From positions 3,252,601 to 3,316,600 of the forward strand of contig CM049319.1 of the NCBI GenBank assembly GCA_026874595.1: DNA of 64,000 nucleotides. The letters are read 5' to 3'. Position 1 is the stretch's first letter, and each line of letters begins with the position of its first letter. The stretch comes from Sipunculus nudus. Lineage: Eukaryota > Annelida > Sipuncula > Golfingiida > Sipunculidae. Below the pieces are notes generated by a model. The model saw only the letters and a list, made by a program, of their open reading frames with translations, was not told where the DNA came from and made no database searches. The translations under genes and the position numbers were made by a program. Below are positions 1 through 64,000 of this stretch, piece after piece.

Positions 1-482
1 TGTGGAATCTGTGGCAAACTGACAGGTATACAGTCTTCAGAATATATGTAATTTCATGATAAACAAATTAAGTTTAATAAAAAGAGCGACCCCCCCCCCC
101 CCCCCAAATGAGTTTAGAGTCATATAAGTAAATTTCACTACTGCTAGTATATGCATGTATTACAAATTGTCAATAAAAGAGGTAATATTCCACCATTAAA
201 TTTAGATCTTAATTATCTGACAAATAATGAAGCTGCTAAATTGTATTATCCCCTGCATACGATACTCTTTAAGCCGACAATGATATTTTGCAGCAGAAAA
301 ATTATTGGTTGACTGTGTCGTTCCTTTTTTCTCGTTTTTTCCTTTATTTTTCTTGATCAATTTATATCCTCTCTGCTCCACATGGGTCATTTTAAGAGAA
401 TTCCAACATGGATGTGATTTTCTCTTGGATATGTGCCCTTTTTGTTTGATATTATCACAGATTAACAACCTGAGATGAGTAC

Positions 483-3400
483 CTTTTCCGTCGCCCGAGG
501 CCAGAAGAGACCCAGGTAGAAGCATGCAACGAAAGGGGGCAGAATGTAGGAATACATGCTCTGTGTGTAGGTCCACAGCTGAGCTCCTTGTAGAGCCTGG
601 AGATACAAAATACAAACATACATTAAATTTGTAAGTATACCAAGAACAAAGCTATAGTTGTAGAGTTACTTTTTTTTAATTTGAAACTTAACTTTTTGAT
701 CACTTACTATATTACCTTCGCCAAAAAGTTGTTTCATACATAAGCAGGATAACGCAAAACCTATTTCATTGATAATTTATGGTTGAGTTTTAGCGTTTCT
801 AAAGGCACAAAAAAGAATGATTAAAGTTTGATTTCTAGATTATTTCTTGTCTAGGACAAATTAATAAAATTATTTTATTATTTTAAAATAATTTCGAGGG
901 TAACTTATTCAGAAGTCAATCTGTCCTTCCACTATATAGGATCTGTGAAATATTATACATGTAAATGCATCTGATCATATACTTACATGTACACATAATA
1001 AATCTGCCAGATATAAAACGATGGTAGAATCACTGAAATACCGAAACTCATCATAGTCATCGTCCCCATTCAATATACAGTGTCCCCAACATGTTAGGGG
1101 CCTGTCCTTAAAATACGGATTATGTAAGAACAATACCTGCAAAATCGGGAGCCAGAGTATGCTGACGCCCACTAGGACCAGGATATACACTCGTCCGACC
1201 ACCATGAGTTCCCGCTCCGAAGCCTTGGACCGGATCCTCTTGTAGATGTCCAGAGTAAACAGCGTGCTTGAGGAGTTAAAGATGGACGTCAATGAGCTCA
1301 TCAACGCCGACAGCAGCGCTGCCAACATCAGACCGCGTAAACCTTATCAGAACACAAAACAAACAAGTCACGTGATGTGAGAAGCATATATAGTCATAAG
1401 TTGAGATATTGATTGTGTTATGATAAAGGCTGCGGACCTATGACCGCAAGGTTGCGGGGTTGGCGTTGTTTTCTATCTCTTAAATAGGTCATAACCAAAA
1501 AGGCTGCCCCTCGTCACCCAGAAAGGTCTGCAAGCGACCACTGGCCGATGAAATAAGTTTCTGGAGCGTGAGTTTTTGAATTGAAGAGTTTAAATGCGGT
1601 AAAATACGTCATTTTTTGCATTTGTTTTAGAAGGGAAGATTTTATACAAATACAACTTTTATTTGATAATTATATTATTTCTACTCTCTCTTTTAGGGAT
1701 AACATCGAGTGTCCCCTAGAAAAGCACACTGGCACCATTCTGTCAAAGCGTAGAGTATATAAAAATTATAGTTTTAAAAAATGTTCTTGGTTTTGTGTGC
1801 AGAATCATGTGAACCATTCAATACCTTTTAAATAAACCACGTGACTTACCAGTAGGCAGTATTCTGGACACAAGGAAAGGGTAAGCGTTATTGGAACATC
1901 CACTCGGGTTCCCGCACACTTCCTGGCACTTCTGAGGGTTGGCACAGGCGACCTCGTCTTAAACGGAACGTAAACAATCAGTGTGAAACGTTCACAAATT
2001 ACAGAAAGATGTCAGACTATTCCCGTACCTAAATGCAGAACTTATTATTCACAAGGGTTGGAGAGTTTATTTCGATATCCTTATCTTGGGAAAAAAGGTT
2101 TTTATGAGTGGAACTTCTTAGGTATCCTTGTATACAAATCCATCGATTCCAGTTTATTTTTTTTTTCAAAATGTTGAATTTAAGCAGAACATAAGTCCAA
2201 GTTCACAGATTTGCCCCTGATGTTTAATTTTGATCTTGGCCATATTCAGTTGGAAATAGACGACGTAGAAGATTTTCTATTTTGCCTCATAATGTCCCTG
2301 TTTGCGTTAGATTTCCGAAATGGTTGATTTGGGTACAATATTAGTCCTAGGTCACAGATTTCCAGATTTCTCTTGCAATTGTCAGGCGACTGCACCTATC
2401 TAGTGTTTCTTGCTGATTTATTTTGGTCCGCTATCATGCAAGCCACACATTACCGCATTGGCCGGCCTTGCATTCAGTGCGGTTGCCAGAGCATAAAGGC
2501 GTGCCTGCATGGTGTCAAATTGTATATCTTCGTGGCTGCACTACGGGTTTAAAATGACATACTCAATGGCATATAATATAAGAAAATAATAATTTATGTC
2601 ATTTAATAAGTTGACATTATAGAATACTCACCTGGGTACAAGATTCTGCTTGTCATACCCGGGATGATGAAAAACAGGAACGGGAGAATCTTCAGGTAAG
2701 CCGCCAGCAACACGCCGCCCTTAGCGTGGGATACGCTCTTAGCCGACAGCGACCTCTGCACGCAGATCTGAAAAACAGTATGGATAGATGTAATACAATC
2801 TCCATTGTTCATATTTGCACTTTACCGTATATTAACGGGTAGTGACATGTTTCAGCTTGATTGATTATTTAAAAATAAGATCCCCGCCTTATTTTTTTCA
2901 ACAATAAAAAGAATTGAGGAGGTTTTTTGTGAATTTTTTTTTTTGTGGAGGTAACCGCCTCCATTTTTTTAATGCTAACTTAACTTAGTATATGTACATC
3001 TGCAGAATTTCATTCCGGTTTCGGACTGCGTGACAGGGGAGTGTCACACGCCTCCTCTCATTTTTAAATCCTGGCGTTAACTAGGCTTGGTGAATACTAC
3101 ACCTGCGGGCCCTGGGTGCGTAGTCGTCCTCATTGCTGGGTGATACCAGCGAGGTATCCCCCGAAAGGCGCACTCGTTTGTGAGTGAAAAATGGCCTTGG
3201 GGCAAGACCTTCCCATTAAGATTGCAGAGCGCTCACCCTGGGTGGGGCCGACCGTGAAAAATCTCTTGGAACCAACATCAGTTTTGCATTGCTCAAACGG
3301 GATTATTCTGTGTATTGTGACCAGTTGCATGGCGTCTCCCATGGGCTGCCAAACATTCTTTGGTAATCACATACATAGACGTACACAGAGTAGAAGACCA

Positions 3401-6400
3401 AAGGATGGAGTTCCATAGAACTCTGGGCCATTTAGCTTGGGTTCAGCAAGAAAGTTTTTTTTCCCTACCAGTACCTTTCGCAGACTATAAAACACCAGTC
3501 AGGAGCTCATGTTATTCCGAATTATAAATGGATGCGTTTTGACCAAAACGTCTATATTTTCTGTATATAGGAGGGAGAATGGAACTAATACGCGTATATG
3601 GCGATCGACGTTTTCCCGTTAGTTACCGTTAACTCTTAATTGCCTATCGTTTATTTGGAAAATCCAAAGATGGCGTTAGCTGAACTCCAATTTTGTAATA
3701 CTCCACGCTATGGTTACATATAAATTATTTTTTAGGTTACCAGATTACCAATTAACAATTTTATATAGTCTTTGTACGCATGTGATCAATTACCTTGGTT
3801 TTCACTGGTGGGATTAAAATGTTGTTAACGGTATAAGCGTGTTTTTTTTATCTGATTTATTTAACAATTTCTTTAAATCAAGCCTATATCTCATCCATTC
3901 ATGACAGCTTAGTTTTGGGAAACGATATTCTAATTTATCAGAACTAATTCAGGTGCATGGAACATCATAAGACAACATGTGCATTATTATTTTAATTAAT
4001 AAATATCAATAAATTACATAACATTAACAAAATTAGTTCAGAGCTGGACCGTTCTGGGCCTATTTATAATCTGATAGTCTATGTTGTCATGGGGCAACAC
4101 AGACTATCAAATTATAAATTGGTCCCGAACAGTCAAGTTCTGGATTATAACCAAATATATTTTAAAGGCAACCTGTTATATTTTATCATTCCAAAAATAT
4201 TAAGAGGAAATTGATAAAAACGATTTTAAAGCTTCGCAGGACGCAAAGTGCTCTCTCTTTGTCTCTTTGTCTCTTTGTCTCCCTGTCTGTCTCTTTCTCA
4301 CCTGGTCTGTGCACCACGCATTTGTTGCCAGGATGGTGAGGCCAAGAATCATTCCTGGCCACGGGTAGTCCGCCTCGGGAGCCCGGAAGATGTGGAAAGC
4401 GTCCTCCCGTGGCAAACCGCAAGTCCGGTTACCGTAAAGTGAGTAATCCAGAATAGTTTCATTCGATGCCGACAGAGGGTACTGGTTTGTTATGCCTTCC
4501 CATCCTCCAACACGGTTCAAGCCTTTGAACGAGAACAAGTTGTAGTAAATGTTGTATTCTCCACTAGGGGTCGCTTCGCTACAGTTACCCCATATTTTTT
4601 TGGAGCGAAGCGGAGCTAAGACCTCTGATGGAGAATGTAAATGTTGCAGTACAGCTGATTAAATGCATGATAGTGTTAAATCATAACTGCTATGCAAACA
4701 TATCATAATACTCTCCCGACTGGCATGACAACATAAATGTTCAAAAATAACTTATTTTTATAAAATAATACAAAACAAATCAGCAAAATGGGCGCTTATC
4801 TCTGAGTACTTCCATTTTTCGACTGTGTGGTGTTAATATTTTCAAACTGGCATACGTCCTTTGTAATCAAAATCGTATTTGAAATCATTACTGATAAATA
4901 TAATTTAACACATTTTGTTCTGTATAACCCAATATATGTAGTATTAGACGCATGCTTTATAAGTCAAAACTATTATAATATAAAACAATGATAAGTAAAT
5001 GATAAATTTAAAAAATAATAATAAATTACTATTGTAAATATTGGACAGTAATGAAATAATTAATATTTGGTGATAGAGAATGATATTAAGATCGTAAAAT
5101 GAAGAATTAAATCCAGAAATTAGAAACCTGAAAATAATGTTGTATTTTTTGCACAGATGAGTAAATAATTAGTTATTTCTACCTATTATTGCAGTGATGA
5201 ATGCCCCTATGATCAAGATGACGGTCTGAATGGCGTCCGTCCACAGTACAGCAGTGAGGCCACCTATTGGTGGAAAAGTGAAATATCCCTTGTAACGAAA
5301 AATGGTCACATGGTTTGCATGAACTGTTATCACGATAACAGCTTACTTAAACCCCTCCACCAAAATAAAATAGTTTAATATTTTGTATAATCATAGTGAT
5401 CCATACGTTACATAATTCACGAATAAGCCAAGATCGGACGCATTGAGTTCGTGGTCACGTTGTATGTATTATTTTATCTCGTAATTCATCTGCTACGGAT
5501 ATTTACAGATTAATTTTACTGATATATTTTAACACGTAAAATGCTACTCTTGTTCTGGTATTTTAAAACAGAGTCTGATCATTTTCTGCCGTACAAGTAA
5601 CTTACCGATCACCGTGTAGAGGGCCGTAACCCCAACGATCAAAACAACTGACAAGTATAAGTCCCATTTGAAGATCTCCGTGATAAAAATTGCTCCTGCA
5701 TACATCTGGCTCTATAGGAATAGAGGTATAAGAAGGTAAATTCATAATTGTGAACCATCATATAATCATTAAAAACATTGGATCGCATGTGATAATATAC
5801 TTAATTTATCTTTTTCTTGTTATCTCATCTGTTCATCTTTTTTTCCATTTTTAACAAACTAAATGTTCACTCAAGTGTACACTTTGTTACAAGTAAAAAT
5901 AAATTTGTGTTTGTGTAAAATATGAAACAACCATATGAAATCTGATAAAAAATACTGTTATATTGAATTATACCTGCGATAGACTGTATTCAAAGTTACA
6001 ATTTCAAGTAAAACTCTGATTAATAAGACAAACGACCTATAAGCCAAGAAAACTTTAATACTATCTCTCACGATTATATATGGTTTCGTCAGTCGGTAGC
6101 ATGAGGTCACCTAAGAGAACATTTTTTCATAATATACACTTTATTTACATGGATTGTACAACTTTATTATGAAAACTTATGCCAGCTTTTCATTTTCAAT
6201 ATAATTTTTTTGTTATGAACTTGAGAATATATATTAAAATTTAAAAAATAATATATATACAAACCGCAATCCAGGCCATGATGGCCATTGCTATGTTCAT
6301 CACGGCAAGTAGCACGCGGATCCTGTTTCCTCCGAATCGTAGTTTTAGGTACTGCGGCATGGTATAGCACTGAAATAGAAATTACCTTATATATAGCATA

Positions 6401-9400
6401 AACCCGGAGATAGGAGAGATTTAAACGGGAAGATGATATTGTTCAATATTTGTGTCCCCTTTATTTTTTTTTTTTTTTGGGGGGGGGGGGGCAGGCTTTT
6501 TATGACCCATTGAAAGCAAAACCATTGGATTTTTATTCTTCTTTTGATTTTATTATATTCTCCTAAAGTTCTGACTGCCTTTAGGATCTTATTTTCCAGA
6601 CTGACGTTTGATCAAGATAACAGTCACAGGTAATAGTCATAGGTAACAGATTTGCACCGGATATTTATTTTTTATCCTTATCTGAGTATCATTGACTCCT
6701 TACGAAAAAGGTAGTAGTCCTATAAGTAAAGCGCTGTGTAAAGAGCAAACAATCGGACTCGAACCGGCATCTCTCGGTCTACCAGTGAGTATTCAGATAT
6801 GCTAAAAACTCAACCACCAGTAATGGTCTTAGAGTCTTATGTTGGGCACACCTTTTCCGTGATATCAATATAAGAAAGCTAAATTTTGGAAGCGAATTGC
6901 ATGTTAATATTGAAGCAGAGTATATTTTATCTTACCCCACTGGCTCTGTACACAGGCAGGAATATCCAACCCAACGCCACCAACATTATCATGGCCTACA
7001 AAGACAACGCTACCAACATAAACATGGCCTACAAAGGCAACGCTTATAACATAAACATGGCCTACAAAGACAACGCTACCAACATAAACATGGCCTACAA
7101 AGGCAACGCTTATAACATAAACATGGCCTACAAAGACAACGCTACCAACATAAACATGGCCTACAAAGGCAACGCTACCAACATAAACATGGCCTACAAA
7201 GGCAACGCTACCAACATAAACATGGCCTTACAAAGGCAACGCTACCAACATAAACATGGCCTACAAAGGCAACGCTACCAACATAAACATGGCCTACAAA
7301 GACAACGCTACCAACATAAACATGGCCTACAAAGGCAACGCTACCAACATAAACATGGCCTACAAAGGCAACGCTACCATGATAAACAGGGCCTACAAAG
7401 ATAAGCCTACCAACATAAACATGGCCTACAAAGACAACGCTACCAACATAAACATGGCCTACAAAGACAACGCTACCAACATAAACATGACCTATAGAGA
7501 TAAGGCTACAAACATAAACATGGCCTACAAAGATAAGGCTACCAACATAAACATGGCCTACAGAGATAAGGCTACCAACATTATCATGGCCTACAAAGGC
7601 AACGCTACCAACATAAACATGGCCTACTGAGATAAGGCTACAAACATAAACATGGCCTACAAAGATAAGGCTACCAACATAAACATGGCCTATAGAGATA
7701 AGGCTACCAACATTATCATGGCCTACAAAGGCAACGCTACCAACATAAACATGGCCTACAAAGACAACGCTACCAACATAAACATGGCCTACAGAGATAA
7801 GGCTACCAACATAAACATGGCCTACAAAGATAAGGCTACCAACATAAACATGACCTACAAAGACAACGCTACCAACATAAACATGACCTACAAAGACAAC
7901 GCTACCAACATTATCATGGCCTACAAAGGCAACGCTTCCAACATAAACATGACCTACAAAGACAACGCTACCAACATAAACATGGCCTACAAAGGCAACG
8001 CTACCAACATAAACATGGCCTACAAAGGCAACGCTACCAACATAAACATGACCTACAAAGGCAACGCTTTCGACATAAACATGGCCTACAAAGACAACGC
8101 TACCAACATAAACATGGCCTACAAAGGCAACGCTACCAACATAAACATGGCCTACAAAGACAACGCTACCAACAAAAAAATGGCCTACAAAGGCAACGCT
8201 ACCTACATAAACATGGCCTACAAAGGCAACGCTACCAACATAAACAGGGCCTACAAAGATAAGGCTACCAACATAAACATGGCCTACAAAGACAACGCTA
8301 CCAACATAAACATGGCCTACAAAGACAACGCTACCAACATAAACATGGCCTACAGAGATAAGGCTACCAACATAAACATTGCCTACAAAGATAAGGCTAC
8401 CAACATAAACATGGCCTACAAAGATAAGGCTACCAACATTATCATGGCCTACAAAGGCAACGCTACCAACATACACATGGCCTACAAAGACAACGCTACC
8501 AACATAAACATGGCCTACAGAGATAAGGCTACAAACATAAACATGGCCTACAAAGATAAGGCTACCAACATAAACATGACCTACAAAGACAACGCTACCA
8601 ACATAAACATGACCTACAAAGACAACGCTACCAACATAAACATGACCTATAGAGATAAGGCTCCCAACAAAAACATGCCCTACAAAGACAACGCTACCAA
8701 CATAAACATTGCCTACAAAGATAAGGCTGCCAACATTATCATGGCCTACAAAGGCAACGCTACCAACATAAACATGACCTACAAAGACAACGCTACCAAC
8801 ATAAACATGGTCTACACAGGCAACGCTACCAACATAAACATGGCCTACAAAGACAACGCTACCAACATAATCATGACCTACAAAGACAACGCTACCAACA
8901 TAAACATGGTCTACAAAGACAACGCTACCAACATAAATATGGTCAACAAAGACAACGCTTCCAACATAAACATGGTCTACAAAAACAACGCTACCAACAT
9001 AAACATGGCCTACAAAGACAACGCTACCAACTTAAACATGGCCAACAAAGACAACGCTACCAACATAATCATGGCCTAAAAAGACAACGCTACCAACATA
9101 ATCATGGCCTACAAAGACAACGCTACCAACTTAAACATGGCCTACAAAGACAACGCTACCAACATAATCATGGCCTAAAAAGACAACGCTACCAACATAA
9201 TCATGGCCTACAAAGACAACGCTACCAACATTAACATGGCCTAAAAGACAACGCTACCAACATAAACATGACCTACAAAGACAACGCTACCAACATAAAC
9301 ATGGCCTACAAAGACAACGCTATCAACATAATCATGGCCTACAGAGACAACGCTACCAACATAATCATGGCCTACAAAGACAACGCTATCGATATAAACA

Positions 9401-12400
9401 TTGCCTACAAAGACAACGCTATCAACATTATCTTGGCCTACAAAGACAACGCCACCAACATTATCTTGGCCTACAGAGACAACGCTATCAACATAAACAT
9501 GGCCTACAGAGACAACGCTATCAACATAATCATGGCCTACAAAGACAACGCTATCAACATTATCATGGCCTACAGAGACAACGCCACCAACATTATCATG
9601 GCCTACAGAGACAACGCTATCAACATAAACATGGCCTACAGAGACAACGCTATCAACATAATTATGGCCTACAAAGACAACGCCACCAACATAAACCTGG
9701 TCTACAGAGACAACGCTACCAACATCAACATGGCTTCAGAGACAACGCAACCAACATAAACATGGCCTACAGAGACAACGCTACCAACATAAACATGGCC
9801 TACAGAGACAACGCTACCAACACAAACATGGCCTACAGAGACAACGCTACCAACACAAACATGGCCTACAGAGACAACGCTACTAACATAAACATGGCCT
9901 ACAGAGACAACGCTACCAACATAAACATGGCCTACAGAGACAACGCTACCAACATAAACATGGCCTACAGAGACAACGTTACCAACATAAACATGGTTTA
10001 CAGAGACATCGCTACCAACATAAACATTAGTAATATACGCTTCATGATGTAAAATTGAAAATTTAAATTGCACAATAACATATAGTTATAAATATAGTAA
10101 AATAAACAGAAGTATGAGATGCTACAAATTAAAGCAAAAAGCACTGCAAATAGAAATCAATGTACCTTGTTATAATACTTTACTCATTTTTTAAGAAAAT
10201 ATTATTCTGGTGATTTAAACAAATTCAATTTCAACCATAGCAGTATAATTAGAATACACAAATTAATTCTTCGAAAGTATTTCAAAATTCACATAAACCC
10301 TTAAAGGGCTAATTTTAATTTTATATATTTGTTCAAAAATTTAGCACATAGGGAATAAGGAATCCATAAAATGAACATGTACAGCAGTAAAAAATGTTTG
10401 CTTCAGTTCTTGTTTTCGTGTATTTGTGTGAAAATTTTCAGGAAAAGTTATTTATTAAAAATATACTTAAGCATTAAAAATACGGTATCAATTTTACAAC
10501 AGCATATTTACTTGTGATGGCAGATACCCAGACGTCCACCTGAGACACGAGACTATTTGGGTGAGCGTGTGTGTACGACTTTGCGTGTGTGCGCCGTGTG
10601 CATGTATGCGTGCGCGTGATACCTACATGCCACTCAAACATGACGACAGATATACCGGAAGCCGCCGCAGACCCGGCAAGACCAATAAACATGGGAGCGC
10701 CGATATTGGTAGCGAAAGTAGACGTGCCAATCTAGGTACCAAAAATAATGTTAGAAGATAATAATATTAGGTAATACACAACGACACCCTGTCTTTAAAA
10801 TATAAAAGTAAAATTTTTATTGTTAAAAATAAAACAATAAAGAAATACATCATGTAAAATATATTAAGTCAAATAAATTCTATGACCAAAGCTGCTCATG
10901 AAAAAACTGAAGCGATACTTAGACCGCCCAGACAGAGTACCTCCTGCACTTTAGCAACAATATTTTATATTAATTCAGAGGCGCGAGAGTTAGGCTACGT
11001 TCTTTTATCGTATACGGCTTCTTTCTTCATCACTATTCGGACAACGCTTATTACAGGTCTAGGACTTACCTTTGAAGTTTAAAATAAACTCACCAGCCAC
11101 CAGTTGCTGCCCTGTCCAGCCAAGAAATAGCCCTGGGCATTTCCTGTATTGGCTTTACATGTTGCCTAGAAGAAATTATACAAGTATATAGGTATGGATA
11201 AAATGTGTTTATATGTTTATATATTTTTTTATATTGTATTTTATTTTATCATATTATGTTACGTGTATATTATGCTATAATATATTACGTTGTAATACAT
11301 TTTAATATGTTATTTCATGTTACATCATGATATAATTATATTATATATTATTATATTATATCATTTTATATTATATTTATCAAAATGACTGAACGCTTAA
11401 ACATTTTATATTAAAAGTCTATTGTAAAGGTACTAGGTACTGAAATTTTATTAAATTGTTCCTTCCTTGGCCTCCCCTAATTAAAACACATATGTTGCTG
11501 TATACTAGGGATGCGCCGCTGCAATATACTCTACCTATATTGTGGAATAGATTTTTCACAAGGTTTCAACAAAAATTAAACCGCATCGTTCCCCTGCATG
11601 GTTCTTGAACAGTGAAAATCTTGAGGACATATCTAAAAGTTCTAAGACTTCTGTAAACCCCCTCACCGGGTGGAACCTTATGGGTTCTACCTAGAACCCC
11701 GTTTTATTGCTCTGCTATTTCCTGCAAGCCGGTTTTTAATGGTTTATTTGGCACACTTTAGCCCTATATGCTGAATGTCATAATTCTTAGGTTGTTTAAA
11801 AATTAGTCTATAATTATATGATATCAGACGATGGCAATTTGAATACTGCCATGTTGATTAACCGTTATTCATCTTATTGTTTTGCATTTTACCCTTCCTT
11901 AATTTTCTGAATGTCACATCATGCACAAGTAGGTTATAAATAAAAAGATTGGTATTTATTATATGTGCCGTAATAATCTTGCCCTTATTAAGATTATCAA
12001 ATAAAACATTAATGAAAAATAAACAGACCAGTTATTCAAATGTGTGTGGAGATATAAAGCCATGCTCAGCAACATCAGACGGCCGGTAAAAAGTTAAACA
12101 AACGAAGTACTTAAATATGAGCTGTTTCGTTTTATAAATGAGTTTGAAAATAAACCTTATAAAAAAGCTTTACTTCTTTTTCGTTTGTGTGTTTATGCTT
12201 GTTCCCAGGTGAACAGAGCACTGTGTGAACCACAGGCCGCACAGTAGGTAGTTCATCGCATAAAGAGATAACGGTACCCCCTACACGGGGTATGACAACA
12301 CTTCTGTATTGATTACATGTCATCAGAGTAGTGATCATTCCCCGTTCTCTCATGTAGGCATCCTTATCACCGCCTGTATGATAGGGAACTGACAACGAGA

Positions 12401-13495
12401 AAGCATGTATAGTGTTTGTGTCATACGCCAGACCACCAGACCAATGTGTAGAAATTATCTTCAGATATTTCATTTATGAAGAATTTAAGGCGTTAGTTTA
12501 GTATAAGCAATGTTTGCTCAATATATTTACCATATGACAAAAAAATAACACGCTCTTGATTTAAAAGTGAGAAGTCGTGCAGGGTACGTTTTTGGTGAAA
12601 TGCTTCAGTTTACACACCAAAAAAAATGCAATGCTCAAATCTTACGTTAAAAGTGATTCATAATCATGGTTTTAAAAATAATGATTTTTCCGATGTGGAA
12701 AATTTTAACATCTTAATGTCAAAAAACTATTTCAAACATTATATCGAAACAAAAACCTCTATGCATGAGTAAACCTTGTGTTTTGAGCTATATGTTTGCA
12801 AAAATATTTTCATTAACATAAGGTTGCTTTGAGTGAGCATATCTCTTTAATATCCTATGTAAGAACGAAAGATTTCTCATTTACAGGAATGATATCTCTA
12901 CAGATCCCCAATGAATGGTTATAATATGCACTGGGAGGGTGAGCTATATCGGACCGGGGTGTAGTACGTGATTACATTCTGTGTAAACGTATCCCGAGCA
13001 ATTTCGTCGGACGAGGCATGTGCTCGTTAATTGCTCTCTAGCAGTTCTATTAATGATGTATGTTTATTTAGATAAGGTCTGATAACCTAGTTTGGAATGC
13101 CTTTCTGATAAGAATCTGTAACTTTGATGTATAATGTAGATATATTCTTCCCTCGTATTAAAACATATAAATACAGTAAAATCCCGCCAGGAAGACGACA
13201 ACCCCTTTATGACCACGACCTTTAACTCTTGCTAGTGGTTTAAATTGCCAACAAAGCCACCTGTGGCAGTCTCGCATGCGGGGTCCACTGTGTGATATTG
13301 TATGCAGGGTTTTATTTTGTTGTATTATACGCAGGGTTTTTACTTTGTCATATTGTATGCGGAGTCTTACTTTTTTATTTGGAATGGGTTTTTAGTTTTG
13401 TCTCTTACCCAAAATCCGACGCCGAGCACCAAAGCAAAATAAACCACCAGAGCCAGTATGTCCGGCCAGCCGAACTCCGGTGTCGCCGTGGTCAT
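483..13495 (-). CDS. SLC5 copy A: SGLT-type sodium/solute symporter, 3' end outside window
   Basis: Multi-pass plasma-membrane Na+-coupled symporter of the SLC5 (SGLT) family. Exons, in transcript order: 13409-13495, 11094-11165, 10627-10731, 6936-6995, 6265-6369, 5606-5711, 5183-5263, 4302-4522, 2632-2767, 1850-1957, 1137-1342, 483-596. All have GT/AG borders and the reading frame is continuous (phases 0,0,0,0,0,1,1,0,1,1,0). Family landmarks: [12 protein letters not shown] (exon 3), [14 protein letters not shown] (exon 5), ADYPWPGM and WCTDQ (exon 8), VQRSLSAKS (exon 9), [19 protein letters not shown] (exon 11), FYLGLFW (exon 12). The start is the ATG at 13495, aligned with copies B and C. 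By comparison with B and C, exons 13-15 are missing only because the window ends. The residue matching human SGLT1 His83 is Met and that matching Tyr290 is Ala, so glucose should not be assumed as substrate. Intron 3 is mostly a 33-bp minisatellite. Confidence 0.94.
2933..3270 (-). mobile_element. 5'-truncated copy of the same SINE in intron 8 of SLC5 copy A
   Basis: Read on the minus strand it matches the SINE at 32894-33253: cggtcggccccacccaggg, acgcacccagggcccgcagg, gtccgaaaccggaatga and the terminal tggaggcggttacctcc. The tRNA head is missing. The insertion borders the sequence aaccaacatcag, which copy C keeps without the element (46270-46282), so the insertion postdates the A/C duplication. 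Confidence 0.7.
4245..4301 (-). repeat. Imperfect GA-rich tract at the exon 8 donor of SLC5 copy A
   Basis: The counterpart of the pure GA tract in copy C. Sense strand CAG/gtgagaaagagacagac, followed by interrupted GAGACAAA units. The position is the same, so the purine tract predates the A/C duplication and was expanded or purified in C. Confidence 0.85.
4553..4642. repeat. Imperfect hairpin repeat beside exon 8 of SLC5 copy A
   Basis: The arms tattctccactaggggtc and gacctctgatggagaatg, with gcttcgct and agcgaagc inside, form a ~90-bp imperfect palindrome about 30 bp upstream of exon 8 in the transcript. Copy C lacks it at the equivalent place, so it is probably a small MITE inserted in A. 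Confidence 0.6.
6751..6820 (-). mobile_element. tRNA-like SINE fragment in intron 4 of SLC5 copy A
   Basis: The minus strand shows a B-box GGTTCGAGTCC (6755-6765) and an A-box-like TGGTTGAGTTTTTAGCA. The adjacent word aagcgctgtgtaaagagca (about 6728-6746) recurs in intron 12 of copy B (about 27586-27604). It does not fold convincingly as a working tRNA. A counterpart lies at the same place in copy C. Confidence 0.6.
6936..6995 (-). CDS. Exon 4 of SLC5 copy A, whose acceptor seeds the minisatellite
   Basis: This 60-bp exon encodes [20 protein letters not shown], the 20-residue segment that precedes the conserved TMPQYL stretch. On the sense strand the acceptor reads TTGTCTTTGTAG, followed at once by GCCATG. 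The same intron/exon junction is repeated directly upstream about 90 times. The first 24 bases of the exon are therefore the last, diverged unit of the array. The donor is GGG/gtaag. Exon length and codon phase are identical to exon 4 of copy B (21778-21837), which has an ordinary acceptor (cattgcag) and no array. Confidence 0.92.
6973..10029 (-). repeat. 33-bp splice-acceptor minisatellite in intron 3/exon 4 of SLC5 copy A
   Basis: About 92 head-to-tail copies of a 33-bp unit. On the sense (minus) strand each unit joins the end of intron 3 (TTGTCTTTGTAG) to the start of exon 4 (GCCATGTTTATGTTGGTAG). Variants are regional: GGC and GATAAGG forms in the exon-proximal two thirds, and CAGAGAC forms (sense TTGTCTCTGTAG) in the distal third near 9340-10000. 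A few units have lost the AG, for example around 8940 where the plus strand reads gtcaacaaag. The period is a multiple of three, so long spurious ORFs run on both strands. In the exon 4 frame each unit ends in TAG. Confidence 0.95.
12270..12329 (-). other. 60-bp intron 1 block identical between SLC5 copies A and C (A copy)
   Basis: By eye, 60 of 60 bases match 58718-58777 in intron 1 of copy C, within introns that otherwise show substitutions and indels. It contains a short inverted repeat, taccccctacacggggta. It could be a conserved regulatory or RNA element, a remnant of a mobile element, or a short gene-conversion tract. Confidence 0.6.
13292..13375 (-). repeat. Three ~30-bp tandem copies next to the exon 1 donor of SLC5 copy A
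   Basis: Three imperfect copies built around the plus-strand words ttgtatgcagggttttatt, attatacgcagggttttta and attgtatgcggagtcttac. They lie about 35 bases inside intron 1. Copy C has a single equivalent (around 59522-59550), so the tandem expansion is specific to A or was lost in C. Confidence 0.7.
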
Positions 13496-14061
13496 TGTCC
13501 AAAGAACCTCCCGGGAAGATCACACGGTTGGTATCTGTTATCCTTAAATGCAATACCAAAAAATACAAGACAGTGCTAATAGCGTTGTTAAGTCAGTTAT
13601 GAGAAATTGTGATCAAATTTAAAACTTTCATAATGAAACATTATAATTATGTATACTGTGCCTAAGACTGGGATAAAAAACGGCCAGGAAAATTAAGCAG
13701 GGGCGGATAAGAGGGTGCGCAGAGGAGCACGCCCGACCTCATTTTCTATCTGAAAAATTTGGGAAATAGAAACATGTACAGTTAATACCGAAAAAAAAAC
13801 AACATCAGAACTACCATAGACCGCACCATAACAGTCTGAATTATTAAACCGTTTATTAATCTCCATCCTTGACGTTAACCGTTGTGTGACCCTCACCCAA
13901 CCCCCACCCCCACACACACACATTTACACATACACAAACACACACATTGGAAATCCCCTCTCCGCCAATGTCATCGGTTCACTAGCATCAATGTTTTGTC
14001 GAAACCATCGGCTCCCGGTTATTGTTTCTGCAAAATACTTACCAGTCTTCAGATGGCCAAC

Positions 14062-14063
<2 letters not shown>

Positions 14064-14109
<46 letters not shown>
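14064..14109. repeat. (AT)n microsatellite
   Basis: A pure AT dinucleotide tract of about 23 units, about 570 bp upstream of the SLC5 copy A start codon in the shared A/B intergenic region. Confidence 0.95.
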
Positions 14110-14112
<3 letters not shown>

Positions 14113-16564
14113 GTAGTTATTAATGTTATTAAAATGATTTAAGATTTAATAGGTAGTATAGTGGGTGAAAAATGTACTTTTGATTTTACCGACGGTGTCC
14201 CTTTTGTTTTATACAACAATTATTTATGACTTATAATGGAAATACTTATAACTGTAATTTAACGCTAAATACCGTAAAATGGCAGAAAATAATGCAGAAA
14301 GAGCAAAATGCCTCAAGAAAAAAGTCTCAAGAAATATTGAAACCTGGATACCAGGAATGACAAACCAAGTATATATTTTTATAGATCTAAAATGAGCGAT
14401 CATCAACACGCTCTGTTGATGCTATTAAGCCCAACTCTATGCACATGATCCTTTAAGTAAAGTGTGTTAAAATATTGGCCTAGACAGAAATCGGAATAGA
14501 AGACCTCTCAGCAATTTTCTACATTCTATTAAAAGTGACTAAATGCAATGACGACCAGATGTTTTGTGTCGTCACACGAACATTTCTCAGTTCTTTGTAT
14601 GTTTGGCACAAGTTATTACCTATATATAATTTATGGAATGCACTCTTATCACCATAGACTACTCAGAATCAATTGCTTACAATCTAATTAAACTGAATGG
14701 ACTTTCAAATTACTCATGAAAACAGGCTTACTTGAGCGATGTTCGACCTGTCGCCTTTGCTGTACTAGTAACGTTTCGATGGTATAAAGTTCAAAGCATA
14801 CTTACCGTCATAAGCCTACAGCCCGCTTTCTTTCAAGTTATATTTAGCTCTCAAGTCACTTAAAATTTTATTGGCGCCCGGGAGACCCCTAAATTCTGCT
14901 ATACACCATAAAAATTCAAAATTGTAAGGTGGTTCACAAGGTGCGGCTACATCTCTGACATGAACGATAAAGAAACTGTGAGGCGGTGAATCTTTAAATG
15001 ACCCATGGTAGTGAATGATTTGAAAACAATACAGTTCAAACTACAACACGGTTCAAGTGAACCTATTCACTCCGAGTGTACAAGATAACATAATTTGCAT
15101 ACAGTACAAAGTGTACCTTACTATGCGGCATTGTATACATACATTGGATAATTGGTTAAGGTCACTATTAAGTAGCCAAGGTTCTGTATATAGCATTTGT
15201 GTAATGCAAATATCGTCAGTAGAGTGTGATACGTTTGAAAATATGACTGTGCTTCATATAATGGAACAGTTTATTTATCTTTTTTTAAATGTAGTTAAAG
15301 TAACAACCAATACTTATTCAAAAATGTATATTTCCATGGTTCAAATTAAAAACTTAATCAATAACCCGATATTTATATTATATTTGGTGTCATTAGTGAA
15401 CACTACGTTATGGGCCGACCGCTCTACTTAAAAACCTAATAGCCATGTATCGTCACTTTGACAATGTCACTGTCACTATCCTCCTGTTTGAGTAGTATTT
15501 CATATGCTATTTCTATTTTGCTTTTTTTTTTTACAAACTTTAAAGGAATTTAATTTCCGAAGCCTAAGTTATTGCGAACTGGGTAATAACATATGGTTTT
15601 AAATACGTTCATGTCGAAAAAATGTAATCAGCCAAATCCTGTGATTATATTTATTCAGTAGATTATAACCTTCCACCAAATTTTTTTTGCTAAATATATA
15701 TAGTTATATAGCAAATGGAAACATAATCTGATTTAATTAACTTGATTTGGAAGTGCATCCACCACCGTAATTTTTAAAGGTGAGGTTGCAGTTTTAGGTT
15801 ATAGGGAAATAACGGTCAAGCAGAAGATGAAATTATCGCTCTTCTAGATCTAATGTAAATTTATTGTCAAATAATGTGAAGAAGTGTGATGGTAATTTTG
15901 AAAATATGAAATATTTATAAGTTGCCCGGAGCTACAGAGTGTCATCAGTCAGCATCTTAATCCGCACAATGGAAATGCGCGAAGTCGAACATACACGAAT
16001 AACACCTCGGGTATGGAAATATACAACGAATTCTAGAGCGAATTAAGTTGTCAGTTATATTTAGTTGACCACACCTGTAGGGGCAAGCATTAGCAGGTTG
16101 ACTCCTAGTTGGCCATTCCTAGTCAGAGTCAGTTATCAGTGTAGATCACATACACGACTGTCCAAGATAAGACATTAATGTTGGGTTCTGATGTCTACTG
16201 AGTACATTGTAAATGGCATATCTATATTAAATTGACAATAGTGTCATTTAACCTGTGTCACATAATCCTTCCGGGGGGAAGGGGTATTGTCCATTATCGC
16301 CATAAATCATGAAAAATTCGACATTAGCAAAGGAAATTTCATGCGGAAACTAAGTCAGCAGCGCCATCTGTCGTGTTGAGAATGAAATTTGAATGCTAGT
16401 TTGAAGTAAAATGTACAATATGTATGGGTTAACTGTAAAAACTGGGCGCTGACTTGAGGCAGTCTGAGTTTATAAAGCATGAGCTGACAGAGTAACAGTG
16501 CTCAGATTGGTCCTATATGCTTTTAATTGTTTCTTTGACGTCCCATAACGTCAGTTATGATTCT

Positions 16565-16586
16565 TTCTCTCTCTCTCTCTCTCTCT
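16565..16586. repeat. (CT)n microsatellite
   Basis: A CT tract of about 11 units in the A/B intergenic region. Confidence 0.9.
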
Positions 16587-19500
16587 TATTATATAATCCA
16601 CATTTTCATATATAATTATACTTAATTACTTAAGGGGTATATGGACTTCGACCACGATTACCGGGCATCATACGGAGTTCGCCCAGGCAGACCGTGACGC
16701 TATCTTTGTTTATCCTCAGTGAGAACTTTATAGATGGACCAAGTTTGTGGACATCCTTAGGTAGGGAATAATTTATAGCATTCATGGCTGTAATTAATCA
16801 TACATTCAGACTGATGTAATCATTATTGCTACTATTATTGACATTTCTACAGCTGGTACTCTTAACATTAGCTGAAACCCTTGAAAGAGCGCATGTCTCA
16901 TCCAAATGACATTTGCTGCGTTACAGTTAAGGTTTAAATTCGGCCGAGGATTGAGTGCCGAGTCATCCACAAGGTTCGATCACTTTGTTAACAAAACTTA
17001 GCAATTATTGCAGCGAAATATTGTAACACGTATGTGAACTTGGGATATTAACGCTTTGTGCTATATCTTCATTGTTTCTTGAAGTTTCTCGTCTTAAACA
17101 ACGTTTGATTTATAATATCTTTTTTTACTTTTTTTCTAATACAGTTAAATCAGAGTATATTTGTTAGTAATAGCTAGGACACAAGCCAAAACAAATTCAG
17201 AACTGCCACATCCAAACAATTATTTCTTTATTCTAAGGTAATTTCTCACGAATAAACAAGTTTTCCATATGCTTTGCATATTTGTATAAATTAGCAGATA
17301 TTATATATATAAATCTCGATTTTCTTGCTGCAGGCACAGAGAGAGTAATGTATTTTTGGTTACAAAAAATATTCAGATTTTATCAATATAACATTAGTTA
17401 TTTAAAAAACGTTTTTTAGATAATTAATTGAACATCAATTATACAAATAAGACATGGTATGAAACATTGCTTATGGAAGTAATTTTTTTTTAGAAAATCA
17501 TAAAAAATGAAAAATGCTAATGGTTTAACTATTGCTTATCCTTAATGCTCTTCTCATGTAGTAAGTAGTCCTCTATATTTCTGCTGCCAAGCAACTCCTT
17601 TATATACGCTGAAGGTATTATTGTAAGTTTGGAATGATTGCAAAATATTGTACATATTGGATTTTATATTTGCCCAAATGCAATATTATGAATAAGAGGA
17701 TCTGATGTTCTTAGAGTGAATACTTGATCCCTGTCAGATGTACGGATATTGAATTAATTTCTTTTACGAATGCTCAGTAGCATGTCTAACATACTGCCTA
17801 TTCCGAATTTAAACAGAAAAGCTCACCCTATGTATATGGATGTATAGCTTTATGCCTGTTACTTTACTTAGCTATTTTTCTGTCATGAAAGAAAATATTA
17901 AAATCTATAATTAAATAAACTTAAAATCTGGGCCTCTTTGAGCTAATTTTCTGATGTAAAATCTTTTCGTGAAGACTTTTTTTCAATCACAGGGAAGACT
18001 TTCAGGATCATTAAATGGTCCTAATGTTGGGATTGTTACAGGTGTCCTTTTTATTGTGTGCAGCGGTCTTGCATGTGTTTCTTTTATTGTGCGCAAGGGT
18101 GTTCCATGCGTTGTTGACACTCTTTGATGTAGTATGTTCTTTGAGCGATATTAGGTTGCGTAAAAGGATAGATTTGTCATATAGGGTCCGAATAAAGTTC
18201 AGTTGCCTATAGGAAGAGTTCTGTATATCAATGCTTACATGGATTAAGAGAAACAAATCCCTAAAGCTGTGCATGCCATTATTTCATTATTATCTGATTA
18301 CTTTCATCCACAGGAGACCCTTGTATAAAAGCAGTTGAGGTGTCAACCGACACACCTGACTATATGGCCGGCCTACAGCCGCCCCATTTCTCATAGGCTC
18401 TGGTTTCTACAGAGCGGGGAATTTTTCTCCAGTAAAATTTGCCACTGAATGTGTGTATCAAACAAATAAAATCTAGAGGACTTGCTCTAAAAGGTAAGGT
18501 TACCTAAACCTGACATTAGAACTGTTCCCTCTCTTTTTCCGCATTGTTGTACCGTCCTGAAAAAATGCCACATTTAAAGATGTGGAAACCGGTCTAATTT
18601 GGGATTATAATATAGACAAATTTTTGACGTTGTCCTTGGCATGCGCTCTTGAATGGGCTCCATTTAGTTTCGTGACACGTACCTAACCCTTATATCAGCT
18701 TCAGCTCAGTATGGTATCCACTCTTGTGTCTTTGTAATACAAAGTAACAGTTTTCTTAACGTGAATCAATTGTTATCCTTGAGATCAAGTCACAAGTGAT
18801 CGTTTATATGTTAATAAAGATAGATGTTATCTATATCATATGAGTGATTAGCTTAATGAAGAACAAATATTATTCCTTTATCCTGCTGTGCTGATTGACT
18901 TAAGTCTCTCAGGGACGGGCTTACTACATAAGAGGCTTTGAATTAAGTAAATCTATCTTTTTGCCGTGCAAAAAAATGACTTGAAGTTCCAGTTTAATCA
19001 AATAATATAATGCAGCAGATGTTCTTAATGATATTTAATGAGATATGTCGCTCTCAAGATTTACGACAAGCCCCGAATAAGATCCGGATGGAAAACAACT
19101 AAGATATATTCCAGGCTTACATAAGGTACCCAGTTCATTTGTTGCCACTTAAACCCTGTTTTTTTTTTTATATTTTGGATGCATTGTCCTGTAAACCAGA
19201 TGGATTTTCGCAGTATTGACCTGCAATGTTGCCATCGTTACTGTAAACGTGAAGGGTTTGATTTCTGCCTTTTTATAGTACAGCTCCTCTTTCGGTCATT
19301 CGGTCAATGTTGATATTTGCTTCGGGTGAGTCAGTTGGACATTAGGTTCCTTTTTCGTGATTTTTCGTCCACCCGCCACGAAAGTTTCATTTGCATATGA
19401 GTTAATAGCAAATACCCGTTATATCTGCGCCCAAAATCTTGTTAAGTTGCCTTCCGATATTTCTTAAGAAAAACATTCGAGCTAATATATGCAGATTTTG

Positions 19501-20343
19501 GTTGTCAACTTTTTTTATTAGTCCGGAGTTTTTGAAAACCTAAAAATAAATTTGTGCACATTCTTATTTGTGGTAACAGGTCACTACTACGGGTCGTATT
19601 TCGGTCTGAGTTGAAGGTGAAATTAACGAAATGTTCGGTAAAATTTGTCCGCATGAATTGAGGATGGTTGAGTATTTTTTGTATATATATTAATGGTTAG
19701 AGTTAGTTAGACTTAGCTAAATTCCAATGTCGTAAACATTAATTTGGTTGAATTTACTGATTTACATGAGACCTTAACTTGAATATTGTCAGCATTGACA
19801 GTTTGGTGCTTGATCTACCTTTGTAAAAGAATTTTAAATCAAAAGCCTTTATTTCTTGACTACCTTGTGCAATCGCAGCAGTGGTCCCGCAAAATTTTAT
19901 AGTTATGTGTCGATCAGATTAATTAATGTCTTTATGTTTGTCTTCGTCTCAATGTGAAGCCCTCCTTTTACAGTGAACTATCTCACACGGTCACAAGCGT
20001 ACGACCATTCTTCAGGACTGGTGACCCTATCATGAATATTTTATAAAAAAAAAATAAAAGTGATAATTGAGTCTACAAAACAAGAGTTACTATAAATTAA
20101 AATTAAGTCCTCTCATCATTGACACATTTTAGCTGTACCATATTGTATAACTAAAAATTCTGAAAAAAATCATTTTAAAGGAAAAACCATTCTCCCTCCA
20201 AAAGTATAGGTTTAATTATCAAATCATACGATTTATATTTTTCATTTTTGTTTTCTAATTATGATTACAATACAGCAAGGACCAACAGTTATAACACGAT
20301 CACTGACCGACATTTTCTTGCCATAAGAGCCATTTTATAAGAC

Positions 20344-23300
20344 ATGGCGGCAACAGCTTCGATTAACTGGCTGGACATACTGACACTAGTGGTCTATTTT
20401 GCCCTAGTGTTTGGAACTGGTTTCTGGGTAAGTAACCATTACAAGAGTTAAAACGAATCTACGATTATTAATATTAGATCTTGTTGGAAGTTAAAAAATT
20501 TGGAATAATATATTTCATATACAAAATTTTGGCGTCAGATTTATTTCAAACATTTGTAAGAATAATCATTCACAGTATAAGTCCTGAAACGGGCTTTTTC
20601 AAAAAACACATTAATCTTTATCGATAAGGACCTTATATCTTATATATATAGGCAACATGCCGGGCGAAAACCAGAAGCGCCAAGGGATATTTTCTGGCGG
20701 GACAAAGCAGCAACTGGTGGCTGGTGAGTGTAATGTAAAATTTCGCCCAGTCAGAGAACCTTTTTAGTATAGAATATTAATCATGATTAGAATATGATAA
20801 TGATTTAATATTAGCAGTCATTGCACTATTGTAAAATTGTTCCTCTGTCAAACCATGTTTATTTTCATCCTGTGGTCTTTGCTATTTCACGGTATTACAT
20901 ATATTAAATACTAACATATAGTAAATAAGTTTACATAAAGTAAATAATTAAATCAAAGCTGATTGATAACATGTTCTTCTGATAACTTCATTTATAATTA
21001 TATCCATGAACAGAACCCAACATAACCATATTGACATTTCCTTTTTATTTCAATACAGATTGGTACCTCCACATTTTCTTCAAACATTGGCGCCCCAAAT
21101 TTTATCGGAATGGCGGGGTCCGCGGCCGCTTCCGGGATCGCTGTTATAATGTTTGACTGGCACGTGAGTTCTTTTTATTAAAGATTAACCTCTTTTGAGA
21201 TGTTATCCTCATCCTTGTGTTTACATCATGCTACTCCCTTTAAGCAGTGATTATTCGATGCTTTGTCCTTTTGTTAAACTACTGCTTGGTATAATAGGGT
21301 TTGCCGGGTTTCACTACCAGGCGGCCGATATTTTTACGGAATTAATTCAAACAATCTCAGCTTGCATCAACGGATAGCAATAATGGCCGATGTATCGTAT
21401 GAAGCCAGCGAAAATGCTGTGGTACCTGTGTTAACCTTAAGCTGTTTTTCCTTTGCCCTGTCATACGCCGATAGAATACTACAGTTAACCTCTATCGTGC
21501 GAAATAGATGAAGGGAATCTGAAAAATGTTGTATTTGCGGTGCCAGTGTATGCAGACTGTAATTACATTCCGTCGATCCATGTCAGAGATATCGATAAAT
21601 CGTGTTGATCACTGACAGGGACATTGGCAATCAAACCGTCTTCTTGTTTAGATCAACACGTCGATATATTGTAGAAACCCTGATCTTTTGCGTGACATTT
21701 CTGTTTTTTTTTTTTTAATTCGACTTCATTAGAATAAAAAAATTTAATAATCTGACATGTCATAATTTGCATTGCAGGCCATGCTTTGCCTCGTAGCCCT
21801 GGGTTGGATTTTTCTGCCTGTGTACCGAGCCAGCGGAGTGAGTATTTTTTTTATTCTTTTTCCATAGAAATAAATACGAAATAGGTCAGTTAAATCTTAC
21901 AACTGAACATATCATCCACACTAATACTAGTAACATAGATGAAATCAAAAGTAAAAGATGAAGATATATTGCATGTGTTTTCTCAAGGCAACAGGTGTTT
22001 TTCACTTATAATACCTATAAGTGATATATGTTATCTAAATATACGACCCTTGCATTAGGGAAGGCAGAATATGCAGTGAAAATATTTTGTCTAATTTTCA
22101 TATATATCCTTCACTTATGTATTTCATTTACAAAAAAAACCATATTTCTATTTTACATTACCGTATCAATATATATGAGATGGAATAACTGCTCAAACCA
22201 TTCGTACAAATAAGTATTATTGTTATTGTTGTTGCTATTATTGTTATTATTATTATTATTATTTTTTCAGTGTTTCACCATGCCGCAGTACCTAAAACTC
22301 CGGTACGGCGGTAACAGAATCCGTGTTTTACTGGCCCTCATGAAGATCATAGTAACGCTCTTCGGCTGGACAGCGGTAGGTTCAGCCATCACATCGTCAC
22401 TTCTATGTTGAATTTTACATATGGGGACCTTTAGATGTGACACATGACCCTCTTGAAGATTCAGTCACTCTGATTAAATAGTTTCCAGTGCTGACCAGAT
22501 GACGTCATAAATCACGTGACACTTCATGTGGTGTAATCCTGGTTAAGTGCAGATATGATTTAGTTTCGCATTTAACTTTTGTTAATGAACTTAATAAATA
22601 CATATATTTTATCAGCAATTGTATTTTTTTTACCCAGAGCCAAATGTATGCCGGGGCTTTGTTCATCCAGGAAACGTTACAGTGGAACTTGTACTTGTCT
22701 GTGGCATTAATTCTTGTGATCACAGGATTATACACGGTTATTGGTAAGTGGAACAGGAGCACATCCGGTCCTGCGCAGTCGAAACAGACGACCAAACTCC
22801 AAAACTCGTATAATTTTAAAATGTTATTCCAAAAAAATATATGCTACACTTCCTTGGAGGTAAAAGGTATGGATGATTAATTATATGCAAACGATCATAT
22901 TTATCTTTTGACACGCATACAACTGTCCACAAATTACCTAATGTCCTTAAAATGTCGCAATCCTCAGTAGGGTAAATGAAAACCGAAAACGTATTTTTCT
23001 AGCAAACCTTCGCACACTGCCACAGAAGCAAAATTAGTAAATATTTGCGTATTCTTGGAGTCAAGACTGTAAGATATCACAGGTCACAGGAATCAACATG
23101 AAGAAATCCCATGAATATAGAAGGGGACTTGCTCCCATACTTTCCCCGTATAACCACATCCTTAGACATACTCTGCAACCTGTATTGAAAAGTCCATAAA
23201 GAAAACCACACACACATCAACACACTCACATATGTATATAATTTTCCTATATTGTCTACAGACTATATCCGTTCTGCACCTAGTGTTCGTTATTTAACCC

Positions 23301-26300
23301 TGTATGCTTTATCGTACACGTACAGGCGGCCTGACTGCCGTGCTGTGGACGGATGCCGTTCAGACACTGATCTTGATCGCCGGGTCTGTGTCCCTGGCGG
23401 TGGTAGGTAAGATCGCTGCTATTTATGTTTACTATAATTCACACGCACATCATGATTATGTTTTTTTTATCTTATTTTTTCTTTTATCCTCCTTGGGTCT
23501 GGCTATTTTTCTAACTATTATAAGAAGAATTACAATACTTATAATAATATTATTATTATTATTATTATTAGTAGTAGTAGTAGTAGTAGTAGTAGTAGAA
23601 GTTATAGGAGTAGTAGCACCAGTAGTAGTAATAGGGATAGTGGTGGTGCTGATAAAGGCAGACGTTGTACTAGAAGTAGTAGTTAAAATATTGTTATCAA
23701 TGTTATTATAGTTGAATAATTCACTTCGGTGCTTATCTATTGAGAAACCTTTTTGAAGCACCCAATGTCGGATAAGATATATCCTAGCATTATGTAGAAA
23801 AAATCAGGGTATAGGTTTATCACTTTTGGTGTACATCAAGTAAAACATATGTCCCTATCATGACAATTCATTAAAGACAATAAAAATCTACCCATTCTGT
23901 CTTCCTTGAGGCTTGAACCGTGTTGGAGGTTGGGAAGGTATTACAAATCAGTACCCTCTAGCGGCAGCCAACGAAACTATTCTGGACTACTCACGTTACG
24001 GTAACCGGACGTGTGGTTTGCCGCGAGAGGACGCTTTCCATATCTTCCGGTCTCACACGGCGGACTATCCGTGGCCGGGAATGATTCTGGGTCTCACTAT
24101 TATGGGAACAAACTCATGGTGTGCCGATCAGGTAAAAAGATGGGATTTCTTTATTCATTTATCCGACAAAATATACAGAAATACTCCGCTAGAAAAAGAA
24201 ATCACGTGATAGTAGTATTATATTAAGGCGCTAGGACAATGACCGACATTGCAAGGTTATCGTATAAGCGAGTTTGTTTTTTTTTCATGTCTCCAAGTTC
24301 CGTGTAGATGAGAAATAATTTAGTTAATCCTTAAATCGTTTCAACTTATTCAAAAGTTCCTTTGATGTTCTGTAACAAATGTTCTGTAAAAAAATGCTTT
24401 GTTGACAATTCTCTTGTACTTGTCTAATTATGAAAAGTCATTTAATAGTTTGTGACAGAGACGAAAAGGACATGTTTTCCCGCAGAATGGAAACATGTTT
24501 TAATCAAAATTGTTTGTATTAAATTTTACGACTTGCTTAATGACACCTCTTTGATGGTGTCTTTTAGCAGAATGGACGTTACGATATATTTTAAAATATT
24601 TATGAATATCTAGTAGCTGCATTACTAAAATCAGTCAAAGCCTGCCATAGGGTGTTATTGATCTTGCTTTACCTCCGTTTTTCTGTAGAACTTTACTTCT
24701 ATTTATAGCAGTAATACAAGAACAGCTATCTAAACTATTTAAACATACATTTAGACGCTACTTCAACAACCGATATTCATGGTAAATAACCGAGTAAAAT
24801 CACAGTTGTGCAGTAAAAACATTTTCCTGTGTTTCTGGTTGAAAATTTCTATAAACTCCTATATTTAGTCCTCAGGTGCTCCTGTAAAGTTCTTTAATTT
24901 CTTCAGGGGCCTGGTTTGAGCCCTGTGCCCGATTCAATCTTTTTTATTTACAAAATTAATCGATCCTTTTGTGTAACATCACCGTAAACCTGCGACTTTC
25001 TCCACAGATCTGCGTACAGCGGTCGCTCTCTGCTAAAAGTGTCACTCACGCAAAGGGAGGCGTCCTGATGGCGGCCTACTTGAAGTTACTGCCGTTTCTG
25101 TTTTTCATTATCCCGGGTTTGACTAGCAGAATCTTGTATCTAGGTCAGTTTATTACATGAATATTTCTGATTATTACATATTGTTCCTCATTTAATCTCA
25201 CATATATACAATCATTTGATTCTATAATGTCTTATCCATGGACGAATTGATCGAGTTGGTGTTAAAAAAAGCTGCTAGAACAAAATGTTGTGTTTCGGCG
25301 GCGATCTGTGATGTAACGTGGGTGTGCTTAATTTTGAACATAGGTCATACCGAATGTTTCATTTATTCTTATGGTGCAAATCTTAGAAAAATAGTGTCAT
25401 GATAAAACATTACGCCATAGAATGTACTTTTGTTTCAAATCCAATTCAAGCAGGCATATGCCATTTTTATCTTGTAATACCAAAAGAGTATTAATCTGGA
25501 CAGGTTCAGAACGGAATCAAATTGAGTATTGTGGGATTTAAAAACTGTTGCATATATATCCGACAGAGGAAGTAGCCTGCGCTGACCCAGACAAGTGTCG
25601 TGCAATCTGCGGGAACCCTAGTGGATGCTCCAACATAGCCTACCCTTTGTTAGTGAGCAGAATTCTACCAAATGGTAATGTTGTATGTCATTGTTGGATC
25701 GGTGGAAATCATGGTTTAGTCTATTTAAAAAAAAAAAAATCTGATTAAGTCTCTTTTTCCGAGTTCTTCCTCAGTTGCTGTATTCGTCATTCAGTGACAG
25801 ATTGTTGTTTTATGAGTGACAGATAGACAGGCAGATAGTAAATAAAAGATGACAGCAGATGGTTGTACCTAATTCCAATTTGATTCACCTTAGTAAGGAT
25901 TAAGATCAATTTAATAAAAATGATAATAATAAAGTATTTATTTAGCGCCAATCCCCCCCCCCCCCACACACACACAAACACAAACATACAATTTCATGAA
26001 ATCCGCCCCCTTTCCCCCCCCCCCCCAAGAAATATAAAATGAAGAATTACTTATTACAATGAAAACTCGCTTGCCAATCTCTCTTGAACTGAATTTATTC
26101 TTGAGTCGAGGGCATGATGTATGTGTAAAAATAGGAAAATCTGCTGATTGATAATGAATTTAATGGTTTTTATTAAGACAGAGAAAAGAAAATTTGATAA
26201 TATCATAAGATATATCGCCGAATGTCTCATGTAGGTGTGAGGGGCTTGATGCTGGCTGCGCTGCTGTCGGCGTTAATGAGCTCATTGACGTCCATCTTTA

Positions 26301-29232
26301 ACTCCTCCAGCACGTTGTTTACTCTGGACATCTACATGAGGATCCGGTCCAAGGCGTCGGAGCGGGAACTCATGGTGGTCGGACGAGTGTACGTCCTCGT
26401 TCTGGTTGTCATCAGCATCTTGTGGCTCCCAGTTCTACAGGTAAACTTACTTTTACAAAAAAATATATAGTTAAGCTTTCTAAATACGTCTCACACCCGC
26501 AACCGCATAAATTACGTGGCCACGAACATTTCGTTTGTAAATACTCCAGAAAGCAACATTTAATATTGCCGATATTCGTTAGCAATCGCTAACATATGTT
26601 TTAATCACTTTTCAGTTCAGTGCAATATAAGCACTAAATATATGTTAATATATGTTTACAGTTCAAACTTTGTACCAAAAAGTTATCGTATATTGACTGT
26701 AGTGGTAAGTCTAAGCACCCTCATGGACCACAGAGGGTTTACCGGAATTAAAAATGACTGCCCCTCCCCCCCCCCCCCCCCCCCCCAAGTATCAAGTATC
26801 ACTGCTGCACATATAAATATACGTACAGCAAACATTTTACTGCCTCCTTTCCTTCACTCATGGCTCAACCATCCCACCAACCAGCAAGCAACAAATGTTC
26901 TCTCCCTTGCTCGGGTTATAGTGGCATGTCCTACTTAACTGAAAGTGATTTAACTTCTTTTACGTAGGAGCTGCAGGGCGCCCAACTGTGGACCTACTCA
27001 CAGAGTCTCTACTCGTATTTAATTCCTCCATTCATCGCTTGTTTCTACCTTGGAATCTTCTGGAAGCGGACAACGGAGAAGGTAGGTCAAATTAAATGAA
27101 CAGTTCTCTAGATTCCCCATGTTCACATAGTATGGAACAGATAGACAGGTTATCCAGTCAAAAGATTTGTTGTTTATTTTCCATCATTACTTTAATCGGC
27201 GTCATTTACAATACAATTTTTAGAAGCTCCTTTTCTCTATTATACATGTTTATATTTAGACATGTCATGTAATGTATTTAAATTTTACTTGGATGTTATG
27301 CAGTATATTGAAAATTCAATTGAAATTTACAGCGGTAACCTGGGGTTTATTAAACCTCAGATATTGCGTGTATATGTTTGTCGTTAATGAAGCCCGAATG
27401 CCTTAAATAAAGTCGTAGGAATGATATCTCCGGGGGGGAGGGGGGGGGGGCGAGATCACCGGGGGGGGGGAGGGGGGCGAGGGTGGTGGGAGTCATTCCT
27501 GTTGCGTCTATTTTACAGTTACAACACTGTGAGGATCTTACGCTTCTTCAGAAGCTACCGATATAGGAGGTGGGTCAACAGGTTAAGCGCTGTGTAAAGA
27601 GCATAGGAGAGTTTCAGAATAGAATTTTATCAAAAGGGAGCCCACTACATACCAAAATATAATTTGGAACTCTTTAAAAAATGCACAAGACCACATAATG
27701 CATAAATGCCATAATGGTCTGGTTAATGTTCAAGCCCTATGTTGTATCCAGGGGGCGTTTTACGGTCTGTTGGTTGGACTGGGTATGGGGATTATTCGGC
27801 TCGGGTTGTCGTGGAGTCGTCAAGCTTCGCCTTGCGGGAGTAAACTTCCGGATCAGAGGTTCTCGGTCATCGCCAAAGTTCACTACCTGCACTACGCCAT
27901 CATCAGCCTCGCTGTGACCATGTTTGTCATCATCTGTGTCAGTCTTATGACGGTGCTCAGAACTCCTGCCCAGGTAAATTAATTTGTTTAATCGTAACGT
28001 TGCTATACACTTTCTTACCAGAATCTAGCCATCATAAATGTGTATGATGTACACGCCGCTGAATTCTTTACAAAGGACCGATGTCGGTCCAAGAAAGCAT
28101 ACCGTGATGATGAAAAACACAGATTCACTATAAGGTTCTGATACATAAAGCATAAAAATAACCTCTTCAAGTAAATGGGTTAATTGGGAAATTATCGTGG
28201 ATTAGAAGAAAAAATCAACACTTTCATTACGCACAATGACATTACTGACGACCTGGTCAGGGAAAATCTTTTGACAAATGTTATAGAAACACATACACCC
28301 ATCACACAAATTCCACAGAATAACATATCCAAAACATTATCAACGTTCATGATATTATAATATAGCACGCCAGGCTAAAAATAACAAAATAAACGAGAAG
28401 ACAGTATATCTTTCTTTCTCATCAAAGCTGCGACGTGTGACCTTCTGGACTAAGGACGATCCTGAGCTACAGGAAGTAACGGAGTCGGATGCGGAAGACG
28501 AGGATTCGACTCCAGAAAAGGAGAAAAAAGAACCGCCGTCACAAGGTAGGTTTCAATTCATTGCTTTATTGTAGAAGCAATCACATAACCGAAGTGATGG
28601 ACACAATGGAATCCCTGGTTATTCGCAGAAAAAAAAACTAACCTTATTCCTACTTTTCAAATCAGCATCGCCTAGTAGGCTCGGTGCTCATCATGTATAG
28701 GTAAATGCGATGGTAAAAAACTCTACTATCGTGACTGTGTGGCACAAAATGGCTTTAATTCATTATGATGGTACCATTTGTAACTAATACCAATTAAGTC
28801 TTGTGATGGCGAAATACGCTAATTGGGTTTCGAGGATTTTATCAGTGCATTCAGTAAATGACAGTAAATGCTTGGCAAATATAGTCATTACTTTCTGCAT
28901 TTTTTCGATTTAATATATTAACATTAAACTTAATTATAAGAATGTATTATCAATATACCAGTCTGATTTGGGGACTAAATAATCAGAACATAGTAACCAT
29001 TCTTTGTATAGAAAATCTACAGCAGGGTAAGAAATCACTGAAGGAGACTGTGTTGGGGTACGTGTGTGGTGTGGACAAGACTCCAAAACCTCGTCTGAGC
29101 AGGGAACAAGTCAACGAGTTACAGCGGAAAGCCACGGACATCCAAGAGGAGCCGTTCTGGAGGAAGTTCCTTGGCGTTCATGCTGTGATAGCGCTTGCTG
29201 TTTGTGTATTCTTCCATGCCTTTTTCGCCTGA
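20344..29232 (+). CDS. SLC5 copy B: complete SGLT-type sodium/solute symporter
   Basis: Complete 652-residue SLC5 (SGLT) symporter, close to the usual 650-680. Exons: 20344-20427, 20652-20723, 21059-21163, 21778-21837, 22271-22375, 22638-22743, 23326-23406, 23911-24131, 25008-25143, 25567-25674, 26235-26440, 26968-27081, 27752-27973, 28428-28545, 29012-29232 (stop TGA). The frame stays open throughout. Equivalents of human SGLT1 residues fall at a constant offset of 17: Asn61 (N78), Asn66 (H83), Asp85 (E102), Ser273/Trp274 (Y290/W291), Lys304 (K321), Ser375/Ser376 (S392/S393, Na2 site), Thr378 (T395), Gln440 (Q457). The acidic loop (exon 14) and the C-terminal helix ending FFHAFFA match the family. 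Sodium residues are kept; sugar-site residues 66, 85 and 273 are changed. Transport of a sugar, polyol or other solute is likely, but the substrate is unknown. It is head to head with copy A and its introns are unlike those of A and C. Confidence 0.95.
23541..23598. repeat. (ATT)n/(TAG)n trinucleotide tract in intron 7 of SLC5 copy B
   Basis: ATT units grade into TAG units and then into degenerate trinucleotides up to about 23690. This creates a false hydrophobic ORF. Confidence 0.9.
26761..26786. repeat. Poly-C tract in intron 11 of SLC5 copy B
   Basis: A 26-base run of C with a single T. Comparable C or G runs occur at 90-105, 6479-6491, 25953-25965, 26014-26026, 31137-31147, 40375-40392 and 44828-44842. 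Such mononucleotide runs recur through the window and are probable assembly-error hotspots. Confidence 0.9.
27431..27496 (+). repeat. G-rich tract with quadruplex potential in intron 12 of SLC5 copy B
   Basis: Five or more runs of 6-10 G, separated by single a or by cgagatcacc, end in gggtggtggg. On the sense strand these runs meet the four-run requirement for a G-quadruplex in the pre-mRNA. Confidence 0.85.
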
Positions 29233-31590
29233 AATACCAATCCTGGTGCCATATGGCCACCAACTTGTTATTGACTGAGCTAGCTTGATATAAAAAGTTT
29301 ACGCAATTTTTTCTACGGTTTTCTACGTTATTATGATATGCTGACGATTTATGCAGCGACAGTCTAAAACAAGTGCGGGGGATCGGGACGTTTGACGAAC
29401 TTTCACATAACACTTCTCCCGTCCGACGTGTACATTGTTACAACTGGTATGATTGTCAACGATTTTGTTCCACACCTCCGCATACGAAATATTTTTATAC
29501 TCGTAACTATGCCGTGATGTGTCCACGGTTTGTCAGCATGATCAAAACTCTGCCATGAGTTTCTACGGTTGCCTTAGCTATGATTTACCAAGTCAACAAT
29601 GGGGACAATGTGTTCAATACCGTAAAAAGTCGCAGAACACCGTAGGTTGTCGTGCTTTGTGAAGCTTGCCCGGTGATAGAACAAAGTCCCAGGAGTTCTT
29701 TTACCATCCCCTTTCCTATTATTTGAAAAGTTGTTTTGGTAATTGAATGATAAACCAATTTCGTTGTGATTACATGTGTGACGACAAACTTTGTAAAGAA
29801 TATTTCTAATTATTAAAACCCTCTTAATTGCGACTGCTAATTGTTTATTTGTATATTTATGTTTTACTGATAAAGACGATGCCTGGTCGTGTGCCTCCTT
29901 ATTTTTATTATATTATATATTTTAATTTGTATTCATGATAAATTTTGCAAAGTATACACTGTCTTTCAGGATAATGCATTGTATTACTTTGAATATATCT
30001 CTCTCCATATAGCAGCACTTTTTAGGTCTCCGTTTATATCTATTGTTTTAGTTTTTGTATCGATAACAGCTGGATTCAATTTTATCAACCAACAACCGTA
30101 TAACAAAGAAGTGTCAACTGATATAGATAAAGATACAACTTAGCCATAGGCCTATAAAACAAATGTATGTCAACTACATTGCTCTGAAGAGATAAACGAT
30201 CAATTTGTTATTTCAAATAACGGAACCTTGCTTTGTTGATTATGTCATCAATATATCATATTATTAATTGAACCCTCCGATGAACGTTTATCAATGTCGT
30301 CAAGATCATGCTAAATAACATATTATAGAATCGATAGGTGACGCTCTTCTGGTGCACTTTACATAAAAAAGTCACGTGGCTAACCTAAATTTTAAAACCA
30401 ATTTTTAAATGTTACCTTTCTGCAGTGCATAATCAAGCCACAATACCTCGGAGATTAGAGGTCACAGTGAACTCATTTCAATTTTCCTAAGAGATATTAA
30501 ATATGCTCAAGAGATTAAATAAGATTTTTTTTAATCCAACGGTTCCGATTTGTGTTCTGCCAAAGCTGACAGCCGAGTGACGCACAATTCGCCAAGCTCA
30601 ACATGACTGAGAGTCAGCTTAGCTAAAAACTGTATACACAGCTGATGTCCAGCCATTATAAAAGACTAATCTAAAATATGATTATGGCATTGTGCATTGT
30701 TTTATTTTCATTTTTTTTTATATTTTAATTCATTTTTTTATGTGTTCATGGAATATAAAACATAATTCATATGGTTGAGAAATCAAAATAAGACTGTGCC
30801 AAATTTGTAATCCCGTTTTCAGGGCATATTGACACATTGTATGACAAATCGATAATATAGGCAAATATAGACAAGAGACAAACGGTTATCGGGATTTTTG
30901 TAACGTTGCGAGATTTTTTTCCGATGTAATGGCGTTATTTTTAATAAAATTACTCTAACCCTAACAAGTATTTGGCGAATTATAAGAAAATCATGATTGT
31001 TTTCTATTTTGCTTGTATTTTTGTCTCCATGTGGTAAAATAACGTTTTAAAGGTTTCACGATTTTAGTGAAGAAGTGAAAGATTTATCAAATTTTTTTTT
31101 ATTTGACCTCAAATATGTATTTATATATGTTTGGGAGGGGGGGGGGGCTTCATTTCTGTCGAGTATAATTAAGAATGTAATGAAGGTACCGTTGTAAACT
31201 TTATACATACAACCATTGACTACATTTTCTGTTTTTAATTATCCTAAAAAACTCAAACTAAAAAGTTTAAGGCTACATAAACCCATGCATATATCTGTTA
31301 CATAGCAAGTGACCCCGCAGTATAGTAGTTTATTCCCGTGGGAAAGTGTTAATGGCAAACAAAATGAATTTTATTATACATCACTCGGTAACCATATTCT
31401 ACACTGTTTGTCTACATGACAATAGGCCGTACGTGGCACTACTGCCGGATGTTGATATACAGAGCACACATGATTAATGTGTATATTTAAACCAAACTGT
31501 TGGTTGGTATCACTCATGCTACTGTATATTAGTAAAACTCCGAATGATTCAATCAATTTCAGCCCCTTAATATTGCCTCCAATGTATGCC

Positions 31591-31900
31591 TACTGTAGTA
31601 AACATAGTTTTATTTTTCTTCGCTATTTATACTCTATTTGTATTATGTTTCTTAATGAACCTGAAACCCAAAATTTCTAGGTGCAACAAAGGCACTACTT
31701 GGACTGAATAAATGACACTTGTTTCCACGATGTATTTAGAATTGAATGTTTACTGTATAGTAAACATAGGTATATTTTTCTTCTTTATTTATACTCTATT
31801 TGTATTATGTTTCTTAATGAACCTGAAACCCAAATTTTCTAGGTGCAACAAAGGCACTACTTGAACTGAATAAATGACACTTGTTTCCACGATGAATTTA
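31591..31900 (+). repeat. ~150-bp direct tandem duplication
   Basis: Copy 1 (31591-31738) and copy 2 (31751-31900) share long identical stretches, such as tatactctatttgtattatg and gaataaatgacacttg, with only scattered differences. No coding sequence is evident. It lies in the intergenic stretch after SLC5 copy B. Confidence 0.85.
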
Positions 31901-32893
31901 GTACAATTGGATTGAAAATACATGTAATACGTTTTTTATATTCCAAGTGCAACAGATCCCTCACCTGTATGTATTGTGTCGGGAGAATGACCTACGGTGT
32001 CTTTAGGGGACTATATTCCCATATTTGCTTATGAATCCTAAGGAATAGAACATAATTTTGGAAATTTCGTAAAGAATCTATAGCAGCGCCGTCTATCAGA
32101 AAATATGCCAGCATATCAGGTGAGCTAGGCCTACTGAAAACCCATCCCTGACGCCCCCGGCCGAAGTCTCGGGGATCTGTTCTAATGCAAAAACGGGTAG
32201 TCTGCTAATAAATGAATGCTAATGGAGTGTGCGACATGGATCTGCCACCTAAGCTTGTTTTCCTTCGCTGTTTGAACATACGCCAAAAGAAACCGGTGTG
32301 TTGCTGAATAATACTGTTGATTTGTACGTTGTATTTTTTTCTGATATGTGACACCATTTTTTTTTCTCCTTTCATTGTCACTTTAGCCTTGGTATTATGG
32401 CTTGATAAACTAGATTGATTCCATAAGCCACAGATATTGATGCCTACCCTTTGTTTTATTTTCTATTTGTAAATCACCATAATTGAATATCTTATATACG
32501 CAACTCGTTCATAAGAAAAATCTTAAATGTGAAAATAAGTTCAAGACAGACAATGTCGACCGAGCTATTAATACACATAAGAAACGCCAGTCTACGTATG
32601 GCTCGTGCAGCATTTCAGTAACGATGAATTTTTTTTTTTTTCTGAATTTCTTTAAAAACTGTGGAATAGGACTTTCTACATCTGTGTCGACACATCTGAG
32701 GTATGGCTCTTGAACTGGGCTGATAACCGCATGATATAAGAATTATAAGTTTATATTAAGCTTTATGGATTTCAGATTTTACCAGCTCGAGACTGAAATT
32801 AGCCATTAGACAGAGAAACTGCGATGCTCGATCGAGATTTCACCATTTCTAACCTGTTAAGCTTGTTTACCGTAATGACAATACATTTTTACC

Positions 32894-33253
32894 GGCTTCT
32901 GTGGTCTATTGGTATAGAGCAAAGTCCGAAGGTCGTGAGTTCGAATCTCAGCCGAGGAGCGGTGAGACTTTTTCGCGGTCGGTCCCCACCCAGGGTTTGC
33001 GCTATGCAGGCTTAATCGGGAAACTGTGCCCAACGGTCGTGTTACACTCACAAACGGGGGGTCCTCGGTGTTAAGACACAGCAATGGAGTTGATTACACA
33101 CCCAGGACCCATAGGAGTGGTACACCGAGCCTGGTTGACGCCAGAAAATCGCAGGTACGCTTCTATCACGTAGTCCGAAACCGGAATGGTTTGGTGTACA
33201 AAGTGCTTAGTTATGGAGGCATTAAAAAATGGAGCGTTTACCTCCAAAAAAAA
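32894..33253 (+). mobile_element. tRNA-derived SINE with tRNA-like head
   Basis: A tRNA-like head with an A-box-like tggtctattggtatagagc and a B-box gagttcgaatctc (32937-32949). A body follows (cggtcggtccccacccagg, acacccaggacccataggag, agtccgaaaccggaatg), then a terminal ggag...acctcc stem and an A-run. The same body and tail occur inverted at 2933-3270, so this is a family rather than a tRNA gene. Confidence 0.75.
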
Positions 33254-33423
33254 TTTACAGGAAACAAAAAGATCACGGTCTCGAGGATTGAAGGTAAAAA
33301 GAAATGAAGTTCTTGATGAATGATTTATATCTACCTTTGACAGACCTACCAGTAACGGTCAAAGAAAAGGAAACAAATTATATCAAGACAGAACGACGAA
33401 CCAGTTCAAAATAAAATTTATCA

Positions 33424-35969
33424 TTAGATATATGATGAACCGTCTAATATAGTGCTAACAACTGCCGGGAGCTGTCTGAAGTTATGCTGTGTATACAATG
33501 TCCCGTTTGTATATTCGCTGTTTTCCCCCAATTTGAAGCATACATGGTATATACGGTCCATAAGGTCATACTCAGCATCAAAAGTTACCTGAAAAAATAA
33601 ATACAAAGATTTGGTGAAAAGTACAGACTCTGCACAAGTGGTGATTTCTTTTAACAGGAATTTGTTCAAGGTGGACTAAACATTACAATGAAAAGATAAT
33701 GTATCTAGTTAAAGTCATAAGTTAAAGAAATATGGTTCCAAGATGTTTTATTTAATCTGCCCTGAACATTTTAGTAACTACAGGTCTAAAATGGCATGTC
33801 TGTCTAAATTAACTGAAATGATGGTGAAAAGACAAGAAACTACGAAATGTTTGGAAAGTTATGTTTAAGGCGTTTTGGGCGGATTGCTGTATATCTATAA
33901 TAAGTAGTCACTAAAACAATGAAATCAATTGTGTGATTTTGTTAATTAGTGATAATTTTGGTATGCTAGATGGACGACCAGCTTAGGTCTGATGGTGCTT
34001 GGAACATCGACCTTCCGGTTGGTACCTTGTGTCAAGAGTGCGTTCAAGCAGGCGTTTCAGTCGCACTCAAATCATATTATTTTTTTTTAAATCACTAAGC
34101 TAGAAGTTTCAGACAAAAATATTAAAAACAAGCAAATTCGTGGAATTAATGTCCCCCGCTTTGGGATCTTGCTGTTTTTCATGCTTGATAAAGGACGGAC
34201 AGACAGAGTGACAGACAGACATAAGCTAGACACTTCAAAACAAATCCCAACCAGGGTATGCATTTGAGCAATCACTGACCAAAATTTGAATGAAATCGGA
34301 TAATATTTAGGAAAGTTATCCCACGGAAACAAAAACCTGACAGACGGACAGACAAAGTGACAGACAGACAGAGAAAAGCCAGACACTTCAAAACTAATCC
34401 CAACCATAGTAACCATGAGATCAATCACTGACCAAACTTTGAATGAAATCAGATAATATTTAGGAAAGTAATGGCACAGACACGAAAACCAAACAAACGG
34501 AGAGAAAGAGTGACAGACAGATAGGCAGAAGCCAGACACTCCCAAACTAATCCAAACCAAGGTAAGCATAAGAGCAATGACTGACCAAAAATTGAATGAA
34601 ATAGGATAATAATTAAGAAATTTATCGCACGGAAAAGAAAACCTGACAGACAGACAAAGTGACAGACAGAGAGACAGACAGAAGCCAGACACTCCAAAAC
34701 CAATCCCAACCAAGGTATGCATGAGAGCAATCACTGCCCAAAATTTAAATGAAATTGGAATATATTTAAGAAATTTATCGCACGGAAACGAAACCTGACG
34801 GACGGACAGAGAGACAGACAGACAGAAGGACAGACAGACAAACCCAAAACAATGTCCCCCGCATCCGCGGAGGGGGGACAAAAAGGCCAGTTTTATTCTT
34901 AAAATGTATGACTCTCTATAACACTTACCGTATGTCCACTTCCGTGTTCAACTGAAACATTGTTTGGGTATTTGGGGAACAACATACATGATCACTTTCG
35001 CCGGTTTGGTGTCACGGACTCCCACCGTGTGAGGCTTCCCCGAACACTTCTGTTACCGCAAAGATCGGAAATTAGCCTTTGCCACTTTTCATTATATATT
35101 TGATAGTTATAATATTTACCTCTAGATGCCATAGTTTCTATTAGTCTAGTTACCAAAAATATTCACAAATCAGAGTCACTTAAGCTCCAAAGAACCTGAG
35201 AATATGGGTAGAATTAGTGAATGCAAACACCTGGCGGAGGCTTGCATTCCCCAAGCCGCTCAAATGCTTGAGATAGGCACGTCATTGTTTTAAAGTATTG
35301 ACTATTAATACTTTTCCACGAATCATTTTCCTGTTATTGCCATCGCACGACAATGTTTTCAAATAATAGTTATGGAAACATTTTCAGGTGATTCCCGAGT
35401 TCATATCATACTAATTAAATGATAAATCAGGAGAAATAAGAATGTGAAAACAAGTAACAAAATGGCGATACATATTATCGGCTACTCACCCCGGCCAGCG
35501 AGCCCGTACAGGCTTTTCCTTGGATGCTACACTTTTTGCTGTCTAACGCCGCGGCATACATGTTCACAAGACCGTAACTTTTCCCTGATATGAATACAGT
35601 ATTTAGTGTCCAGTGACAATACCTGTTATGTGAATACATCCCATTAATCCATGATAATTTTAGTTTCAGAGAATTGGACAATGGTCTGTCTTTCAGATGA
35701 ATTTAGAAACGTAGGCCTAACATAAAACAAATGCAAAAAAAACCCTTGGGTGTTTTATAAAAAGGCGCCCATGCAGCCTTAAGTCACGTGCCATATATGT
35801 TAACGTATGTCAGACGTTGAGATATATGTAAACCTGGCTTTACAAGGACATCATTTGGATTAATATACAAACCCCGTGGCCTAAGAATCAGAAATCCTTT
35901 TTCATAACCATCCTGTTCTGTGGTGAAAGTATAGATACCTTTTTTTTTGGTGATGTCTCGTGTTGACAT
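33424..35969 (-). pseudogene. Small four-exon gene or fragment of unrecognised family, one-base frameshift
   Basis: I do not recognise this gene. Four exon-like blocks are consistent in splice sites and phase: 35834-35969 (possible ATG at 35969, donor CCAG/gtttac, phase 1), 35490-35584 (acceptor atatcag, donor gtgagt), 34929-35049 (acceptor gtaacag, donor gtaagt), 33424-33588 (acceptor ttttcag, stop TAA). The coding phrases look protein-like: GFLILRPRGLYINPNDVLV, KSYGLVNMYAAALDSKKC, KVIMYVVP, DRIYHVCFKLGENSEYTNG. The third block is 121 bases and changes frame at a four-base run of one nucleotide (34974-34977); 120 bases would keep the frame. This is either a pseudogene lesion or a sequencing error. 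No signal peptide follows the ATG, so an upstream exon may exist. The layout weakly recalls the N-terminal part of DNA/RNA non-specific nucleases, without their catalytic motif. That is a guess. Confidence 0.5.
34150..34885. repeat. 153-bp tandem repeat bounded by gtccccc motifs
   Basis: About four copies of a 153-bp unit; the marker agccagacact (agctagacact in the first) falls at 34224, 34377, 34530 and 34683. Each unit carries runs of gacagacagac and a conserved core around caatcactgaccaaa. The block begins near gtcccccgctttggg and ends near gtcccccgcatccgcgg with aggggggac. The period is divisible by three, which explains a long spurious minus-strand ORF (34087-34881). It sits in the last intron of the gene at 33424-35969. 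Confidence 0.85.
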
Positions 35970-36467
35970 GACATAATGAATTGTTCATACTGTTGGCTTT
36001 TTTATGGGATTGAGGTGAGATGGTAATTTATGTACTCAGAACAAGTAGGATAACTTGAGTATATAAAGCATTATAGACCAATTACTGTATGTACTTAATG
36101 TGCACTTCACTGAAAATTATATCTGTGTGTTGTTGTAGACATTTCTAACAGATAATTATCTACATTTTGTTCAGCCACATAGGAAGGTACAGCAAAATGT
36201 TGTATTTACGATGTAATAACCGAATAAAAGCAGTAACAATTACATATGTTTTCATTATAACTGCTGCTGCATGAAAAGTGACAAAATGATTGACGTTTAT
36301 TCGTGAGCATACATTTCTTGCTATACCACCGGAGACAGATGGTAATTAATACAAATAATTATGGTAAGATAATTATGTTCCGCGCGCTTTACATCCATCA
36401 AGATTTGTCACATACAAAGCTTTACATGACAGCTTGTAAAATATAAAAAATTATATATTATTATAGA

Positions 36468-36503
<36 letters not shown>

Positions 36504-38136
36504 ACTGGACAGTAATAAACATAAGCAGCACTATCAAAATATTATATGTGCAAACGTGTCACATCATAAATTTTCCTATAAATGCAAATGTTCAGAGATG
36601 TTAGGTAAAATTATTAACGGAAATACACAGTCTTCACACTGTGATAGGAAAACTAGATAACTAATATTTTCCAATTTAAATATAAAAGTGTATTTTAAAT
36701 AGAAAAGTGTATAATATTTTGGTTAACAGGAAAAACAGATTGATATAGGTTATGGAAACTCAAATATTTTTCCATACTATTATACCATTTTTTCAGAAAT
36801 GTTAAATGACCCTGAAAACATAAGCAAAAACCTCAGAATTGTAGTGCTGATAGCTTCATTGACCAAGTTATGATGATGTAACTGATTTTGGCGGCCATTT
36901 TGGAAAAATGCGGCCTCTTTGGATCACCCACCGCTCGCTAACGAATTTGCTTACAATCTGAATTCAAAACCTTAACACGTAAAGTTTACAAAATAACTGT
37001 TATAAAAGATGAAAATACACAGCAATATGCAGGAAATTTGAACAGATGGCCGCCATCTTGAAATTCAATATGGCAGCCATCTTGGCAGCAAACCCAAGCT
37101 AGGTACAAGTTTTGTAGTAGTCAACATTGGTTCATCAGTATCACAAACATAGACATGACACCACTTCTAACCTTGTATGTTGCATTCAACCGAAGTAAGT
37201 TTGGTTACAGATTGTGTTGAAACGGCTATTTTGTTTTTCGAATTTTGAAGGTGAAGACCTCATCCTCAATCCTTTTAACAGTCATTTTCGGATTCAGCAC
37301 CCTCGAAATACCCTAAAACACTTGCTTTACCACTTTTAACAGGACTTTAATTGGGCACATATATTCAATTTTTGACTTGTCTTACAATAAATCGATTTTT
37401 TTTTGCAATAAGTAAAATTTTAGTTATTGGTTTTTTTTTTATTATTTTCACTTTTCTTTGCACTTATATGTAAATGATAATATAAATGGTGGAAAGTCCA
37501 TATCCTCTGAATACTGCAGGGGAAGTGAACATATCTTTTTGGCTTAGAGAAAACAGTTGATTATTCACATCAACAATATTGTGTTATGGTTAATTCTGAT
37601 AGCTGCAGTGCCTTTTCAACAAAAGACAACAAAATATATAATAAAACAGCATCAAGTCGTCAGATATTGAGGTTAGTGGAATTTAAATTTTCTGCTGACG
37701 ATATTTTCAAATGATTCAAATCTTTTCATACAATTTTAAAATGTAAAAATATTTATTTAGGCTGACAGAAAGTGGGTTATCATAGTGTAGCCCAGTGTCA
37801 GCTAATGATGACCGTTTGGACGAGGGTTTGGTGTTTCTTTGGCTAAAAGTATATCAAGTACGGTACATCATTTTTATTAGAAAATATTTTATAATAAAGT
37901 ACAATATAGATTGATATCGTGGTTTGTAGATAAAGAAAATATAATATTCCTGAAATCACACAAATTCCTGAATATATTATTGATGCTTATACAAACATCC
38001 ATTACCTTACATTCTTGTATAATTTTTATTCCAATTATCGTGATAAGTTAATCATAGACATGGTCATTAAACGAGAAAAAAAAACAATACTAAAAAGACG
38101 CAAATACTGTCACGAAGAGATATGTGAAAATATAAA
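35970..38136. other. Intergenic AT-rich region upstream of the small gene
   Basis: No supported gene. The segment 36870-37110 contains repeated words of the type gatggccgccatcttgaa and atggcagccatcttggcag, which look like a decayed interspersed repeat. It also holds the (TA)n tract at 36471. The 3' UTR of SLC5 copy C probably enters this region from the right. Confidence 0.5.
36471..36499. repeat. (TA)n microsatellite
   Basis: A pure TA tract of about 14 units in intergenic sequence. Confidence 0.95.
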
Positions 38137-38354
38137 ATACAGTAAAACCTGTGTTATGAGACCACCGATGGGACTGACCAAAAGTGGTCTTAATTCACGG
38201 GTAGTCTTATTAGCAAGGTGAGTAATTACCAATGGGAATGCTTTCGGTTAACTCAAATGTGATCTTAATAGATAGGTGGTCTTTCAGAATGCTTTCGTTT
38301 CACTGAAATGTGGTCTTAATATATTGGTGGTCTTTCAGACAGTTTCCACTGTAT
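38137..38354. mobile_element. MITE with CAGT...ACTG ends and TA flanks
   Basis: The left end atacagtaaaacctg (38137-38151) and right end cagtttccactgtat (38340-38354) form an imperfect inverted repeat, with TA on both outer sides as expected for a Tc1/mariner-type target duplication. The interior has repeated tggtctta and ggtggtcttt words about 70 bp apart. It sits just downstream of the stop codon of SLC5 copy C. Related ends (acagtaaaatcccgcc, acagtaaactcccgcc) appear in intron 1 of copies A (13174) and C (59400). Confidence 0.65.
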
Positions 38355-38395
38355 ATGCTATTAACCCTGTACATATATAATCCTAGTATTGTTCT

Positions 38396-41300
38396 TTAAG
38401 CAAAAAACGCGTGCAGGAAGACGCAGGCCGCCAGGGCCAGCACGGCGTTGTAGTCCAACATTTTCTTCCACCAGGGGTCCTCCTTCATGTTTGTAGCCTT
38501 CCGCTGAAGGTCTATCATTTCCTGTCTGGTCTGACAAGGTTTCGGGGCCTTGTCTATACCACACACGAACTTCAAGAATTGTTTAAGCGAAAGTTTCCCG
38601 TCCGTTGGGATGACAACAACTGAAAAAAAATATATTATAAACGGTCAGTCAATGTTGGGAGCAAGACCATTGTATAAACAAAATACAATATTTTCTTAAA
38701 CCAAAGGTCCCGAGTTATGTACTGGGCACTGTTACGAAACAATTTACTCTTAGAAATTGCGATTCAGTGATCGTTTCGGTGAGGCTTGATGTAATTTCAA
38801 CTCGGAACTATAGCCATCAGACATTTTCGCGCCGCTGACGAGGTAGCTTCAAGCCGAACCGAGTGTAAATTTAGTCGCCGCCGATAAACCTATGGTTAAT
38901 GTAATTAAAATAGCTGACTTAAGTAAAAAAAAAAGTTCTCCAAAATATTTAAACAACCAACAGACTGATATATACAAAGTAAACTTCTCGCCTAATAATT
39001 TTTTTCTCAAGTTATTCAGGGCCAGCCTTTTTTTGCAAAGTCAAATTGAGCCATTAAAGTCACTGACTACTAAACTCGAATATGTTTTGTCCCAACCAGC
39101 CGCAGTTGTTTGACCGAACCGACTGTAGGCTATGATATACGGCGCCACCTACCGGGCTCCTTATTATCCTTTTCGTCAGCTCGTGTAAAGTCGTCATCTT
39201 CCTGAAGCTCAGGGTCCGTGCTCGTCCAGAACGTCACGCGCCGTAACTATAAGCAGCGAAGGCATTGTGCATAATAAAACATTCAGTATAAAAAAAAAAA
39301 CAAGAAAGTGGTCAGAGACCGCAATTCAGCCCCGTCAGAATAAAAAAAAAACTACACAGCTAAAAAGGAAATGCTTGTCACAGTTCAACATCTCCATTGA
39401 CTGGATCTGGACCTCTACAACGACAACGGGGATTACTTTATGTCACAATGCACACGCATGTGCTTCAAATCGTTTTCGTATATACTTGCACATGGGTTTA
39501 AGCTTTATTTTAGTCAATAGGGCCGCAATACCACAGACGAACAGACCGATAGAAAAAAAGGCAGTTGAAGTATTATCGCAATGATAATAAATACAACTGC
39601 CTTTTGTACAAGAATGATGAAAGATTCCGTTGATTAAATCGCTTTACATTTACTGAAACATATGTAGATTCAACAGAGCTGAATTTGACAACAAAATAAC
39701 TGATCCGGATCTTCACTCACATTATATCAAATTAAGCCATTAATGAATCAAGCTATCTTAAGGCGATTAGTATAAAAATAAGTAAGCTTTATCATGACTT
39801 CTAGTTTTCCTGGGAAGGCTTTTGCGTTACGAGTCCTATCGCTAAGTGCTCCTTTTCTGCCAACTTCGAGATTTGAAAATATGAGAATGGATTTAGAGTT
39901 GTTAGAAAAACCAGCTTTTGCATATTACCTGTCCGGGCGTCCTGGGTTCTGTGACCAGACTAACTATGATGATGACGAACATACAAACAAAGAGGCTGAT
40001 GATGGCGTAGTGAAGGTAGTTCACATCGGTTACTATGGAGATGCTGTTGTCTGGTTCTGTGCTCCCACAAGGTGGAGAAGGACGAATGAAGGCCATAACA
40101 AACCTGGTAATCCCAACACCAAGACCGGCAAGGATCCCACAGAAAGCACCCTGTATTTCAAAAATATAGATTTTTATTATATATAACTGTAATATGTTGA
40201 TTCCAAGACAAGGGGATTTGGCCTGTGGTACATCAGGGTGCTTATATTTACGATATACAAACAAGAGTGAAAGGTCACCTGTGAAAAAAAAATCTCACAA
40301 GCACACAATCTTCATATATCATATCATTTCAAGTTAAACGAATAAATTACAATAATGCATGGAGCCACAACCAACCCCCCCCCCCCCCCCCCGCAAATTT
40401 AGAATCATATAAATAATCGTCGCTCCTGCTAGAGATGCATTAAAATTGCTCAGTACACAGTTAAAATTGCATTATGAAATATCAATATTAAATATCTGAC
40501 AAATAATAAGCCAATTCCCTTATCATCCGATGCATATTATACTCTTAACAGTGACAAAAATATTTTACAGCAATATATTTACGTTGGTTAGCTGGTTGGT
40601 TCATTCTTTTTCTTTCATTTTTTTTCTTTCTTTCTATATCTTACTCAACGTAGGTCAGTTTAAGAGAAATTGTACCGTGGATGTGAGTTTCTCTTGGATA
40701 TGTTCCCTTTTTGTTTGATATTATCACAGATTAACAACCTGAGATGAGTACCTTTTCCGTCGCCCGAGGCCAGAACATACCCAGGTAGAAGCATGCAACG
40801 AACGGGGGCAGGATGTAGGAATTCATGCCCTGTGCGTAGGTCCACAGATGAGCTCCTTGTAGAGCCTACAGAGATTCAAATACAAAAACACATACTCTCT
40901 GTTTTGTCCACGAACAACACAGTTGTAGTTGTAGAGTTACTTTTTAAATTGCAACTTAACTTACTGATCAATAACTTTATATACTTTGTCAAGAAGGATA
41001 TTTTCAAATTTTAGGATAACATAGGGATAATTTAACATTTAATAAACCGGTGTCATTGAGAGTTTATGGGGAGGGGGAACATAGTTCAGACAACACAATC
41101 AAATTTTGATGTGGATTCAAACCAAGTAACACTTCCAACAAGACTGTTTGCGGAGGTGTGCAAATTTCTCAAAGCCATTTAATTAATAAAATGACCATGG
41201 GAACCGTCGGCTCTATTTGAGGGGATTATGCATTTGCAAAGAAGGATTGAAGAAAGAGTTCCCAAATAACTTGAGCCTTAGGAAATTTTTTAAAGACATA

Positions 41301-44300
41301 AGTGAAATACCGCTCTTAGACAAGTTATGATGAACTGATTTATATAAATCTTGTACATAAAAAAGAAACTCATATAACTCTTATCGCGTGACGTCCGTGG
41401 TCTTTGTTGAATATACAGTGTCCATGCACTCATTCAAAATACAGTGCCCGAAAGATGAGATCAGCCTTTTCGTTTAATACTTATCTTGTATTTTATGTAT
41501 TCACCTGCAGAATCGGGACCCAGAGTACGCTCCAGAGTACGGCGACCAGGATATACACTCGTCCGACCACCATGAGTTCCCGCTCCGACGCCTTGGACCG
41601 GATCCTTTTGTAGATGTCCAGAGTAAACAGCGTGCTGGCAGAGTTCATGATGGCCTTCAATGAACTCATCAACGCCGACAGCAACGCAGCCAACATCAGA
41701 CCCCGTAAACCTTATGAGAACAATAATACGTGTCACGTGATGTTACAAGCATACATAGTTGTATGCTTGTATGTATCCCTAACAAAGATTTTAAGTGTAG
41801 AATGGTCGAGAAGTTTGCAATCACAATGCGAACACTGGCCGATGAGTTAATTTCTGGAGTATGGGATTTGAATCGAAGAGTCCAAATTTGAGTAAAAGGC
41901 CTCTTCCATTCTATATATTTGAAAAGAAAGTATTAAAATGAAATATATAATACAAAAACAACTTATTCATTTGATAATTATATTATTCCTTTTCTCTCTT
42001 ATTAGGATAACTTAGTGTGGCGCTAGAAAGGAACCCTGGCAAAAGCCTTAATTGTTTGCAAAAAATTATTTCAAAAGAGTTCTCAGTTGTACTTTAAACT
42101 TTATTTATTTTTCATAGATTTTACAACTAGCTGTGCTATTTAATGCAAGGAACTTTCCATGGTCTGGATGGTAGCGCTCGGTAGGGTTATGTAGTGACAG
42201 ACAAACTTTTTCATAACACGGAGCAACTACTGTGTCATTTACCTGTCTCGGAGCACACTATAAGAAAAAGGGTTTCAGCTAGAACCCAAAAGGGTTCTTC
42301 GAAGTGGGCTGAGTGAGGAACCTTTAAAGGTTTCAGCCAGAACCTTAAAGATGGGGTTCTTTTTGGAACCTCTATATGACACGTTGTAAGGTTATAAAAT
42401 GAACAACACGAGCAGTTGATTAAAACCAGGTTTTTCTATGGCAAACAAATACAGCGGAAGCACACGATGTCACGTAAAAATGTGTACTAAATGAAGTTCC
42501 GGTGTTACGTCAAAACAGTTCTCACTTCAGTTTTACGGTGTTATATACAATACATCACACTATAGGGTTCTTTTATAGAACTTATAAGTTTCCTATAGAA
42601 CCTCTTTAGAGGTTCTGAGAGGAATCCTCAAAGGTTCTTAAAAACGGACTAAGTGGGAAACCCCATATGTACAGTTCTTTATAGAACCTTCAATGCAGTT
42701 AATTTTTGAAAACAGTCATGAATGTCATATCATACGTTAAGGTTAAATTAATCACAGGCCATATGTCCATATTTAAGTGGAATAGTATTGATAATTAATT
42801 TGAAAAATTATAAAAGAATTTCTTATAGAAAGTGTGTAACTGCAGGATCATAGCTGTATCCTGTAAATATGATAAATCTTTCCAGTTGAAATAAAAACAA
42901 GTTTTTAGGGGAACACATTTTTTTTATTTAGTTGTAAAGATCCACGTGTGAAAAACTTGTGCAACAGCCAAAAAGCATTAGCATATGAATGCACGTAAGT
43001 AATATAATTTGTCATTTGCGATACTGAGTTCGTGAACACCTCGCACAGTTCCGAGCCGTTTTCTCAAAATTATACTTCAAAATTTCATTCTCTTTTGGAA
43101 TCGTTCAGCTTAGGTGTTTTTGCCTGAATTTAACTTTTCTTGTTATACAAACAACGAAATTGCATACTTCGCACTGTCTATCTCACCAGCACACACAAAA
43201 TTGCGACAAGTATGAACATCTGAGGTGCACCAGTGTGCCGTTATTTGTTGGTTTGATAGCTAGTGTGCACCGAGAATACAATGTTAATCTTTTGTGACTC
43301 CATCTCATGCCAAGGTCTCCTCTGTTTTTTCTTCATTTGCATTCTTGCTAACCAGGCAGATGTATCTGGAGAAAGAGAAAGAATGACGGACTTCGTGACC
43401 ACACCTTGAGAGACTCCGTTTTCTCCCAGTATTTGAAAAACCCCAATATAAAAGTTTCTAAAACATAGTATAAACAAAACTATCATATATTTGTGTGCAT
43501 TTTATTACAACGATATATCAATATATACAACAAGTAACCTTATCTTATTATTTAAAATGTATTTGTAGGTTCCTCATGATAAGATGTAAATACAGACATA
43601 ACAATCTTAGATTTTTGCTTTGTGATATCCGATTCCATGTGCATTATTAACATTTAACGTTACAATTTAGGAATAACTTACCATGTTATATTCATCAACC
43701 TTTTCAAATGAAAAATCCTTTCTTCTTTTTCATGCTCACACTTGCTTGCCAGGCAGATGTATATGGTTACTGAAAAGAGAAAGAATGGATGGGTGACTTT
43801 AGTAAAGTCTACGTTTTGAAATAATTAGTCAATATAACACCACGTTAATGAGAGAACACTTTCAACGAATGTGCAATTAAGCGTGACCAAACATTCCCCC
43901 TCGTTTGTCCCTTAGGCCGATGTGTTGAAATCCCAAATTAAAACAACGCTTCAACCTGTCCTATTTACTAATTTTATTCAAAATAAGCTCGGCGATGTGT
44001 CCTTACGCCCTTTGGATGATAAATATTTGTCAGACAGTTTAAAGAAACGAAAAGGATAGAGTAATTCTGTAAACACTATACTAGAAGTCATGAATGTATT
44101 CCATGGATAGTCACCTTGCTTGTTTATCGTTTCAATCACTGACGCCGAATTCTAATTTTGTCAGGTAAATGTTGTTAAAGGCGATCATTTTCCTTTTCAC
44201 TGCTGGGACTGTTTCAAATTCTACAAGACTGGTATTACTAGAAACTGGTATTACTCATGACTGTAACAATTCATGCACGCAAAGCATGTTATCACCGGCC

Positions 44301-44414
44301 TTTATCCACGTTTAGATTAAATGAACGTAAATTATTTTGCAGACAGAGACTAATTTGATAAATTAAGTGACCTAACAGTCAAACCCTAGACATAACTTCC
44401 ACATTCTTCACATG

Positions 44415-44461
<47 letters not shown>

Positions 44462-47400
44462 ATATATATATTGTATATATATATATAATAATAAAAAACA
44501 TAGGTCTTACCTTATACAATTCCCTCTTCTATTAGTTCGGGAGTCCAAAACATCCGACCGTGAACAGTTAACCTCATTAGTTCTAAGAACGTACGTATGC
44601 GGGTCGTAATCGTCGGAACATCCGGTTAACACCGGTTCCATCAGGAACATTGTACTAAGTTATGGTCAGGGCACGAAACTTCAAGTGTCAGATGGAACCT
44701 CCTAACGGAGAAAAGAGTTCTAGATGGCAATATGAAAGTTCTTAACAGAACCATCAAGAACCCTTTTTTAGAATGTAGGGCCTTGTCGGTGAGGTAACAT
44801 GACTGTTATTTGCAGACCCACAAGAATGGGGGGGGGGGGGGGAGGGAAGGGGGTTTAGTCGGTTCAATAACGGGGCCCGCCCCGGCCAGGAATTTCCTTT
44901 AGGGAAAATGTTATAAACTGTAGAAGGCTCAATTTTTGTATTGATATAATATTGTCAGGGTAATCTCAGAGGGCCTGGACGGGCCAGGACTGTGTCCTTT
45001 ATAAGGCTCTAGACAACGCAAAAAAAGTTTGTTTTTCCATTGTGCTCAGTCTTACTTCAAATTGGAGGAAACCGGAGGACCAGTAGAAATCAGACGAATT
45101 AGGATGGGCTTAAACGAAACACTCTATAGTTACACTGTTATAACAGCCACACCGGGGATCGATCCCAGTTCGCCAGCGGAGAGTTTTATGCCATTGTCCA
45201 GGTCTTAGGGTTCACATGCAGTATCACTGTGACAATGCCAGTAAAAAAAACCTGTCTCCATCAGTAAATTTGAAATACACCACTTGACTTGCAAGTAGGC
45301 AGCATTCCTTATATTTAAACAACGTGACTTACCTGTTTGCAGTATTCATTTCAAATAAAAAACGAGACTTAATGACCAATAGGCATTACTTCTTTTAAAC
45401 AAAGCACGTGATTTACTTGTAGCAAGTACTCCTTTTAGATAAATTAGGTGACTTTCAAGTAGGCAGTACTTCTTTTAAAAAAATTACGTGACTAACCACA
45501 AGGCGGTATTCCTTTCATATAAACCACGTGACTTACCAGTAGGCAGTATTCTTGACACCAGGTAGGGGTAGGCGTTATTGGCACATCCGCTCGGGTTTCC
45601 ACACACCTCTTGGCACTTCTGTGGGTTTGCACAGGCGACCTCGTCTGAAACGGAATGTATATAGTCAGAGTGTAACGTTCACAAAATAACAGAACAATGT
45701 CGGACAATTCAAAAACCAAGGAAAGAACTTATTTACATCTACGGAAATAATTTTCATTCTCAGACTTATTTATATCATGGTTTATTTTGATTTATCAGCA
45801 TATAAGCTTCACTTCACCGCACCGGCGTGCTTAAGAAGACTCGGATACCCGAGTATGATTATATGAAATTAATTATGGTAAAGCTGAACTAGGTTTAAAT
45901 GACGCACATACATACATTATGGGGTGGACATTAAACACACCAAGTGTTTGTAGCAACGTAGGCCAATGTTATTTCGAGACTATTATGTTCTTCATACGGT
46001 ATTATTATAGAATATTTACCTGGGTACAAGATTCTGCTTGTCATTCCCGGGATGATAAAGAACAGGAACGGGAGAACCTTCAGGTAGGCCGCCAGTAGGA
46101 CGCCGCCCTTAGCGTGGGATACGCTCTTAGCTGACAGCGACCTCTGTACGCAGGCCTGGAAAAATATTATAGCCAGATACATCATCGTCCTCAGTTATTC
46201 ACATTTGACAGTTCTTTAAATAGAATAAGAGACTAGCGGACTAATATGAGATGAGCCACCCAAGACAAGAACCAACATCAGATGTGCATTGCTCAAACGG
46301 GATTATTCTGGGTATTGTGACCAGGTGTCATGGCGTCTCACATGGGTTGCCAAACATTCTGGGTAATTACAAACATACACATACATAGAGTAGAACGACC
46401 AATGGTTGGAGTTTAACAGAGCTCGGCAGGCGTCATTTTGCCTAGGATTAAGCAAGACAGTAATATTTTTCCGAGTGACACTTGTCGATAACTGTAAAAC
46501 ACTAGTCAAGAGCTTAGATTATTCTGAAATAAAAATAGATGCGTTTTAAACGGAAAGTTTATATTTTTCATATACATATGTAATAAGAGGAAAAATTGAA
46601 TTATTACGTGTATCTGGATCTCGACTTTTCTGTTATTAACTCTAAACTCTGTCAAAGAATTTAGCTTCATTCTCATGTAAAACGCATTATTGTCACCAGA
46701 GAACTGTCACTTATTTTTTTTTTATTATTATCTTGGAACTGTACATTTAAGTAAGGAGAGTATAATCAGATGATTGGTACTATAAATTATTGTATATTAG
46801 TATGCCGTATCATGTATCGAAGTTAGACTGGGAACGTAGGTTCAGGGAACTCAGGTGTTTCATTTGATGTTGGTTTAAGTTCAGTCATAATTCAGTGAGA
46901 ATTGTTCCTTGTCAGATTCGTCAGCGTTAGTCTAGACGGTTTCCTGAAATAAGATTGTTAACTATAGATTTCAAAGGCAACGCACCTGCAACATAATTTT
47001 CTCACAATTTTTGTCTTGGGGGCGTTTTCATTTAAATATTCATGCATTGAACAACAGGTATAATAATAGTAAGGCGATAGGCCAACAGCGTTTCGGATGT
47101 GTGACGTAGGCATTAGCATATCAGCTGAAGAAGCGAGAGTAAAGGCACATTTCTCATCATCATCTGCGCGCTATATGGTGGCGTATGGCAAATTTGTAGG
47201 TCCAGGGTTGTCTGTAAACTGATCAGCTAAGGGACGGTGTATTGTATGTCAGAGTCTTCGGGCGGCCAACATAATCTTAGTAACGGACGTGTTAGTTGTT
47301 TTTATAGAAAGACTTATAAACAGCCGATGTTTATCTGCCGTGGTGAAGCCCATGCAGCGAACAGTCCAGAGGACAAATGATATGCTGAGCTGCGTATGTG

Positions 47401-47905
47401 GTACCGAATATTGTAATGTGCGGTGGCATATTTGGGTACTGATTACTGGATTTACCCAGCGTGATACTACAGTGATAGACATTGTCTGAGTGATGCTACA
47501 TTGAAGGCTGTCAGCCTGTCTGTCAGTGATTGAGAGTACTACCTCAAGTGTAGACATTGTGTCAAGCCAGTGATTTGTTTGACGGCAAGAAGCGCTTGTG
47601 TATCGTTTGTATGTTTGTAAACCACCAGAACTCGAGAAGTACATTCCCAAGTCACGTGCGCGACGATGTGACCAGCGGCCTTCCTGCCAGGCTAACTCTG
47701 TACGTACTATGCTTACAGCGAGTGTCATGATTAATCTGGACTCTGTGCATTTTTGTATTTATATGGACACTATGGATTTTGTAGCATGAGTGTGGAACGC
47801 CTCTCCAAATAAGTGTTAATTTATTGTTATAATACTTTTATTGTTTATGTTACACACGTCTTTATCATCTTTTTGAGTGAATGTGCGAGCTTCACCCATC
47901 GCAGT

Positions 47906-47966
<61 letters not shown>

Positions 47967-50900
47967 TGGTCTGTGCACCATGAATATGTTGCTAGGATAG
48001 TGATACCGAAAACCATCCCTGGCCAGGGATAGTCCGCCTCGGGGGACCGGAAGATGTGGAAAGCGTCCTCCCGTGGCAAACCGCAAGTCCGGTTACCGTA
48101 ATGTGAGTAATCTAGAATAGTTTCATTCGATGCCGACATAGGGTACTGCTTTGTAATGCCTTCCCAACCTCCAACACGGTTCAGGCCTTTAAAAAGGAAA
48201 CAATTTGTAGAAAACCATGTGGTATTATCCACTAAGGATTTCCTCGTAATAACTTTTTTATGAAACATAAGAAAACAAATAAGCAAAATAGGCGCTAATC
48301 TGCTAGTACTTTCTTGTATCCACTGTGTGGTGATATTTTTTAAAGCTGACATAAAATGGTGAATTAAATCATAACTAATAAATTGATGTTAACACCTTTT
48401 TTGATAATTCATAATAGTGTTTGAAGAATGAATTATAAATTTAAAACCATCATATTTATTAAATCTTTGATTAGTAAATTATAAATAAAAACAAAAATAA
48501 ATAACAATTTTAAATAAGAAGCAAAGATAAATAATAACTGTTGAGTAATAAAGAATGATATTAAAATCGTAATATGAAGAATGAAAACAAGAAGAAAGAA
48601 ACCTGGAAATTGGTAGAATTGTCAGCACAGATGAGTACATGATTTGTTATTTCTACCTATTATTGCAGTGACGAATGCCCCTATGATCAAGATGACGGTC
48701 TGAATGGCTTCCGTCCACAGTACTGCAGTGAAGCCACCTATAGGTGGAAAAGTGAAATATCCCTTGAAACGCTCTTTACAACATAACGGTCACATGGTTT
48801 GCTTGAGCGGTTTTCACACTTATGGCTTAAACCGTCACATGTTACCAAAATGAACTTGATATATCTTTATTATTTTGTATAATCATAGTGGCCAATACGC
48901 TATACCGTTAACGTATATGAAGGACGTCTCGAGTTCGTGGTCACGTGGTATGCATTATTTCAACTCGTAATTCATCTGCTACAGATATTTTAATTATAAT
49001 TTTTACTGGCTTAATTAAACTCGTAAAATGCTACTCGTTTTCTCACTGTCTAGTATATTTAACTGAGTCTGATCATTTTCTGCAGAACAAGTAACTTACC
49101 GATCACCGTGTAGAGAGCCGTTAACCCAACGATCGAAACCACTGACAAGTATAAGTCTAATTTGAAGATCTCCGTGATAAAAAGTGCTCCTGCATACAGC
49201 TGAATCTAAAGGATTAGAAGTATAAAAAAATGCAAATTCATAATTGTGAATTATATCATATTTTCATAAAAAAAATTGTTCCCATGTAATAATATACCTT
49301 CTTTATCTGTTACTTGTTTTTTATCGATATTTATCCGTCCATTTTCCCCCTTATTAACAAACTAAATGTTCTTAAAATATACAGTTCATCAAAAGTATGA
49401 ATGAAATTTGTATGTGTAGAAACATATACCAAAAAAAATAACATTTAAATTAAAATAAAATTTTACCATCATTTATGATTATATGATGTCGTGCAACCTG
49501 GTAACATGAGGTCAAAAATAAGACGTTAACTACATCATAAAAACAATATGAGTATATGAACCTCATCAATAAATTTGTATCGCATGGAATGTTTTGCTTG
49601 ACTTCTGCAGGAATAATAACGCGAGTTTTTCAATTTAATATTAATTTTTTTGCTATGAACTTGAGAAAGTATTTTAAATTTGAAAAAAAAATACACAAAC
49701 CGGAGTCACGCCCAAGATCGCCATTAATACGGTAATCCCGGCAAGTAGCACGTGAGTCCTGACCCCTCCGTACCGTAGTTTTAGGTACTGCAGCAAGGTA
49801 TAGCACTGAAATAGAAAGTTATCCTATATTTAGCCTCATCCTGTAGGTGTGAGAGGCGTGTAGGGGTTGATGAGATTGTTTAATATATGTGTCAAGTTAT
49901 TTTTCGGGGGACTTTTCAGGACGCATTGAAAGCAAAACCACTGGATTATTTTCTTCTTTTTTTCTCTACCGAGTCTGTGCTAAACTTCCAATACGATACG
50001 ATTATCCAAACGGACGTTTGGTTATGGTTACAGTAAAAGGTAACAGATTTGCTCCTGATATTCATTTTTAGCAAACCTGTGAGCTTATGCTGTGGCGCGG
50101 CGTCGTCCGCCCTCCGTCCGCCGTCGTCCGTACGCTTGTAAGACACCAGGCCTATACCTGCCACCCTTCTTATCTATATTGGAATGACCCATAAGTAGGC
50201 CATCTTATTGTAAACTGGCTGGCCCTGAGTGCCGGGCGCAAAGATAGAAAACTCTTCTGGTTGCCCTTGAATGATGCAGACGTGGACCACTGGTCAGCAC
50301 TAGGTTTAGTCATTTATATGTATTAAGTGGCTAAAGGATAATCGACATAAGGCGAAGTTCAATAGCCTGCCGCGACCCTTCTAGCTCGCTTTTTTGTCAC
50401 GTTAAACTATCAGACTGGAAGTATAATGTTAAGGACAGATCTTTCGGAAATTCTGGCATTTAAACCTTTAATTCTGCACGTTAACCCATGCTATTTCAAA
50501 AACCGTTGGAGCAAGCATCACCAAATTTTATTCATCTGCAAAACTCCTTCGGATTTTGTTTATTTTTTTTATTTTTTTTTTGCTATCTGCATTTACTTGG
50601 ATTTTATAGTGGTAAAAAGCAAAAAATAAATTTAAAAAAAACCTTTTTTTCCGAAATTGTCCAGCCAAATGTGTAATATTTCATAGAAATATCTGAAACT
50701 ATCTCTCCAAAGTGTGTTCGAATGGTTCCAGTTAGGTGAATTTCGGCCGAGTTACAGGAAGCTGAACTTAATCATATGGCTAAAAAAGAATACTAAAGTA
50801 ACAATATCAGAAACGGCTAGATCTATCATCAACAAATGTTATGCAAATGTTGGTCATATGACTCATATATGAATTTCTGTACAAGGGTCATCGGTAATCA

Positions 50901-53900
50901 GGACATTAACCCATTATTTTTCAAGAATAGAATGAGCTACCATCCCCATATTTTATGCAAAAATCTGTCATATATCAAATGTTCTGGGATTGAGCGTCTT
51001 GTGGCGCCACCTGCAATAACTTTTAAAATAAAATTTTACCTTTAGAAATCTTCTTCTCTGAAATCATTCAGCCAAATTGTTCAACATTTCACAGAAATTA
51101 TCCCAGAGATAAGCTCCCTCAAGTTTGTTCAAATGATTTGATGAATTTAGGCCGAGTCACAGGAATTTGAATTTGGCCAAATAGGATTACTGACATAACG
51201 ATCTCAGAAACGACAGGAGCAAGTTTTGTGCAAATTTTGGTCACATGACTCATATTTGAAAATGCAGTTTTTGTGGTGCCACCTATATCGATCCTTTTTT
51301 TACGGACAAAAAAACTCATAATTTTAAACGCGTTAAACTGTAGACTCCTTATAATTTTAGACGTGTTATAATTTAAGACTCCTTCAGTTTAAAATGTTTC
51401 ATGGTGAAACTGTCAAGCTGAATCGTTCAATTTTTTCCAGTATTATCCTAGGATAGGGTTCTTTTAATTGTATAAGAATAGATTGGATTTGTTGATTTTT
51501 GATAGAGTCACAGAAAGCTGAAGTTGGTCTTGCGGTCATTAGTAAGCCTATTTCAAAACCAGGAACAGGTCAAGAGTTTACTTATAGCAGCCAGGTACAG
51601 GTCAAGAGTTTACTCAGCGCAGTTGCTGGAGCAAGCAATTCCTTCCAGTTCACTTGGGGCAACTGCCTTTCTCACCTAAGCCTGGCTAGCCCAAGCATCT
51701 TTGATGGCTTTCTCTTTCACAAGACTGGAGTCGCCACCTTCAATGACTTTAACACAATGTATGTCCCTGCTTATTTCTTAGGAGAAATTTAATATGTCAG
51801 CCTGAAATCGCGCATATTTATACATAACGGATTACTTTGTCGTATACAAGACTGGTGGTGCCACCTACAATAGTTTTTGCACAGTTTTTTGTCCCTGCTT
51901 ATTTCTTAAGAAGGGTTTGATATATCAGCCTGAAATTGGGCATATGTATACATCTCGGATAGCCACCTAGAAGCATTTTTGTGTTGTGTGCACCCATGCC
52001 AGTATTTCAGCAGTGATGTATCTGTAATTGTTTTTTGTTTAAATTGCTTAGTACTTGCATTGTTCATGTACATATATTACACATGTCTTTGAAAAGTATT
52101 GGTTCAGCATTGAAGCATTATATTTGGTGTATATATCACATTGCACAGGTACGCATTAGGCCTGTAGGCCTTGTTTATCCTGATCTGATTTTCCCGGTAA
52201 TACACTATATAGCCTTATAATCCAAATCAAATTTTCCGAAAACTGCTCTTATGAACTAAGGATATGGCCATACCCGGTTGCTTTAAATTGTTTCATGATA
52301 TTTACATTACATCACATAGGACACCAAATAGTTTCTTTATTATGTATTTACGGAAAATGGTCATTAGACACATCGTATTATAATCGTTATGGATTTTTAA
52401 ATTTAGTTTGGAAGTAGTTACCTCCACTTTTCTAATGTATTTTAACTGTTCCTTGGCGGGCACTGAAGTGGTGTATCTTCCTGTAAGATTTCGCAGCATG
52501 CAATTATCCCAGGGGTCGCTTTGGGCCAGCTAACACTAGTATATACTGGGAGAAGGGTTGTGCTTATCACGCAACTAGTCATTTCGAGTGTCCCAACGAA
52601 TATAAACCCAGGCCATCGATGGTGCGGGGGGAAGCCAAGTACCTGTCACTGTCGGATTCGGACCCGCAGCTCCCGTTATACCAGATCAGTGTTCAGATAT
52701 TCTAACAACTCAGCCTTAGATTAATAAATTAGGAGGACCTTGCCCAAGAAATTTGAACAACATGACTAAACGTTACATGTAAATGTTAATGCAGAAATAT
52801 TTTTGTATCTTACCCCACTGGATCTGTACACAGGTAGAAGAATCCAACCAAACGCTACCAACATAAACATGGCCTACAAAGACAACGTTACCAACATGAA
52901 CATCGCCTACAAAGACAACGCTGCCAACATTAACATGGCCTACAAAGACAACGCTGCCAACATAAACATGGCCTACAAAGACAACGCTACCAACATAAAC
53001 ATGGCCTACAAAGACAACGCTACCAACATAAACATGGCCTACAAAGACAACGCTACCAACATTATCATGGCCTACAAAGACAACGTTACCAACATGAACA
53101 TCGCCTACAAAGACAACGCTGCCAACATTAACATGGCCTACAAAGACAACGCTGCCAACATTATCATGGCCTACAAAGACAACGCTACCAATATAAACAT
53201 GGCCTACAAAGACAACGCTACCAACATAAACATGGCCTACAAAGACAACGCTACCAACATTAACATGGCCTACAAAGACAACGCTACCAACATAAAAATG
53301 GCCTACAAAGACAACACTACCAACATAAACATGGCCTACAAAGACAACACTACCAACATAAACATGGCCTACAAAGACAACGCTACCAACATTAACATGG
53401 CCTACAAAGACAACCCTACCAACATTAACATGGCCTACAAAGACAACGCTACCAACATAAACATGGCCTACAAAGACAACACTACCAACATTAACATGGC
53501 CTACAAAGACAACACAACACTACCAACATTAACATGGCCTACAAAGACAACACTACCAACATAAACATGGCCTACAAAGACAACGCTACCAACATTAACA
53601 TGGCCTACAAAGACAACGCTACCAACATTAACATGGCCTACAAAGACAACGCTACCAACATAAACATGGCCTACAAAGACAACACTACCAACATTAACAT
53701 GGCCTACAAAGACAACGCTACCAACATAAACATGGCCTACAAAGACAACGCTACCAACATAAACATGGCCTACATAGACAACGCCACCAACTTAAACATG
53801 GCCTACAAAGACAACGCTACCAACATAAACATGGCCTACAAAGACAACGCTACCAACATAAACATGGCCTACAAAGGCAACGCTACCAACATAAACATGG

Positions 53901-56900
53901 CCTACATAGACAACGCCACCAACTTAAACATGGCCTACAAAGACAACGCTACCAACATAAACATGGCCTACAAAGACAACGCTGCCAACATAAACATGGC
54001 CTACAAAGGCAACGCTACCAACATAAACATGGCCTACAAAGACAACGCCACCAACATAAACATGGCCTACAAAGACAACGCCACCAACATAAACATGGCC
54101 TACAAAGACAACGCTACAAACATTATCATGGCCTACAAAGACAACGTTACCAACATGAACATCGCCTACAAAGACAACGCTGCCAACATTAACATGGCCT
54201 ACAAAGACAACGCTGCCAACATTATCATGGCCTACAAAGACAACGCTACCAATATAAACATGGCCTACAAAGACAACGCTACCAACATAAACATGGCCTA
54301 CAAAGACAACACTACCAACATTAACATGGCCTACAAAGACAACACTACCAACATAAACATGGCCTACAAAGACAACGCTACCAACATTAACATGGCCTAC
54401 AAAGACAACGCTACCAACATTAACATGGCCTACAAAGACAACGCTACCAACATAAACATGGCCTACAAAGACAACACTACCAACATTAACATGGCCTACA
54501 AAGACAACACTACCAACATAAACATGGCCTACAAAGACAACGCTACCAACATAAACATGGCCTACAAAGACAACGCTACCAACATAAACATGGCCTACAT
54601 AGACAACGCCACCAACTTAAACATGGCCTACAAAGACAACGCTACCAACATAAACATGGCCTACAAAGACAACGCTACCAACATAAACATGGCCTACAAA
54701 GACAACGCTACCAACATAAACATGGCCTACAAAGACAACGCCACCAACATAAACATGGCCTACAAAGACAACGCCACCGACATAAACATGGCCTACAAAG
54801 ACAACGTTACCGACATGAACATGGCCTACAAAGACAACGCTGCCAATATTAACATGGCCTACAAAGACAACGCTGCCAACATTATCATGGCCTACAAAGA
54901 CAACGCTACCAATATAAACATGGCCTACAAAGACAACGCTACCAACATAAACATGGCCTACAAAGACAACGCTACCAACATAAACATGGCCTACAAAGAC
55001 AACGCTACCAACATTAACATGGCCTACAAAGACAACGCTACCAACATAAACATGGCCTACAAAGACAACGCTACCAACATAAACATGGCCTACAAAGACA
55101 ACACTACCAACATTAACATGGCCTACAAAGACAACGCTACCAACATAAACATGGCCTACAAAGACAACGCTACCAACATAAACATGGCCTACAAAGACAA
55201 CGCCACCAACATAAACATGGCCTACATAGACAACGCCACCAACTTAAACATGGCCTACAAAGACAACGCTACCAACATAAACATGGCCTACAAAGACAAC
55301 GCTACCAACATAAACATGGCCTACAAAGACAACGCTACCAACATAAACATGGCCTACAAAGACAACGCTACCAACATAAACATGGCCTACATAGACAACG
55401 CCACCAACTTAAACATGGCCTACAAAGACAACGCTACCAACATAAACATGGCCTACAAAGACAACGCTACCAACATAAACATGGCCTACAAAGACAACGC
55501 TACCAACATAAACATGGCCTACAAAGACAACGCCACCAACATAAACATGGCCTACAAAGACAACGCCACCAACATAAACATGGCCTACAAAGACAACATT
55601 ACCGACATGAACATGGCCTACAAAGACAACGCTGCCAATATTAACATGGCCTACAAAGACAACGCTGCCAACATTATCATGGCCTACAAAGACAACGCTA
55701 CCAATATAAACATGGCCTACAAAGACAACGCTACCAACATAAACATGGCCTACAAAGACAACGCTACCAACATAAACATGGCCTACAAAGACAACGCTAC
55801 CAACATTAACATGGCCTACAAAGACAACGCTACCAATATAAACATGGCCTACAAAGACAACGCTACCAACATAAACATGGCCTACAAAGACAACACTACC
55901 AACATTAACATGGCCTACAAAGACAACGCTACCAACATAAACATGGCCTACAAAGACAACGCTACCAACATAAACATGGCCTACAAAGACAACGCCACCA
56001 ACATAAACATGGCCTACAAAGACAACGCCACCAACATAAACATGGCCTACATAGACAACGCCACCAACTTAAACATGGCCTACAAAGACAACGCTACCAA
56101 CATAAACATGGCCTACAAAGACAACGCTACCAACATAAACATGGCCTACAAAGACAACTCCACCAACATAAACATGGCCTACAAAGACAACGCTACCAAC
56201 ATAAACATGGCCTACAAAGACAACGCTACCAACATAAACATGGCCTACAAAGACAACGCTACCAACATAAACATGGCCTACAAAGACAACGCTACCAACA
56301 TTATCATGGCCTACAAGGACAATGCTACCAACATGACATGGCCTACAAAGACAACGCTACCAACATAAACATGGCCTACAAAGACAACGCTACCAACATA
56401 AACATGGCTTACAAAGACAACGCTACCAACATAAACATGGCCTACAAAGACAACGCTACCAACATAAACATGGCCTAAAAAGACAACGCTACCAACATAA
56501 ACATGGCCTACAAAGACAACGCTACCGACATAAACATGGCCTACAAAGACAACGCTACCAACATAAACATGGCCTACAAAGACAACGCTACCAACATAAA
56601 CATGGCCTACAAAGACAACGCCACCAACATTAACATGGCCTACAAAGACAACGCTACCAACATAAACATGGCCTACAAAGACAACGCTACCAACATAAAC
56701 ATGGCCTACAAAGACAACGCTACCAACATAAACATGGCCTACAAAGGCAACGCTACCAACATAAACATGGCCTACAAGGAAAGAGTTTTGTAGAATATCC
56801 TTTAATTAATTTAGATTGATCATAAAGACTGCATAGTAATTAAATATGTTTTATGATGAAAAATTGAAATTTTAAATTGTACAATAATATAATTAAAGAT

Positions 56901-59672
56901 GCAGATAACTGAACAAAAGTTTTAGTGAGCTGCCACAAGTTTAAGCTCAGGACGCTTACAGCAAGCAGTATCGCCTACCCCTCATACTTTTTTAACTGTA
57001 ATTCTCGTGCTTGAAACAAAACCAAACGTGCGTCTATGTATGTGCGTCACTGTGCTAGTTTTCTCGTGTGTACGTGTGTGAGAGTGCGTGAGCGTGCCTG
57101 CGTGCGCGTGATACCTACATGCCACTCAAACATGACGACAGATATACCGGAAGCCGCGGCGGACCCAGCCAGACCAATAAACAAGGGAGCTCCCATATTG
57201 GTGGCGAAAGTAGGCGTGCAAATCTAGGTACGTGAAATGCGTGATAAAGGATATATCAGGTATTAACCAACACCCATAACATACAGGTTATCTATTCTTA
57301 AAAATAAAGGTAATATTGTCATTGTTAAAAAAAAATAAAGAAATACATCATGTTAAATTTATTAAGTCAAATATAGTATTCAGCGACCAATAATGTGCAA
57401 GACAAAACTTGGCCGATAATAATACCATCCAGAAAGCGTACCTTCTAAACATTAGCAACAATGTATTATCTTTCACTCGGAGGCGCTAGAGTTAGGATAC
57501 GTTCTTTTATCGTATGGCTACTTTCCTCATCACTATTCGGACAACGCTTATTACAGGTCTAGGATTTACCTTTGAAGACTGAAATAAACTCACCAGCCAC
57601 AAGTTGCTGCACTGTCCAGCCATGAAGTTTTGGGCGCTTCCTGTTTTGGCTCTACATGTTGTCTAGATGTAATTATACATATATTCACGTATATAAGTTT
57701 GCAATATATATGTTTATATTATTTTACATGTATATATGCTAAAATATAATATATTATGTTGTAACCTATTATATTATATTATATCATGTTTCATAATGAT
57801 ATAATTATATTATATTATATATTATTATATTATTTAAGGTTTATGAAAAATGACTGAACGCTTAAACGTTGTATATTAAGCCTATTATAAAGGTACTTGG
57901 TACCTTCCTTGACCTCCCTTAATTAAAACGTTCATTTCTCAGTATATCTAAATTTTCGGATGAACTCCGACACTTATGTTGCTGTATCTTTGGGAATCGC
58001 GGCTTCAATGTACTCTTTAGCGGAATAGATTTTTCACAAGTAAAGGTTCCAACAACACTTTAACCGCATCGCTCTTCTGGTTCTTGAAAAGTGGAAACTT
58101 AAGGACATGTCTGTATGTTCTAAGACTTCTGTAAACCCCCTCACCGGGTGGTACCGTCATGGGTTCTACCTGAAACCGAAGTTTTATTGCTCTGCTTTAT
58201 TCTCCAGGTTGATATCAAACGATGGAATTTTGATTACTGTTACGTTGATTAACCGTAATTCATCTTAATGTTTTGCATTTTACCCTTTCAGCGGGTCACC
58301 AGTGCTTTGTTTATAATTTTCTAAATGTCCCGTTGTGCACATGTAGGTAATAAATAAAAGATTAATATTTATTATTTGTGCCGTGATAAACTTGCCCATA
58401 TTAAGATTATCATATAAACATTTATGAAAAAAATAACCAGACCAGTTATTAAAATGTGTGTGGAGATATAAAGCGATGCTCAGCAAAATTTCCATCAGAC
58501 GGCCGGTAAATAGTTAAACAAACGAAGTAATTAAAAATGGTCTGTTTCATATTAGAAATTAGTTTGAAAATTAAACTTTTTTTATTTCTTAATGGAACAT
58601 TATATGGCTTCGGAAGGCATTTGAAGGGCTTGTTTGTGTGATTTTGCTTGTTCCCAGATGATCATAGCACTCTGTGAACCGCAGGCCGCACAATAGGTGT
58701 GCAACAATTACAGAGGAAACGGTACCCCCTACACGGGGTATGACAACACTTCTGTATTGATTACATGTCATCAGAGTGATTACGTACTTATCATTCCTAG
58801 TTCTGTCAAGTAAGTATCTACAAGTACATCAGCGCCAGCATGATAGAGAAGTGACAACGAGAACGCATGTTGTTCTTAGACGCTAGACAACTAGCAATTT
58901 AAATAGAAACTGGTCATCAGATACATTAAGTTATTTACAATTTAAGGTCTACCTCTAGGATCTGCAATGTTTGCACAGTTTGCGCTGGGTAGTATGTTGA
59001 CATATTTGTTTGCTATAATGTACCCTTTGCTTAAATATTTTTTATTAACGCATTATTACTTGAGTTATAAGAGCGCTTTAAATGCTCTCTGTAAGAAAGA
59101 AAGATTTCTTGTTTACAGAAATAATATCTCTTAAAGTTCCCGATGAATGGTAATAAAATTTTCTGCAAGGCTGAGCTATATAGAACAGGGGTGAAGTTAT
59201 TACATTTTGTGTAAATATACATCCAGGAAATTTCGTTGGAGGAGGTATGTGCTCTTTGACTGCACTCTAGCAGTTATATTAATGATGTCTGTTTATTTAG
59301 ATAAGGTGAGATAACCTCGTTCGGAAAGCCTGTCTGATAAACATCTGTAACTTTGATATATAATGTAGATATATTTTTCCTCTTATTAAAATGTATAAAT
59401 ACAGTAAACTCCCGCCAGGAAGACAACAACCCCTACATGACCACGACCTTTTGCTCTTGCTAGTTACTTACACTACTGACTCGGTCAGTGCTGATAGTTT
59501 CGCATGTATAGTTTTCTGTGTTATATTGTATGCGGGGTTTTTACTCTGGTAAATAGAAAATTGGTTTTAACATTGTGTCTCTTACCCAGAATCCGACGCC
59601 GAGAATCAACGCAAAATAAACCACCATAGCCAGTATGTCCGGCCAGCCGAACTGCGGTGTCGCTGTGGCCAT
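38396..59672 (-). CDS. SLC5 copy C: complete, diverging SGLT-type symporter
   Basis: Complete 645-residue SLC5 symporter. Exons in transcript order: 59586-59672, 57594-57662, 57119-57223, 52814-52873, 49701-49805, 49100-49205, 48657-48737, 47966-48186, 46020-46155, 45537-45644, 41505-41710, 40752-40865, 39929-40150, 39153-39246, 38396-38619 (stop TAA). Frame and splice sites are intact and the phases match copies A and B. It is closest to copy A in exons and introns. It carries several changes at otherwise conserved sites: one codon lost and Trp to Leu in exon 2; GTST to CTPT in exon 3; TMPQYL to TLLQYL in exon 5; WTDA to WTEA in exon 7; and Lys378 in exon 11, where A and B have Thr (SGLT1 T395 position). 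Gln440 and Ser375/376 are kept. It may have a changed coupling mechanism or be under relaxed constraint; nothing breaks the coding frame. Confidence 0.94.
42256..44778. mobile_element. Candidate non-autonomous DNA element in intron 10 of SLC5 copy C
   Basis: The left end cactataagaaaaaggg (42256-42272) is roughly inverted at the right end ccctttttttagaatgtag (44760-44778). Both ends carry clusters of aggttct/agaacct words (42285-42710, 44640-44765). Between them are (AT)n at 44417 and a pair of related segments sharing cagatgtat and gccaggcagatgtat (43345-43385, 43735-43780). There is no transposase. CACTA-like ends are suggested but not proven; 42.7-44.6 kb otherwise shows nothing I can name. 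Confidence 0.35.
44417..44488. repeat. (AT)n microsatellite with ttg interruptions
   Basis: Pure AT to 44458, then AT with two tgta interruptions, within intron 10 of SLC5 copy C. Confidence 0.95.
45080..45200 (-). mobile_element. Possible tRNA-derived SINE fragment in intron 10 of SLC5 copy C
   Basis: The minus strand carries gggatcgatccccgg, a B-box-like core, with ctggacaatggcataaaac ahead of it. There are no clear ends or target-site duplication. Confidence 0.35.
45287..45536 (-). repeat. Decayed ~40-bp tandem array of the exon 10 donor in SLC5 copy C
   Basis: Directly beyond the exon 10 donor of copy C, about six diverged copies of a ~40-bp segment lie at 45287, 45329, 45367, 45409, 45449 and 45487. 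Each resembles the plus-strand junction gtgacttaccagtaggcagt, i.e. the last ~15 coding bases plus the donor gtaagtc on the sense strand, followed by an A-rich spacer and aaccac. Most extra donors are damaged (ttgcaa, taatga, ttactt, ttcaag, taacca). Copy A has only one decayed extra copy (about 1808-1840). Confidence 0.8.
47907..47964 (-). repeat. (GA)n microsatellite abutting the exon 8 donor of SLC5 copy C
   Basis: On the sense strand the donor reads CAG/gtgag and continues as a nearly pure GA repeat of about 28 units with no unique spacer, so the repeat forms part of the 5' splice-site context. The tract also sits beside the coding end DQ of exon 8. Confidence 0.95.
50430..51990. repeat. 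Diverged repetitive block in intron 4 of SLC5 copy C
   Basis: Related segments recur: the pair around cagccaaatgtgtaat (50663) and cagccaaattgttcaac (51070), each followed by tttcatagaaa/tttcacagaaa and tcaaatgatt-like words; and the pair around tgcttatttcttaggag (51768) and tgcttatttcttaagaag (51896), each followed by atatgtcagcctgaaat or atatatcagcctgaaat. No coding exon is supported. Copy A lacks this block, which makes intron 4 of C about 2.4 kb longer. Confidence 0.5.
52640..52719 (-). mobile_element. tRNA-like SINE fragment in intron 4 of SLC5 copy C
   Basis: The minus strand B-box GGGTCCGAATCCG (complement of 52652-52664) and the head CTGAGTTGTTAGAATATCTG align with the fragment at 6751-6820. 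It lies at the same distance from exon 4, so it was present before A and C split. Confidence 0.6.
52814..52873 (-). CDS. Exon 4 of SLC5 copy C, whose acceptor seeds the second minisatellite
   Basis: This exon encodes [20 protein letters not shown] with an acceptor TTTGTAG/GCCATG and a GGG/gtaag donor. Its first 23 bases are nearly identical to the repeat unit that continues for almost 4 kb upstream in the transcript. Exon length (60 bp) and phase match copies A and B. Confidence 0.92.
52851..56778 (-). repeat. 33-bp splice-acceptor minisatellite in intron 3/exon 4 of SLC5 copy C
   Basis: About 119 copies of the same 33-bp unit as in copy A, more homogeneous (mostly the aaagacaacgct form on the plus strand). 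Rare marker variants recur as a block: GTTACC with ATGAACATCG or ATGAACATGG, then GCTGCC, then ATTATCATGG. The block starts near 52885, 53080, 54140, 54800 and 55595, showing higher-order duplication of multi-unit segments. The frame is interrupted only a few times (indels near 53515 and 56335, a stop-creating taaaaag unit near 56475). It ends at 56778 in aggaaagagttttg, and the remaining intron 3 sequence is recognisably homologous to that of copy A. Confidence 0.95.
58718..58777 (-). other. 60-bp intron 1 block identical between SLC5 copies A and C (C copy)
   Basis: Partner of 12270-12329. The flanks are also alignable (for example caggccgcaca about 40 bp to the left of both) but carry differences and indels. 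Confidence 0.6.
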
Positions 59673-59831
59673 TGTCCAAAGAACCCCCCGGAAAGATCAC
59701 ACTGTTGGTATCTGTTATCCTTCAATGCAATATAGAAAAAAATGAAAATACTGTGCTAGTGGCTTTCCGAAGTCAGTGATGACAAATTTTTAAATTGTTG
59801 ATAAAAATTAATGTTAAACTTTCATACCTCA

Positions 59832-59835
<4 letters not shown>

Positions 59836-59879
<44 letters not shown>

Positions 59880-59904
59880 TATATATATATATGTGTGTGT
59901 GTAT
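59836..59904. repeat. (AT)n and (GT)n microsatellite
   Basis: About 21 AT units, a short interruption, then AT and GT units. It is paired with a second AT tract at 60053-60088 on the other side of a MITE. Confidence 0.95.
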
Positions 59905-59935
59905 GAATGGCCATGCTGGTCCACTGTATATAGAT

Positions 59936-60048
59936 GGAAAGGGTATACACAGAAATATCGGTTTACGGCAGCCAAACCGGAAATCGGAAGATCGTGGGTT
60001 CGAATCCAACCAACCGGCAGTTACCCTGACTTTTCTGTGTATACCCTT

Positions 60049-60051
<3 letters not shown>
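59936..60051. mobile_element. 116-bp MITE with perfect 20-bp terminal inverted repeats
   Basis: ggaaagggtatacacagaaa (59936-59955) is perfectly inverted at 60032-60051. The interior holds a tRNA B-box-like word, gtgggttcgaatccaacc. The element is embedded in (AT)n tracts (59836-59904, 60053-60088), consistent with a preference for TA-rich targets. The spurious ORFs across it are not genes. Confidence 0.8.

Positions 60052-60052
<1 letters not shown>

Positions 60053-60088
<36 letters not shown>
60053..60088. repeat. (AT)n microsatellite
   Basis: An AT tract starting immediately after the right TIR of the MITE at 59936-60051. Confidence 0.95.
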
Positions 60089-60097
<9 letters not shown>

Positions 60098-60142
60098 GCT
60101 CAGTATATGAGTTACAGTTTATGTAGATAAGTTATCAATAGT

Positions 60143-62214
60143 GGTAAATGTTACCTAACAGAGGCACCCAGCTTTCCTTAATAGAGCATTATTAACTGAA
60201 TTTTAAACTCGTTGACCTTGCATCGAGTTACAACTCTGAGTGTCACGCCTAAGGTGAAGATGATGTTTGCACTCCGGCAATCGTCAGGTAACTTTTGACT
60301 AACACAGGCACCCAGCTGTTCCTGTTATTTCTTTTTAGCACGGTTTAGTGTCTATGGGGAGTGGCGGCATTTTGAAATAAGCTCATTACGCTTGTTGAGA
60401 CTACTCTGTGCTTGGTCGCTCTTGTTGCGCTATATGTGGTATTGCTCTGCTATACAATGGTTGCATTGTCCCGATGTGCGCTTCGCTGTGTTGGATTTAT
60501 TGATTATTTCCTGGGTGATTTAATAGTTGATATTGCTTCGTTTTAGATTCCATATGTATTTAGAAAGTTCTGTTTCCTTTGCGTATTGTTCTTTGCTCAA
60601 TGATTTTTTTTTGTTATTGTATCTTGTTTTAAACGGGCCTAATCACCTGTCGGACCTTTATAAACTAAAGATAATCCCTTGGAGCTTTTATAAAAATAGT
60701 TCAGAAAACGTGGATATCAAAGCAAACAGGCTGCTTGTTTTGTTTGTATCAACGTGTTTATATCATGTTGGGGCCTGCCAAAATAATCAGATAATAAGCC
60801 TTGCAAATGGCGTTTTGCAACAAGTGACCTTTTCAACTACGGATAGATGAAACCTGCCACTTACATGTTTTTCACATTTTTTCAACATTGCTTTGTTTAC
60901 AATCATGCTGTTGATAAACAAGTTCATACATCTTCACAAAGGCATTATAAGAACTTTTCTCAACCAAAATAACCCTTAGATCATTGATATATACACAGAG
61001 GAAGCCAGAAATCTCAAAAATTATTTTTTTTTTCAAAAGGAAGGCGAATGGGCACTTTTAAAACTTCCGCTTGCTAACCCGATGTAGCAGGCGGTTTGTT
61101 GGTCAGTTATCATCTGCCTCTGTAAATTATGTCCGTGGCTTGGCAGTTTCCGTCTAGGAGGCAACTGTTTCCTCCCTGCAGTTACAGTTTTTTACGGGGG
61201 ACGTTTAGTTGGGTTGCGTAATGATTCTTTTGTTGTGTGCTGTAATTTTTTGCATCATGTTCCTCATGCAACAGTAGCTTATTTTGATCGAGTATTTTTT
61301 GGAATATTTTATACAATTTGCGGGTTTCGGGAAATTTTGGTCGATTAATTTAAAAAATTTTCTACCTACGTTTGTCTGGACATCTTTACGGTAGATTGTG
61401 GCCAATTATTTTCCTTGTTCTGCGTTTATTTTTTCTTTTCTCGCCCCTCTGTGTCACTGTTTCGGGAATGTAAATAGCGTTTTCTTCACATCCGGTTTAT
61501 TTAATTTGGAGTTGTATGCTGGTACTGCATTTTGGAAGATTGTTTGGTTTGATGATGGCCTTTTTGCTAAGAGGGGGGTATTGGTAGTTGGAGGAAGGTT
61601 TTAGTGGTAGTTTATATAAGTGGGGTTTATTCTTCACATGTTAGAGACCACCTAGTAAATAAAACTGCAACTGAAGGCAGAAAAAACAGTTGCCCCTAGA
61701 CGTAAACTGCCAAGCCACGGACATAATTTGACCAACAGACCGCCTGCTACATCGGGTTAGCAAGCGGAAGTTTTAAAATAAGATACAATAAACACCAAAA
61801 AAATCACTTCGCAATGAACGATACGTAAAGGAAAAAGAACTATCTAAATACATATGGAATTTAAAACGAAGCAATAACAACTATTCAATCATCTGGAAAA
61901 TAATCAATAAACCCAACACAGCGACGCGCACATCGGGACAATGCTACCTCTAACTTAAAAACCACCACATATTGTGCAACAAAAACAAAGGCATAGAAAT
62001 GCCGCCACTCCCCAAAGACACTTAACCGTCCTAAAAAGCAGCTGGGTGTCTGTATTTGGCGACAGTTACCTGACGATCGCAGGATGGTAAACATCGCCTT
62101 CACCTTAGGCGTAAAACTCAGAGTGGTAACTCGATGCAAGGTCAACGAGTTTAAAATTTAGTTAATCATGCTCTACTAAGGAATGCTGGGTGCATCTGTT
62201 AGGCAAGAGTTACC
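60143..62214. mobile_element. Foldback element with long, imperfect inverted arms
   Basis: The left arm (60143-60633 plus 61057-61200) and right arm (61655-62214) are inverted copies. Terminal words are cctaacagaggcacccagc versus gctgggtgcatctgttagg. Internal pairs include cttgcatcgagttac with gtaactcgatgcaag, and cttccgcttgctaaccc with gggttagcaagcggaag. The left arm is interrupted by about 420 bp (60634-61056) absent from the right arm. A second copy of the terminal motif lies inside the left arm near 60303. No transposase ORF is visible. Clear target-site duplications were not found. Confidence 0.75.
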
Positions 62215-62220
62215 AGTTAC

Positions 62221-64000
62221 CAGGCGGGTTTTAAATTCGCCCAGACGAGATTGCGATTGTGATCTCGTCTAGACGGATTTTAAACTCACCTAGACGAGAT
62301 TGTGACTGTGATCTTGCCTAGGCGAGATAAAAATCCGTCAAGGAGCAGGCCAGGATTTCAGTCTCGCCTGGGCGATTTTAAAGTCCATCTGGTATCATCC
62401 AAGCGAGTTTAAAAACCGCCTGATATCACTTAGGCGAGTTTAAAATTTGCCTAGGCGATATTAAAATAGTGATCTGTTCTAATTTTCTGATATATTATGC
62501 ATTGTAATTTACATATGAAAGATGTTTTCAGTCATCTTTTCAATATTTTAACACTGAATGGTTATATATACTTCACAAGTAATATATTAATTAGAATAAA
62601 AGAATTTTAAAATATTAATGTAATAATAAATATTAATTTTTACAGTAATGTAATAATTATTAATGTTATAATTAACATTAATTTTGGAAATGGAATTATT
62701 AAATAAGTATTTGATGATTACTTGCACCTTTGATGTGTTTCATGTGTCTACAGCATCCTTTTTATACCAATTGTTTGCTAAAAAATTAATTAATTTTTAT
62801 TTTTGCCAGTTTTCTTAACAACCTTGGAGTTGTAAAAATCACTAATAATTCAAACAAAAAAATTATTTGTAATTGTAGTTTATATATGGCAATTAGAGAG
62901 TAACAAGAGTTATTGAAGCACATTTATGAGATTTATGAAGAGCAAAGCTTGGGGAAAAGAGTCATCCACTTGCATATTGGATCAATCATAGATATGTAGA
63001 TAGATAGATTAGTCTAGAAAGATATTACTTCAATATTTTAAGAGTTTATTTCACATTAACATAAAAGAATCATCCTATTTGATAATTCTTACAGAACAAA
63101 AAGAACAAATCATTTGGTAGATCTAGTTCAAATGTTTCTTTTCACCCAGGCATTCAACACTCAACAGTCAAAACATGTACACTCATGGTATAAAATATGC
63201 AGGGTATCATTCTCTATGATGGACTTTGATACACCATCCCTTTTTTTGGTAATTAAACATTATATGAGAATAGGTAAAGGTTGATACACAAATGTATGCA
63301 TGTGAAAACTTATTTGTCTTATGCGGTCTAATGTATAAAATATTCTTCTGATCTTTTTTTTAATGTTTTGTGAGGGATTTTGTGAAGCTTCATTATTTAT
63401 GTAGACTGTGATACAAGATAACTGCCTTTTTGTGCAGATATATCATATAAAAAAGGTATGATTTCTAGATTCATAGATTCACATATCATTTATGCATGTG
63501 AACGTGCATTGAATTATATTGATAAATAATAAATGTGTTATATTCAGTCTCCTTTTATATTTGTTAAAATACTGCATAACTATTATTACTAATACAAGTT
63601 TCACTTACAATTAATATTAACAACAAAATTATCATGTAAATAATCAGCATCGGCCTACATCATATGTCATTTAAATATGCCATGTACAATAGCCATGTTA
63701 GTTTCTTATTACTTAGTTTATTAATAAAAATATAAAATAAAATAAACTAATGTTAATTATTACATAATAAAATAATATTATGCAAATATTAATAATAATA
63801 TTACTTGTGAACTATACATAACCATTCAGTGTTAAAATATTGAAAAGCTCACTGAAAACATCTTTCATATATGTCAATTACAATGCATAATATACTAGGA
63901 AATTAGATCAGATCACTATTTGTATCTCGCCTAGGCAGATTTTAAACTCGCCAATATTGTATCAGGCGTATTTTAAACTCGCCTGGATGATACCAGACGA
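62221..64000. mobile_element. Second foldback element with tcgcctaggcga subterminal repeats, cut by window end
   Basis: The left arm (about 62221-62640) is inverted at about 63780-64000. Paired words include ttttaacactgaatggtta with taaccattcagtgttaaaa, and gcattgtaatttacatat with a close inverted match near 63870-63890. The outermost part of each arm is an array of diverged ttttaaactcgcctaggcga-like units, each palindromic at its core. The ~1.1-kb middle is AT-rich without an ORF. The right end lies beyond the window. Confidence 0.7.

What the first reader, a model, noticed from the sequence alone, without database searches (positions are those of the whole stretch)
6973..10029. A minisatellite built from a 3' splice site: about 92 tandem acceptors before exon 4 of SLC5 copy A
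The 33-bp unit is not random intron DNA. On the gene's strand it joins the last bases of intron 3 (TTGTCTTTGTAG) to the first bases of exon 4 (GCCATG...). Almost every unit keeps a complete acceptor-like set: a TTTAT branch-point-like word 23 nt before the AG, a pyrimidine stretch, and TAG. Splicing must ignore some 90 equivalent acceptors and use the exon-proximal one, or the array gives many transcript ends. Scanning from a branch point upstream of the array would choose the wrong AG, so the working branch point should lie inside the last unit or two. I know of no described case of this form; that is my recollection, not a search.
Basis: partly seen in the sequence, partly recalled or inferred. 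Interest (0 to 1): 0.93.

Follow-up and report, generated by a model that had tools for sequence, protein, structure and literature searches.

The report
Splice-acceptor minisatellite in sugar-transporter genes
Before one small exon of a sodium/sugar transporter gene, the signal that marks the start of the exon has been copied in tandem about 90 times, and by sequence only the copy touching the exon can give a working protein; arrays of this kind are already described in lancelets as "mirages", and here they recur in several genes of an animal genome that does not look like a lancelet's.

Summary
Window 6972-10027 is a 33-bp x 92.6 array; each unit is about 24 nt of exon-4 start plus 9 nt of intron-3 end, in an intact SGLT-like gene (A). 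Gene B and the duplicates A' and B' carry the same array; the unit was found nowhere else in the 1.43-Gb genome. 354 of 364 units keep the terminal AG and most score like real acceptors; the arrays hold almost no usable donors; 0 of 364 unit starts gives an open in-frame exon 4. Only the exon-proximal AG yields a protein collinear with human SGLT1. B keeps a normal acceptor at the array's far end; A has lost it, so A should depend on an array-born acceptor. Exon definition is the likeliest selector; no RNA was available. 'No described case' is wrong: lancelet 'mirages' are minisatellites over intron-exon boundaries (PMC3087553, PMC3902484), and human ABCA7 has a donor-containing VNTR (PMC5954066). 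What I did not find described is the size, the lost ancestral acceptor, and recurrence in other SLC5 genes, SLC6 genes and at donors of a probably non-lancelet genome.

The parts
6996..10027 (-). 33-bp acceptor minisatellite of SLC5 gene A: 91 full units upstream of exon 4, plus a partial far unit
6936..6995 (-). exon 4 of gene A (60 nt, phase 0 at both ends); its first ~24 nt are homologous to the exon part of the unit
   Evidence: collinear with human SGLT1
6996..7028 (-). exon-proximal unit of A: TTTAT branch-like word, internal GTAG, TCTTTGTAG| acceptor (score 8.65, above 99.4% of background AGs)
10627..10731 (-). exon 3 of gene A, donor CAT|GTAGGT
10028..10060 (-). far edge of array A: intron joins directly to ATGTTTATG; the ancestral acceptor (kept in B) is missing here
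483..13495 (-). SLC5 gene A, exons 1-12 open; the gene probably continues beyond window position 1 (not followed)
52874..56771 (-). 33-bp acceptor minisatellite of SLC5 gene B (118 units), same consensus as A (TRF gives 52851-56777, which includes exon sequence and the end of the far acceptor)
52814..52873 (-). exon 4 of gene B ([20 protein letters not shown])
56772..56786 (-). retained ancestral-type acceptor at the far edge of array B (ACTCTTTCCTTGTAG|GCCATG), best-scoring AG there (10.77)
45269..45551 (-). 40-bp x 7 tandem repeat of the exon-10 donor of gene B (CTGCCTACTG|GTAAGT...), later copies decayed; same array in B', not in A or C
21778..21837 (+). exon 4 of SLC5 gene C: same exon and junction with an ordinary acceptor and no array (internal control)

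Best explanation
The array is a splice-acceptor minisatellite of the 'mirage' kind. In an ancestor of genes A and B, a segment covering the last ~9 nt of intron 3 and the first ~24 nt of exon 4 was tandemly duplicated and then grew and turned over, probably by unequal exchange. Because the duplicated segment spans the junction, most units carry a TAG acceptor and a branch-like word. The intact exon still sits behind the last copy, so the gene survives as long as splicing uses that last AG. I infer that exon 4 is recognised by exon definition: its own downstream donor (the array has almost none) pairs across 60 nt with the nearest acceptor, and the branch point lies in the last unit or two. Products of upstream units would meet an in-frame stop, usually within 11 codons, and would probably be degraded. 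Shown: array structure, acceptor-grade units, lack of donors, stops, collinear protein, purifying selection, the acceptor kept at the far end of B and absent in A. Inferred: exon definition, branch-point position, decay of mis-spliced RNA, the order of events.
For: Unit = exon-4 start + intron-3 end. 354 of 364 units keep AG; 0 of 364 unit starts gives an open in-frame exon. Terminal AGs score like real acceptors (median 8.65; leave-one-out median of 45 real acceptors 7.01; exon-proximal A 8.65, B 9.24). Only 3 of 2005 GT sites in the arrays and ~80 nt upstream reach the 25th percentile of 36 real donors. Exons 1-12 are open in A, A', B, B', C and C'. dN/dS is 0.31 A-B, 0.12 A-C, 0.03 A-A'. 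The A protein aligns to SGLT1 (7sl8, E 2.9e-158; human by recall) without a gap at the exon 3/4/5 joints. C, D, E and F have the same 60-nt exon 4 behind an ordinary acceptor. B/B' keep a normal acceptor at the far end, A/A' do not. Copy number differs between the two blocks: 92.6 vs 105.6, 118.9 vs 52.9. [quoted passage not shown]
Against: No RNA evidence of any kind. In A about 60% of the terminal AGs score as high as or higher than the exon-proximal one, and in B and B' the far ancestral acceptor scores best, so sequence strength does not explain the choice. The AG positions (4 and 6 deviations among 364 units; median over positions 10) rank only 7th and 11th of 33 in conservation, so selection on the unit acceptors is not shown. 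A-B dN/dS is 0.58 over exons 3-5 (90 codons). The acceptor score is a 45-site matrix of mine, not MaxEntScan; in paralogue E the exon-proximal exon-5 acceptor scores only 4.33 (90th percentile of background).
Confidence: 0.72

Rival explanations
1. The array is a splicing brake: many transcripts use upstream units, gain an in-frame stop and are degraded, so array length tunes transporter output.
For: Acceptor-grade units; no upstream choice gives an open in-frame exon (0 of 364); copy number varies between the two blocks; in human ABCA7 VNTR length correlates with exon-19 skipping and lower expression (PMC5954066 passages).
Against: No RNA data; 10 of 364 units have lost the AG and positional conservation does not single out the acceptor; in lancelets mirages are reported not to disturb splicing.
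Confidence: 0.18
2. Exon 4 is skipped, or A and B are non-functional copies, so the choice of AG is irrelevant.
For: Exon 4 is 60 nt with phase 0 at both ends, so skipping would keep the frame; B exon 5 is only 61% identical to A; A-B dN/dS over exons 3-5 is 0.58.
Against: 12 of 12 exons matched are open in A and B, and dN/dS over 443 codons is 0.31 (A-B) and 0.12 (A-C); exon 4 is collinear with SGLT1.
Confidence: 0.05
3. The intron is removed in steps (recursive or nested splicing through the array).
For: Some units read AG|GT (TAG|GTCATG), as a recursive site would.
Against: Only 3 of 2005 GT sites in the four arrays and ~80 nt upstream reach the lower quartile of 36 real donors.
Confidence: 0.03
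4. The array is a repetitive coding sequence, for example the open + strand frame ([11 protein letters not shown])n.
For: Open + strand frames of up to 944 codons in B and 475 in A; 33 is a multiple of three.
Against: Changes at antisense codon positions 1, 2 and 3 number 118, 220 and 247, not a coding pattern (counts; the assignment to codon positions is mine); the sense frame has a stop in 345 of 354 full-length units.
Confidence: 0.02
5. The array is an assembly or read-error artefact.
For: Tandem arrays are hard to assemble (general knowledge).
Against: Four arrays in the assembly have different unit counts and partly different unit types at the same junction; A and A' share 33 unit types out of 56 and 58.
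Confidence: 0.01

Closest known systems
Lancelet 'mirage' minisatellites (Adh3, globin BflGb6/BflGb9, troponin C; related repeats in PGBD5)
   [quoted passage not shown] units of 10-72 bp (Adh3) and 150-160 bp (globins); many but not all units keep AG/GT; length differs between haplotypes; concerted evolution (PMC3087553 abstract and passages; PMC3902484 one passage).
   Different: Globin BflGb6 has 6 or 3 units; here 52-118 (the unit numbers of Adh3 I did not see). Here the far ancestral acceptor is absent in one lineage, and the host genome gives no GFP or sialyltransferase match, so it does not look like a lancelet's. Splicing was tested there by RT-PCR and is untested here.
Human ABCA7 intron-18 VNTR
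   Same: 25-bp VNTR that includes the exon-18 splice donor; about 12 to 427 units; the exon-proximal donor is the canonical one and retention of one unit is a minor isoform (PMC5954066 abstract and passages).
   Different: The unit carries a donor, not an acceptor, and its first two bases are the donor GT; there length correlates with skipping of the next exon.
Internal tandem repeats at exon-intron boundaries of human segmental duplicates
   Same: Tandem repeats at exon-intron boundaries of recently duplicated genes (PMC2812944 abstract and passages).
   Different: There the repeats are discussed as making novel introns and alternative transcripts, not as dozens of equal acceptors.
Intron gain by tandem duplication; NAGNAG tandem acceptors
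   Same: Duplicated splice signals (search listings with the start of abstracts only).
   Different: One duplication, or acceptors 3 nt apart; not a minisatellite of acceptors.

Membership tests
mirage minisatellite (splice-junction minisatellite) | tandem repeat whose unit spans an exon-intron boundary | tested here: met
   unit = exon-4 start + intron-3 end; the array abuts exon 4
mirage minisatellite (splice-junction minisatellite) | many but not all units keep the splice signal | tested here: met
   354 of 364 units keep AG
mirage minisatellite (splice-junction minisatellite) | length instability between haplotypes | tested here: inconclusive
   92.6 vs 105.6 and 118.9 vs 52.9 units between the two ~81-kb blocks; whether these are duplicates or unmerged haplotypes is unknown
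mirage minisatellite (splice-junction minisatellite) | concerted evolution of units | tested here: met
   identical consensus in all four arrays; best lagged similarity at 24 (B), 25 (A') and 29 (B') units, at 4 in A; within-B divergence 0.056
mirage minisatellite (splice-junction minisatellite) | regular splicing not disturbed (RT-PCR) | not testable with these tools
   no RNA data; the protein-level argument is
mirage minisatellite (splice-junction minisatellite) | host is a lancelet (all cases under this name that I read of) | tested here: inconclusive
   no GFP and no sialyltransferase match, but the tool warns that these negatives do not show absence; a muscle-myosin exon's best PDB hit (3i5f, squid by recall) leads Myosin-6 entries by 1 bit
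SLC5 / SGLT (host gene) | SSF domain and SGLT-like sequence | tested here: met
   PF00474 E 8.2e-114; SGLT1 7sl8 E 2.9e-158
ABCA7-type donor VNTR | unit contains a splice donor | tested here: not met
   3 of 2005 GT sites in the 33-bp arrays and ~80 nt upstream are donor-grade; the separate 40-bp repeat at 45269-45551 does contain donors

The most novel reading that the evidence does not exclude
Splice junctions are birthplaces of minisatellites in this genome: acceptor or donor arrays arose repeatedly in unrelated genes (SLC5 exon 4 in A/B; SLC5 exon 5 in D, E, F and G with units of 41, 45, 41 and 25 bp cut at different points; two SLC6 exons; donors in B and behind one open frame of an unidentified gene). 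In the A lineage the array has replaced the ancestral acceptor, so a conserved transporter now takes its 3' splice site from a fast-turning minisatellite. This would extend mirages beyond lancelets and make them a genome-wide class.
Probability: 0.5. Interest if true: 0.8.

Novelty: new member of a known kind. Interest (0 to 1): 0.62.

Why it matters
It is a natural experiment on how the spliceosome picks one AG among ~90 near-identical acceptors: the nearest AG to an exon's own donor, against first-AG scanning from an upstream branch point. The pair B (far acceptor kept) and A (far acceptor absent) makes the two models separable by sequencing cDNA. If the recurrence is general, splice junctions are hot spots for minisatellite birth, a source of intron growth and possibly of intron gain, and mirages are no longer a lancelet peculiarity.

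Tried and rejected
Coding array: rejected. Recursive or nested splicing: rejected on lack of donors. Dispersed satellite: rejected; 306 of 306 genome matches at <= 3 mismatches lie in the four arrays (count, places counted). Selection on unit AGs: not shown. Inter-locus exchange between arrays A and B: suggested by unit divergence 0.091 against synonymous divergence 0.254, not proved. Organism: GFP, sialyltransferase and molluscan haemocyanin families gave no match, a C1q search was twice not answered, a paper search by assembly size found nothing; organism unnamed. Arrays without an obvious exon: C14:3384186 (45 bp x 10.3); L040 (24 bp x 9.3, intronic). L054 (22 bp x 16.5) has units like its exon's acceptor but ends ~130 bp upstream of the exon match; counted as not spanning. 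In paralogue E the boundary predicted for exon 3 has no AG and was dropped from the acceptor set. A C. elegans paper on minisatellites near alternative splicing (PMC4039745, passages) concerns repeats near exons, and I saw no acceptor units in those passages. Paper searches: (all ten used; PMC open licences only; only the best 15 of 96, 25 of 42, 12 of 58 and 15 of 99 papers were listed).
Full report
What is there. The window carries three SLC5 (SGLT-like) genes: A and B on the minus strand, C on the plus strand. The 64-kb window is C14:3252601-3316600 of a 1.43-Gb genome. Around it the order is B', A, C, B, A', C': a ~81-kb block [B A C] present twice. Aligned pieces outside the arrays (kept if over 700 bp and 93% identity) are mostly 94.5-97.5% identical, with one of 98.3% (1.4 kb) and one of 99.5% (7.8 kb). 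Whether this is a tandem duplication or two unmerged haplotypes was not settled. A, B, A' and B' each have a 33-bp array ending at exon 4, with 92.6, 118.9, 105.6 and 52.9 copies; C and C' have none. The unit plus 6 nt, at up to 3 mismatches, occurs 306 times in the genome, all on one strand, and the same count in the four arrays is 306 (44, 66, 115, 81).

Anatomy of the unit. In transcript sense the consensus, identical in all four arrays, is GCCATGTTTATGTTGGTAGCGTTGTCTTTGTAG. The first ~24 nt match the start of exon 4; the last 9 match the end of intron 3. I parsed 364 units (A 91, A' 103, B 118, B' 52) and dropped a partial far unit of A, and a partial and one divergent far unit of A'. 354 of 364 keep the terminal AG and 330 of 364 keep an internal AG at positions 18-19. 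Of the 354 units without a gap, 345 contain an in-frame stop when read from their own start. Reading from each of the 364 unit starts to the end of exon 4, 0 give an open in-frame extension. A YTNAY word with its A 23 nt before the terminal G is present in 287 of 364, and together with the terminal AG in 281.

Strength. I built a 23-position matrix from 45 acceptors of genes A-F outside any array (one predicted boundary, exon 3 of E, has no AG and was dropped; duplicates were left out). Leave-one-out scores of these have a median of 7.01 and a minimum of -1.34; 1363 other intronic AGs of A, B and C have a median of -2.19, a 95th percentile of 5.43 and a 99th of 8.10. Terminal AGs of the arrays, picked by sequence pattern (334 in all), have a median of 8.65 in each array, and 96-100% per array exceed the background 95th percentile; the remaining AGs have medians of -4.4 to -4.6. 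The exon-proximal AG scores 8.65 in A and A', 9.24 in B and 8.94 in B'; C's ordinary exon-4 acceptor scores 11.35. The share of terminal AGs that equal or beat the exon-proximal one is 0.60 (A), 0.62 (A'), 0.15 (B) and 0.21 (B'). So most units are acceptor-grade by sequence, and strength does not mark out the last one. Donors are lacking: 3 of 2005 GT sites in the arrays and ~80 nt upstream reach the lower quartile of 36 real donors of A, B and C.

The gene works as a gene, and only with the last AG. A, B, C and their duplicates each have 12 matched exons without a stop. All their acceptors have AG at the predicted boundary, and the 36 donors of A, B and C have GT (in C the first exon was matched from one codon before the ATG, and B exon 2 is one codon shorter). 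dN/dS (exon 2 left out for the length difference) is 0.308 A-B, 0.118 A-C, 0.172 B-C, 0.032 A-A', 0.195 B-B' and 0.435 C-C' (the last on seven changes); for exons 3-5 alone A-B is 0.583. The A protein hits Pfam SSF (8.2e-114) and SGLT1 7sl8 (2.9e-158; human by recall) with no gap at the exon 3/4/5 joints. Paralogues C, D, E and F have the same 60-nt exon 4 after an ordinary acceptor.

History. At the far end of arrays B and B' stands a normal acceptor, CTCTTTCCTTGTAG|GCCATG, the best-scoring AG there (10.77 and 10.54). The homologous intron in A breaks off about 70 nt earlier (68 alignment columns) and joins directly to ATGTTTATG, and A' has the same edge. The simplest reading is that the array grew between the ancestral acceptor and the exon, and that the A lineage later lost the ancestral acceptor with its pyrimidine tract. 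A therefore has to take its acceptor, and most likely its branch point, from the array. Unit divergence between A and B is 0.091 although synonymous divergence of the genes is 0.254; exchange between the arrays or constraint could explain this, and I could not decide.

Recurrence. I then looked at other genes. SLC5 paralogues D (L029), E (L030), F (L031) and G (L037) carry arrays of the exon-5 acceptor, with units of 41, 45, 41 and 25 bp (10.6, 8.0, 20.9 and about 13-21 copies) that cut the junction at different points. In G the units are degenerate. Of ten distinct SLC5 genes whose exon-5 acceptor was seen (A-G, L033, L035, L036), four have an array there; of seven whose exon-4 acceptor was seen (A-F, L033), two (L032, with no clear exon 4 or 5, is not counted). 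L035, L036 and L037 were chosen because of exon 5, after D-F. For the SLC6 family I fetched 20 short stretches (21 exon matches), picked by hand near the top of the family list among the large contigs, not strictly in order; one (L057) has an 89-bp acceptor array of at least 6.8 copies. Of the first 8 myosin exons of that list, none has one. A further SLC6 exon, L034 (117 bp x 3.3), was fetched because its repeated matches stood out in the listing. Donors: exon 10 of B and B' (40 bp, ~7 copies), and a 42-bp x 12.8 array after an open frame that ends at CTG|GTGAGT at C14:3164272 (no Pfam family). Of 7 arrays (unit >= 15 bp, >= 4 copies) in 36 stretches fetched without knowing of arrays in them, 5 span an exon edge, against 0.56 expected from unit length and edge count (P 3.9e-5); with only D kept of D-G, 2 of 4 (P 0.034) (a hand-made table; L034 and the window genes are left out; in D and E the first hint came from tblastn matches to the exon-5 start).

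How it most likely works. A duplication that spans an acceptor leaves an intact acceptor and exon behind the last copy, so it is tolerated if splicing prefers the exon-proximal site. Exon definition gives that preference: the only good donor downstream is exon 4's own, and the nearest acceptor is 60 nt away. This is inference. In human ABCA7, where a VNTR carries donors, the exon-proximal donor is the canonical one and retention of one unit is a minor product of about 2% (PMC5954066 passages; there other alternative forms are common in brain), and lancelet mirages are reported not to disturb splicing (passages).

What is known. The kind is known: 'mirages' in lancelet Adh3 and globin genes (PMC3087553, abstract and passages read) and, as stated in PMC3902484 (one passage read), troponin C, with similar repeats in PGBD5. 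The original Adh3 and troponin C papers were not read. I therefore file the finding as a new member of that kind. In the ten searches made (four listings were capped) I saw no report of such arrays outside lancelets other than the human cases named, and none with a lost ancestral acceptor; most subscription papers are not in that library.

Host. The genome gives no match to GFP (PF01353) or sialyltransferases (PF00777), both of which lancelets have as far as I recall, and none to molluscan haemocyanin (PF14830), which most bivalves lack as far as I recall (the tool warns that these negatives do not show absence). A muscle-myosin exon hits 3i5f best (194.1 bits; squid by recall) but Myosin-6 entries closely (193.0). 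A bivalve or other protostome is plausible, not shown.

Noticed in passing
window 45269-45551: 40-bp x 7 repeat of the exon-10 donor of SLC5 gene B; a copy ~204 nt downstream (CAG|GTAAGT, score 13.2) scores better than the exon-proximal donor (11.9).
   Followed up: yes
L029 1527-1947, L030 2247-2608, L031 2806-3646, L037 393-912: Exon-5 acceptor arrays in four other SLC5 genes, with different units (41, 45, 41, 25 bp).
   Followed up: yes
L057 595-1201; L034 149-536: Acceptor arrays in two SLC6-family genes (89 bp x >= 6.8; 117 bp x 3.3).
   Followed up: partly
C14:3164272-3164810 (in L027): 42-bp x 12.8 array of a donor (CTG|GTGAGTACAC) behind an open frame of an unidentified gene.
   Followed up: partly
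C14:3212637-3369069: ~81-kb block with three SLC5 genes present twice in tandem, long pieces mostly 94.5-97.5% identical, two of 98.3% and 99.5%; duplication or unmerged haplotypes.
   Followed up: partly
window 52803-56368 and 7256-9079, + strand: Long antisense open frames (up to 944 codons) of ([11 protein letters not shown])n across the arrays; no coding pattern of changes.
   Followed up: yes
C2:44849337-44852248: Four separated matches to the same stretch of the myosin head (profile positions ~109-153), possibly mutually exclusive exons.
   Followed up: no
C61, C62, C83, C89, C131, C72: Long SNF (PF00209) matches on small contigs, four of them with identical scores; perhaps prokaryotic contamination.
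   Followed up: no
arrays A (6996-10027) and B (52874-56771): Unit divergence between A and B (0.091) is far below the synonymous divergence of the genes (0.254) although the consensus is identical.
   Followed up: partly
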